The notes under the pieces are model-generated. The model worked only from the letters and a program-made list of their open reading frames with translations, had not been told where the DNA came from and searched no databases. From Promethearchaeota archaeon (GTDB lineage Archaea > Asgardarchaeota > Thorarchaeia > Thorarchaeales > Thorarchaeaceae), in assembly GCA_027031765.1 (NCBI GenBank), contig JALVPN010000077.1:1-40190 (forward strand): a stretch of 40,190 nt of DNA, in the 5' to 3' direction. Within the stretch, counting starts at the first letter, position 1, and every line of letters begins with the position of its first letter. This document shows, one piece after another, positions 1 to 40,190 of the stretch. Position numbers and translations under genes: made by a program.

Positions 1-55
1 GAAGAGGGGAGGGGAGGGGAGGCGTAGAGGAGAGACCTCCCCCAGACATATCTGC

Positions 56-2440
56 TCAGCCCCGCCTCCGCAGCCAGAGCACAATGCCGACCACGGCTAC
101 CAGCCCCACTGCACCAGCCACAATGTATGGGAGCAGCGCAGTGAGGTCAGCACCACCAGCAGGTGGTTCGACCGTTATTTCGCCGGACTCCAGTTCGAAC
201 GTTGTGCCCAGCGAGTCCGTCACTGTGACTGTGTACGTTATGGTCGTGCCGACCGGGTAGGGGCCAAGGCGCACCGAGAAGTACGACCGACCGCGCGTCA
301 TCTCGACCGTAGTGTCGCCAGAACCGTCGTCGTAGGTGATAACGGCCTTCTTCAGGTAGGCCATCGTTGAGCTGTGGAGCTGCAGCGTTAGCACGGTTTC
401 CACACCATCGGGGGTGGACTCGAAGGTCACGGTCCGGTTGTCAATCAGCAGGCCAAAACGCATCAGGAGTGGGAGCAACGAGCCAGAGCTGGACATTGGC
501 GTCACTGTGAGCCACCCCTCGGTATAGCCCGCAAGTCCAGCATGGCACGGATAGGCCACGCTGCCAGTATCACTGCCCGCAACATCGACCTCCACGTACG
601 TCTCGGTCGTGGAGGTGGTGCCGAACAGGAACAGTGTCGTGTTGACGGTAACCGCCGAGGCCATGCTGTTTGACACCCGGAGTGTCAGTGAAAAGTCGGA
701 GCCGGGGGCAACAGTCCGTGGGCTTGGCGACTCGATGCTCAGACTTGTGCCGAGGGCGAGGGGGGAAGTGGCGTTCCTTGCGAGCCTGAGTGCTCTCGCA
801 GGGTTCCACCAGCGCAGTGCGGTCTCTGCGGCCTCCACATACTCCATAGCCAGACCGACATCCTGTGAACCAGCAAGGGCTGTGACCTGGTCGCGTGCAC
901 TGGCGACTGTACTGTTGGCCTCGTCCCAGATCTCAAGCCAGCGGTCGACCCACACACCCTGTCCATAGACGAGGTTGTTGACCCGGTCGAGGATTACAAT
1001 CCGTCTGTTGAGCACCGCGTCTACAAAGTCCCACTCGTCCAGCAGTCCATGTCGACCGGCAGGGTGCCTCACGAACACCACATTGAGCATCTTGCCTACG
1101 AACTGCTGGCTGTGACCATCGCTTGCACCGAGGAAGTTCCTGAAGTAGCCCTCCTCTCCGCAACCGTGGAAATAGCCACTGTTGTCAACCTCAATTGCAT
1201 CATAGCCATATTGGTCGAAGGCCTCATACACCTCTGCGTAGGCCGGGGCGAGGGTCGGATGGGCAAGGACAGCAATCGCACCCTGTGCATGGATCCCGTC
1301 GACCATTTCCTGCTGCACGTTCGTGTAGACGTTCTCCTGTAGCGGGAAACCAACAGTGTGGCGGCCAGAGGAGAGCTCAGCACCCACGAACTGCTGGATG
1401 TACAGGTCATACTTCCTTGCAATTGCCCGCGCTGCCTGTGCCCCGGTCACACCGCCACGCGCAGCAGGCTTGTCATACGAGTGGTCCGTCAGCGTCATGA
1501 AGTCCAGGCCTACTAACAGGCCCTTTTCCAGCATCTGTTCGACAGTGTTCTGACCGTCACTATGGGTCGTGTGGTCGTGGTACAGGCCAACAAACGCCTC
1601 GTACCGGTCAAGTTCGGCGTCCGGGATGTCCGCCCCCGGGCCGACCCGGATCACCGCTTTGTCCGGCAGTACTGGTGCACGCTGTGGGTTGTGTGCCAGC
1701 CAGTCGACGACGTTTAGGGAGAACCGCGTGTGGTCGTCGATATGGCCCAAGGTGCTCCGGTCGTAGTCCATAAAGGGGCCCAGAGTGCCCACACAGACAA
1801 CACGACCAGCGCCAGTATCTGTCACGGCGATAATGGGATTGCCGTTGTAGGTCGCAACGGTCTCCGCTGGCGAAACGACCGTGAGACTGGCGCCCGACAG
1901 GTCACCGACACGTGTGATGAGCTGACCCACATCCGTGGTCACCGGGTGATCCGCGAGGTCCGTGACTATGGCCGAGACCTTGTCAGAGTTGAAGGTCACA
2001 CCGTACGGCTCGGAGACCGGGTTGAGGTTTGATGGGCCATAACCCCAGGCGTTTACGGAGTCCAGGCCCACTAGCAGCAGGCCCCCTCCGTTGGCGACAA
2101 AGCCGTGGACTGCCGTCACCTCCGCAGGTGATAGCGGCACCATGGGGAAGAACAGTGCGAGGACATCATAGTCGTTCAGAATCCCCGAGGCCAGCGATCT
2201 GTCAAAGTTGGTAGTTGTGTTGTATCCGCTCTCCTGCAATATCCAGCCAAATATCGATGCATTGCCCGGTGTCCAGAGACTGCTCGCATTCCTAGTGTGC
2301 GACTCGTCAAAGAGCACACGGCCCGGGCTCATCATCACTGCTGGGGCAACTGCACCGTGGTTACCGTTTGCGAACGGGCCCATAGCAGGGGGCACTAGGA
2401 GGACGGTGACAGTGAGGGCCAGCGAGAGTATACGCCACAT
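56..2440 (-). CDS. Membrane-anchored extracellular protein with GATase-like and PHP domains
   Basis: The protein is about 794 residues if it starts at the ATG at 2440, which begins a clear signal peptide (MWRILSLALTVTVLL). The frame stays open upstream to 2593, and an ATG at 2497 is the alternative. Residues about 40-250 look like a ThuA/DUF4350-type GATase-like fold. Residues 288-296 (HDHTTHSDG) open a PHP metal-dependent phosphoesterase domain, followed by further likely metal ligands (LTDHS, GAELSS, LAHP, ASDGHS). Two beta-sandwich (Ig/CARDB-like) regions follow, then a C-terminal membrane helix and a short LRRRG tail. The active domains should therefore face outside the cell. The substrate is unknown. 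PHP proteins are usually cytoplasmic phosphoesterases or polymerase-linked, so a secreted one is odd. It lies downstream of a second GATase-like surface protein on the same strand. No Shine-Dalgarno sequence is visible. Confidence 0.8.
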   Translation of the reverse strand: MWRILSLALTVTVLLVPPAMGPFANGNHGAVAPAVMMSPGRVLFDESHTRNASSLWTPGNASIFGWILQESGYNTTTNFDRSLASGILNDYDVLALFFPMVPLSPAEVTAVHGFVANGGGLLLVGLDSVNAWGYGPSNLNPVSEPYGVTFNSDKVSAIVTDLADHPVTTDVGQLITRVGDLSGASLTVVSPAETVATYNGNPIIAVTDTGAGRVVCVGTLGPFMDYDRSTLGHIDDHTRFSLNVVDWLAHNPQRAPVLPDKAVIRVGPGADIPDAELDRYEAFVGLYHDHTTHSDGQNTVEQMLEKGLLVGLDFMTLTDHSYDKPAARGGVTGAQAARAIARKYDLYIQQFVGAELSSGRHTVGFPLQENVYTNVQQEMVDGIHAQGAIAVLAHPTLAPAYAEVYEAFDQYGYDAIEVDNSGYFHGCGEEGYFRNFLGASDGHSQQFVGKMLNVVFVRHPAGRHGLLDEWDFVDAVLNRRIVILDRVNNLVYGQGVWVDRWLEIWDEANSTVASARDQVTALAGSQDVGLAMEYVEAAETALRWWNPARALRLARNATSPLALGTSLSIESPSPRTVAPGSDFSLTLRVSNSMASAVTVNTTLFLFGTTSTTETYVEVDVAGSDTGSVAYPCHAGLAGYTEGWLTVTPMSSSGSLLPLLMRFGLLIDNRTVTFESTPDGVETVLTLQLHSSTMAYLKKAVITYDDGSGDTTVEMTRGRSYFSVRLGPYPVGTTITYTVTVTDSLGTTFELESGEITVEPPAGGADLTALLPYIVAGAVGLVAVVGIVLWLRRRG

Positions 2441-2700
2441 CCGACTGTTCAATGTCTGACACTTCCCTAGACCATACCCGAATGTGTCCTGACTCATAAG
2501 GATTTCACTCGTGACCATCACCGGGTCAAGTTCGGAAACAAGCAGGCAGGTAGCGGGTCGGCAGGACAGCGGCATGACAGATGATGGTGTCAAGGTACCA
2601 ATGAGAACTGTAATGAGTCAAGCCAACCCGTGGGGTGGAGTGGACTTCTAACGACGGCGGATGACAGAGGATGACAGAGTGTGGAGCGGAAGGGGGGAAG

Positions 2701-2738
2701 AGAAAGAAAAAGGGACGAAGTAGCCGGTGGATGACCGG
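2701..2738 (-). terminator. Hairpin plus T-rich tract after the 2771-3811 gene
   Basis: On the minus strand, a 5-bp stem (CCGGT/ACCGG, 2724-2738, loop of 5) is followed by a pyrimidine tract rich in T (2701-2716). It lies about 35 bases past the stop of the upstream surface-protein gene. This suits an archaeal T-tract terminator, and it would separate that gene from the PHP protein gene downstream. Confidence 0.5.
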
Positions 2739-2770
2739 TCTACTTCAGTTCACATGTCACTTGCATTGGA

Positions 2771-3811
2771 CTATGCCGCACTCTTCTTCTTCATCATGAC
2801 AACGGCCACAATGATGACGATCACGACCACACCGATGCCACCGATGAGGAGTATCATGGTCATGTCGCCACCGGTGGCAACGTTCACGCCAAAGGTGAAT
2901 GCCTGTAGCACGAACCTGTTGCCCTGCAGTGGGACGCCATAGTACTCGTCGGCATACATGGGCATGTAGTCACCGTAGGGTGAAGCACCTGAAACAACCA
3001 AGACACTGCTGTGGGTCGGGCCCATCTTTGTCTCGATGGTAGCTGCAACGAAGGCCCCAGAGTCACCGTCGTTGTGCGCCACTGGAGCAATCATGTCAGC
3101 ATCGGCAATGGTCGCACTTGAGTTGTAGTAGAGGATGGGCTCCACGTTGGCAATGTGTGTGGTCTCAAGTGCCACCGGACTCTTGTTGGCCGCTGGGGTG
3201 TCACTGTTGCTGCCGTAGAGGAGCGTTGGGCCGTGCATGAGCACGTTCGTCACACCCTCGACAATTGATGAAACACTGGCATCAACGTCCGTATTGTTGG
3301 CCACGACACGGTAGGACGCCTGTGCATTGACATAGGCATCGCTCACGGAGGTCGGCTCGGGGTACACATGCGAGCCTACGGCCTCAAGCAGTACGGTCAT
3401 GTTGTTGTTGATGTATGCTGCGCCTTTGTAGTCAGAGTCACATCCAATCCACAGGAACTTGTTACCCGACTCGAACCAGTTCTTGACTGCAGTGACCTCA
3501 TCCTCTGTGAAGTTGTTGGTGACCCCATAGAGGGAGCCGATGAACAGCGCCACCGCATCCGACAGGACCGAGCTGTTCAGTCCGCCCTTCGCCCAGACCA
3601 CTGTGTAGCCCATCTGGGTCAGGTTGTTCTTGAGCCACAGGTCAGTGGTGTTCAGGAGCTTGTCTGCTGACTGACCATGAGAGTAGTCAAAGACAACTGT
3701 ACTCTTGCTCTGGGCGGTCACGGGCACAACTGGGATAACAAGAAATGTGGAAAAGAGTGCTGCAAGGATTGCAATGGTCAGGGCTCTCCTCGCGAGTATA
3801 TCTTTCCTCAT
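2771..3811 (-). CDS. Membrane-anchored surface protein with a GATase-like (DUF4350-type) domain
   Basis: The protein has 346 residues. An N-terminal signal peptide (about 1-34, ending near VTAQS) is followed by an extracellular domain of about 270 residues that starts VVFDYSHGQ and contains many N-x-S/T sites. A strongly hydrophobic helix (about 315-340) and the tail MMKKKSAA follow. The start VVFDYSHGQ, the alternating strands and the phrase on a widened gap in front of VKNWFESGNKFLWIG match the GATase-like domain seen in the neighbouring PHP protein. No catalytic Cys-His dyad is obvious, so the domain may bind ligands or act structurally. The start is well supported by a GAAGGAGGAC ribosome-binding site about 10 bases upstream. 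A TATA-like box lies at 3875-3882. The function is unknown. Confidence 0.8.
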   Translation of the reverse strand: MRKDILARRALTIAILAALFSTFLVIPVVPVTAQSKSTVVFDYSHGQSADKLLNTTDLWLKNNLTQMGYTVVWAKGGLNSSVLSDAVALFIGSLYGVTNNFTEDEVTAVKNWFESGNKFLWIGCDSDYKGAAYINNNMTVLLEAVGSHVYPEPTSVSDAYVNAQASYRVVANNTDVDASVSSIVEGVTNVLMHGPTLLYGSNSDTPAANKSPVALETTHIANVEPILYYNSSATIADADMIAPVAHNDGDSGAFVAATIETKMGPTHSSVLVVSGASPYGDYMPMYADEYYGVPLQGNRFVLQAFTFGVNVATGGDMTMILLIGGIGVVVIVIIVAVVMMKKKSAA

Positions 3812-3826
3812 TCCGTCGGTGTCCTC

Positions 3827-3850
3827 CTTCTAATGGCTTAGCATTAGAAG
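3827..3850 (-). promoter_or_regulatory. 9-bp inverted repeat in the 5' leader, overlapping the ribosome-binding site
   Basis: CTTCTAATG and CATTAGAAG form a perfect 9-bp inverted repeat around a 6-base spacer. It lies between the predicted transcription start (about 3853) and the start codon at 3811, and one arm shares bases with the ribosome-binding site at 3821-3830. It could be an RNA hairpin that hides the ribosome-binding site, or a repressor operator. Confidence 0.5.
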
Positions 3851-3874
3851 ATGAAATGTGTTTTCCCGCAACCT

Positions 3875-3882
3875 GATAAATC
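3875..3882 (-). promoter_or_regulatory. TATA-like box for the GATase-like surface protein
   Basis: The minus strand reads GATTTATC, preceded by an A-rich stretch that suits a BRE. The spacing predicts transcription start near 3853 and a leader of about 40 bases that carries the inverted repeat and ribosome-binding site. Confidence 0.5.
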
Positions 3883-3889
3883 TTTTTCG

Positions 3890-4180
3890 TGACACAGGAC
3901 GCGGGCCACGGCCCGCCAGAGGCCTCTGTACGACGGGCCCGGACCAGCAGACCCGGCTGGCGGCTCACGCAACATGTCGTGAGGCAGAGAAACAAGGGGC
4001 CGGGACACATCACTGAGCACGGACAGAGCATGTGGACAACTGCATGGCCCCGTCCCGACCAGGCGCCCCGTGTTGGCCCTCTGACCGTGTCAGCCCACGG
4101 CACCACGATACTGTACGGTCTCCACAACCCAGTGCCCTGCGGGAGCAACAGAGGCCCTGCACATGGACATCCGACCTGAC
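3890..4180. other. Divergent intergenic region without a recognised gene
   Basis: This is GC-rich DNA between two divergent promoters. No homologous protein, tRNA signature or repeat was seen. The short open frames on both strands have no recognisable composition or start signal. Confidence 0.5.
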
Positions 4181-4186
4181 GCAACA

Positions 4187-4197
4187 TTAATTATATC
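4187..4197 (+). promoter_or_regulatory. TATA-like box for the ABC importer operon
   Basis: The AT-rich TTAATTATAT stands out in GC-rich surroundings. It predicts transcription start near 4220, about 34 bases before the ATG at 4254, which has a GAGGAG ribosome-binding site at 4242-4247. Confidence 0.55.
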
Positions 4198-4253
4198 CGC
4201 AACACCCCCTTCGTCTGGAGCTGCATCTATGCACCCAAGCAGAGGAGTGTGAC

Positions 4254-5738
4254 ATGAGCGAGTTTGAAAGTGCTCGGAGCACAGGACGGATTGCGGCGGC
4301 AATCGTCGTAATCGTGATTGTCGGCGTGGCCGGCGTGATTGGGTTCATGTCCCTCACAGGCACTGGGCCCTTTGGGCCCGGGACTACACCGACAGGCACC
4401 ACAACGACCAATACCACCGCAGCCGGGATTACCCTGACAATACTGACGAGGCATGATGTGTCAATACACAGCGTGTTCGAGCCGGCGTTCCTTGCAACCG
4501 ACTTTGCGAAACAACACGGGATTACCGACATTCTGTGGAAGACGCCTTCAGCGGAGTTCTGGGATGACCTGATTGATGCGGGTCAGGTGGATGTGTGTTG
4601 GGGCGGAGGGCCGACCCTCTTCGACCAGCTCATGAGGGACGACCGCCTTGCACCACTCAACTCCACACACATGCAGCAGGTGGCTGCCCGCGTCAACGAC
4701 ACCATTGCTGGTGTGGCCATGAAACGCTACAACAGCCACGGCGACCTCGTCTGGGTTGCGGCTGCAATCTCCACCTTCGGGTTCACGGTCAACCATGCCT
4801 TCCTCGACGAGTACAGCCTCCCCGTCCCACACAAGTGGACAGACCTTGCCAATGCGACGTACGGGAAGTACCTCAAGGCAACACCGACGATAGCCATGGG
4901 CAACGCCCCGGACACCACATCGAACACAAGGATCTACGAGATTATCACCCAGGCCCTGGGATGGGAGGAGGGATGGATTACGATGGCGAGGATGGCTGGC
5001 AACGCGAGGATATACGGTGGCTCGGTGGAGACCCAGACCGCAGCAGAGAACGGTGATGTTGGCGTCTCGATGTCAATTGACTTCTATGGATACCTGACAC
5101 AGTACAGGAACCCGGACTGCGAGTACATCGTCCCCACAGGACAGTCGATTGTCAATGGTGACCCTATAGCAATCCCTGCCACGACTGACAAGAGGGAACT
5201 TGCCGAGGGGTTCCTAGACTTTGTCCTCTCGCCTGAAGGGCAGGCCCTGTGGCTTGACAACAGGATCAGGCGGATGCCTGTCATGGAGGAAGCGTTCCAC
5301 ACCCCCGCGGGCGAGGACGCGCAGGACCTCTATGCAGTGTACAACATGACCATCGAGAACAAGGGGATTGACTTCAATGACACGCTGTCACTGGAGATCA
5401 ACATGGCCTTCATCACGTACTTTGAGGCCGTGTTCACACGCGCACACACGGAGCTTGTGAACTGCTGGGAACTGATGGCAAAGGCGTACCTCGATGGACA
5501 CCTCACTGAGGAACAGCTGAACTCCTTCGCAGCACAGATGGGCACACCGGTGACCATTCAAGACCCCAAGACGGGGATATCACACAAGTTCACCGTGGAG
5601 TATGCGAGGATGATCAACAACATGATGATCTATGACCCCACGTATGCTGCCGCGGTGGAGAGTGCATGGACGACCGCTGCGAAGATCCAGTACAACAATG
5701 TCCACGACGCCGTAGCAGCAGTCATCCCGGCATCGTGA
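4254..5738 (+). CDS. ABC transporter substrate-binding protein, ferric-iron/thiamine type, membrane-anchored
   Basis: The 494-residue protein has an N-terminal membrane helix (about 14-36), a Thr/Gly-rich linker (about 37-60), then a type II periplasmic-binding fold. The linker and absence of a lipobox suggest an uncleaved anchor that holds the binding domain outside the membrane. Segments such as VGVSMSIDFYGYL and FLDFVLSPEGQALW are typical of the Fe(III)-binding (FbpA/AfuA) and related families. About 120 residues follow the usual end of the fold and are not assigned. The gene starts with a good ribosome-binding site. The fused permease begins 20 bases downstream and the ATPase follows, so this is a three-gene import operon. 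The ligand is not proven: ferric iron is most likely, and thiamine or a phosphonate is possible. Confidence 0.85.
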   Translation: MSEFESARSTGRIAAAIVVIVIVGVAGVIGFMSLTGTGPFGPGTTPTGTTTTNTTAAGITLTILTRHDVSIHSVFEPAFLATDFAKQHGITDILWKTPSAEFWDDLIDAGQVDVCWGGGPTLFDQLMRDDRLAPLNSTHMQQVAARVNDTIAGVAMKRYNSHGDLVWVAAAISTFGFTVNHAFLDEYSLPVPHKWTDLANATYGKYLKATPTIAMGNAPDTTSNTRIYEIITQALGWEEGWITMARMAGNARIYGGSVETQTAAENGDVGVSMSIDFYGYLTQYRNPDCEYIVPTGQSIVNGDPIAIPATTDKRELAEGFLDFVLSPEGQALWLDNRIRRMPVMEEAFHTPAGEDAQDLYAVYNMTIENKGIDFNDTLSLEINMAFITYFEAVFTRAHTELVNCWELMAKAYLDGHLTEEQLNSFAAQMGTPVTIQDPKTGISHKFTVEYARMINNMMIYDPTYAAAVESAWTTAAKIQYNNVHDAVAAVIPAS

Positions 5739-5758
5739 GATAGGAGCCGAGTAGACCC

Positions 5759-7831
5759 ATGACGACAGCCACAGAAGACAGGGTCGACACCAAGGAGGAG
5801 CCAACCGAGGAGGAACTCGTCCCCGACGACGTCGTCACAGACCTCACCACGTTTGTGAAGGGGCTCCCGGGTGCCGTCTGGTCTCGGCTGTCGTCATGGC
5901 GCCGCCATGCCCCGGACTCGCCGAGCAGGTGGGAACGCCTGCACGGGTTCATGAACGACCCACGTACGAATGGCAGGCTCTTGCTGGAACGGCTGAAGAC
6001 GAGGGCGCAGTCAGGATACCGCAACCTCCGGAGAGAGATGGACTCACTGTCATGGGTGCAACTGATGGCCGTCCTCTTCACCTTCGGCCTTTTCCTTGTG
6101 GCCCCACTGCTCAGCGTCATCCAGTACTCCTTCACGTACTATGGACAGCCATCAGTGCAGCACTTCATCAACCTCTTCTCTGACCCGAACATCTGGCCCT
6201 GGCACTATGATGCGCCGAGTCAGACATGGTACTCGTTCGTCCACCTTGACACGGTCCATGTCAGTGGCAATACCGTTGCAGTCCGTGGGTGGGACTTTGG
6301 GTCAATAGTCAACTCGATATACGTGGCCATAGTCGTGACAGTCCTCTCGGTCATTATTGGCGTGTTCCTTGCCTTTGTCGTTGCGAGGTACGATTTCTTT
6401 GGCAAGCGGGTCATCCGGACCCTGCTCATATTTCCAATCCTGGCCACACCCTTTGTGGGGGCCATTGGTATCAAGGCATTCCTCGGCCCGGCCGGTGTGA
6501 TCAACAACCTCTTCTACACCGCCCTCGGATGGTGGCCATACCGCATTGTCATCGAGGGGCTGGCCGCGGCCATATTCATCCAGACATTCTCCTTCTTTTC
6601 ACTGGTATACCTCAATGCCTACTCGTCCTTCATGGGAATTGACCCCTCCCTTGAGGAGCAGGCAGAGAACCTCGGTGCAACCGGGTTCACACTGTTCCGT
6701 ACTGTCACCCTGCCGCTTGCAATGCCGGGCATACAGGCCGGCGCGATATTGACGTTCATACTGAGCATGGAAGACCTCGGCACGCCAATCGTGTTCTACG
6801 ACACGGCTGACAACCAGACGACAAAGACCCTTGCATATCAGGTCTTTGACAGCATTGCCACCGGGGCTGGCACCATCCACCCCAAGGGCCCGGCCCTGGG
6901 CATGATACTGCTCGCATTCGCCCTCATCGGCTTCCTTGCCATCCGCAAGTATGCCGCACTGCGGTCGTATGAGGCCGGCACCAAGGGCGGCCAGTGGAAC
7001 CCGAGGACCCGGTGGCTGAGCGGTCGTGCCACACTGCTGCTCTACATCATATTGGTGCCCCTGCTGTTCCTGGCCCTGATACCCCAGATCAGCGTCATCA
7101 TCCTCTCGTTTGCCGGTGCGTGGCCGACGAACGCGGTACTGCCAGAGTGGACCCTCGGGAACTACCAGTACCTTGCGGACTACCCAGAGGTCGTACAGTC
7201 GATAGACCTGACACTCATCTACGGTGCGATTGCCACCGTGTTCATTGTCCTGCTGGGGACAAGCGCTGCTTACATCATAGCACGCAAGGAGATACCGGGC
7301 AAGACCGCATTCGACCTGCTCGTGACGTCGCCCATCGCACTACCCGGGATAGTCATCGCGACGGGGTACTTTACGCTCTTCTACAACACGCCGCTGTTCC
7401 CACCAGGGGGCCCGGCATTCCTCATCACAATGTCGTATACGGTACGGAAGTTCCCCTTCACCGTCAGGGCAGCGTATGCAGGACTACAGTCCACACCCGT
7501 TACCCTCGAAGAAGCATCACAGAGTGTGGGGGCGAGCAGGAACCAGACCTTCATGAAGATCACACTGCCGCTGATTGGCGTGAGCGTGCTGGCAGGCTCA
7601 CTCCTGTCATTCGTCTACTCTGTGAGCGAGGTCAGCACGAGCCTGATATTGGGAAGCGTGGGGAGGGAACAGGCGCCCATGACCTTCTGGACAAAGGAAA
7701 TCCTCGAGGCACAGGGAGGGACGAACCCGGCAGCGTGCCTCGGCGTGCTGATGATGAGCCTACAGATGGTGGTCATAACCATCACCAACAAGATCCTCGG
7801 GGCGAGGTCTTCTGCAATAACAGGCATATGA
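5759..7831 (+). CDS. ABC transporter permease, two fused permease domains (FbpB/ThiP type)
   Basis: The 690-residue protein has a cytoplasmic, acidic then basic N-terminal region of about 95 residues, followed by roughly twelve membrane helices in two halves. Each half carries a binding-protein-dependent transport (BPD) signature with the EAA loop that contacts the ATPase. In the first half it lies around LEEQAENLGATGFTLFRTVT, in the second around LEEASQSVGASRNQTF. A single chain with two such domains is usual for ferric-iron, thiamine and similar importers. A soluble-looking insert of about 40 residues (TYYGQPSVQHF to VHVSGNTVAVRGW) sits after the first membrane helix and should lie outside. 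The ATPase gene follows after 9 bases, with its own AGGTGA ribosome-binding site. Confidence 0.9.
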   Translation: MTTATEDRVDTKEEPTEEELVPDDVVTDLTTFVKGLPGAVWSRLSSWRRHAPDSPSRWERLHGFMNDPRTNGRLLLERLKTRAQSGYRNLRREMDSLSWVQLMAVLFTFGLFLVAPLLSVIQYSFTYYGQPSVQHFINLFSDPNIWPWHYDAPSQTWYSFVHLDTVHVSGNTVAVRGWDFGSIVNSIYVAIVVTVLSVIIGVFLAFVVARYDFFGKRVIRTLLIFPILATPFVGAIGIKAFLGPAGVINNLFYTALGWWPYRIVIEGLAAAIFIQTFSFFSLVYLNAYSSFMGIDPSLEEQAENLGATGFTLFRTVTLPLAMPGIQAGAILTFILSMEDLGTPIVFYDTADNQTTKTLAYQVFDSIATGAGTIHPKGPALGMILLAFALIGFLAIRKYAALRSYEAGTKGGQWNPRTRWLSGRATLLLYIILVPLLFLALIPQISVIILSFAGAWPTNAVLPEWTLGNYQYLADYPEVVQSIDLTLIYGAIATVFIVLLGTSAAYIIARKEIPGKTAFDLLVTSPIALPGIVIATGYFTLFYNTPLFPPGGPAFLITMSYTVRKFPFTVRAAYAGLQSTPVTLEEASQSVGASRNQTFMKITLPLIGVSVLAGSLLSFVYSVSEVSTSLILGSVGREQAPMTFWTKEILEAQGGTNPAACLGVLMMSLQMVVITITNKILGARSSAITGI

Positions 7832-7840
7832 GGTGACATC

Positions 7841-8998
7841 ATGGTCGAGATCAGACTTGAGGACCTGAGAAAGACCTTCGGAGATGTCGTGGCCACAGAC
7901 CGTGTCACTCTGACCCTGAAGGAGGGACAACTGTCAACACTGCTCGGGCCAAGCGGCTGTGGGAAGACCACGCTGCTGCGGCTGATTGCAGGCTTCTACA
8001 CACCTGACAGCGGGCGGATATACTTTGACGACCGTGATGTCACGGATGTCCCGCCCCACAAACGGAACACAGGCATGTGCTTCCAGAACTATGCCCTGTG
8101 GCCCCACATGACCGTGTTCGAGAACATAGCCTACGGCCTGAAGCTCAAGCGCATCAACGGGATGAAGTACACCAAGAGTGCCATAGAGCGGAGGGTGAGA
8201 GAGGCCCTGGAACTCGTCCGTCTGGAAGGGCTCGGTGACAGGCACATACACCAGCTCTCTGGTGGACAGCAGCAGAGGGTGGCCCTGGCCAGAGCACTTT
8301 CCATCGAACCGGATGTGCTCCTGCTGGACGAGCCGCTCTCCAACCTGGATGCCAAGCTCAGACTGGAGATGCGCGAGGAGATAATCAGGATCCAGAAAGA
8401 GCTGAGGATAACCACGGTCTACGTGACACACGACCAGCGGGAGGCACTCAGCATCTCCGACATGGTGGCAGTGATGGACCGGGGATACGTACAGCAGTTT
8501 GGCCCTCCAAGAGAGATCTACGCGAGGCCCCAGACCATATTCGTCGCGGACTTCATAGGCCAGTGCACCTTCATCGACGGCGTCATAGAAACAGTAGGCG
8601 AAGAGCTCCATGTCCGCCTGCCCAATGGTGCACTGATCAAGGGTGTCGGGACAATTGATGGCTACCCCTTCGAAGAGGGCGAACAGGTGAAGTGTGCAGT
8701 ACGGCCCGAAGACCTTCTCATGAGCCGCTCGGACAGCTCCGACAACGAGATTGCCGGTGTCGTGACACGTACCATATACGTGGGCAATTCGCTTGAGGTC
8801 TACTTCAAGGTCGGCGACATACCGGCGGAGGCCCTGTTGCCGCCCGACGCTGACGTCAAGATTGGTGACGAGCTCCATCTGTACGCCCCGGTCCGGGATG
8901 TGATGGTGCTCCCACTTGGTGGAGTCCACGCCCTCGAGAAGGTGCCGGGACACTACATGGCACGTCAGACCGCCCCTACGACCGCTTCGAGTGCCTAG
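7841..8998 (+). CDS. ABC transporter ATP-binding protein (FbpC/PotA type)
   Basis: The 385-residue protein energises the importer encoded just upstream. It has all the ATPase motifs: Walker A GPSGCGKTT (about 37-45), a Q-loop near CFQNYALWP, the signature LSGGQQQR (about 142-149), Walker B VLLLDEPLSNLD and a switch histidine in YVTHDQ. A C-terminal region of about 130 residues (from IGQCTFIDGVIET) looks like the TOBE/OB domain typical of sugar, iron and polyamine importers, which often senses substrate or regulators. The start ATG follows AGGTGA at a spacing of four bases. The last 23 bases overlap the convergent tgtA gene tail to tail. Confidence 0.93.
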   Translation: MVEIRLEDLRKTFGDVVATDRVTLTLKEGQLSTLLGPSGCGKTTLLRLIAGFYTPDSGRIYFDDRDVTDVPPHKRNTGMCFQNYALWPHMTVFENIAYGLKLKRINGMKYTKSAIERRVREALELVRLEGLGDRHIHQLSGGQQQRVALARALSIEPDVLLLDEPLSNLDAKLRLEMREEIIRIQKELRITTVYVTHDQREALSISDMVAVMDRGYVQQFGPPREIYARPQTIFVADFIGQCTFIDGVIETVGEELHVRLPNGALIKGVGTIDGYPFEEGEQVKCAVRPEDLLMSRSDSSDNEIAGVVTRTIYVGNSLEVYFKVGDIPAEALLPPDADVKIGDELHLYAPVRDVMVLPLGGVHALEKVPGHYMARQTAPTTASSA

Positions 8999-10994
8999 TC
9001 TGCACAGCGACACCACGACTGAATGCCAGCATCTCGGGCCCGGTCAGGAGTGCACGCCCCACGCCCACCATCTGCCTGTCGGGGCCCAGGACCACCACCT
9101 CCTCTCCGGCCCGCAGGTCATCACTGGCCCATGCCACGAACTTTGCAAGGGCCGAGCGGCCCTTGGCAACATATTCGGCAGCCTCCTCCTCCATGACAAC
9201 ATGGTACACCTCGTCGAGCCCCGCGTCAATGAGCAGCTGGCCACCCGAATAGGTGGGGGTAAGCAGCCCCGTAGTCGGTACCAGTGTGAACACCAGCTCA
9301 TCACCGGACAGGACATGCCTCACCTTGCCCGTGCTCCGCGATGTCCTCACATCCAGGCGTGACACATCGGACGCGTCAAGCTGCAGACCCCACTGGAACG
9401 CGACGAGTGCGGTGAGTTTCCTTTGCCAGTAGACAGCGCTGCCCGCCGGCGGCATGTGGTCCAGCACACTGGACATGGAGTCAATACGTGTGACACCGGG
9501 GACATGCTCAGAGAGGCGGTCGGTGGGTACAGGTCGCGACAGCCACAGTGCCTCTTCGTACTCGATGCTGTTGACCAGGGCCTGCAGACGCCGTCCTGCC
9601 ACTGCGAGGGTCTCGCTGTCGAGAGATGATGGGAACACGCACTGCTGGGCAGGATGGACATGCTCCAGTTCCCAGGGCACCACACCAATAGGAGTGACGA
9701 AGAACAGTAATGTGTCGTCCTGTGATGTTTCTCGCACCCTGTCGACGAGTGGTCCGGTCGTGTCTGCAAAGGGCGGGTCACCGAGAGGGGGTACGAACAC
9801 AATGGTGCGTGCCCGCCGGAACGGGTATCTTGTGGCGACGCGGTGGCTGAAACGTAGCACCGCCGGGTGACGTGTCGTCTCGGCGCCTGTGAAGAGCACG
9901 GAGGAGGGGTTCGCAACGGGGTCGTGCCGCTCGATGAGGTCGATGTGCTCCATCATGGCCTGGAATGCCTCATACAGTGCAGGGTGAGCACGTGCACGCA
10001 TGGCTGCAAGCTCGAAGAGCTTGCCCTCTGCAATTGCCACCCGCACACGTCGCATCTCGGCAGCACTCACATACAGGTTGTGACGCATCAACACGTAGGC
10101 CCGCTCACTCTTGGAATACGCCATGAGCATGTCCACCGAGTCACCGGCACAGACGGGACACTCACACGGCAGTTCCCGCAGCTCATCGAGGTGTGCAGTG
10201 CCAGTGGGGAGCAGCATGCGGTCCGTATCTGCGAACTTGGCATACGACGCAGAGTCGAAGAGGTCGCAGCCGAGCAGGGCGGCCTGTGCGAAGAACATTG
10301 GGTGACCACACCCAAAGAGGTGCACGGGTCTGTCAGGCGGCAGGTGCTGTTTCGCAGCGAGGACTGCACGCACTATGTCCGCATACCGGTACTGTTCCAT
10401 GAGGGGGACCGCACCACCCACAGGGTGCACATCGAAGTCCATCTTTGAGAGCTCCCGTGCAGCGTGGGCGCGCAGATCAGGATATGAACCGCCCTGCACG
10501 GTCCCGGCCAGCAGCATGTCCCCCTTCTCAGCAGTAGAGACCGCAGCACGTTCTAGCGAGACCCGGACATCCTCCTCTACCCGCTGGCGCCCGACATCCG
10601 GGTCCGAGAAGACATCGAGGATTGTGCCGATGTCAGAACCAATCTCCCGCTGGAAACGCACAATGTCAATGGGGTCAATCTCGTCCTCTGGGAGGTCGTG
10701 CACGTACATCTGGAACGTCCCGGAGTCCGTCATCACGGGGCCTGAGAACCCCAGCAGGCTGTGTACACCCTCTTCAAGGGCACGGTCACGGAACTTGGCG
10801 CGTGAACGGATGATGTACGAGTTGGTGATGACCATCTGGTAACCAAAGACCGACGCCATCTCTGCCGGTGGTATCTCGGACTTGCCCGGGTGCACAACAG
10901 GCATTAGGAGGGGGGTGCGCACCGTACCATGGGCAGTGCGGAGGAGCCCCAGCCTGGCAAGACCGTCCTTGGCACGGATCTCGAAGTGACTCAT
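8976..10994 (-). CDS. tgtA: Archaeosine tRNA-guanine transglycosylase (7-cyano-7-deazaguanine tRNA-ribosyltransferase)
   Basis: The enzyme swaps guanine 15 in the tRNA D-loop for preQ0, the first tRNA-bound step of archaeosine synthesis. The 672-residue protein has the full archaeal layout. The TIM-barrel catalytic domain (about 1-340) has Asp90 in VMTDSGTFQM and Asp247 in FDSASYAKF, and the zinc site C277-x-C279-x2-C282 with H305. A middle region (about 345-590) looks like the DUF5591/ArcS-type domain. A C-terminal PUA RNA-binding domain (about 590-672, from VSRLDVRTSRS) follows. Bacterial TGT lacks the last two parts, which supports an archaeal TgtA. The ATG at 10994 lies about 12 bases after the predicted transcription start and has no ribosome-binding site, so the transcript is nearly leaderless. 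Confidence 0.95.
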   Translation of the reverse strand: MSHFEIRAKDGLARLGLLRTAHGTVRTPLLMPVVHPGKSEIPPAEMASVFGYQMVITNSYIIRSRAKFRDRALEEGVHSLLGFSGPVMTDSGTFQMYVHDLPEDEIDPIDIVRFQREIGSDIGTILDVFSDPDVGRQRVEEDVRVSLERAAVSTAEKGDMLLAGTVQGGSYPDLRAHAARELSKMDFDVHPVGGAVPLMEQYRYADIVRAVLAAKQHLPPDRPVHLFGCGHPMFFAQAALLGCDLFDSASYAKFADTDRMLLPTGTAHLDELRELPCECPVCAGDSVDMLMAYSKSERAYVLMRHNLYVSAAEMRRVRVAIAEGKLFELAAMRARAHPALYEAFQAMMEHIDLIERHDPVANPSSVLFTGAETTRHPAVLRFSHRVATRYPFRRARTIVFVPPLGDPPFADTTGPLVDRVRETSQDDTLLFFVTPIGVVPWELEHVHPAQQCVFPSSLDSETLAVAGRRLQALVNSIEYEEALWLSRPVPTDRLSEHVPGVTRIDSMSSVLDHMPPAGSAVYWQRKLTALVAFQWGLQLDASDVSRLDVRTSRSTGKVRHVLSGDELVFTLVPTTGLLTPTYSGGQLLIDAGLDEVYHVVMEEEAAEYVAKGRSALAKFVAWASDDLRAGEEVVVLGPDRQMVGVGRALLTGPEMLAFSRGVAVQTRHSKRS

Positions 10995-11027
10995 GATGGG
11001 TCATCACGGGCGGAGCTGCGCATTGGA

Positions 11028-11039
11028 TGAATCTTTTGA
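11028..11039 (-). promoter_or_regulatory. TATA-like box for tgtA
   Basis: The minus strand reads TCAAAAGATTCA, about 35 bases before the tgtA start and spaced for a near-leaderless transcript. The same 12 bases recur at 28155-28166 on the plus strand, upstream of the redoxin-KaiC operon. Confidence 0.45.
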
Positions 11040-11252
11040 TAGTGCGAGGACTGCTGACGGGACGGGACACCACATGTGTGTGACGCCTGCACGCGGGCTG
11101 CTGGTGACATGCGACATGGTGGCATGATACAGTACATGTGGGTATGGGCGGGTGTACACGGTCTGGTGACTGACCGATGGGGTACAGGGGCCAGCACCGG
11201 CCCCTCCATGAAGTGGGGCTGGCCAGTGGGGCGACTGCCAGTGGAATCAATG

Positions 11253-11260
11253 CTATAAGT
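11253..11260 (+). promoter_or_regulatory. TATA-like box for hflX
   Basis: CTATAAGT is centred about 28 bases before the ATG at 11285. This predicts a leaderless transcript and argues against the upstream ATG codons at 11177 and 11273. Confidence 0.55.
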
Positions 11261-11284
11261 CAAAGGGGCAACATGCACTGCAAG

Positions 11285-12571
11285 ATGGAAACAGGCACCG
11301 CCGTGCTAGTCCAGCGCAGATCGCCTGAAGAACCAGACCTGATGGACGAGTTCGAGGCCCTTGCTGAAACGGCAGGCTACACGGTCATCGGAAAGTTCGA
11401 CGTAGTGGGCCCGCCGTCTGCTAGGTTCGGCATCCGGACCGGGAAGGTCGAGGAGATAGGGACATGGATTGAACACCGACAGCCGGACTTTGTGCTCTTC
11501 GCGCCGGCGCTCAGGTCGGGCCAGATGTTCAGGTTGATGGAGGAGTGGGGGGTCGAGGTACGCGACAGGACACAGCTCATCCTTGAGATCTTTGACAGGC
11601 ACGCACGTACACCACAGGCAAAGCTCCAGATAGAACAGGCACGTCTGAGCTACGAGCTGCCGTTCCAGAGGCACCAGATCAGGATGCGCCTGCAGAGGGA
11701 GCACACAGGGGACAGGCCGACCACCGAACAGGTCGGTGCTGGAGAGGACCTGCTCAACATGAGGGTGAGGGAGATACGCAGGCGGATAGCCCACATACGT
11801 CGCAGGCTCACCGAGATCTGGCGGGCCCAGGACCTGAAGCGGAAACAGCGTGACCAGAGGGGCTTCTACGAGGTGGCGCTGGCAGGCTATACGAATGCCG
11901 GGAAGAGCACCCTGCACCGGGCACTGACCGGCTCCGAGGTCGAGGTCGCAGACGGGCTGTTCACCACCCTTTCGACAAAGGCGTCGTTGCTCGGGACACC
12001 CGGGCGGCGCACAGTGCTGATAGACTCTGTGGGCTTCATCAGTTCGCTCCCCCGCGACCTGTTGGATGCGTTCCGGACCACCCTGCAGGAGATTGCCGAT
12101 GCCGATGTCATTGTCCTCGTAGTGGACGGGTCGGACAGCACGGACGAGATCATGAGGAAGACCGCGACCTGTACCAGCACGTTCCTGGAGATAGGTGCCA
12201 ATGGTATACCAGTCGTGGTGGCCATGAACAAGGTCGACCTGCTGACGGAGGCCGAGGTCGAGGAGAGGCTGGACGTACTCAGGAGCACATACGAGAGCGT
12301 TGTCCCGGTCTCAGCCATGCATGGGATCAACCTGCAGACACTCGTGGCCGAGGTCGAGAAACGGCTGCCACCTCTTGAACACTACCAGCTCTCATTGGAG
12401 TATGGTGACGAGTCTGCATCACTCATATCGTGGCTGCACGAGGTGGGACGCATTGAGCACAAGGAGTACAGTGCACATGGAGTGCGGTTGGATGTCGCAC
12501 TCACGGCGGACATTGCTGCCAAGTTGTCGAGGATAGTCCCACCGGACAGGATCCGCAGGAGAGGCCACTGA
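11285..12571 (+). CDS. hflX: HflX-family GTPase
   Basis: The 428-residue protein belongs to a family of ribosome-associated GTPases that bind the large subunit and can split stalled or stressed ribosomes. The N-terminal HflX domain (about 1-110, with GKFDVVGPPSARFGIRTGKV) is followed by a basic helical region (about 110-190, ending RRRLTEIWRAQDLKRKQR). The G domain has Walker A GYTNAGKST (201-209), G3 DSVGF (247-251, where Ser replaces the usual Thr) and the G4 motif NKVD. A short C-terminal domain follows. The frame is open back to 11177, but the TATA-like box at 11253-11260 places the transcription start next to the ATG at 11285. That ATG is also where homology begins. The gene is divergent from tgtA. 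Confidence 0.92.
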   Translation: METGTAVLVQRRSPEEPDLMDEFEALAETAGYTVIGKFDVVGPPSARFGIRTGKVEEIGTWIEHRQPDFVLFAPALRSGQMFRLMEEWGVEVRDRTQLILEIFDRHARTPQAKLQIEQARLSYELPFQRHQIRMRLQREHTGDRPTTEQVGAGEDLLNMRVREIRRRIAHIRRRLTEIWRAQDLKRKQRDQRGFYEVALAGYTNAGKSTLHRALTGSEVEVADGLFTTLSTKASLLGTPGRRTVLIDSVGFISSLPRDLLDAFRTTLQEIADADVIVLVVDGSDSTDEIMRKTATCTSTFLEIGANGIPVVVAMNKVDLLTEAEVEERLDVLRSTYESVVPVSAMHGINLQTLVAEVEKRLPPLEHYQLSLEYGDESASLISWLHEVGRIEHKEYSAHGVRLDVALTADIAAKLSRIVPPDRIRRRGH

Positions 12572-12579
12572 ACACGGTG

Positions 12580-12589
12580 CCCACGTGGG
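12580..12589. promoter_or_regulatory. Perfect palindrome just upstream of the metV promoter
   Basis: CCCACGTGGG is a perfect 10-base palindrome. It extends with one mismatch pair to 16 bases (12577-12592). It lies directly before a TATA-like stretch (ATTCTTTTGAG, 12593-12603), followed by the metV ribosome-binding site at 12631-12637. It is placed to act as an operator for the one-carbon cluster. With the T-run after it, it could instead help to end hflX transcription. Confidence 0.45.
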
Positions 12590-12646
12590 AACATTCTTTT
12601 GAGTGCGCACACCGCCAGTATGAGAGCTTGAGGAGGTATGTGAGAA

Positions 12647-13312
12647 GTGATAGCCCTTCGACTGAAGGCACCAGAGAAAATCCTTGAGGCGCTGGAGGGA
12701 CACGAGAAGATAGTGCTCTTTGGGGACTCCGGGTGTGCCCAGCTGTGTGATGTGGGCGGACTGCTCCAGCTCGAGGACATGGAGGACTTCCTGACAAGGA
12801 ACGGGAAGACCGTCCTCGGTGCTGTGTTCGTCGAGGGTGGCATCTGCAATGGCCCTGTCTTCAGGAGTACGGTGCAGGAGCAACGGGCAGTGATAGACAG
12901 CGCCGACGCACTGCTGGTACAGGCCTGTGGTGTCGCAGTACAGACCATTGTAGAACACATCCCGGAGAAGGAGGCCTTCCCTGCGGCTGACTCGATGTTC
13001 CTCGGGGTTTCAAGGGGGCGTGGGACACACTCCGAGCTCTGCGCGATGTGCGGGGACTGCATCCTCCACCTGACCGGCGGGATATGCCCACTGGCCCGCT
13101 GTGCGAAGGGGATACTCAACGGCCCCTGCGGTGGCTCCATGAACGGCAAGTGCGAGAGGGATGAGGACACTGACTGCGCATGGCAGCTCATCTACGACAG
13201 GCTGCGGGCACTGGGAAAGCTCGACAACATCCGGAAGGTGTGGGAGATGAAGGACTGGAGGAGCTCACATGGGCCGCGGGTCATCTCGCACCATGGAGGC
13301 GCAATAGCCTAA
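12647..13312 (+). CDS. metV: MetV-type zinc-binding partner of methylene-tetrahydrofolate reductase
   Basis: The 221-residue protein matches the MTHFR C-terminal (MetV) family, which forms the MetF-MetV reductase complex in acetogens and is Cys-rich. Characteristic segments are FGDSGCAQLCDVGG (about 25-38), then ELCAMCGDCIL, GGICPLARCAKGILNGPCGG and GKCE (about 127-167). These together supply about a dozen cysteines for metal or Fe-S binding. The start is GTG, preceded by AGGAGGT at a spacing of nine bases. It opens a cluster of same-strand genes for methyl transfer, with metF 48 bases downstream. Its presence suggests methylene-pterin reduction by a MetFV-type enzyme, either beside or in place of the F420-dependent archaeal Mer. 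Confidence 0.88.
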   Translation: MIALRLKAPEKILEALEGHEKIVLFGDSGCAQLCDVGGLLQLEDMEDFLTRNGKTVLGAVFVEGGICNGPVFRSTVQEQRAVIDSADALLVQACGVAVQTIVEHIPEKEAFPAADSMFLGVSRGRGTHSELCAMCGDCILHLTGGICPLARCAKGILNGPCGGSMNGKCERDEDTDCAWQLIYDRLRALGKLDNIRKVWEMKDWRSSHGPRVISHHGGAIA

Positions 13313-13360
13313 AGATAATAAGGGGTCTCAGCCGGTCGAGTCCAGAAACACGAGGAGAGG

Positions 13361-14293
13361 ATAACACTCGGTAGCGGAACACGGCTGCAACAGTCACTGG
13401 AAAGAGAAGGCCTGACCATCACCGGGGAAATCGTACCCCCCCGCGGTGCCAGCCCGAAGGCCCTGCTTGAGAAGGCACGGGCGGTCGCTGCGGACTGTGT
13501 CGCCATCAACATCACGGACAACATACGCGGGAACCCAGCAATGAGCAGCATTGCAGCCAGCCACCTGATATGTGACGTGGGTGCCGAACCAATACTCCAA
13601 CTGTCGACACGCGACAGGAACCGCATACTGCTTGAGAGCGAGCTGTATGGCGCCCATGCGCTTGGCATCAGGAACGTCCTCTTTGTGACTGGCGACCACA
13701 CGCTGCTCGGCACCCATCCGCATGCAAAGATGGTCTATGACCTCGACTCGATACAGGCCCTCCAGCTGGCCTCGGAGCTCATGCATGGCAGGGACCTGGC
13801 GGGAAAGGAGCTCGATGGTACACCGTCGTTCTATCTGGGCTCCACCTTCAACCCGTACGCAGACCCCATGGAGCTCCATGCCTGGCGGGTCGAGAAGAAG
13901 CGGGATGCCGGGGCACAGTTCTTCCAGACGCAGGCAGTATACGATGTCGGGCGGTTCAGAGACTTCATGGCACAGATACGGGGCCTCGGAGTGTACGTGC
14001 TCGCCGGGATATACGTCCTGAGAGGGCCGAAGACCGCGAGGTTCATGGACGAGCGCGTGCCGGGGATATACATCCCAGAGGAGATAATTGAACGGCTCGA
14101 GAAGGCTGGGGAGGGCCTGAGTGGCAAGGAGGCCCGGGCCCGCAGACGGGAGGAGGGCATAGCGATAGCCCTTGAGACCACAAGGGAGGTGATGAGGGTG
14201 CCGGGGGTGCACGGTATTGACCTGATGGGGACGGGCTGGGAGCCACACATCACACGCTTCATCGAATCTGCAAGCGGACAGCAGGAGGGATAG
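13361..14293 (+). CDS. metF: Methylene-tetrahydrofolate (or methanopterin) reductase MetF
   Basis: MetF reduces the methylene group on the C1 carrier to methyl with FAD. The conserved N-terminal segment ITGEIVPPRGASPKALLEKA, then AINITDN, lies upstream of the first ATG (13541), so the gene must start earlier. The frame opens after a stop at 13319-13321 and has no in-frame ATG, GTG or TTG before 13541. The best fit to the family N-terminus is ATA at 13361 (reading TLGSGTRLQQSLEREG), directly after GAGGAGAGG. CTG at 13385 is the alternative, or an ATG-to-ATA base error. The coding length is then about 310 residues, normal for MetF. Later motifs (FVTGDHTLLGTHPHAK, GAQFFQTQAVYD, PGIYIPEE) confirm the family. 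Its partner metV lies just upstream and mtrH four bases downstream. Confidence 0.87.
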   Translation: MTLGSGTRLQQSLEREGLTITGEIVPPRGASPKALLEKARAVAADCVAINITDNIRGNPAMSSIAASHLICDVGAEPILQLSTRDRNRILLESELYGAHALGIRNVLFVTGDHTLLGTHPHAKMVYDLDSIQALQLASELMHGRDLAGKELDGTPSFYLGSTFNPYADPMELHAWRVEKKRDAGAQFFQTQAVYDVGRFRDFMAQIRGLGVYVLAGIYVLRGPKTARFMDERVPGIYIPEEIIERLEKAGEGLSGKEARARRREEGIAIALETTREVMRVPGVHGIDLMGTGWEPHITRFIESASGQQEG

Positions 14294-14297
14294 GAGG

Positions 14298-15215
14298 TTG
14301 TTCGTGTTCAAGAAGGAGCAACAGGTAATAGAGATTGGAGGCGTGAGCGTAGGCGGGCAGCCCGGGGAGCACCCCACCGTACTGATAGGTGGCATGTTCT
14401 TCAAGGGCCAGCCCATCGTCAAGAACACAAAGCAGGGGATATTCGACGAGGAGATGGCCCGTGAGTGGGTCGACCTTGCCAACGACATGGTGATCCGCAC
14501 AGGACACCCGCTCATCATACAGGTGTACGGCCGCACCGAGACCGCCATGGAGCGTCACATAGGCTGGCTCGCAGAGAACTTCGACGGGCCCTTCATGTTC
14601 GAGTCGACGAACGCAAAGGCGCGGGTGAGAGGGATTGAGTACTGCAACGAGACCGGCCTCCATGACAGGGCAATCTACAACTCGGTCAACCTGTCGATGA
14701 AGGACGATGAGAAACAGGTCCTGTCCAACAGCCGCATTGACTCCGCAGTTGTCCTTGGCTGGTCGCCACGCGCCACGAGCCTTGAGGAACGGATGGAAAC
14801 AGTAGGGGCAATGATTACGGAGGCCCGTGAGATGGGGCTCCAGCGGCTGCTCGTGGACCCTGCAACTCTGCCCGTGGGCGCAGGGTACGGACTCGAACTG
14901 CGCACTATGATTGCGATAAAGTCACAGCACGGTCTGCCGACCTGTCTGGGCCCCCACAATGCGCCCTCGGCGTGGCAGTTCATCAAGCAGCCCGGCCTTG
15001 ACGACGAGCCGGCACACCTCTCGGCAGTGGTCGCGGCAACGGTGGCGGCTCAGCTGTTCGCCACAGATGCGGTCATGTATGGCTCGATGGCACGGACGAG
15101 GGAGGCCTTCATTGCGGTTGCCCTGATAGGGAATGCACTCGCAGCCACTGCGGCCGAGGCATCCCATGCACTCGGGGTGGACAGGCAGCTCTTTGAACCG
15201 CCCACATCGTTCTGA
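14298..15215 (+). CDS. mtrH: MtrH-like methyl-tetrahydromethanopterin:corrinoid methyltransferase (first copy)
   Basis: MtrH moves the methyl group between the pterin C1 carrier and the cobalt of the corrinoid protein MtrA. The 305-residue protein shows the family start (FVFKKEQQVIEIGGVSVGGQ), FESTNAKARVRGIEY and a TIM-barrel layout related to pterin-binding methyltransferases. The ending LGVDRQLFEPPTSF is also family-like. The start is TTG, with AGGAGGG about eight bases upstream inside the metF end; a GTG two codons later is possible. It is one of two mtrH-like genes flanking mtrA. The two copies differ widely (compare SKNTKQGIFDEEMA with the second copy), so they are paralogs rather than a recent duplication. 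The methyl donor or acceptor could be the cell's methanopterin or a methylated compound. Confidence 0.87.
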   Translation: MFVFKKEQQVIEIGGVSVGGQPGEHPTVLIGGMFFKGQPIVKNTKQGIFDEEMAREWVDLANDMVIRTGHPLIIQVYGRTETAMERHIGWLAENFDGPFMFESTNAKARVRGIEYCNETGLHDRAIYNSVNLSMKDDEKQVLSNSRIDSAVVLGWSPRATSLEERMETVGAMITEAREMGLQRLLVDPATLPVGAGYGLELRTMIAIKSQHGLPTCLGPHNAPSAWQFIKQPGLDDEPAHLSAVVAATVAAQLFATDAVMYGSMARTREAFIAVALIGNALAATAAEASHALGVDRQLFEPPTSF

Positions 15216-15238
15216 TATCTGGCAGGTGGTGGTAGACG

Positions 15239-15931
15239 GTGGGGCAGAGTGCTGACAGGCAGTGGCCGCCGGTGCCAGGCGACTTCATTGTGGGCGACCC
15301 GGGACACCCGGTGGCCATATGCACGCTCGGTAAGAAGATTGATGTTGACTGTGAGTACGCCATAATCGGGACGTGCAAGACCGAGAACATAGGGATAGAG
15401 AGGGTCATTGTGAACATAGTCTCGAACCCAAGGGTCAGGTACCTGATACTCGCAGGCCCAGAGGTGCCGGGTCACAGGACGGGACAGTCCCTCAAGAGCC
15501 TGTATGAGAACGGGGTCGATAGCAAGACCCGGCGGATTGTGGGTGCGGAGGGGGCGATACCGTTCATTGAGAACGTGCCCCTTGAGGCGGTCGAGCGGTT
15601 CCGTCAGCAGGTACAGCTCGTCAACATGCTGAACATCACCGACCCGTCGAGGATTGCGGACACCGCTGCAGAGCTCGCACGCAAAGACCCCGGCGAGTTC
15701 CCGGACGGACCCATGTGGGTGGACTTTGGCACGCACCAGGGTGCCACCCGCGTCCTCACTCCGGGCGGTGCGGTTGCCATTGTCCCGGAGCTCGGTATTG
15801 CGCTCGACCCGTGGACGTCGCTGGTGTCATCACGGGACGCCATGGTGATAGTCTCAGTGCACCCATCAACCGTGGTCGCAGAGTTGCAGGAACAGGACGG
15901 TGGACACGTGATTGTTGTGAGGGAGGTATGA
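15239..15931 (+). CDS. mtrA: Soluble MtrA-like corrinoid protein with a C-terminal DUF4346-like domain
   Basis: The 230-residue protein carries the corrinoid-binding MtrA domain (about 9-135). WPPVPGDFIVGDP, CKTENIGIERVIVNI and GHRTGQSL are near-identical to methanogen MtrA, and His79 in GHRTGQS matches the cobalt-coordinating histidine of that family. Methanogen MtrA ends with a membrane helix. Here that is replaced by about 90 soluble residues (from TDPSRIADTAAEL to VIVVREV) that resemble DUF4346. The protein should therefore be cytoplasmic and independent of the sodium-pumping Mtr complex, whose other subunits are not in the window. The start is GTG. It sits between two mtrH-like genes, 23 bases after the first and 6 before the second. 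Confidence 0.88.
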   Translation: MGQSADRQWPPVPGDFIVGDPGHPVAICTLGKKIDVDCEYAIIGTCKTENIGIERVIVNIVSNPRVRYLILAGPEVPGHRTGQSLKSLYENGVDSKTRRIVGAEGAIPFIENVPLEAVERFRQQVQLVNMLNITDPSRIADTAAELARKDPGEFPDGPMWVDFGTHQGATRVLTPGGAVAIVPELGIALDPWTSLVSSRDAMVIVSVHPSTVVAELQEQDGGHVIVVREV

Positions 15932-15937
15932 CAGACA

Positions 15938-16873
15938 GTGTTCGTGTTCGAACGTGAGCAGCAGATCTTTGACATCGGTGGTGTCACGGTCGGTGGCACT
16001 CCGGGAGAGAACCCGACCGTCCTTGCCGGGACGATATTCTACTCCGGTGACAAGACCGTCCGCGACGCCCGTACGGGCGAGTTCGATGCGGCGGAGGCGG
16101 AGAGGCTGGTCACGACACAGGACGAGCTGTCAGACATGACGGGCAACCCGGCCCTCGTCCAGGTGTTTGCACAGTCGCCGCGTGCTGTGGAGAGGTACAT
16201 CGACTTTGTGAGCGAGGTCACTGATGCGCCGTTCCTGATAGACTCCACAGACCCTGAGACACGGGTCGCGGGGCTCCGTCATGCGGAGGAGGTGGGGCTG
16301 CTCGACAGGGCGGTGTACAACTCCGTCAACATCTCAATGACCGAGGACGAACGGATGGCCCTCTCCGAGATGGGACAGCTGTGTGCGATAGTCCTTGCTT
16401 TCAACCCCCATGACGCGACGATTGCAGGGCGCAGGGCCGTCCTCGAGTCAGGGACGCCGGAGATGGGAGAGGGGCTGCTTGAGACCTGTGAGAAGGTGGG
16501 CATCAACAGGCCACTCATAGACACAGCAATGACCTCCCTCGGGGCCGGGGCGGGGCCCGCCGTGGCATTCACCCTCGTTGCAAAGAGCCTCTATGGCTAT
16601 CCCACCGGGTGCGGTATACACAATGCCGTGTCGTCGTGGCCATGGCTGCTGGGACTGAAGCGACACGACAAAGAGGCATACCGCACCTGTGATGTCGCGT
16701 CCAACGTCATCGTACAGCTGATGGGCGGTGACTTTGTCCTCTACGGGCCCATAAAGAATGCCAGGCTCGTGTTCCCTGTGGCTGCAATGGCAGACGCGCT
16801 CGCGGCCGAGTGCGTGAGCATGGAGCTCGGTGTCAGTCCGGCCGATGGGCACCCGTTCAGGCGGCTGGTATAG
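15938..16873 (+). CDS. mtrH: MtrH-like methyltransferase (second copy)
   Basis: The 311-residue protein has the same start and fold as the first copy: FVFEREQQIFDIGGVTVGG, IDSTDPETRVAGLRHAEEVG, YNSVNISMTEDE and GCGIHNAVSSW. It shares the same conserved framework but differs throughout. One copy may serve the pterin side and the other a methylated substrate. Alternatively the two may form a heterodimer around MtrA, but nothing in the sequence decides this. GTG at 15938 follows the mtrA stop by 6 bases, with GGGAGG about 12 bases upstream. The marker-14 gene begins 15 bases after its stop. Confidence 0.87.
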   Translation: MFVFEREQQIFDIGGVTVGGTPGENPTVLAGTIFYSGDKTVRDARTGEFDAAEAERLVTTQDELSDMTGNPALVQVFAQSPRAVERYIDFVSEVTDAPFLIDSTDPETRVAGLRHAEEVGLLDRAVYNSVNISMTEDERMALSEMGQLCAIVLAFNPHDATIAGRRAVLESGTPEMGEGLLETCEKVGINRPLIDTAMTSLGAGAGPAVAFTLVAKSLYGYPTGCGIHNAVSSWPWLLGLKRHDKEAYRTCDVASNVIVQLMGGDFVLYGPIKNARLVFPVAAMADALAAECVSMELGVSPADGHPFRRLV

Positions 16874-16888
16874 GACGGGTGTAGCAGT

Positions 16889-18298
16889 ATGCCCACAAGG
16901 CCCACATTTGTGCGCCCGCCACGCATGGGCACGCTGTCACTCAGGAAGGGGCCGTTCTATACGGTGGCCTCTGTAGAACTCGGTAATACCACCACCAAGT
17001 GTGTGGTAGTGACGACCGACCTCAGGACAGCGCGCATGTACATGCTGGGAAAGCTCGTGCGTCTGACGCGTGAGGCAAGACCACCGCGGGAGGGGGAGCT
17101 GGTCTTTGGGAGGACGCTCACTGGCACACCGCTCACACGGGAGTCCGTGGCAGAGCTGGTCGCCGAGACCCTCACGGGAGCTGTAAGGCAGGTGAGGCTG
17201 GACATTGAGCGCGACCTCCACTTCGTCGTCCGGTCCACGGGCGTGACCGCAGGGTTCGCCACACCGTCAGAGGTCGGCGAGATGGTCAGGGCCCTTGCCC
17301 AGGGCTGTCTGCAGGCCGGGATCCCGCCACGGAAGATGACAGCATCAATCTCACTCGACAGGGTCCCACCAGGGCTCCGGCGCTACAGCCTCCTTGACAG
17401 GGTCTACTTTGATGGGGCGGTGGCCGGGACGCGTCCCCCGGCGGCAACGGAAATCGTAGCAAATGAAATGGAGGGGGAGCTGGTCACTGCCGGACTGAAG
17501 GGTGCCGCAAAGAACACGCAGGTCGACTTCAGGAACCCTGTCATGACCCTGGACTTCGGCACCACACTGGCCGGACGCGTGACTGACGAGTCGTACCCCT
17601 ATGCAGATACCATTGGCTCGTTTGCGGGGCTTGGTGGGGCGATACCGGACGCCCTCGTCCGTGGTGCAGGCCTTGCAGACCCGGTCACTGGTTGCGTCCT
17701 TGATGTCGAGGCCCCGAAACGGTACAGCGTGGAGGTGGGCGAGTGGCTCGAAAAAGTGCACTCGCTTGTGGATGTGCGGACAGTCCCAGCTGGTACCACC
17801 AGGTTCGGCACGGTGCCCGTAGACACCAGGGCAGCGGACGAGTCAGGGGTCGTGCTGATAGGCGTCGACGCTGGGAGGAACGGGTCTGCCCTGTCGGAGC
17901 TGGAGAGACTGGGCGCGGAGGTCTACGAGGCGGGCGGACTGGGACTGCTGATGGGCCTTGTCGACCGGGTGCAGGTACAGACAGTGCAGAGGCTCGTGAG
18001 CACCGCGGAGGAGGAGGGCATCGTGCTCCCCCGGACGGCACTTGGCCTGACAGGAAGGGGGATTACGACTGGCACGAAGCCGCGACTGGTCACAAAGTAC
18101 CTGACCACTGCGAGCGGCGAGCCCTGGACAGAGTCGCATGTCCTGCTCATGGTAGAGGACGGGCTTGCCCTCGGAGCTGCGGTAGCGGCCCGCTGCATGA
18201 ACTCCATGGGGACTCCCAAGCACCCGATAGGTGGCCGTCAGGGTGACGGGTGCGTGCTGGCCGCGCGGCGCGAGGCACAGAAGGGCCGTACTGGATGA
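16889..18298 (+). CDS. Methanogenesis marker protein 14 (DUF2114), ASKHA-type ATPase
   Basis: The 469-residue protein matches methanogenesis marker 14. It starts YTVASVELGNTTTK (about 24-37), then shows DLHFVVRSTGVTAGFATP, GIPPRKMTAS, IVANEMEGELVTAGLKG, and TLDFGTTLAG (220-229). The ELGNTTTK and LDFGTTLAG segments are phosphate-binding loops of the acetate kinase/Hsp70/actin fold. The family is distantly related to the ATPase part of corrinoid reactivators of the RACo type, but this protein lacks their N-terminal 2Fe-2S ferredoxin domain. It follows mtrH-mtrA-mtrH in what looks like one operon. This makes ATP-driven reactivation of MtrA-bound cobalamin a plausible but untested role. The start is the only ATG among the plus-strand genes of the cluster. 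Confidence 0.88.
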   Translation: MPTRPTFVRPPRMGTLSLRKGPFYTVASVELGNTTTKCVVVTTDLRTARMYMLGKLVRLTREARPPREGELVFGRTLTGTPLTRESVAELVAETLTGAVRQVRLDIERDLHFVVRSTGVTAGFATPSEVGEMVRALAQGCLQAGIPPRKMTASISLDRVPPGLRRYSLLDRVYFDGAVAGTRPPAATEIVANEMEGELVTAGLKGAAKNTQVDFRNPVMTLDFGTTLAGRVTDESYPYADTIGSFAGLGGAIPDALVRGAGLADPVTGCVLDVEAPKRYSVEVGEWLEKVHSLVDVRTVPAGTTRFGTVPVDTRAADESGVVLIGVDAGRNGSALSELERLGAEVYEAGGLGLLMGLVDRVQVQTVQRLVSTAEEEGIVLPRTALGLTGRGITTGTKPRLVTKYLTTASGEPWTESHVLLMVEDGLALGAAVAARCMNSMGTPKHPIGGRQGDGCVLAARREAQKGRTG

Positions 18299-18364
18299 GG
18301 AAGACCTATCAGGCCACGGCCCCGTGTCAGGGGCGGCCGAGAGAGCACAGGAGGTCACCGGTCA

Positions 18365-19138
18365 GTGCTTGTCATCCCCATCAGGACCAGGGTCATCAGA
18401 CCCGACGACAACATAGTGGATGTGATACTCGACGGCCTTGCCAGGGCTTGCCACGAGCTCCGTGAAGGGGACATCCTAGGGATTGCTGAAACACCACTGG
18501 GGACGACGGAGGGGCGGGTGATTCGCCTGTCAGACGTAGTTGTGAGTGACAGGGCACGAGACCTTGCACAACGCTACGACATGGTACCGGAGGTCGCGCA
18601 GCTCGTACTGGACGAGGCCGACGAGGTCCTCGGAGGTATCCCACACGTGCTCCTCACAATCAAGAACAACACACTGATGGCCAATGCCGGGGTCGACAAG
18701 TCGAATGTGCCACCGGGCTACGCATCACTGTTGCCCGAAGACCCGGCAGCCAGTGCAGCACGGATACGGGAGGAGGTGGCCAGGCGCCTCGGCATAGGAG
18801 TGGGCGTAATCGTGATAGACAGCCGTACGCAGCCGCTGCGGCTAGGCAACGTAGGGATGGCCCTTGCTGTGGCGGGGTTCCGGCCCGTGGTCGACGAGCG
18901 TGGCAGGACAGACCTCTTCGGGAACGTCCTGCGCGTGACGCGACGTGCTGTTGCTGACAACCTGGCCTCTGCGTGCACTGCGGTGATGGGTGAGGCCGAC
19001 GAGGCAGTCCCAGCGGCACTGATAAGGGATGCGCCCGTCGAGTACACGGACACTGTCCACGACTCGTCAGAGATGTGGATTTCACCCGAGGAGTGCATGT
19101 ACATGGCAATCTTTGAGCAGTGGAGACGCGGGATGTGA
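18365..19138 (+). CDS. cofE: Coenzyme F420:L-glutamate ligase
   Basis: CofE adds gamma-linked glutamates to F420-0 with GTP, finishing the deazaflavin cofactor of archaeal hydride transfer. The 257-residue protein shows the family order: VIPIRTRVIRPDDNIVDVI at the start, GDILGIAETPLGTTEGR, the loop VDKSNVPPGYASLLPEDP, DSRTQPLRLGNVGMALAVAG, and RTDLFGN. The start is GTG after GGAGGT at a spacing of nine bases. It is 66 bases after the marker-14 gene and on the same strand, so it may share the operon. The position links the C1 cluster to a cell that uses F420. Confidence 0.92.
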   Translation: MLVIPIRTRVIRPDDNIVDVILDGLARACHELREGDILGIAETPLGTTEGRVIRLSDVVVSDRARDLAQRYDMVPEVAQLVLDEADEVLGGIPHVLLTIKNNTLMANAGVDKSNVPPGYASLLPEDPAASAARIREEVARRLGIGVGVIVIDSRTQPLRLGNVGMALAVAGFRPVVDERGRTDLFGNVLRVTRRAVADNLASACTAVMGEADEAVPAALIRDAPVEYTDTVHDSSEMWISPEECMYMAIFEQWRRGM

Positions 19139-19142
19139 CTTC

Positions 19143-19204
19143 GAAAGAAAGAGAGAGAGAGAAAGAGAGAAAGAGAGAAAGAAAGAAAGAAAGAAAGAAA
19201 AGGG
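19143..19204 (+). repeat. 62-base uninterrupted purine tract
   Basis: Mixed GA and GAAA repeats run from 19143 to 19204 with no pyrimidine on the plus strand, starting four bases after the cofE stop. The transcript of the plus-strand operon would read purines only, so this is not a T-tract terminator for that direction. On the complementary strand it is all pyrimidine. Confidence 0.9.
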
Positions 19205-19253
19205 CGATTCATTAGGCTAGGCAAGCGGACCGTATGACGGGAGACTGAGAACA

Positions 19254-20594
19254 GTGGGAAGACCAATAGTCCTCTTTGATGTCGCGTCGGCAGGTGCATC
19301 CGGGGACATGTTCCTGTCAGCACTGATAGACCTGATTGGGGACGACGAGGCCATACTCCGAGTCGCAGCAAGCATGCTGATCTACGACCCGACGCTACGG
19401 GTAAACGTCACACCTGTCACAGTGGGGGACACTGAGGGCAAGAGGCTCGATATCACCCTAGACACAGGGGTCAGGTTCGAGCCGCAAGCAATGCATGAGG
19501 TGCTCAAAGAGGTCGCAACCGAGCTTGAGCTCTCAGAACACGGCCTCGAGACCGCAGAGCGGATGCTGGACATACTGTTCACCGCCGAGAGCAAGGCACA
19601 TGACACGCCGGTGGATGAGCTGCACCTCCACGAGGTCGGCTCCATAGACACGGTTCTTGACGTCGTTGGGGTAGTGTACCTCCTTGAGAAGGCTGGTCTC
19701 CTCGGTGCAAAGTTCATCTCCACTCATGTGGCAATTGGCCAGGGCAGCATCGAGACCGAACACGGCGCGTTCGAGGTGCCAGTGCCAGCCGTTGCGGAAA
19801 TCCTTGTTGCACATGACATCCCATTCCACAGGAGCACAGCCCAGACCGAGACCCTGACCCCGACAGGGGCCGCTATACTGGCGGCGCTTGCGGAGGACTA
19901 CGTCGACTCGACTGAGGGCATCGAGTTGGAACGTTCCGGGGTGGGTTTCGGAACTCGCGACCTGGGCGAAACGCCGAACGCGATGCACATACACATCTGT
20001 CGCGGGACGGCACCAGCACGAGAGGCCGCCGAGATGACACGGGAAGCAGAGGCGGAAGGAGCAAAAGAGGCCGCGGCACCAGTTGAGGCCCCAGAGGCCG
20101 ACCGGAGGCTTGAGACGTTGACGGGTTGGGACACTGACGAAGTGGTAGTCCTCGAAACGAACGTTGACGATGTCGATGGCGAGACCATGGGTACGCTCTT
20201 CGACGCACTGCTGGACACACATGGTGTGTTTGATGTGGTGGCAATCCCGGCATATGGGAAGAAGAACCGTCCGTGCCTGGTCGTAAAGGTGATTGCTTCG
20301 GCTCGGGCCCTCGCGGAGGTCCCCGACATCCTAGTGAAACACCTGGGGACAATTGGGGTGCGGTATACCACGTGGCGCCGCGTGAAAGCGACCCGCGAAA
20401 CCGTCGTCTGCAGGATTGATGTGGAGGGCAAGGAGTACATGGTGCGGGTGAAGGTCTCACGGAGTGCGGACGGCAGTGTGGTGAATGTCAAGCCAGAGGC
20501 CGATGATGTGAGAAAGGTCGCACGTGAGACCGGCATCCCGACGCGGTTCCTGCGGCCAATGATCATACTACAGGCGAAGGCGGTCACCGAGTAG
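19254..20594 (+). CDS. larC: LarC-like nickel-pincer cofactor insertion protein
   Basis: LarC inserts nickel into the pyridinium dithiocarboxylate mononucleotide cofactor of lactate racemase, using CTP. The 446-residue protein shows the family start FDVASAGASGDMFLSALIDLIGD. It also has DELHLHEVGSIDTVLDVVG, the metal-rich segment GQGSIETEHGAFEVPVPA, PTGAAILAAL, and in the second half VVLETNVDDVDGETMG. A Glu/Ala-rich linker (about 245-282) separates the two domains. The gene is intact, whereas some bacterial larC genes need a frameshift. LarB, LarE and a recognisable racemase are not in the window, so the client enzyme is unknown. The start is GTG. It follows cofE across the purine tract and is the last plus-strand gene of the cluster. 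Confidence 0.88.
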   Translation: MGRPIVLFDVASAGASGDMFLSALIDLIGDDEAILRVAASMLIYDPTLRVNVTPVTVGDTEGKRLDITLDTGVRFEPQAMHEVLKEVATELELSEHGLETAERMLDILFTAESKAHDTPVDELHLHEVGSIDTVLDVVGVVYLLEKAGLLGAKFISTHVAIGQGSIETEHGAFEVPVPAVAEILVAHDIPFHRSTAQTETLTPTGAAILAALAEDYVDSTEGIELERSGVGFGTRDLGETPNAMHIHICRGTAPAREAAEMTREAEAEGAKEAAAPVEAPEADRRLETLTGWDTDEVVVLETNVDDVDGETMGTLFDALLDTHGVFDVVAIPAYGKKNRPCLVVKVIASARALAEVPDILVKHLGTIGVRYTTWRRVKATRETVVCRIDVEGKEYMVRVKVSRSADGSVVNVKPEADDVRKVARETGIPTRFLRPMIILQAKAVTE

Positions 20595-20608
20595 GCGGTC
20601 GCAGTGGA

Positions 20609-22852
20609 CTACTGGCCATGCGTAACAGCAAGGTGCAGGTAGTGTGCCGGCACAAGCTCTTCAAATGCACGCAGACACATCCGTGCATACGCATCAGGGT
20701 CGTAGCGTGTCGACGGGACCACAAGTGGGAGTGCGAGGACACGGCCGGTCTGGCGGGTGACCCCAGGCTCTACGACGATGTAGTCGACCACTTGGCCGGC
20801 GTGCAGGTGCATGCCATGTGCAGCGAGCTGTTGTGCTGCAACAGCTGCTGGGGAGAGGACCCGGTGTTCACCGGGACTCCTTGAGAGGCGCTCGTGGACG
20901 ACCAGGTCACGGATGTCAACATCCCGCTCGTACAGGCGGTCGATGAATGTCTGACAGACCTCTCGGGCCTGTGGGAGCATCTTGAGAAAACCCCTGCGTC
21001 CATGTCCGCGGGCCAGTGTACGGAGCACTGCCATCTGACAGTCGTACACGTACGTGCAGGTATCGCGTCGCCGGAGGGCCAGCCCCCGCGCCTTGATTGA
21101 ACCATTGTAGAAGAGGCCATAGTACCGGTTGATGGGCGCGAGCCGTGGGCGCGAGCGCAGCGATGGGATGACCATCCAGTCATAGATACCATTCGAACGC
21201 ATGGGGATGTCCACCTCTCCAGTCACCAGCTCGCAGAACTCCTCCACAAGGTGCACATCAGGGCCATCGGCGTGTCTCAACCAGATTGAGTCCACAATCC
21301 CATGGATGACCTCGAAGCCCATGTCCTCTGCAATGTCCTTTGCACGCAGGAGGACATCACGGCCAATGGCCGTGACGGCAGCGTGCGCCTCCGCACGACC
21401 GAACCGCGCGTTCCGGAAGCCAAGATAGCCGAAGCAGGACACGAGCACGCCCTTCAGTGTGTGTTGCATCCGTCCGTAGCGGTCTGCATCACGGCCCTCA
21501 GTCACCAGCCTCTTGAATGCATCCCGCTTTGCAATGACCAGTCTGAGTGCCTCGGGTATGATACCACGCCTCTGTCTGCACACCTTGAGCCCGAGCCCCG
21601 GGACTTCGACACATGACCGCTGGTCGTAGGGGCACTCGTGCCCCATGCATATGGTCTCGGGGCTGATGTTACGGGTCAACATCAGGGTGGGGTACATTGA
21701 TGCAAAGTCGCACTCGACCACGTCCTCGTACACGTCGGGTGAGGGCTGTAGGACCAGGCCACCACGGTCAGCAGCGCTCAGACTGGACACGGACTTGAGG
21801 GACTCTGGGTTACGCCCGACAGGGGGGACGAGGATGTCGAGCTTGTATGCAGTGTAGGTCTGGATAGCCGCATTGACCCCACCAATCGACATCCGGGCCG
21901 CCTGCTGGGGCCGTATCAGGGCAATCCGTGACGCCTCGACAATACCCTCTATTCCCTGCGGCGAGTAGTATAGGCTGGTCTCTTCGTCCACATGGATGCG
22001 CCCGTTCAGCAGGACTGGCGGGCCGGGGCGGTACGCGACGTGGTTGTACTGCCAGAAGGACTGCGGCCGCGGTGCCCTAACACTGAGTGGCGAGCCATCA
22101 CGGGAGAGCACGAGGTCGATGCCGTGGGCACGTGCACGGTGTGCAAGGTGTGGAAAGAGGAATCCATCACCACCACGGGTGATGACCACATCGGGGTCGA
22201 TCCGGTCGAATGTGTCCTGGAAGGAGAGGAGCGTATCACGTTCGTCCGGACACTGTACCCGGTATACCCTGTCACGTTGTCTCAGGGCAATGCACTCTAC
22301 CGGGTCATCCCTGTGGGGGACGAGGTGCTCACCCCTTGTACATACAGCCAAGTGCACCGTGGTGAGTGGTGGGACTGTGTATTCCGTGTCCTCACGCCGG
22401 TCCAGACACTGCACGGCCCGTGCTACTGGGCCCTCCCTGTAGATGCGCACGCGTCCGAACGGGAACACATCATGCCCTATGAAGAACTGCTGCACCGGGT
22501 CAATGTCGGCATGGAAGACTGTTGCACCAGGCAGTCTGCGCAGGTCACGGGCCAGTGACGGCACCGAGAGGGGGGTCGTGCGGACCCGTATGACTGGACG
22601 GCGGGACGAGTCATAGACCGAAACGAACCTGTATACCAGGGAGACCTCCCGGACGGCGGGATGAGAGCTGACAGCAGTCAGCAGGTACTTTTGGTCACCG
22701 CAAGACTGGAGACAGGGAGACGACACGAAGAGGGACGGGTAGAACTCGTAGTCGAGGGCGTCCGTGCGGCCCCCGTCCTTGACCCAGAGGACCAAACAGT
22801 CCTTGGAACGGTTGATGTCTGCATCAAGTAACCAGCAGTCCTGCCAGCTCAT
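20609..22852 (-). CDS. Divergent family B DNA polymerase with degenerate catalytic motifs (PolB2-like)
   Basis: The 747-residue protein keeps the family B fold but not all catalytic residues. Motif A is intact, DFASMYPTL (382-390). Motif B has K467 and the SCFGYLGF segment. Motif C reads HGIVDSIW (517-524), so the first Asp of the usual Y-G-D-T-D-S is replaced and only Asp521 remains. The proofreading domain also looks dead: the Exo I region (TVHLAV, 165-170) lacks the Asp-x-Glu pair, and Exo II reads TRGGDGFLF without the expected Asn/Asp pattern. Four cysteines at 402, 407, 414 and 425 may bind a metal. This pattern recalls archaeal PolB2, a lineage with altered motifs linked to lesion bypass or repair. 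The start ATG overlaps the stop of a small upstream gene by four bases, so the two are translationally coupled. Confidence 0.88.
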   Translation of the reverse strand: MSWQDCWLLDADINRSKDCLVLWVKDGGRTDALDYEFYPSLFVSSPCLQSCGDQKYLLTAVSSHPAVREVSLVYRFVSVYDSSRRPVIRVRTTPLSVPSLARDLRRLPGATVFHADIDPVQQFFIGHDVFPFGRVRIYREGPVARAVQCLDRREDTEYTVPPLTTVHLAVCTRGEHLVPHRDDPVECIALRQRDRVYRVQCPDERDTLLSFQDTFDRIDPDVVITRGGDGFLFPHLAHRARAHGIDLVLSRDGSPLSVRAPRPQSFWQYNHVAYRPGPPVLLNGRIHVDEETSLYYSPQGIEGIVEASRIALIRPQQAARMSIGGVNAAIQTYTAYKLDILVPPVGRNPESLKSVSSLSAADRGGLVLQPSPDVYEDVVECDFASMYPTLMLTRNISPETICMGHECPYDQRSCVEVPGLGLKVCRQRRGIIPEALRLVIAKRDAFKRLVTEGRDADRYGRMQHTLKGVLVSCFGYLGFRNARFGRAEAHAAVTAIGRDVLLRAKDIAEDMGFEVIHGIVDSIWLRHADGPDVHLVEEFCELVTGEVDIPMRSNGIYDWMVIPSLRSRPRLAPINRYYGLFYNGSIKARGLALRRRDTCTYVYDCQMAVLRTLARGHGRRGFLKMLPQAREVCQTFIDRLYERDVDIRDLVVHERLSRSPGEHRVLSPAAVAAQQLAAHGMHLHAGQVVDYIVVEPGVTRQTGRVLALPLVVPSTRYDPDAYARMCLRAFEELVPAHYLHLAVTHGQ

Positions 22853-23178
22853 CGTTGTGACTCCAGCTCCGCCTCTAGTCCTTCGACCCGCGACTCCAGG
22901 GCCTCAATGTCCTCGATAATGCCCAGCAGGGCCATCAGGAACACGACCTCAGTGACCCGCGGTGTGACTGCCACTGTACCGGCATCGGCGTACTGGCGTG
23001 CATAGTCAAAGATGCGTGCAAGGCGGGCGCGGCGGGATGGAGTGAGGACTCTGGAGAACGCATGCCACCGTTTCTCTTCGGCATCTACTGCGTCCCTGAA
23101 AGTGCGCACTGTGCGGCCCACCGTATAACACACCTCACCAGGGTTTTCCATGGACAGGTAGGGGATGGGTGAGGGCAT
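22849..23178 (-). CDS. Small coiled-coil protein coupled to the divergent polymerase
   Basis: The protein has about 109 residues from the ATG at 23178; an ATG at 23151 would give 100. Helical segments (GEVCYTVGRTVRTFRDAVD, then RRARLARIFDYARQYAD) lead to a leucine-rich stretch and a C-terminal coiled coil (IEDIEALESRVEGLEAELE). Its TGA overlaps the polymerase ATG by four bases, so the two proteins are probably made together and may interact. The frame stays open upstream to 23349, but that part has an unnatural composition and lies before any likely promoter. I do not recognise the family. A role as accessory or regulatory subunit is inferred only from position. Confidence 0.7.
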   Translation of the reverse strand: MPSPIPYLSMENPGEVCYTVGRTVRTFRDAVDAEEKRWHAFSRVLTPSRRARLARIFDYARQYADAGTVAVTPRVTEVVFLMALLGIIEDIEALESRVEGLEAELESQR

Positions 23179-23389
23179 GACCAACTGTGCGGACGCTTCT
23201 GAGGTTTGCTGATGGCAGCAGTCTGCGAGGACAGACAGAAACGGCAAGGGCGGGTGACCGAAAGTAAAGGGCAAAGTACAGACGGGTAGGACGGAGGGCC
23301 CGCACAGCCGGCCGCCGGGGGCTGCCATAGGACAGGGGTTGCGCCACACGACAGCACCGTGATACCCCGCCGCAAAACAGAACGAGGAA

Positions 23390-23397
23390 CTTTAATA
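23390..23397 (+). promoter_or_regulatory. TATA-like box for the first Ras-like GTPase
   Basis: CTTTAATA, after a stretch rich in A and G, predicts transcription start near 23420. That excludes the ATG at 23406 and supports the GTG at 23469. Confidence 0.5.
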
Positions 23398-23468
23398 ACG
23401 GCCATATGTTACAGGCACACAGTCCCACTCATACGAATACGAGTCTGGCCGTCCAAAGATTCAGTGGG

Positions 23469-24044
23469 GTGCTCAAAATAGTAACTGCGCTGTTCAAAGT
23501 AATCCTCATGGGTGATGGCTCCGTCGGAAAGACAAGCCTGCGACGGGTGTACATGGGCGAGGGGTTCAAGGCATCGTACATGATCACAATAGGGGCCGAC
23601 TTTGCCGTCAAGAAGATGACCCTAGAAGGAGGCCACGATGTCAGCATTCAGATCTGGGACCTGGCAGGCCAAGAACACTTCAAGAGCGTCCGCTCCACGT
23701 TCTACCGTGGTGCCCAGGGTGCACTCGCAGTGTACTCCACAGTGGAACGGAGCTCCTTCGAGAACATTGAGAACTGGGTGGAAGAGTGCTGGAGCAACGC
23801 AGGCAAGAAGATTCCAGTCGTGTTGATTGGGAACAAGATTGACCTCCGGGAACAGTTCATAGACAACCCCGTAATGCGCCAGACCATTGTCACTACTGAG
23901 GAGGGACAGGCCCTAGCCGACAGAATTGCCCAGCGGGGCGTCCACGCGTCCTTCATAGAGACCTCTGCCAAGACCGGGAAGAACGTCGAGGCTGCATTCC
24001 TCGAACTGATAATCAGGATCTTGGAGGCCGGCGGGCTCTCATAG
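23469..24044 (+). CDS. Ras/Rab-like small GTPase
   Basis: The protein has about 191 residues from the GTG at 23469, where small-GTPase homology starts (LKIVTALFKVILMGDGSVGKTSL). All G motifs are present: G1 GDGSVGKTS, G2 Thr in TIGADF, G3 WDLAGQE with the catalytic Gln, G4 NKID, G5 ETSAKTG. The TIGADF-plus-WDLAGQE pattern is closest to Rab/Ran-type Ras-superfamily proteins, not to bacterial MglA. The C-terminus (ILEAGGLS) lacks prenylation cysteines, as is general in archaea, so membrane attachment would need a partner. It lies convergent to a HEAT-plus-ear protein, and a WD40 protein, a second GTPase and a Roadblock protein follow within 4 kb. Confidence 0.93.
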   Translation: MLKIVTALFKVILMGDGSVGKTSLRRVYMGEGFKASYMITIGADFAVKKMTLEGGHDVSIQIWDLAGQEHFKSVRSTFYRGAQGALAVYSTVERSSFENIENWVEECWSNAGKKIPVVLIGNKIDLREQFIDNPVMRQTIVTTEEGQALADRIAQRGVHASFIETSAKTGKNVEAAFLELIIRILEAGGLS

Positions 24045-24150
24045 GCACCTTGACAGCTGATCATTACATTGCCCTGCCCATGGCAAGATGTTGGGCACTG
24101 GGCCAGCCGACCAGATGAGGCAATCAGGGTGCTCGGTCAACCGCGGCAGG

Positions 24151-25365
24151 TCAGGCGGTCATGAGCACGCACGCGGATATGCGCTGGTAGAACTCACTTG
24201 CAGCGGTCTGGAGCACTTCAGGGGCGTCAGACATCGTGTGTATTTGCAGCTGACACTTCTTCGAGACCAGGTCACCGACCATCAGGACATGGAGGACGAC
24301 CTTCAGTCCCGTATAGCTACCTGTGCCAGCGGCCTTCAGGGATGCCATCAAGACACTGCTTTCACGACGGGTCTTGCAGTCGAAGGTGTGGAGGTTGCAC
24401 CTGTCGAGCATGTCCCTGATGGCCTCGAACATCGTCACGGGGTCTACAGGCACCTCGTGCTCACGACTCCACCCCTTCATGGCCCGCAGGAGAGTGGCCT
24501 CTTCAGATGGCGAGATGTTGAGTGGTTCCAGCCGCTCGAAAAATGTCCGGACGGTGCAGTTCCCCGCAGGTGCAGACGCCCGCTGGCCGTCGACATCTGT
24601 GAACACCACCAGCGGGACAATCTCTCCCTCTATGCACTCGCGTGTCGCTGACATCTCAAACGTGACAGACCGTGCCTCTCCAGGTCCAATACGTGGGACT
24701 GTCCGCACAGTGCCATCGACCGGTCTCAGGCTGTCGGCCGGGTAGGCGAGCAGGCGTACGTCCACGTCAGTGATTGGGCCCTGCGTGTCATTCGACACCC
24801 GGATCCTGAAGGTGACAGTCCCATCATTGACTGAGAGCTCGTTTGAGACTGAAACATCCATCCTCGTCCGGATGGGCACGGGGTCTAAGGACATGGGCGC
24901 GGCAGGCTGGGAAACTGCTGTGGAAACGACCACCTGTGGGCGCTGACTCCCGGGTGTCCCCTGAGTGTGAGAATGGAGCACGGCCCACTCGTGTGCATAC
25001 TCAGCTGCCTGCACTACCATCTCCAGAGGGTCGTCTTGGGCCAAGGCGAGGGTGTCCGACACCCCACTGGGGTCGATGGTGGTGAGGAAGACAAGGGCTG
25101 CTGCGCGTACCTCTCCGGTGTCGTCATGACAGGCAATCTCAAGGCCCCCAATGGCCTCGGGCCCAAACTCAGCAAGCCGACATACAGCAAGGAGCCGGGT
25201 CTCAGGCTCGCCCGCGAGAGATGCGTCCTTGCATGCCTGTAGAGACCTCAAGCCCGACAGCATACGCGAGAGAGGGGGGTCAGACTCCTCAAGAAAGAGG
25301 GCCCGTCGTAGGCGTGAGAGGATGCCGCCAGAGTCATCAGGTGTGTTCTCCATGCCCGGACTCAT
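24151..25365 (-). CDS. HEAT-like solenoid protein with an adaptin-appendage-like C-terminal region
   Basis: The 404-residue protein has three parts. Residues about 15-135 are short paired helices that look like HEAT repeats (RLLAVCRLAEFGPEAIGGLE, VRAAALVFLTTIDP, MVVQAAEYAHEW). A Pro/Ser/Gln linker (about 136-170) follows. Residues about 171-280 are a beta-sandwich (VTFRIRVSNDTQGPITDVDVRL). Residues about 285-404 form a mixed alpha/beta domain (VTMFEAIRDML, then four strands ending QLQIHTMSD). Solenoid, hinge, Ig-like sandwich and platform is the order found in the ear region of coatomer gamma and AP adaptins, and the pattern here resembles the gamma-COP appendage. This rests on reading the sequence by eye; remote-homology or structure comparison is needed. 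It starts at ATG 25365, about 10 bases after the predicted transcription start. Confidence 0.75.
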   Translation of the reverse strand: MSPGMENTPDDSGGILSRLRRALFLEESDPPLSRMLSGLRSLQACKDASLAGEPETRLLAVCRLAEFGPEAIGGLEIACHDDTGEVRAAALVFLTTIDPSGVSDTLALAQDDPLEMVVQAAEYAHEWAVLHSHTQGTPGSQRPQVVVSTAVSQPAAPMSLDPVPIRTRMDVSVSNELSVNDGTVTFRIRVSNDTQGPITDVDVRLLAYPADSLRPVDGTVRTVPRIGPGEARSVTFEMSATRECIEGEIVPLVVFTDVDGQRASAPAGNCTVRTFFERLEPLNISPSEEATLLRAMKGWSREHEVPVDPVTMFEAIRDMLDRCNLHTFDCKTRRESSVLMASLKAAGTGSYTGLKVVLHVLMVGDLVSKKCQLQIHTMSDAPEVLQTAASEFYQRISACVLMTA

Positions 25366-25398
25366 ATGCCCACTTCATACTGGGCCCACTTCTGAGGC

Positions 25399-25407
25399 GA
25401 TATAAGG
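25399..25407 (-). promoter_or_regulatory. TATA-like box for the HEAT/ear protein
   Basis: The minus strand reads CTTATATC, which predicts transcription start near 25376 and a leader of about 10 bases before the ATG at 25365. Confidence 0.5.
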
Positions 25408-25550
25408 TTATGGCACAACACAGCGGTGCAGTGGCACCACACTGTTTTGTCGGCCGGGGGACTGAGGACGTAGAGGGCGCTGTGGAGCAGCAGCAGTACA
25501 AACAACATGAGAGTTGACACCCGGACTGACGACAGTGTTGCAACTAGCAA

Positions 25551-25558
25551 CTTTTTAG
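25551..25558 (+). promoter_or_regulatory. TATA-like box for the WD40 gene
   Basis: CTTTTTAG predicts transcription start near 25581, followed by a leader that contains a run of ten C (25585-25594) and a five-codon open frame (25598-25615) overlapping the main start. Confidence 0.45.
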
Positions 25559-25611
25559 GGGAATACCGTCATAGCGAGCTACGACCCCCCCCCCACCATG
25601 AGGCGCATCAT

Positions 25612-26742
25612 ATGAGCGAGCACGAACTCACACTGTTCTTGAGACCAGAGACCATCAAGCCGCCTGCCGAGCACGGCTCCGAGCTCACACGGAGGATTGC
25701 ACTGAACCATGCAGGCCGATTGATTGCTGTGGGAATGCAGGACAAGAGCATCCGGCTATACGATGCAACCAACTTCGAGGAGATCCAGAAGCTCCAGGAC
25801 AACTTCCTGAGCACGGCTCTGGCATTCAGTCCACGAGGGGACACTGTGGCATCTGGTGGTGTCGACAGGGTGGTAAAGATATGGGACATAAGGACGGGCG
25901 AGGTGCTCACGACACTGGAAGGGCACACATACCCGATTCTCGGGCTCTCGTTCTCACCTGACGGTAGCAGGCTCCTCTCAGCCAGCGGAGACACGACGCT
26001 CATAGTCTGGGATCTCAACAGTGGCACCGAGTCCAGCAGGCTCAGGGGCCACAAGTTATACGTCATGTCCTGCGACTGGCATCCAGAGGACGACCTCGTC
26101 GTGTCGGGGGCTGTCGACGCCACCATTGCACTGTGGGACCCGAACACTGGCAAGATGTTGGGCCAGTACGGCGAACACAGGACCGCGGTCCATGTGGTCA
26201 GGTTCTCCCCACAGGGTGACAGGCTCCTGTCCACATCATCGGACATGACGTGCAAGGTCTGGGACGTGGGCGGGGAGAGCGTCAGGCCCGTGCACACCCT
26301 TCAGGGGCACACAGCAGAGGTGAGGACGGCCACATGGAGCAGTGACGGAGAGCTCATCGCCTCAGGGTCCAGTGAGAAGGAGCTCTTCCTCTGGTCACTG
26401 GACTCACTGCAGGTGGAGGGGGAGGCACGTACAGCTGGGGAGATTGACGGGATAGAGTGGTTCCCTAGCAAGAAGGAGTTCGTCACAGCCGACAGTTCGG
26501 GGGCAATTACCCGCTGGCGCGTACAGGAGCTGTCCATTGTCCTGGCGCCATTCCGCGACCTGCTGGCAGAAATCCAGGCAGACAGCACAGGGGCGCACCG
26601 TGAGGAGCACATCCGCCAGTTTGACGACCTCGTGCAGCGCTACGGTGAGGAGACCCTGAAGGACAAGAGGGTGTTCTATCTGATGTGGCAGTGCAAGCGT
26701 GCACTGGGGCTCCTCAAGGGCAGACCAGCCGGTACACGGTGA
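25612..26742 (+). CDS. WD40 beta-propeller protein
   Basis: The protein has 376 residues from the ATG at 25612; the frame continues to 25507 but lies upstream of the transcription start. It has seven WD40 repeats (about residues 25-325), each ending in a pattern such as VKIWDI, LIVWDL, IALWDP, CKVWDV, LFLWSL or ITRWRV, with GH dipeptides such as LEGHTYPIL and LRGHKLYV. A helical C-terminal tail of about 55 residues (from LAPFRDLLAEIQ) is added, as in some coat and scaffold propellers. It probably provides a protein-binding platform. It stands between two genes for Ras-like GTPases and next to a HEAT/ear gene. It is convergent with the second GTPase gene, 16 bases away. Confidence 0.92.
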   Translation: MSEHELTLFLRPETIKPPAEHGSELTRRIALNHAGRLIAVGMQDKSIRLYDATNFEEIQKLQDNFLSTALAFSPRGDTVASGGVDRVVKIWDIRTGEVLTTLEGHTYPILGLSFSPDGSRLLSASGDTTLIVWDLNSGTESSRLRGHKLYVMSCDWHPEDDLVVSGAVDATIALWDPNTGKMLGQYGEHRTAVHVVRFSPQGDRLLSTSSDMTCKVWDVGGESVRPVHTLQGHTAEVRTATWSSDGELIASGSSEKELFLWSLDSLQVEGEARTAGEIDGIEWFPSKKEFVTADSSGAITRWRVQELSIVLAPFRDLLAEIQADSTGAHREEHIRQFDDLVQRYGEETLKDKRVFYLMWQCKRALGLLKGRPAGTR

Positions 26743-26758
26743 CCCCGTAACCCCCGGT

Positions 26759-27286
26759 TCACTGCTTCGTCGCGTCAATCATTAGTCGACAGAGCATGGC
26801 GAATGCCTCTTCTACATTCTCTCCTGTCAACGCACTCGACTCAACATAGAGAAAACCATTGGCCTCCGCATACTCCTTGCCCTCGTCGGTTGCGACCACC
26901 CTGCTGTCGGTAAGGTCCACCTTGTTTGCTACGACCACCATCGGTACTTCCCGCCCGATATTGCTGAAACCCTCCTCTTTCCACCGGTCGAGGTTCAGGA
27001 AGGTGCGTCGCCGGGTCACATCAAAGACCAAGAGGCCCCCACGAGCACCCCTATAGAACCCCTGCCTGACGACTTCGAAACGGGGCTGTCCTGCAAGATC
27101 CCAGACTTGGAGCACGACGTTTGCGTCACGGTCGAGCAGTGACACCCTCTTGATTGCAAAGTCGGAGCCAATGGTACGTTTGTAGTCGGCCTCAAAAAAG
27201 TCCTGTGTGAACCGCAGGGTCAGTGCTGTCTTCCCGACCGCGCCGTCCCCAAGCATGACGACCTTGAACCGGTACTCAGCGGGCAT
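26759..27286 (-). CDS. Second Ras/Rab-like small GTPase
   Basis: The protein is about 175 residues from the ATG at 27286; an ATG at 27295 is nearly as likely. G motifs: G1 GDGAVGKTA, G2 Thr in RTIGSDF, G3 WDLAGQP (with the catalytic Gln, Pro where Glu is usual), G4 NKVD, G5 ESSAL. The effector-side segment FYRGARGGLLVFDVTRR is Rab/Ras-like. The C-terminus (RLMIDATKQ) has no cysteine for lipidation. It is not a close copy of the first GTPase, so the pair is not a recent duplication. It is divergent from the Roadblock gene, with about 280 bases between starts, and convergent with the WD40 gene. Confidence 0.93.
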   Translation of the reverse strand: MPAEYRFKVVMLGDGAVGKTALTLRFTQDFFEADYKRTIGSDFAIKRVSLLDRDANVVLQVWDLAGQPRFEVVRQGFYRGARGGLLVFDVTRRRTFLNLDRWKEEGFSNIGREVPMVVVANKVDLTDSRVVATDEGKEYAEANGFLYVESSALTGENVEEAFAMLCRLMIDATKQ

Positions 27287-27311
27287 GTGACACACATCCT
27301 CGGTGGCTCAC

Positions 27312-27325
27312 GGGTCGCGAGACCC
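27312..27325. promoter_or_regulatory. GNRA-type hairpin beside the GTPase promoter
   Basis: GGGTC and GACCC pair across the loop GCGA, giving a five-base-pair stem. The TATA-like box of the second GTPase follows immediately (27325-27331). It may be an operator or only a chance palindrome. Confidence 0.35.
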
Positions 27326-27331
27326 TATAAT
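27325..27331 (-). promoter_or_regulatory. TATA-like box for the second Ras-like GTPase
   Basis: The minus strand reads TTATAG within ATTATAG. The spacing predicts transcription start close to 27301, making the ATG codons at 27295 or 27286 nearly leaderless. Confidence 0.45.
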
Positions 27332-27516
27332 CGTGACGCAGTCCAATGGCAGGACGCAAGTCGCTAGCGCAGGCCTCCCTTTTGAAGATTGCCTATTGCA
27401 ACAAAGAGATGCGTGTTGCCTCCGACCAGTAGCGGCAGCACGCACTACTGACGGTGGCGGCACGTACATGCGCACTGGTCGTTGTTGCGCAGCATGTGGG
27501 TCATTGAGGCCAGTAT

Positions 27517-27525
27517 TGTTTAATA
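27517..27525 (+). promoter_or_regulatory. TATA-like box for the Roadblock gene
   Basis: TGTTTAATA predicts transcription start near 27548, and the GGGGTGA ribosome-binding site (27557-27563) then lies about 10 bases before the ATG at 27570. Confidence 0.5.
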
Positions 27526-27569
27526 GCAGATTGGAAGAGCAAGGTACTGCTGGCATGGGGTGAAACAGG

Positions 27570-27950
27570 ATGAAGCGACCGGACTACGTGTTACTCGCTG
27601 AGATACTTACCGAGATGAACATGGAGGGTGGCTACACGGCATCTATTCTTGCCAGGGCAGATGGTCTGCTCGTGGCCTCTGCAAAGACCCCATCTGTGGA
27701 CCAGGACATTGTGGCCGCCATGGCCGGGTATGTGTCTGCGACCGTGGAGAGGATGCGGGACGAACTCGCACTCGGGAATGTGCATGACATCACCGTGAGG
27801 TGTTCAGAGGGCAAGGCGGTGTTCAAGAAGGTGCCGGTGACGGGGGAGGACCTGATCCTTGCAGCACTGATGCCAAGGGGGATACGATATCACGCGAGAC
27901 TCCTCGGCAAGACCGCGACAAAGATAGCGAGGATGTTCGGTAAGCAGTAG
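27570..27950 (+). CDS. Roadblock/LC7-domain protein
   Basis: The 126-residue protein reads as one Roadblock/LC7 domain: an amphipathic helix (LAEILTEMNME), a strand with SILARADGLLVASAK, a long helix (DIVAAMAGYVSATVERMRDEL), two strands (VHDITVRCSEGKAVFKKV) and a last helix. Domains of this kind dimerise and bind Ras-like GTPases, acting as GAP, GEF scaffold or membrane platform (MglB, Ragulator, dynein light chain). It lies opposite the promoter of a Ras-like GTPase gene and is therefore a likely partner. The start has a good ribosome-binding site (GGGGTGA). A basic C-terminal tail (LGKTATKIARMFGKQ) may be an added interaction surface. Confidence 0.88.
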   Translation: MKRPDYVLLAEILTEMNMEGGYTASILARADGLLVASAKTPSVDQDIVAAMAGYVSATVERMRDELALGNVHDITVRCSEGKAVFKKVPVTGEDLILAALMPRGIRYHARLLGKTATKIARMFGKQ

Positions 27951-28154
27951 GTAGGACGCACAGGTCGTGTCACGGTGGTGTCGTACTTCATCCCCACAGT
28001 GCCACACGGCACCATGCAAGAGGACACTGTGTCTGGACGCGCACCTGCACAGCGCCGTACGACTTCTGGACTACAGTAGACATGGGGACTCTTGGCCAGC
28101 ACCAGCAGGTGGTCACAGGACAGTGGGCCTGACACGGGCAAGGTGAGGGGCCTG

Positions 28155-28166
28155 TCAAAAGATTCA
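28155..28166 (+). promoter_or_regulatory. TATA-like box for the redoxin-KaiC operon
   Basis: TCAAAAGATTCA, identical to the box before tgtA, predicts transcription start near 28187. The ribosome-binding site AGGAG (28209-28213) then lies in the leader. Confidence 0.45.
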
Positions 28167-28222
28167 AGAGAGTAGGTAGCACCACGCCCTTGATGTCACC
28201 TCAATCCTAGGAGTGCAGCTGA

Positions 28223-28546
28223 GTGGCGGAGAACACCGGAACGGCAGACACGGACAATGCGGACGGGGCAATTGAGATACTGTTCTTCAAGTCTGACAGC
28301 TGCCCGTTCTGCCCCCGGGCCGAGGAGGTGATCCGTGAGGTCATCGGGGAGTTCGACCCCGGCGTGTTCAGACTCGTCGTCATCAACGTCTCGGAGAAGC
28401 CGGAGGTCGCAGAGGAGTATGGCGTGTTTGCCCTGCCCACCGTCGTTGTGGGTGGCATGTCAGTGACTGGAGTCCCCGAACCCGAGATGCTGGTAAAGAT
28501 TATTCTCGGTTCAAGACTCTCAAGGAAAAGGAGAACGACCAGATGA
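28223..28546 (+). CDS. Thioredoxin/glutaredoxin-like protein with a CPFC active site
   Basis: The 107-residue protein has an acidic N-terminal extension of about 15 residues, then a thioredoxin fold with CPFC at 27-30 and the cis-Pro segment FALPTVVVGG (about 72-81). It should act as a thiol-disulfide carrier in the cytoplasm. The start is GTG with AGGAG upstream. Its stop overlaps the next start as ATGA, so it is translationally coupled to a KaiC-like ATPase. The coupling suggests redox input to the ATPase or its client, but no target is visible. A second redoxin gene lies at 37.0 kb next to nrdD. Confidence 0.88.
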   Translation: MAENTGTADTDNADGAIEILFFKSDSCPFCPRAEEVIREVIGEFDPGVFRLVVINVSEKPEVAEEYGVFALPTVVVGGMSVTGVPEPEMLVKIILGSRLSRKRRTTR

Positions 28547-29286
28547 GCAAGTTCACAATTGAGCGCGTCAGGACCGGCATCCCCGGTCTGGATGAGCTGA
28601 TTGAGGGCGGGTTCCCCAGAGGGGATACCATCCTTGTCGCAGGAAAGGCAGGCACTGGCAAGAGCATCCTTGCAGTGCAGTTCCTGTACAAGGGGGCAAC
28701 CGAGTACAACGAGCCCGGTGTGCTCGTGACTCTGGAAGAGCCGCCCCACCTGATAAAGAGGAATATGATGAGGTTTGGCATGGACCTCGAGAGACTGGAG
28801 AGGGAGGGACTGCTTGCAATAGTCGACCTGTCACCGTCCAAAGAGAGGACGCCGGTCATGGTCGGGGAGTATCCCAGTTTTGACCTCTCAGGACTGGAGG
28901 CAATAATCCTCAGTCATATCCGACGCATAAAGGCCAAGCGGGTGGTCATTGACACGCTCTCAATAATGGCATACAAGTTCCGGAGCAGGGACATCCTCCG
29001 GGAAGAGTTCTTCAAACTGTGTGCGAGCATTACCGGCGAGGGGTGCACCCTGTTGCTCACCAGCGAGATCCCGGCACAGGACACCGGACTCGGCGTCTTT
29101 GACATTGAGACCTTCCTCGCATCGGGAGTAATCGTCCTGTACAACGAGAAGATCAGCGAAACGTCACGTTCGCGCTCAATTGAAATACTCAAACTGCGCG
29201 GCTCAAAACACAGCTCACGTATCCACTCGATGCGGATAACCGACGAGGGGATCCGTGTATGGCCGGGTGAGATACCCGGACACTGA
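28543..29286 (+). CDS. KaiC-like RecA-fold ATPase (single domain)
   Basis: The 247-residue protein is a single KaiC/RAD55-type domain. It starts IERVRTGIPGLDELIEGGFPRGDTILVAG, with Walker A GKAGTGKS (34-41), a catalytic Glu pair near LVTLEEPP and Walker B RVVIDTLS. Relatives in archaea act in signalling, archaellum assembly (FlaH/ArlH) and recombination. Length and single-domain form separate it from the double-domain circadian KaiC. The gene is coupled to an upstream redoxin gene by an ATGA overlap. A second, more divergent member follows 30 bases downstream, so the two may form a hetero-oligomer. Confidence 0.9.
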   Translation: MSKFTIERVRTGIPGLDELIEGGFPRGDTILVAGKAGTGKSILAVQFLYKGATEYNEPGVLVTLEEPPHLIKRNMMRFGMDLERLEREGLLAIVDLSPSKERTPVMVGEYPSFDLSGLEAIILSHIRRIKAKRVVIDTLSIMAYKFRSRDILREEFFKLCASITGEGCTLLLTSEIPAQDTGLGVFDIETFLASGVIVLYNEKISETSRSRSIEILKLRGSKHSSRIHSMRITDEGIRVWPGEIPGH

Positions 29287-29316
29287 CCGACAACACTGTA
29301 GTGTGGAGTGTGACCT

Positions 29317-30024
29317 ATGAGGCCAGAAGTGAGGACAACAAGCAGGCGCCGCGCACTGACGGCACGGCCCATGATAGACGACCTTGTGAAGTTCGGCCAG
29401 TTGACACAGGTCTCGTACGTGCTTGTTGGCCCGCTGGGTTCCGGCAAGACCACATACGCTGAGGCGTTCATTGCCGAGGGGCTGAAGCAGGGCTTCCCTG
29501 GGGTGTTCGTCACCACGGACGTGTCGCCACGGGTCATAAGGAATGACATGAGCCGCCATGGATGGCCTGTGGAACGGTACGAGCAGTCAGGACAGATGGT
29601 GTTCATTGACGGGTACTCAGAACGGATGGGGGCACCAAAGATGGGCAGTGCCCGCGCCCTGACAAAGGTCGATGACATAAGCGAGCTCGGTATTGTGCTG
29701 TCCGAGGTCCTCGAAGGCCTTGTGGTGGCGCGCGTGGTCGTTGACAGCCTGTCGACCCTGATCCTCCACTCAGCACCCACCACCATGCCACGGGCTGTCC
29801 AGAGGCTGAGTGGCCGCATCACACAGAGCTCGCACAGCATAATGTACATCCTTGAAGAGGGTGTGCACGACGACAAGGTGTACGCTACATTCTCGTATCT
29901 CATGGACGCTGTGCTCAGGTTCCGACTCGTCGAACGTGAGGGACAGACAGTCCACCAGGTGCGGATGGAGCGGATGCGTGGCACAGAGGCCTCACGTGAG
30001 TGGCACGACTTTGTGCTCGAATGA
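29317..30024 (+). CDS. Second RAD55/KaiC-like ATPase
   Basis: The 235-residue protein has a basic N-terminal stretch (about 1-18), then a RecA-type core with Walker A VGPLGSGKTT (about 38-47), VFVTTDVSPRVIRNDM in place of the usual Glu-Glu region, and Walker B ARVVVDSLSTL. The family glutamates after the third strand are replaced (TTDVSP), so it may bind ATP but hydrolyse poorly. It lies 30 bases downstream of the first KaiC-like gene and could act with it. The ATG at 29317 is preceded by a weak ribosome-binding site; a start at the later ATG near MIDDLVKFG is possible. Confidence 0.82.
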   Translation: MRPEVRTTSRRRALTARPMIDDLVKFGQLTQVSYVLVGPLGSGKTTYAEAFIAEGLKQGFPGVFVTTDVSPRVIRNDMSRHGWPVERYEQSGQMVFIDGYSERMGAPKMGSARALTKVDDISELGIVLSEVLEGLVVARVVVDSLSTLILHSAPTTMPRAVQRLSGRITQSSHSIMYILEEGVHDDKVYATFSYLMDAVLRFRLVEREGQTVHQVRMERMRGTEASREWHDFVLE

Positions 30025-30137
30025 GAGGGCGGCCTGTCGTCGCAGGGTATCCCCTCTGGTCACCCCCTCATGGTCTGCAGCTGGGGATCCCGGGGCTGCC
30101 AACAAATCATCATGACACCAACCGGTGCGCTCTCAAA

Positions 30138-30147
30138 GTTTTTAATC
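30138..30147 (+). promoter_or_regulatory. TATA-like box for the alpha-solenoid gene
   Basis: GTTTTTAATC predicts transcription start near 30167, with the GAGGAG ribosome-binding site at 30174-30179 and the TTG start eight bases later. Confidence 0.5.
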
Positions 30148-30187
30148 AACCCCAGTCGAACTTCAGAAGGCTTGAGGAGAGCACACG

Positions 30188-32488
30188 TTGAGGAAACTGA
30201 TTGTCGCGACATTACGGGAGATACTCTGTGCATCAATGTCACTCGATGATGGACTGTCAGCAATCCAGAACATATCCATAGGGCACACGGAGGAGTCGGA
30301 CATCCCATATGACATTGCAAGGGCAATAGAGGAGATACTCCTCCGTAGACCGGGACTGGCAAGTGCCAAGTTGATGGAGTTGACAGTACGCCTCTCCTCG
30401 GACCCGGACCGGACGCTCCCAAAGATGTTGATGCTCCTTGACACGAGGTCCAACACTGCATATAGGAGGGGCGAGTGCGAGATACTGCCAGATATCCAAG
30501 CCCTACCACAGCTGCTGGACATCCTTGGCGAGCTGTCCAGCGCAGTCATGGACGGGCTGTCCCTGAACCTCAGACCACTGATCCCGTTCCTTGCAGACGA
30601 GATGCTCATGACGCTGACATCCATAGTCGACCGGGGACACCCCGCGTCGACGCGGCTTGCAGTCAGGGAGACCCACCACCTCGCGAGCATCCTAGTAGAC
30701 AGGGGCTTCTACGAGTGTGCGGAGCTGCTCTTGGAGGCGCTCGTACGGGTCGCGGCCGAGGTGCAGGACGAGAGGCTCTACTTTGAGGTCGCCATCGACC
30801 ATGCCGTCGTACTGACCGAGACCGGTCTCTACAAGCAGGCACGGACTATCCTCGAAGACCTTGAGAGGAGGGTCAAGGAGAACAGTGACGTGGCCGCACA
30901 GGCGGCAGTGGCCCTGCAGATTGCAGTGAACGAGACCCGTGATGACACTGTGGACCATACCACTGCAAGGGCGTCTGCGGACAGGGCGGTCGAGCTGCAC
31001 CGGCTGGCAGTGGAACAGGGGCGCATGGCGCCTGACGAACTGGCCGTTGCCGAGCTGACGGTGGGGGTGAACATCTTGGCCAACGGCTGGCGGGAGGCCG
31101 TCCCACAGGCAATGGAGCGTCTGGAGGCCGGGCTTGCGGTCTACGAGGAGATGGACTCGCTCACCCAAAGACAGGCCTCCCACTGTTTCAAGGTCCTGGC
31201 CGGACTGGGGTTTGCGCACGGCCTGCTGAGTGACCACGACAATGTGACTCTGAGCATCAGGTACCTGAGACGTGCTGAGGCACTGTTGAGGGAGTCTGTG
31301 AAACCAGAGGAGGACATCACAGAGAAGATTGCTGCATGTGAACACTGCATTGGCTGGGTGTGTCTGTGTTCGGAGTCCGACGAACACTGGGAGCTGGGCA
31401 TCGACGCCTTCAGAAAGGCCACCGAGTTGCGTCGTGCCCTTGTCGGTGAGGGGCGGCTGTCATGGCTCGCCCTACTCGGTAGCGAGCTTGGCCATGCACT
31501 GTCGTTGATACGGACTGCAGGAAGGATGGACGAAGGGCTCCAAGAACGCCTCGTAAGGATTATGCACCAGTATACCCTGTTGTTCCCGACCGATCTGCGG
31601 GCCTTCGAAGAGGCTGCCATTGCTACCTACAACATTGTGTGGCTAGCCTCACGACATGGGGCGGAGCTGTCACAGGAGTTGCTCCGACTCCTTGAGGACA
31701 TAGACAGGATGTTGACCGATGCGACGCCTGTGGAGGACTCTGTCTTCGTGCGCGGGATCTCCCTACTGATGCCATACCTGAAGTCGGACTGGAGAGCACT
31801 GCGGTACAGGGCCGAGGCCCTGCTCCATGCTGGCGGCCCACTCAGGGACGTGGTACTGCTGATGAGCACGCTGGCAAAGATGCGCATCGCTCTAGACTAC
31901 ATGACCCTAGAGAGCATCACGCAGGTGATAACGGGTCATGACGGACAACTGGACGGCACCGACGAGCTAATGGCGAGGTACTGGGACGGACAGGTCGTAC
32001 TTGCAAGGGCAGTGGCAGCATTCTACGGTAACAAGGACTACACTACACTCGCCCAAGGGCTGTACGACGCGGCCGTGATGCTCAGAGGCGTACTACATGC
32101 AACGACCGACTTTGAAGAGGCTGCCGAGTTTGTAAGGGCCACGGCCGGCTCGCTAGCGGGTGTACTCCTGAGGTTCGCAACGGCCCTGGAGAAGACCTAC
32201 GGCGCGAGAATAGAGAAGAGCACCCCCGACATCACCCCAGCAGACCTTGAGGACACGGGCTTCAACTTCATCCTGTCAGAGGACTGGATTGGACTGCTGA
32301 AGATAACCAACGCGTATCTTGAGATGGTGGAGAGAGCAGAGCTGGCCCAGGCAATGCCATACCTCAACGCAGTCTTCTCAAACATTGCAAGTGCACTACG
32401 GATGATGGACCGCATTGCAATGGTCGACAGGCGCATGCTGAACAGGCTCGGCGAGGAAATGAACAGGCGGTACTATCTCAGGCGCTGA
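30188..32488 (+). CDS. Large alpha-solenoid (TPR-like) protein
   Basis: The 766-residue protein is almost entirely helical, in paired antiparallel helices of about 34-40 residues that look like TPR repeats. Clear examples are in the middle, such as YECAELLLEALVRVAAEVQDE, YKQARTILEDLERRVKENSD and LGIDAFRKATELRRALVGEG. No enzyme motif, signal peptide or membrane segment is seen, so it should be a cytoplasmic scaffold or adaptor. TTG is the start, supported by GAGGAG upstream. It lies close to the GTPase-Roadblock-WD40 group and could be a further scaffold of that module, but it has its own promoter. The 3' end overlaps the convergent EF-2-like gene by 11 bases. Confidence 0.8.
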   Translation: MRKLIVATLREILCASMSLDDGLSAIQNISIGHTEESDIPYDIARAIEEILLRRPGLASAKLMELTVRLSSDPDRTLPKMLMLLDTRSNTAYRRGECEILPDIQALPQLLDILGELSSAVMDGLSLNLRPLIPFLADEMLMTLTSIVDRGHPASTRLAVRETHHLASILVDRGFYECAELLLEALVRVAAEVQDERLYFEVAIDHAVVLTETGLYKQARTILEDLERRVKENSDVAAQAAVALQIAVNETRDDTVDHTTARASADRAVELHRLAVEQGRMAPDELAVAELTVGVNILANGWREAVPQAMERLEAGLAVYEEMDSLTQRQASHCFKVLAGLGFAHGLLSDHDNVTLSIRYLRRAEALLRESVKPEEDITEKIAACEHCIGWVCLCSESDEHWELGIDAFRKATELRRALVGEGRLSWLALLGSELGHALSLIRTAGRMDEGLQERLVRIMHQYTLLFPTDLRAFEEAAIATYNIVWLASRHGAELSQELLRLLEDIDRMLTDATPVEDSVFVRGISLLMPYLKSDWRALRYRAEALLHAGGPLRDVVLLMSTLAKMRIALDYMTLESITQVITGHDGQLDGTDELMARYWDGQVVLARAVAAFYGNKDYTTLAQGLYDAAVMLRGVLHATTDFEEAAEFVRATAGSLAGVLLRFATALEKTYGARIEKSTPDITPADLEDTGFNFILSEDWIGLLKITNAYLEMVERAELAQAMPYLNAVFSNIASALRMMDRIAMVDRRMLNRLGEEMNRRYYLRR

Positions 32489-34568
32489 CCCCATGGGGTA
32501 CGGGCCTGTAGTCTGCCGACCGGGCCCCCCAAGTGGCCCACCCCGATGTCGATGTGCGGATCTCGGCCGCCAGGCCAAAGGACTCCCGCACCGGTATCTC
32601 GGCGACGATCCGGTACAGCGTCCGCTCCGCATCGATAGCGAGCACCTCACCCTTTCTGCGTGCGAGGACGGATGTTAGTACTCCGACGTACTCTTCCGGC
32701 GTGCTAATCTCAAGGTGCGCCCATGGCTCCATGAGCACCGGGTCACCGGTCACTATACTGGCCCTTGCCGCATCAATCAGTGGTTGGGTCACCTCACGCC
32801 ACGAGGTCTCAGGGCCCTGGTACCGGATGTCAGCCCTGCTGATGACGAGCGCCAGACGACGCATCCTCTCACCGGCCACAGGCCCATAGCGGATCACATT
32901 GCGGAACGCCTCACGCACCCACTCTGCAGCCTCAGACTCCGGGTCGACCGAGCCGGAAACGTCGAGCATGGTGCATGCAGTGTGTGGCTCATGGTCAAGC
33001 AACGTGCCAGCAGTGTCCGGCCCTGACCCGGTGGGTGCTAACAGGGCCCGCACGGCAAACTCACTCACCTCCCCCCCACCGGCCACACATACCTCGCCGT
33101 CATGGGACAGCTGCTCCTTTAGGAGGACCATCGGCTTGCCAAGGACCACGTGGACACCCTGACGGGCGAGCTTCTCCACCGTGACCTCTATGTGCAGCTC
33201 GCCAGCGCCAGAGAGCAACATCTCACCGGTCTCTGGGTTGACCTCGAACTGCAGTGCCGGGTCCGTCTTCACAAACTCACGTATTGGCCCCTCAATCCGC
33301 CCCAGGTCAGACAGCACCTTCGGCTCAATCGTGAACGTTACGACCGGTTCAGTGGGGTACCGCAGCTCGCTGATCGGGCACATATCATCGACTGAGGGGT
33401 CGACAAGCGTGTCACCGGTTGCAATCCCCGTAACGCCCGTAAGGAAGGCCAGGTTGCCCGCAGGTACGGCAGGGAGTGACACCCGCGTCCGGGACATCCT
33501 GATACCGACCTGCAGGGTCTTGTCGGTACGGCCCGTGCGCACCACCCGGAGCGGGCGTCCACGTTCCAGAGTGCCTGAGAACACGCGGGCCACGGCCACA
33601 ACCCCTGCGTGCCGGTCGGGTCTGGTCTCGCCGATGAGGAGGACACATGGTGCTGTAGGGTCGCATGACAACAGCCCCCTGCCGACATCAGACGACTGGT
33701 CACCGTCCCAAAAAGCAGGCACACGATAGCGCTGCGCCACCGTAGGGGGAGGGACCGTACGCACGAGGGCATTGAGGGCGGCACGGGCCACCGGGTACTT
33801 GTCAGCAAGGGACATGTGCTGTCCTGTGGCGTATGCACCCACGACCTCGCTGACAATCTCCATGAAGGCGGTGGCAAGAGAGGCACGGTCGTGCTTACCA
33901 CCAGCATGCCGGACGAGGTCTTCAAGTCCGACGCCCCACTTGTGCAGGGCCGACCCGATTACGAGCGACCCACGCAGGAATGAGACCTCCCACTGTCGGA
34001 GCAGGCTGTCGTCCAAGTACTTGCCAAGCATGGCGTTGAACTCACGGACGACCCTGTCGATTGAGGCAGCAACGCGTGGCGCGTCAAGATGCTTCTCCCT
34101 ACACAGACGGTCCACCTTGTTCACCATGAGCACCGGACGGACAAGCTCCTCCATGGCCTGCCGCGTAACGGTCTCCGTCTGCACCATGATGCCCTCAATC
34201 ACATCTACCACGATGAGTGCGCCGTCTGTCAACCGGAGGCTGCGGGTGACATGGCTCGAGAAGTCGATGTGACCGGGTGTGTCCACCAAGTGCACAAGGT
34301 GTTCTCTGCCCTCAAACTCATGCACCAGAGTGATGCCAGAGGCCTTTATTGTGATGCCCCGCTCCTGTTCGATACGGTCGTAGTCAAGGAGCCGTGCGGA
34401 TGCTGCTACCTCCTGTGACAGCAGGCCGGAGGCTGCTATGAGCGAGTCAGTCAGGGTCGTCTTCCCATGGTCGATATGAGCAATCACAGTGCAGTTGCGG
34501 ATCCGGTCGTGCTGTGATACAAGACCTGCCACTCTCTCGGTGACGAACTTCTTGTAGAGGTGCGACAC
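32478..34568 (-). CDS. EF-2 paralog lacking the diphthamide motif
   Basis: The 696-residue protein has all five EF-2 domains and an intact G domain: AHIDHGKTT (30-38), RGIT in the switch region, DTPGH, NKVD. It should bind and hydrolyse GTP on the ribosome. The domain IV tip, which in EF-2 carries the DAIHRGGGQ loop with the diphthamide histidine, reads ISRADIRYQGPET (576-588) and has no histidine, so it cannot be modified or act as a normal translocase tip. Other differences are a shortened middle and an unusual C-terminus (GVSA). This suits a paralog of EF-2 of the kind described in some Asgard and other archaea. A canonical EF-2 is expected elsewhere. It follows the acetyltransferase gene by five bases. 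Confidence 0.9.
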   Translation of the reverse strand: MSHLYKKFVTERVAGLVSQHDRIRNCTVIAHIDHGKTTLTDSLIAASGLLSQEVAASARLLDYDRIEQERGITIKASGITLVHEFEGREHLVHLVDTPGHIDFSSHVTRSLRLTDGALIVVDVIEGIMVQTETVTRQAMEELVRPVLMVNKVDRLCREKHLDAPRVAASIDRVVREFNAMLGKYLDDSLLRQWEVSFLRGSLVIGSALHKWGVGLEDLVRHAGGKHDRASLATAFMEIVSEVVGAYATGQHMSLADKYPVARAALNALVRTVPPPTVAQRYRVPAFWDGDQSSDVGRGLLSCDPTAPCVLLIGETRPDRHAGVVAVARVFSGTLERGRPLRVVRTGRTDKTLQVGIRMSRTRVSLPAVPAGNLAFLTGVTGIATGDTLVDPSVDDMCPISELRYPTEPVVTFTIEPKVLSDLGRIEGPIREFVKTDPALQFEVNPETGEMLLSGAGELHIEVTVEKLARQGVHVVLGKPMVLLKEQLSHDGEVCVAGGGEVSEFAVRALLAPTGSGPDTAGTLLDHEPHTACTMLDVSGSVDPESEAAEWVREAFRNVIRYGPVAGERMRRLALVISRADIRYQGPETSWREVTQPLIDAARASIVTGDPVLMEPWAHLEISTPEEYVGVLTSVLARRKGEVLAIDAERTLYRIVAEIPVRESFGLAAEIRTSTSGWATWGARSADYRPVPHGVSA

Positions 34569-34573
34569 CGAGG

Positions 34574-35164
34574 CTACCTCACCTTGAGCTCGTAGACCTC
34601 CAGCGGGACTGATGTCTCCTCAGAACACTCTGAGCACCTGAAGATGACAGCACTGTCTGTCCGACGCACCTCCTCACGCAGGGGGTGGCCACACTTGCAG
34701 ACGAACCCCACCAGCCTTGCAGGGTTACCCACAACAAGGCCGTGTGCCGGCACATCGCGTGTCACAACGGCGCCACTGCCGACCATACAGTACTCGCCGA
34801 GGACCGTGTTGCACACGATGACGGCATGTGCACCAATTGAGGCGCCACGCCTGACGAGCGTCTTGCCGACCTCCCAGTCCTGACTGAAAGCACGGGGGTA
34901 CAGGTCATTGGTGAAGGTCATGTGTGGGCCGCAGAAGACATCGTCCTCGATGGTGACCCCATGGTAGACGGACACACCATTCTGTATCTTCACATTGTTG
35001 CCAATGACGACATCGGCGTCTATGTAGACACCCTTACCAATATTGCATCCCTCGCCAATCCTGGCGGCACTCCGCACATGGGCAAAGTGCCAGATCCTAG
35101 TACCCTTGCCAATCACGGCACCGTCGTCAACTACTGCCAGTGGGTGGACGAAGAAGTCGCTCAT
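34574..35164 (-). CDS. Left-handed beta-helix acetyltransferase with a C-terminal zinc ribbon
   Basis: The 196-residue protein has hexapeptide repeats (about 8-150, such as AVIGKGTRIWHFAHVR and GVYIDADVVIGNNVKI) that build a left-handed beta-helix trimer, with the catalytic His candidates at 26 and 29. The order IWHFAHV and FTNDLYPRA matches UDP-2-acetamido-3-amino-2,3-dideoxyglucuronate N-acetyltransferases (WbpD/WlbB) that build surface sugars. Uncommon for the family, a short C-terminal extension has CKCG and CSEC (about 155-185), which suggests a zinc ribbon. It stands between an Lrp-type regulator and an EF-2 paralog with gaps of 35 and 5 bases, so the three are probably co-transcribed. 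The other sugar-synthesis genes are not here. Confidence 0.85.
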   Translation of the reverse strand: MSDFFVHPLAVVDDGAVIGKGTRIWHFAHVRSAARIGEGCNIGKGVYIDADVVIGNNVKIQNGVSVYHGVTIEDDVFCGPHMTFTNDLYPRAFSQDWEVGKTLVRRGASIGAHAVIVCNTVLGEYCMVGSGAVVTRDVPAHGLVVGNPARLVGFVCKCGHPLREEVRRTDSAVIFRCSECSEETSVPLEVYELKVR

Positions 35165-35199
35165 CTTGTTTCACAGCGACGGGAGGGGTGTTTCACGAG

Positions 35200-35805
35200 T
35201 TAACTCTTTCCCCGCCGGTCGCGCTCGGTGTCCGACAGCCACAGGGAACCACAGTAGAGATGAGTGCCCGGACATGCAACGCACTTCTCCTGGGCGAACC
35301 GCCGGCATGTCTTACAGTCGAACCCACATGGCGCCGTCGAGTCGGCGCTCTTCTCAGGGGCCAGGTCGATTGGCAGGAAGGTGGGTACCACAGGGGCATT
35401 ACCGAACCACGCCTCTGAACGACGGACTCCCTCCTCAACTCTGAGGCTACACGTGCCAAGGATGGACTCCAGTGACACCATGTCCTCAGCAACTATCACT
35501 GCGAAGAGGTTGTACCGTCCGGTGACCGGTGCCAGCATGATGAGACGCGGACAGTGCCGGTACTTCTCAACAATGCGATGGGTCACCTCCATGTTCTCGG
35601 TCTCGATTGCAAGGAACACAATCTTGGCATCAATCGCATCACCATTGACAGCTGCAGTGACCCGCAACAGGTTGGACTCGCGGAGCTTGTCCAGCCGCTT
35701 GCTCACAGCTACATGCGACATACCGAGCTCCCGCCCAATCGTCGTGAGGCGCTCCCGCCCGTTTGCCATGAGGATGGATATCAGTCGTTTGTCAATGCCG
35801 TCCAA
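35200..35805 (-). CDS. Lrp/AsnC-family regulator with a Cys-rich C-terminal tail
   Basis: The 201-residue protein has an N-terminal winged helix-turn-helix (about 1-55, IDKRLISILMANGRERLTTI then GMSHVAVSKRLDKL). A beta-alpha region that suits the ligand-binding RAM domain follows (about 60-130). The C-terminal part has six cysteines in PCGFDCKTCRRFAQEKCVACPG plus one later, a pattern for zinc or an Fe-S cluster. Regulation may respond to metal or redox state as well as to the usual amino acid. The start is TTG, supported by GTGGAG upstream and a TATA-like box. Two short CCCC-GGGG hairpins flank that box and may be its own binding sites. It probably leads the acetyltransferase-EF-2 paralog operon. 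Confidence 0.87.
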   Translation of the reverse strand: MDGIDKRLISILMANGRERLTTIGRELGMSHVAVSKRLDKLRESNLLRVTAAVNGDAIDAKIVFLAIETENMEVTHRIVEKYRHCPRLIMLAPVTGRYNLFAVIVAEDMVSLESILGTCSLRVEEGVRRSEAWFGNAPVVPTFLPIDLAPEKSADSTAPCGFDCKTCRRFAQEKCVACPGTHLYCGSLWLSDTERDRRGKS

Positions 35806-35845
35806 TCAAGACCACTCCACTGGAGGTTACGACGAGAAACTTACG

Positions 35846-35880
35846 TCCCCGGAGGGGTTAAAAATGCTCCCCAAAGGGGG
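35846..35880. promoter_or_regulatory. Two CCCC/GGGG hairpins flanking the Lrp-type promoter
   Basis: CCCC-GGA-GGGG (35847-35857) and CCCC-AAA-GGGG (35869-35879) lie on either side of an AT-rich stretch that is the TATA-like box on the minus strand (35858-35865). The second hairpin, followed by T's on the minus strand, can also terminate the thymidylate synthase gene. The pair could form an operator for autoregulation. Confidence 0.45.
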
Positions 35881-35881
35881 G

Positions 35882-36592
35882 TCAGACGGAGGCCGCCGCA
35901 GGCCAGTCGTGTTCGTAGATGTGGGCGTTCACAGACAGGGTCGTGATACTGCGTGGCGGTACTCCAATGCACCCGGAAACGTGCGAGAGCAGTTCGCCGA
36001 GGGCATACATGTTGGCCGGCCATGCACCATACATGTCGTTGGAACGTATCATGACCGAGAGGTCAAGGGCACCCTCATGCAGCATGAAGACAAAGTGGTT
36101 GAGGCATGGGACCTCATCACTGACGGTGTCGCGGCGTGGATCCCAAGTGGTGGCCACTGCACGACGACTGTTCGGCTCCGCACGTAGCTTCTCGATGATA
36201 TATGAGACCTGGTCTATACGTTCGGATCCCCAGGCGTTCAGGCGCTCGCCATAGGTGTACTCAAAGTCAAGACGGTCGGGGCTCAGGAGCTGAGTTGCGT
36301 AGCGTTCGTGGAGTACGGACTCGCTGAACGGGTACAGGGGGCTCACACGTTCGACGAGGGGCTCTTGGACATGGACCATGACGTTGTCTAGCCAGCGCGT
36401 CTTGAGACCGCGTTCGTCCACACGGGTCTTGCCCTCACACATTATCTTTCGCACAACGCGGGTCCACGCATCAACAGGGTTCCGGGCACGGATGTACAGC
36501 GGCAACAGCACCACCTCTGCGAGAGCGTCCGACCAGCGGGACCGAGTGACGGCTTCTCGACACACTGTTGGGCGTACAAGTGTGCTGCACAT
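35882..36592 (-). CDS. thyA: Thymidylate synthase, ThyA family
   Basis: ThyA methylates dUMP with methylene-folate or an archaeal pterin. The protein is 236 residues from the ATG at 36592, which lies about 18 bases after the predicted transcription start; the frame continues upstream to 36688 but through the promoter. Conserved segments are YGERLNAW, the nucleophile Cys in DEVPCLNHF, MIRSNDMYGAWPANMYAL (the usual RS-x-D and G-x-P-x-N pattern) and the C-terminal NAHIYEHDW. It is shorter than the bacterial enzyme, as methanogen ThyA is. A related hydroxymethylase cannot be excluded. Together with nrdD nearby it would supply deoxynucleotides. It is divergent from the redoxin-nrdD operon. Confidence 0.85.
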   Translation of the reverse strand: MCSTLVRPTVCREAVTRSRWSDALAEVVLLPLYIRARNPVDAWTRVVRKIMCEGKTRVDERGLKTRWLDNVMVHVQEPLVERVSPLYPFSESVLHERYATQLLSPDRLDFEYTYGERLNAWGSERIDQVSYIIEKLRAEPNSRRAVATTWDPRRDTVSDEVPCLNHFVFMLHEGALDLSVMIRSNDMYGAWPANMYALGELLSHVSGCIGVPPRSITTLSVNAHIYEHDWPAAASV

Positions 36593-36633
36593 ACTGTTGG
36601 GCGCTCTCGCTTCTATGAGGCCACGGACGGACG

Positions 36634-36641
36634 TATTTAAG
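36634..36641 (-). promoter_or_regulatory. TATA-like box for thyA
   Basis: The minus strand reads CTTAAATA, predicting transcription start near 36611 and supporting the ATG at 36592 as the start. Confidence 0.5.
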
Positions 36642-36644
36642 GTT

Positions 36645-36930
36645 AGACAAGACAGACGGATGACTGTGGTCTGTCGTCGGCCGAGCATCGGGGGGTCATG
36701 TGGCCTTTAAGAGGGACTGTGTAGGATAACTGCTGTGGCCCCCATCTCATCGACCATACGTATTAGCGGCACCACGCATCAGATGTGGGATGACAGAATG
36801 GATGGAAATGGTGACGACCACCATGTATCATGGCACGGGATGTCGTGTCAAAGTGACGGCAGACTGTGGCCCACGCCCGGGAGGGCCCCAGGGGCATCTG
36901 GAGGCCGTTCCATGCAGGTGTCTCATAGAC
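36645..36930. other. Divergent intergenic region without a recognised gene
   Basis: No coding signal, tRNA or repeat was recognised between the thyA and nrdD-operon promoters. The short open frames have no family likeness or start signal. Confidence 0.45.
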
Positions 36931-36936
36931 AAAACG

Positions 36937-36944
36937 CTTTTATT
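36937..36944 (+). promoter_or_regulatory. TATA-like box for the redoxin-nrdD operon
   Basis: GCTTTTAT, after A-rich DNA, predicts transcription start near 36968. The leader contains a nine-codon open frame (37001-37030) that ends two bases before the redoxin ATG. Confidence 0.45.
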
Positions 36945-37032
36945 GCCGGTCACGAGAGGTAGTCCGCGTGCCTGTCGTCGGCAGAAACGGCAGGTGTCAG
37001 ATGAGCCGGGAGGACTGTACTCGCCGTTGACG

Positions 37033-37302
37033 ATGCTCTACGTCATAACTCAGGAGCAGTGCCCAAACTGTCCCGCTGCAAAGGCAGTGGTGGAGGAGGC
37101 ACTGGCCGGTACAGGGATTCCTGTACGAATAGTGGACCTCAAGGAGATGGATTCAGACTTTGAGTTCACACTCCTCGAACACCAGGTCTTCATTGCCGCG
37201 ACCCCGAGCATCATTATTGAGGACAACGGCTCACTGAGGCTCCTCAGCAGCGGGGCTGTGCCCACAACCGAGGAGGTCCGCAATGCCGTCGGAGTGGAGT
37301 GA
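37033..37302 (+). CDS. Glutaredoxin/NrdH-like redoxin with a CPNC active site
   Basis: The 89-residue protein starts at the ATG at 37033 (TTG at 37027 or GTG at 36994 are possible). It has CPNC at 10-13 and the cis-Pro region IAATPSIIIEDNG. The anaerobic ribonucleotide reductase gene starts six bases downstream. The family includes NrdH-like donors that re-reduce class III enzymes of the thioredoxin-dependent type, so it probably serves NrdD. A nine-codon frame directly upstream (37001-37030) may couple its translation to the ribosome-binding site GGGAGG inside it. Confidence 0.85.
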   Translation: MLYVITQEQCPNCPAAKAVVEEALAGTGIPVRIVDLKEMDSDFEFTLLEHQVFIAATPSIIIEDNGSLRLLSSGAVPTTEEVRNAVGVE

Positions 37303-37308
37303 TACAAG

Positions 37309-39456
37309 ATGACCGAGATATACGCATCAATCCCTGATAGTTTCATGGGAATAGCACGCCGTGAGAAGAAGCTCCCGCGGGTAAGGACAACACGAGGGAC
37401 ACTGGAGCCCTTTAGGGCCGAGAAGATAATGGAGAGCCTCACCCGTGAGGCGGGCCTCACAAGGGCTGACGCCGAGCTGGTGGCCGTCAGGGTCATGGAC
37501 AGGATTGCCTCGTCAGGCATCAAGTTCCTCTCAGGCCCGCTCATCAGGGAGATGTGCAACAGCGTCCTTGCCGAGATGGGCCTTGAGAGGGAACGGATGA
37601 TGTACACCAGAGTGGGTGTACCAATGTACGACCTGAACCTCCTCATCAGGAGCCCTGCCGACCACACGTCCAATGCGAACCTCATGCGGAACCCAGAGAC
37701 CATCGCAAAACTGGTACACGACCAGGTCATGGAACAACACACGTACCTGATCCTGCCCACACGGCTGGCAGACGCACACATGCGTGGTGACATCTACGTC
37801 AAGGACAGGGAGTACTTCTCGACCCGGGACTACTGTGCCACATGGGATCTCAGACAGGTGCTGCTCCTCGGCATTGCCCCTGACGGGCTGGGTGGCATGC
37901 ACTCAAGTGCTGCGGGCCCTGCCAAGCACCTCACGGTGGCCGTCAACCATGCAGCAATATGGCTGGCAGCAGCCCAGAGCTCGTTCGCTGGTGGTCAGGG
38001 CTTCTTCTACTTCAACACTTTCCTGGCACCGTTCCTGCGGGGACTGCCCTACGAGGCTGCGCGACAGGCCGCACAGCAGCTTATCTTCACGCTCACGCAA
38101 CAGTACGTGGCCCGTGGTGGGCAGGTAATCTTCTCCAGCGTCGACCTGACACCGGGCATCCCACGGATAATGAGGGACGTGCCTGCTGTCCTGCCCGGTG
38201 GCCGGGTCGGCAGTGACACCTACGGTGACTTCGAGGAGGAGGCACAGCGGTTCTTCAATGCCTTCATGGAGGTCATGATTGAGGGCGACGCGAAGGGCAA
38301 GGGGTTCAGCTTCCCGAAGCCGAACATCGTGCTGAGGGAGGAGTTCATGGGCCCGGAGTTCGACGAGTCGTGGCACCTCGTGGCCGAACTGACCGCAAAG
38401 TACGGGGCGCCCTACTTTGAGAACTACCTGAACTGGCGGTCGTCCATCGAGGCCGGCTGTAGCAGCTGCTGTTCCCACCTCTGGACCGCTAGCAGTGAGG
38501 AGGAGCTGGAGGAGTTCCTCTCCGGGAACATGGTCTTTGGTGCCTCCCAGATGGTGACCCCCAACTTTGGCCGTGCGGCGTGGCTCGGCCGTGCTGACGA
38601 GGACAGGTTCTTTGAGAAACTCGACCACTTCTTGGAACTGTCAAAGGAGGTCATCCTTGAGAAGAAACGGCTGATGGACGAGCTCATCGAGAGTGGCAGT
38701 GTGCCGTTCTACACGCAGCCGAAGCCCAACGGCGAGCCACTGATTGATATGAGCAGGCGGGAGTTCCTCATCGGTACGGTGGGCTTCAACGAGATGACCG
38801 AGATACTGACGGGGTGCCCGCTCCACGAGCGTGAGGGCGCACGTTTTGCGGTCAGGGTGCTCAAACACCTGAAAGCACGGGCCGCAGAGTTCGAGGAGGA
38901 GACCGGCCTCCGGTTCGGCATCACAAGGACACCGGCCGAGAGCGCTGCTGGACGCCTCGCAGCAAAGGACTACCGTGCATACCCTGGCATCCGGAAGTAC
39001 CTGAAGGGGCAGGCACCCAACGTCTACTACACGAACAGTACGACCCTCTACGTGGGTGCCGACCTGCCACTGAGCGAGCGCATCCGCAAGGAGGGGATGT
39101 TCCACCCGTACCTGGACGGCGGGGCCCTCACACATGTGTACCTCGGTGAGGCACACCCAGACCCGGACGCACTGTGGGCACTGACGAGAAAGATTGCGAC
39201 CTCGACGCTGAACGCCTACTTTGCCTTCACGAAGGACGTGATGCACTGCCCCAAGTGTTCCTACCAGTCCGGTATCGACTGGCGGACCGCAAGGTTCACC
39301 TCCACTGACGATGTGGACAGAATAGTCTGTCCGAGGTGTGGCCACGTGGGCGTGGAGGTCTTCTCAAGGATTACCGGGTATGTCCAGGCATACTCCTCTT
39401 GGAACCCGGCCAAGAAGCAGGAGTTCCTCGACAGGCACAGGTACGTGCTCCAGTGA
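37309..39456 (+). CDS. nrdD: Anaerobic (class III) ribonucleoside-triphosphate reductase
   Basis: The 715-residue enzyme makes deoxynucleotides without oxygen, using a glycyl radical. An N-terminal ATP-cone (about 22-112) gives allosteric control. The catalytic ten-stranded barrel holds the Cys-rich segment GCSSCCSH (about 383-390). The C-terminal part has the zinc site CPKC and CPRC, then RITGYVQAYSSW with the radical Gly690. The extra cysteines in GCSSCC and the adjacent redoxin suggest the thioredoxin/glutaredoxin-dependent subtype rather than the formate-dependent one. The radical-SAM activase NrdG is not in the window and must be encoded elsewhere. The start ATG lies six bases after the redoxin stop. 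Confidence 0.95.
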   Translation: MTEIYASIPDSFMGIARREKKLPRVRTTRGTLEPFRAEKIMESLTREAGLTRADAELVAVRVMDRIASSGIKFLSGPLIREMCNSVLAEMGLERERMMYTRVGVPMYDLNLLIRSPADHTSNANLMRNPETIAKLVHDQVMEQHTYLILPTRLADAHMRGDIYVKDREYFSTRDYCATWDLRQVLLLGIAPDGLGGMHSSAAGPAKHLTVAVNHAAIWLAAAQSSFAGGQGFFYFNTFLAPFLRGLPYEAARQAAQQLIFTLTQQYVARGGQVIFSSVDLTPGIPRIMRDVPAVLPGGRVGSDTYGDFEEEAQRFFNAFMEVMIEGDAKGKGFSFPKPNIVLREEFMGPEFDESWHLVAELTAKYGAPYFENYLNWRSSIEAGCSSCCSHLWTASSEEELEEFLSGNMVFGASQMVTPNFGRAAWLGRADEDRFFEKLDHFLELSKEVILEKKRLMDELIESGSVPFYTQPKPNGEPLIDMSRREFLIGTVGFNEMTEILTGCPLHEREGARFAVRVLKHLKARAAEFEEETGLRFGITRTPAESAAGRLAAKDYRAYPGIRKYLKGQAPNVYYTNSTTLYVGADLPLSERIRKEGMFHPYLDGGALTHVYLGEAHPDPDALWALTRKIATSTLNAYFAFTKDVMHCPKCSYQSGIDWRTARFTSTDDVDRIVCPRCGHVGVEVFSRITGYVQAYSSWNPAKKQEFLDRHRYVLQ

Positions 39457-39805
39457 ACGGCAGACCAGCACACGACCCCCTGAACACACCTGCAGCGCCC
39501 CAGTGTGCAGGGGCTCCCCTTCACACCTGTCCAAGGGCTGTCTGACTGGGCCAAGACACTGCAACACACCTTGCGGCCATGACTACAAAGGGGTCTCGAC
39601 CCGACAGTCAGGTGGTGCATCCGGCCCACCATCCATACCGTGTCTGTAGGCATCCAGTCAGTCTCGTCTCACGGGAACACTGCACCCGGGCTGTCGTATT
39701 GAGAGGAGCTGCGTACTGCTCCACTGACCAGAGTCCAGTCGGGTCTGTTCGTCAGCCATCATGTCGAGAGTACCGGGCACCAGTGTGATGGCACGGCGCG
39801 GTCAG
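39457..39805. other. Intergenic region after nrdD without a recognised gene
   Basis: The region contains a 6-bp inverted repeat, CCTGCA and TGCAGG with an 11-base loop, near 39488-39512, but no T-tract. Short frames on both strands look like chance. No tRNA T-loop was found. Confidence 0.4.
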
Positions 39806-40190
39806 CTACAGGGTGGACACCGAGTCTACGCACTCCTCAATCCTGTCGTATATACGCTCAAGCAGGGTACAGGTACCCCTCTCGACTATCTCCTGGACGA
39901 GGGATGCCTGGTACACGTCAATCCCCAGCCGGTCGGCAAGTGTGCCGTCTTCGCAGAGGACGCGGATGTCCGTCTGGCACCCGTCCACAGCTCTTGCAGT
40001 GTCACGGAGCGGCTCGGCCCTGTACCATGGCTGACCGAGAGTCCACACCATCCTGTAGACGATTTCGGAGAGCACACTGAGGACAACGTGGTTGGACTCG
40101 GGCTCGTATGGCCTCCGGTGCCTGACGGACACATCCCGGATACCGTGTTGCTGACAGATTGCGTAGCCCTGAAGGCCAATGTTGACGGGG
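39806..40190 (-). CDS. Unknown protein, C-terminal part (cut by the window edge)
   Basis: The frame runs from the right edge to a TAG at 39806-39808, leaving the last 127 residues. A GTG at 40132 would make a 108-residue protein, but the frame is open to the edge and reads NIGLQGYAICQQHGIRDVSV there. This looks like real coding sequence, so the gene probably begins outside. The visible part is mixed alpha/beta with a Cys in GYAICQQHG and a helical C-terminus (LVQEIVERGTCTLLERIYDRIEE). I do not recognise the family. The gene is convergent with nrdD, about 350 bases away. Confidence 0.6.
   Translation of the reverse strand, partial: PVNIGLQGYAICQQHGIRDVSVRHRRPYEPESNHVVLSVLSEIVYRMVWTLGQPWYRAEPLRDTARAVDGCQTDIRVLCEDGTLADRLGIDVYQASLVQEIVERGTCTLLERIYDRIEECVDSVSTL

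What the first reader, a model, noticed from the sequence alone, without database searches (positions are those of the whole stretch)
12647..18298. Minimal soluble methyl-transfer pathway: metV-metF-mtrH-mtrA-mtrH-marker 14
The genes form a same-strand run with short gaps. MetFV would make a methyl-pterin, two diverged MtrH-like proteins bracket a soluble MtrA, and no membrane Mtr subunits are present. This suggests sodium-independent methyl transfer to corrinoid, either in a Wood-Ljungdahl-type route or in using methylated substrates. MetFV, typical of acetogens, combined with archaeal MtrA/MtrH and F420 synthesis is unusual.
Basis: partly seen in the sequence, partly recalled or inferred. 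Interest (0 to 1): 0.75.

Follow-up and report, generated by a model that had tools for sequence, protein, structure and literature searches.

The report
Soluble two-MtrH methyl-transfer operon in Thorarchaeota
A conserved gene cluster of Thorarchaeota (Asgard archaea that do not make methane) builds a soluble vitamin-B12 methyl carrier flanked by two different methyltransferases, which most likely moves methyl groups between the cell's two one-carbon carriers, folate and methanopterin.

Summary
In detail: metV, metF, mtrH1, mtrA, mtrH2 and marker 14 lie in order on one strand, followed by cofE and larC. The host is a Thorarchaeota MAG (95% complete), and the core mtrH1-mtrA-mtrH2-marker 14 is conserved across its family. 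Thorarchaeial MtrAH without membrane Mtr, and a marker tied to Mtr, are already published.

MtrE is absent and MtrA lost its membrane anchor, but Mer is present on another contig. The genome lacks acetyl-CoA synthase, MttB and other B12-binding methyl-carrier proteins, so neither a Wood-Ljungdahl route to acetyl-CoA nor classical methylotrophy fits it. MetVF beside archaeal Mtr is not unusual.

New here: the two MtrH belong to different clades. MtrH2 is canonical; MtrH1 is a Thor/Sif-specific paralogue with an Asp-to-Glu change at a catalytic position. The genome holds both a folate arm (FTHFS, FolD, FtcD/FchA) and Mer.

Best reading (0.4): a corrinoid bridge between the methyl-folate and methyl-methanopterin pools, with marker 14 as an ASKHA-type reactivase. 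No tested genome of the family has a known methionine synthase, so an unknown MtrA-fed one is the main novel alternative.

The parts
12647..13312 (+). MetV, partner subunit of methylene-pterin reductase
   Evidence: PF12225 E 4e-35; next to metF in some relatives, 2.3-4.7 kb away or not seen in others
13361..14293 (+). MetF, methylene-THF-type reductase; frame open from 13322, no ATG/GTG/TTG at the expected start (ATA at 13361)
   Evidence: PF02219 E 4e-28, frame, homologous starts in relatives
14298..15215 (+). MtrH1, divergent Thor/Sif-specific MtrH paralogue; Glu102 in place of catalytic Asp, Ser156 in place of Asn
   Evidence: PF02007 E 3e-74; alignment and tree
15239..15931 (+). MtrA, soluble corrinoid protein with the invariant His79; about 65-residue C-terminal extension (residues 165-230, DNA about 15731-15928) in place of the membrane anchor
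   Evidence: PF04208 E 2e-56; PDB 5laa/8q3v matches; no TM segment; model
15938..16873 (+). MtrH2, canonical H4MPT-type MtrH
   Evidence: TIGR01114 376 bits, above cut-off; clade and active-site residues
16889..18298 (+). Methanogenesis marker 14 (DUF2114), ASKHA-fold ATPase-like protein, candidate MtrA reactivase
   Evidence: TIGR03285 589 bits; model pLDDT 91 and Foldseek matches incl. RACo 3zyy; co-occurs with canonical MtrA
18365..19138 (+). CofE-like F420-0:gamma-glutamyl ligase, conserved neighbour
   Evidence: TIGR01916 196 bits, above cut-off 181; synteny in relatives and Sifarchaeum
19254..20594 (+). LarC-like nickel insertion protein, conserved neighbour
   Evidence: TIGR00299/NF052512 above cut-off; synteny

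Best explanation
The core mtrH1-mtrA-mtrH2-marker 14 is a soluble corrinoid methyl shuttle joining two pterin pools. MetVF interconverts methylene- and methyl-folate. MtrH1 exchanges the methyl group between methyl-folate and the Co(I) corrinoid of MtrA. MtrH2 exchanges it between MtrA and methanopterin. On the methanopterin side the methyl group then meets Mer in this genome, or acetyl-CoA synthase in relatives that lack Mer. Marker 14 would use ATP to bring oxidised Co(II)-MtrA back into the cycle. No membrane Mtr takes part, so no sodium gradient is made or used. Shown: gene identities, order, conservation, paralogue clades, presence of both arms, absence of the other acceptors tested, predicted ASKHA fold of marker 14. 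Inferred: pterin specificity of MtrH1 and MetVF, the methyl flow and its direction, and the reactivase role.
For: One MtrA with two MtrH of different clades: the MtrH1 branch has 100/100 support, and MtrH2 sits among Mtr-complex MtrH. MtrH1 keeps the pterin-site residues N128, D187 and N221, but has invariant E102 for D102 and S156 for N156. Position 156 is Asn in every canonical MtrH sampled and not Asn in THF-linked relatives (MtgA Ser, CmuB Asp). The MtgA entries in the PDB include changes at the D102 and N229 equivalents, marking these as active-site positions. The own genome has a folate cluster FTHFS-FolD-FtcD/FchA and Mer; FolD is in 17 of 19 family members. MetF sits directly before MtrH1, as a MetF-type gene sits before cmuB on pCMU01. 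In Methanosarcinales, metV-metF is part of a folate cluster. The module persists whether the genome has Mer (11 of 19) or CdhC (5 of 19); no genome has both (p 0.005, not corrected for relatedness), as expected if it feeds a shared methyl-H4MPT pool. Acceptor families tested and absent from the own genome.
Against: MtrH1 does not group with MtgA/CmuB in the tree, and its Glu102 is unlike both THF- and H4MPT-type enzymes, so folate specificity rests on position and one residue. MetF of ANME-1 type, the clade in which Asgard MetF are reported, has been proposed to act on H4MPT (PMC9012536); MetVF would then be redundant with Mer here. The single-contig chromosome in L037 has no metF in the cluster. 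Other H4MPT enzymes (Mtd, Mch, Ftr, Fwd) were not searched in this genome. The gain from exchanging methyl groups between two pterins is unclear without knowing the direction of flow.
Confidence: 0.4

Rival explanations
1. Methyl supply for a thiol acceptor: methyl-pterin goes through MtrH2 to MtrA, and from there to homocysteine (an unrecognised methionine synthase) or coenzyme M, either through MtrH1 or through an unlinked enzyme.
For: No MetE/Mes family PF01717 (0 of 25 family members) and no MetH/BHMT family PF02574 (0 of 19). Four relatives (G008, G012, G015, G017) encode HcyBio for homocysteine, yet have neither; G012 and G015 also lack B12-binding_2 proteins. MetF normally serves methionine synthesis, and MtrA is the predicted donor for MesA in methanogens (PMC7857596).
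Against: The own genome and 20 other family members lack HcyBio, so many may need external methionine. MtrH1 has no fully conserved Cys and keeps the pterin-site residues, so a zinc-thiolate site of the usual kind is unlikely. Mes itself is absent. CoM synthesis and CoM methyltransferases were not tested.
Confidence: 0.2
2. Methylotrophic funnel (published view): MtrAH brings methyl groups from methylated compounds into the methanopterin or Wood-Ljungdahl pathway.
For: Proposed for Asgard and other MtrAH (PMC9635834, PMC11291895, PMC9723677). Several relatives have MttB and B12-binding_2 proteins.
Against: The own genome and G004, G012, G015 have neither MttB nor B12-binding_2 proteins, and no CdhC, yet keep the module.
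Confidence: 0.15
3. MtrH1 and MtrH2 form one heterodimer acting on one pterin, with MtrH1 as a structural or docking partner that takes the place of the membrane subunits.
For: MtrH-family enzymes are dimers (own knowledge). The two genes occur one to one in almost all loci, and MtrH1 has an altered catalytic residue.
Against: MtrH1 keeps the remaining pterin-site residues invariant, which a purely structural partner would not need.
Confidence: 0.15
4. MetVF replaces Mer on methanopterin and the cluster is the methyl branch of an archaeal Wood-Ljungdahl pathway.
For: Five relatives with CdhC lack a Mer above cut-off; MetF is proposed to replace Mer in ANME-1 (PMC9012536).
Against: In the own genome Mer is present and CdhC absent; CdhDE-type corrinoid proteins, not MtrA, normally take the methyl group to ACS (own knowledge).
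Confidence: 0.1

Closest known systems
Mtr, Na+-translocating methyl-H4MPT:CoM methyltransferase (MtrA-H) of methanogens
   Same: MtrH2 is a canonical MtrH; MtrA has the corrinoid domain and His ligand; marker 14 is next to mtrH in Methanobrevibacter, Methanosphaera, Nezhaarchaeota and Hecatellales
   Different: No MtrE in 39 genomes; MtrA has no membrane anchor; a second, divergent MtrH; Mcr not reported for these archaea (not searched here)
Soluble MtrAH of Thorarchaeia and Sifarchaeia (PMC9635834, PMC9723677)
   Same: This is the same module in a further genome
   Different: The published passages read here do not describe the second MtrH as a separate clade, the MetVF link, or its independence of ACS
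CmuB and MtgA, THF-dependent MtrH homologues of bacteria
   Same: Same fold family; cmuB lies next to a MetF-type gene; Ser at position 156 shared by MtgA and MtrH1
   Different: They work with other corrinoid proteins and do not group with MtrH1
MtrAH fusion proteins of other Asgard archaea (Atabeyarchaeia, Freyarchaeia and others)
   Same: MtrA plus MtrH without membrane subunits
   Different: One fused chain, distant clade, no marker 14 in the four genomes that have only the fusion
RACo/RamA corrinoid reactivases
   Same: ASKHA fold; RACo 3zyy among the Foldseek matches of marker 14, E 2e-6; Halomicrococcus has corrinoid protein, RACo-type protein and MtrH in one cluster
   Different: Marker 14 has no RACo Pfam domain and no iron-sulfur domain; closest fold matches are TsaD/Qri7-like

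Membership tests
Mtr complex (MtrA-H) | MtrA corrinoid domain with cobalt-ligating His | tested here: met
   PF04208; His79 invariant in 14 sequences
Mtr complex (MtrA-H) | MtrH pterin methyltransferase | tested here: met
   MtrH2 376 bits vs cut-off 271
Mtr complex (MtrA-H) | Membrane subunits (MtrE tested as marker) | tested here: not met
   0 of 39 genomes, controls positive; MtrC and MtrD not tested
Mtr complex (MtrA-H) | C-terminal membrane helix of MtrA | tested here: not met
   Maximum 19-residue hydropathy 1.38 vs 1.9-2.5 in four archaeal MtrA
MetFV methylene-THF reductase | MetF barrel and MetV C-terminal domain, adjacent genes | tested here: met
   PF02219 and PF12225
MetFV methylene-THF reductase | Acts on folate | not testable with these tools
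   Indirect only: folate genes in genome and folate context in Methanosarcinales
THF-type MtrH (MtgA/CmuB) for MtrH1 | Groups with MtgA/CmuB | tested here: not met
   Separate clade, support 100/100
THF-type MtrH (MtgA/CmuB) for MtrH1 | Active-site Asp (MtgA mutant position) kept | tested here: not met
   Glu in 26 of 26; other pterin-site residues kept; CmuB itself aligns Asn there
Wood-Ljungdahl route to acetyl-CoA | CdhC/ACS in the genome | tested here: not met
   Absent in own genome, present in 5 of 19 family members
MttB-type methylotrophy | MttB and a B12-binding_2 corrinoid protein in the genome | tested here: not met
   Both absent in own genome
MesA methionine synthesis from MtrA | PF01717 core methionine synthase | tested here: not met
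   0 of 25 family members
RACo/RamA reactivase for marker 14 | ASKHA fold with ATP phosphate loops | tested here: met
   Model pLDDT 91; RACo among matches; GNTTxK and DxGT-like motifs conserved
RACo/RamA reactivase for marker 14 | RACo C-terminal family (PF14574) and iron-sulfur domain | tested here: not met
   Only PF09887 matched; only two invariant Cys

The most novel reading that the evidence does not exclude
The cluster is, or feeds, a new kind of methionine synthase: a split B12-dependent system in which methyl-MtrA, charged by MtrH, methylates homocysteine in archaea that have none of the tested methionine synthase families (MetE/Mes, MetH/BHMT).
Probability: 0.12. Interest if true: 0.8.

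Novelty: new variant of a known kind. Interest (0 to 1): 0.5.

Why it matters
What MtrA and MtrH do outside methanogenesis is an acknowledged open question (PMC9635834). Here a whole Asgard family keeps a soluble version in a fixed operon, independent of acetyl-CoA synthase and of methylated-substrate enzymes. If it links folate and methanopterin, it explains how one cell can run both carriers. The operon also points to marker 14, a protein of unknown function in methanogens, as the likely ATP-driven reactivator of MtrA. Both ideas can be tested with four purified proteins.

Tried and rejected
MtrA as methyl donor for a MesA-type methionine synthase: rejected as such, no PF01717 in the family. 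Hdr/Mvh genes linked to MetVF, as in Moorella: the genes between metV and metF in L020 and L033, and before metF in L039, look like ABC-type solute-binding proteins by reading (not scanned). MtrH1 as a zinc-thiol methyltransferase: no fully conserved Cys. Marker 14 by sequence against the PDB: nothing significant; only the fold comparison helped. MtrA C-terminal extension: model confidence too low (45-65) to name a fold. First related-loci scan with a single sequence found nothing. MetV against the PDB: no match. No paper naming DUF2114 was found.

Full report
What is there. The window is contig C77 of a 2.95 Mb genome, 95% complete. Related loci in a public genome collection are almost all Thorarchaeota, so the host is a member of that Asgard family. 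Six genes follow one another on the + strand: metV, metF, mtrH1, mtrA, mtrH2 and marker 14, then cofE and larC. From metF to marker 14 the gaps are 4, 23, 6 and 15 bp. The genome holds no other PF02007 or PF04208 match.

Conservation. PF04208 was found in 23 of 25 family members and PF09887 (marker 14) in almost all. In the named Thorarchaeota loci metF precedes mtrH1 in 22 of 23 cases, and mtrH1-mtrA-mtrH2-marker 14-cofE-larC keeps its order. The exception is the single-contig chromosome in L037, which has no metF there. metV is less stable: adjacent in some, kilobases away in others, not seen in the rest. Sifarchaeum has mtrH1-mtrA-mtrH2 and, on another contig, the end of an mtrH2 followed by cofE and marker 14. 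The core unit is therefore mtrH1-mtrA-mtrH2-marker 14.

MtrA is soluble. It matches the corrinoid domain of solved MtrA and keeps the histidine. Its hydropathy maximum is 1.38, against 1.9 to 2.5 in archaeal MtrA with a C-terminal anchor. The anchor is replaced by a conserved extension of about 65 residues whose model is of low confidence. MtrE is absent in all 39 genomes searched.

Two kinds of MtrH. A maximum-likelihood tree of 52 sequences puts MtrH2 among MtrH of Mtr complexes and MtrH1 of Thor and Sif in a separate clade, 100/100. MtrH1 keeps N128, D187 and N221 but has Glu for Asp at 102 in 26 of 26 and Ser for Asn at 156 in 25 of 26. The PDB holds MtgA variants changed at the 102 and 229 equivalents, so these are active-site positions. 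Canonical MtrH have Asn at 156; MtgA has Ser and CmuB Asp. This suggests a changed substrate in MtrH1, possibly folate, but does not prove it.

What else the genome has. Mer is present and scores above two curated cut-offs. A folate cluster FTHFS-FolD-FtcD/FchA is present. Absent are CdhC, MttB, B12-binding_2 corrinoid proteins, PF01717, PF02574 and HcyBio. Absence is limited by 95% completeness and by the sensitivity of the search. Across 19 family members, none has both Mer above cut-off and CdhC (11 Mer, 5 CdhC, 3 neither; p 0.005 without correction for relatedness). The 2019 description of a Thorarchaeota genome with methanopterin enzymes but no cdh agrees (PMC6737245), and that paper also notes folate and methanopterin versions side by side.

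Reading. The published idea is that MtrAH funnels methyl groups into the Wood-Ljungdahl pathway (PMC9635834). In this genome the pathway has no ACS and no enzyme of the MttB kind, so the module must do something else or something more general. Two MtrH of different type around one carrier, MetF beside the divergent one, and both pterin systems in the same genome fit a corrinoid bridge between folate and methanopterin. A MetF-type gene beside cmuB on pCMU01 and metV-metF within purN-glyA-folD-folP clusters downstream of mtr in Methanosarcinales (PMC9012536) are precedents. Against it, Asgard MetF are reported in the ANME-1-type clade, for which methanopterin has been proposed. The flow direction is unknown.

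Marker 14. Its model (pLDDT 91) is an ASKHA-type ATPase fold; RACo, the reactivator of the corrinoid iron-sulfur protein, is among the matches though not the closest. Both phosphate-loop motifs are conserved, and there is no iron-sulfur domain. Among the Asgard genomes searched it occurs only where canonical MtrA occurs, not where only fused MtrAH is found, and it sits beside mtrH in several methanogens and in Hecatellales. Adam et al. call one marker, m26, tied to Mtr (PMC9635834); whether m26 is marker 14 could not be checked. Corrinoid proteins need reactivation, so an ATP-dependent MtrA reactivase is the most likely role; this is inference.

The missing methionine synthase. None of the tested families of methionine synthase was found in the family, yet four relatives encode HcyBio with aspartate-semialdehyde dehydrogenase and aspartokinase nearby. 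Either these archaea take up methionine or an unknown enzyme exists. MtrA would be an obvious donor. This is the most novel reading left open.

Verdict. A real, conserved module of a known kind with a new feature, the paired divergent MtrH, in a setting that excludes the usual explanations for this genome. Part of the finding is already in the literature.

Noticed in passing
window 13322-13541: MetF has no ATG, GTG or TTG where its homologues start; the frame opens at 13322 and an ATA at 13361 follows a GA-rich stretch. Non-standard start or sequence error.
   Followed up: partly
window 15731-15928: Conserved C-terminal extension of MtrA (consensus LLPExGVSLDPxTSLV) without a Pfam match or a confident model.
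   Followed up: partly
L156, L157, L158, L159: HcyBio, an UPF0280-like gene (NCBIfam PRK04334, hypothetical), aspartate-semialdehyde dehydrogenase and aspartokinase form one cluster in four relatives that have no known methionine synthase.
   Followed up: partly
G000-G018: Mer and CdhC are mutually exclusive in the 19 Thorarchaeota family genomes searched.
   Followed up: partly
window 19139-19215: Purine-rich GA/GAAA simple repeat between cofE and larC.
   Followed up: no
window 18365-19138: CofE homologue is syntenic with MtrH and marker 14 in Thor and Sif; it passes one F420 cut-off but not another, so a pterin glutamate ligase role is conceivable.
   Followed up: no
window 23406-27950: Small GTPases (a Rab-like ORF at 23406 and a Ras-family ORF at 26759), a WD40 protein and a Roadblock/LC7 protein, typical Asgard eukaryote-like genes.
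   Followed up: no
L163 4215-8921: Halomicrococcus plasmid cluster: corrinoid protein, RACo-type protein, DUF1638 and an MtrH homologue, a parallel arrangement in a haloarchaeon.
   Followed up: partly

What the first reader, a model, noticed from the sequence alone, without database searches (positions are those of the whole stretch)
23469..27950. A compact GTPase module resembling eukaryotic membrane-traffic parts
Within 4.5 kb there are two different Rab/Ras-like GTPases, a Roadblock/LC7 protein, a WD40 propeller with a helical tail, and a HEAT-plus-ear protein. The last three are the kinds of parts eukaryotes use as GTPase regulator, coat propeller and coat solenoid with appendage. Convergent and divergent pairs (GTPase to HEAT/ear, WD40 to GTPase, GTPase to Roadblock) make this a spatially tight group. 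I infer a small-GTPase scaffold or coat-like system in an Asgard archaeon. Each domain call is standard; the joint system is not one I know as described.
Basis: partly seen in the sequence, partly recalled or inferred. Interest (0 to 1): 0.85.

Follow-up and report, generated by a model that had tools for sequence, protein, structure and literature searches.

The report
Thor-Rab locus with coat-like ear protein
In Thorarchaeia (Asgard archaea, relatives of the ancestor of complex cells), a Rab-like switch protein whose structure is already known is encoded in a conserved gene neighbourhood beside an uncharacterised Roadblock regulator candidate, a WD40 protein and, in some genera, a protein whose end folds like the cargo-binding 'ear' of eukaryotic vesicle coats, so its partners can now be tested.

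Summary
In detail: two Rab-like GTPases, a HEAT-plus-ear protein, a WD40 protein and a Roadblock protein lie at 23.5-27.95 kb in a Thorarchaeia genome. The neighbourhood is not private to this genome: order and strand of GTPase1-WD40-GTPase2-Roadblock-Trx-KaiC-KaiC-TPR protein persist across the class's genera, and the WD40 and TPR proteins have no counterpart in about 110 other Asgard genomes. GTPase2 is the orthologue of the crystallised 'Thor-Rab' (PDB 7EZB; 75% identical; a class member at the same locus is 100% identical). Its neighbour Roadblock is not the one crystallised from Thorarchaeota, and is therefore a specific, untested candidate regulator. The ear (residues ~171-404) is predicted with high confidence as a two-lobed coat appendage; the best PDB matches are COPI and AP2 appendages, and sequence tests point to beta-COP. 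The ear is absent from Pfam and recurs in other Asgard proteins. Not supported: a coat. There is no adaptin trunk or propeller-solenoid chain, and the HEAT-ear gene is missing in 7 of 13 genera. Most likely a GTPase signalling/scaffold hub with an optional appendage adaptor. The wider 20-kb block is equally syntenic, so functional linkage remains an inference.

The parts
23469..24044 (+). GTPase1: Rab-like small GTPase with all G motifs (GDGSVGKT, WDLAGQE, NKID, SAK); switch I has Ile/Leu where Thor-Rab has Arg; no C-terminal Cys. True start probably 23478.
   Evidence: Pfam Ras 3.9e-49; best PDB match 7EZB then Rab1/Rab11/Rab9; orthologues 74-87% identical in 41 of 47 class genomes; motif conservation
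24151..25365 (-). HEAT-ear protein, 404 aa: HEAT helices about 30-132, linker 134-160, two-lobed appendage-type ear 171-404
   Evidence: AF2 pLDDT about 90 in the ear; Foldseek top PDB matches are COPI/AP2 appendages; HEAT by profile search; orthologues 28-33% identical
25612..26742 (+). WD40 beta-propeller protein with a conserved C-terminal tail of about 65 aa (start corrected from 25507)
   Evidence: Pfam WD40 9.6e-51; orthologues 51-58% identical, none outside the class at E<=1e-50; conserved tail
26759..27295 (-). GTPase2: orthologue of crystallised Thor-Rab (PDB 7EZB/7EZD/7EZE); keeps the switch-I Arg (R40, = Arg37 of Thor-Rab) and WDLAGQ; no C-terminal prenylation Cys. Start probably 27286.
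   Evidence: phmmer 8.7e-89; 74.7% identity over 174 aa, syntenic orthologue in L083 100% identical to 7EZB; Arg in 33 of 35 orthologues
27570..27950 (+). Roadblock/LC7 protein, 126 aa; divergent neighbour of GTPase2, candidate regulator or platform
   Evidence: Pfam Robl_LC7 1.6e-6; orthologues 51-68% identical in 41 of 47 class genomes; not an orthologue of any solved Roadblock chain
28223..28546 (+). Thioredoxin/glutaredoxin-fold protein with CPFC motif; overlaps the KaiC1 gene by 4 bp
   Evidence: Thioredoxin_3 4.8e-9, KaiB 1.7e-5; adjacent to KaiC1 in 32 loci of 11 genera
28543..29286 (+). KaiC-like ATPase 1
   Evidence: Pfam KaiC/ATPase 4.4e-72; orthologues 79-88% identical at the locus
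29317..30024 (+). KaiC-like ATPase 2
   Evidence: Pfam KaiC/ATPase 1.1e-30; orthologues 69-83% identical at the locus
30188..32488 (+). 766-aa TPR superhelix protein (possible scaffold), restricted to the class
   Evidence: AF2 mean pLDDT 88.5, almost entirely helical; Foldseek to TPR superhelices such as LGN/Pins; 33 of 38 class genomes, 0 of 110 other Asgard genomes

Best explanation
A Thorarchaeia-specific GTPase signalling/scaffold locus built around Thor-Rab (GTPase2). Inferred mechanism: the neighbouring Roadblock protein forms a dimer that binds Thor-Rab and/or GTPase1 and changes their nucleotide state or anchors them, in the manner of MglB with MglA or of Roadblock platforms. The WD40 protein and the TPR superhelix act as scaffolds or effectors of the GTP-bound switches. 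The Trx-KaiC-KaiC genes, in one run with the Roadblock gene, couple the switch to ATP or redox state. The HEAT-ear protein is an optional adaptor whose appendage recruits further partners, as appendages do in eukaryotic coats. Shown here: gene content, class-wide order and strand, predicted folds, orthology of GTPase2 with Thor-Rab, relation of the ear to appendages. Inferred: every interaction, GAP/GEF activity, membrane role.
For: Order and orientation kept across the genera: WD40 and GTPase2 convergent in 33 loci of 12 genera besides the window (median gap 6 bp); GTPase2 and Roadblock divergent in 32 loci of 12 genera (median gap 153 bp) (layouts). Strong orthologues class-wide. [quoted passage not shown] GTPase1 lacks the switch-I Arg that GTPase2 keeps, so the two switches probably differ in regulation. 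TPR superhelix and ear folds.
Against: The flanking genes (PolB, LarC, CofE on one side; EF2-like and LbH on the other) are as syntenic as the module, so linkage could be inherited order without shared function. Where breaks occur they fall inside the set: GTPase2|Roadblock in G003, GTPase1|HEAT-ear in G028 and G022. The WD40 gene was not found in G022. The genes alternate strands and cannot form one operon. No interaction was predicted or measured.
Confidence: 0.5

Rival explanations
1. A primitive coat or vesicle-adaptor complex: GTP-bound Rab-like protein recruits HEAT-ear, WD40 and TPR solenoid to membrane, and the ear gathers cargo or accessory factors.
For: Ear folds like COPI/AP2 appendages, matched over about 240 columns; sequence signal to beta-COP; propeller and large solenoid encoded nearby.
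Against: No adaptin trunk; propeller and solenoid are separate chains; HEAT-ear absent in 7 of 13 genera; GTPases lack the C-terminal Cys used for membrane anchoring, and Thor-Rab showed no membrane localisation when expressed in eukaryotic cells (PMC10933270).
Confidence: 0.12
2. No joint system: the genes are neighbours because this 20-kb stretch of the Thorarchaeia chromosome has kept its ancestral order; only close pairs such as Trx-KaiC1 share function.
For: Equally strong synteny of PolB, LarC, CofE, EF2-like and LbH genes; breaks inside the set; alternating strands.
Against: The WD40 and TPR proteins are class-restricted, not obviously housekeeping, and kept together with the GTPases and Roadblock through deep divergence; GTPase-Roadblock pairing is mechanistically known in MglA/MglB and Rag/Ragulator.
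Confidence: 0.3
3. A KaiC-centred signalling hub in which the GTPases are only one output; Trx with the two KaiC ATPases is the core and the GTPases, WD40 and ear proteins are peripheral.
For: Roadblock-Trx-KaiC1-KaiC2-TPR are co-directional with short gaps and stay together even where GTPase2 has been separated (G003, L080).
Against: No partner of these KaiC proteins is known; GTPase2 stays beside the Roadblock gene in nearly all genomes.
Confidence: 0.08

Closest known systems
Thor-Rab (KXH73347.1; PDB 7EZB, 7EZD, 7EZE; PMC10933270)
   Same: GTPase2 is its orthologue; the copy in G142 at the same locus is 100% identical over 174 aa.
   Different: The parts of the published text that were read do not discuss this locus; it says of strain MK-D1 that genome layout does not help to match GTPases to regulators.
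MglA/MglB (bacterial polarity GTPase and Roadblock GAP/GEF)
   Same: Small GTPase beside a Roadblock protein; GTPase2 has the switch-I Arg discussed for MglA.
   Different: The GTPases are Rab-like by sequence; two GTPases, WD40, TPR and HEAT-ear neighbours; activity untested.
Ragulator-Rag and raptor (Roadblock platform, GTPases, HEAT-WD40 protein)
   Same: Similar parts list: two GTPases, Roadblock, HEAT, WD40.
   Different: GTPases are Rab-like not Rag-like; HEAT and WD40 on separate chains; no kinase partner. Resemblance of parts only, recalled not tested.
COPI/AP appendages, nearest beta-COP; also the BBSome
   Same: Two-lobed ear matched to COPI leaf chain 9qpq_H (coatomer beta; TM 0.70 by target, rmsd 3.9), AP2 alpha and beta2 appendages, gamma-COP and a BBSome chain; platform sequence signal.
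   Different: About 10% identity; below the Pfam cut-off; attached to a short HEAT domain; no trunk seen.
Asgard adaptin-domain reports (Eme et al. 2023, PMC10307638)
   Same: Appendage-type domains were already reported in Asgard archaea.
   Different: They were reported as 'not fused to each other'; here HEAT and a complete two-lobed ear are in one chain, and other Asgard ears are fused to propeller-like or TPR-like domains.

Membership tests
Rab/Ras small GTPases | Complete G1-G5 motifs with catalytic Gln | tested here: met
   GDGxVGKT, TIG, WDLAGQ, NKxD, SAK/SAL in both, strongly conserved in alignments of 31 and 35 sequences; Ras 4e-49 and 9e-50
Rab/Ras small GTPases | Rabs as nearest solved relatives | tested here: met
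   Thor-Rab, then Rab1/Rab11/Rab9/Rab14
Rab/Ras small GTPases | C-terminal Cys for geranylgeranylation (eukaryotic Rabs) | tested here: not met
   No C-terminal prenylation motif in either set; same as published for Thor-Rab
MglA/MglB-type GTPase-Roadblock pair | Roadblock gene adjacent to the GTPase gene, conserved | tested here: met
   32 loci, 12 genera besides the window; one clear separation, G003
MglA/MglB-type GTPase-Roadblock pair | Roadblock binds the GTPase and stimulates hydrolysis or exchange | not testable with these tools
   No complex prediction or assay available
Coat appendage (AP/COPI ear) | Ig-like sandwich followed by alpha/beta platform | tested here: met
   Predicted model; the 13 best Foldseek matches are coat chains or coat appendages, E 1.4e-7 to 2.4e-10
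Coat appendage (AP/COPI ear) | Sequence match over Pfam cut-off (PF02883 or PF14806) | tested here: not met
   PF14806 best hit is the G122 HEAT-ear, 25.8 bits against cut-off 32.7; no PF02883 match in the class. hhalign to beta-COP segment 72.8% against at most 6.7% for 60 decoys
Coat appendage (AP/COPI ear) | Binds short peptide motifs of accessory proteins | not testable with these tools
   No ligand known
Adaptin/coatomer large subunit | Long HEAT trunk (Adaptin_N) | tested here: not met
   About 100 residues of HEAT; no Adaptin_N over cut-off in 47 class genomes
Adaptin/coatomer large subunit | Longin small and medium partner chains | not tested
   None among the locus genes scanned with Pfam; not searched genome-wide
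Protocoatomer coat | Propeller and alpha-solenoid in one chain | tested here: not met
   WD40 protein has only about 65 aa after the propeller; the 766-aa solenoid is a separate gene

The most novel reading that the evidence does not exclude
The Asgard ear is the direct relative of the eukaryotic COPI/AP/BBSome appendage and existed before eukaryotes as a mobile adaptor module fused to HEAT, propeller or TPR domains. At the Thor-Rab locus it works as a GTPase-controlled adaptor, a pre-coat stage of the machinery that later became vesicle coats.
Probability: 0.22. Interest if true: 0.92.

Novelty: new variant of a known kind. Interest (0 to 1): 0.7.

Why it matters
Thor-Rab has crystal structures and slow intrinsic GTPase activity, but no known regulator or effector, and genome layout was said not to help in matching Asgard GTPases to regulators. 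The Thorarchaeia locus names specific candidates (a Roadblock protein that is not the crystallised one, a WD40 protein, a TPR superhelix, a HEAT-ear protein), so the pairing question can be tested with a Thor-Rab already purified. The ear domain, invisible to Pfam yet common in Asgard proteins, bears on when the appendage fold of COPI/AP coats arose.

Tried and rejected
Coat hypothesis tested by Adaptin_N and Alpha_adaptinC2 searches: no Thorarchaeia match over cut-off. Five-gene set as a self-contained unit: rejected, because the conserved run extends into Trx-KaiC-KaiC-TPR and the flanking PolB/LarC and EF2-like genes are equally syntenic. HEAT-ear as universal part: rejected. Locus Roadblock as the crystallised Thor-RB: no close match in PDB for it or for the orthologue beside the gene identical to 7EZB. 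A reverse single-sequence search with the beta-COP segment was weak (best ear E 0.086, below a short unrelated ORF), so the relation rests on structure and profiles. A shared promoter motif in the divergent intergenic regions was inconclusive. KaiC signalling literature: the paper sought was not held.
Full report
Observation. Both GTPases score as Ras-family (4e-49, 9e-50), the propeller and the Roadblock domain are clear, and the HEAT part is weak by Pfam (0.012). Orthologues move the WD40 start to 25612 and GTPase1 to about 23478. The genome (2.95 Mb, 229 contigs; 25 Ras-family places) belongs to a family of 13 genera among the genomes held; the one named relative found is Ca. Thorarchaeota GLR93, so the host is a thorarchaeon. 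No genome of another family in the same class appeared among the relatives, so I speak of 'the class' for that family.

Neighbourhood. Loci from about 37 genomes of the class were read. The canonical order is PolB, small protein, GTPase1, (HEAT-ear), WD40, GTPase2, Roadblock, Trx, KaiC1, KaiC2, TPR766, EF2-like, LbH. Pair statistics (window not counted): WD40 and GTPase2 convergent in 33 loci/12 genera, median gap 6 bp; GTPase2 and Roadblock divergent in 32 loci/12 genera, median gap 153 bp; GTPase1 and HEAT-ear convergent, 15 loci; HEAT-ear and WD40 divergent, 18 loci. Orientation never varied. Roadblock and GTPase1 orthologues were each found in 41 of 47 genomes of the class, several of the rest being incomplete. 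TPR766 and WD40 orthologues were found in 33 and 29 of 38 class genomes and in none of 110 other Asgard genomes at the thresholds used.

Limits of the synteny argument. PolB, LarC, CofE on one side and EF2-like, LbH on the other are as collinear as the module. Breaks fall inside the set: G003 has GTPase2 and Roadblock on different contigs, with other genes beside each; G028 and G022 have GTPase1 elsewhere; G022 has no WD40 match. Linkage is thus suggestive, not proven.

GTPase2 is Thor-Rab. The best PDB match of GTPase2 is Thor-Rab (7EZB; 8.7e-89), 74.7% identical over 174 aa; the syntenic gene of G142 (L083:7928-8476) is 100% identical to the aligned 7EZB sequence. Thor-Rab is known to have a Rab fold and slow intrinsic hydrolysis (PMC10933270). 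The same paper crystallised a Thorarchaeota Roadblock protein; the locus Roadblock has only distant PDB relatives (1.5e-4), as has its orthologue beside the 7EZB-identical gene, so it is not that one. The paper notes for MK-D1 that genome layout gives little help in pairing GTPases with regulators; for Thor-Rab it offers a clear candidate. GTPase2 keeps the switch-I Arg in 33 of 35 sequences; GTPase1 has Ile or Leu there in all 31.

The ear. AlphaFold2 on a 14-sequence alignment gives pLDDT about 90 for residues 171-404: Ig-like sandwich, then alpha/beta platform. Foldseek against PDB ranks COPI coat, the COPI leaf chain 9qpq_H (TM 0.70 by target, rmsd 3.9; coatomer subunit beta), AP2 alpha and beta2 appendages, gamma-COP and, lower, a BBSome chain. 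The Asgard ear profile finds coatomer beta among three PDB sequences at E<=0.1 (0.087, residues 800-903); the top one of the three is a designed helical bundle. In reverse, the Pfam model of the beta-COP appendage platform has as its best hit in 148 Asgard genomes the HEAT-ear gene of G122 at this very locus (2.2e-5 per genome, 25.8 bits, below the cut-off of 32.7), with four more HEAT-ear genes among 21 hits. hhalign gives 72.8% probability against the beta-COP segment, at most 6.7% for 60 window-protein decoys and 2.1% for 60 shuffles. Each sequence signal is weak; agreement of independent tests with the fold makes relatedness likely.

Distribution of the ear. No Pfam family covers it. The profile finds ears in 34 of 38 class genomes, up to 8 per genome among these (13 ear matches in G027), and in 36 of 110 other Asgard genomes. 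Partners include zinc ribbons, winged-helix-like repeats, a NosD-type beta-helix with a transmembrane-like segment, LRR, multi-pass membrane segments, HEAT (L110), propeller-like repeats (L111, L113) and TPR-like repeats (L116) (those of L107-L116 by reading the sequences only). Eme et al. [quoted passage not shown] HEAT plus a complete ear in one chain goes beyond that.

HEAT-ear is optional. It is present in genera g1, g3, g4, g6, g9 and g12, a decayed remnant in G002 and absent in G119, and absent at an intact slot in g2, g5, g7, g8, g10, g11 and g13 (on the tree G023 and G032 are marked absent only because their contigs break there). One slot and a scattered pattern suggest ancestral presence with repeated loss, though basal branches are weakly supported.

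Mechanism. I favour a GTPase signalling/scaffold hub: Roadblock dimer as regulator or platform for Thor-Rab and GTPase1, WD40 and TPR proteins as scaffolds or effectors, Trx-KaiC-KaiC as energy or redox input, HEAT-ear as optional adaptor. A coat is less likely: no adaptin trunk, propeller and solenoid on separate chains, dispensable ear protein, no prenylation Cys. All interactions remain untested.

Noticed in passing
14298-20594: MtrH-MtrA-MtrH-DUF2114-CofE-LarC run: part of a methyl-H4MPT methyltransferase system without the other Mtr subunits nearby, syntenic in most Thorarchaeia loci read.
   Followed up: partly
20609-23121: Family B DNA polymerase of 747 aa with a small conserved partner gene (true ORF about 22849-23121; the 166-aa ORF is over-extended), kept together in 29 loci.
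   Followed up: partly
32478-34568: EF-G/EF2-like GTPase of 696 aa next to TPR766; whether it is the canonical EF2 or a paralogue was not checked.
   Followed up: no
L111:1028-5298; L113:867-2699: In other Asgard genomes the ear is fused to propeller-like repeats, recalling the propeller-plus-appendage layout of BBSome subunits.
   Followed up: partly
L107, L108, L109, L114: A conserved protein of about 790 aa with N-terminal Cys-rich segment, winged-helix-like repeats and an ear-like domain recurs in two other Asgard families; function unknown.
   Followed up: no
G139 contig C51, 20.9-27.3 kb: Four ear-domain matches lie within 6.4 kb, a tandem array of short ear proteins.
   Followed up: no
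L026:1-2394: Beta-helix (NosD-like) protein with a hydrophobic transmembrane-like segment followed by an ear and zinc ribbon: probably a surface protein with a cytosolic appendage.
   Followed up: no
L075:9169-9486: Truncated HEAT-ear remnant with in-frame stops in G002 at the canonical slot, a gene in decay.
   Followed up: partly
23121-23478: The word CGAAAGTA recurs in 17 of 23 orthologous intergenic regions between the small gene and GTPase1; possible promoter element.
   Followed up: no
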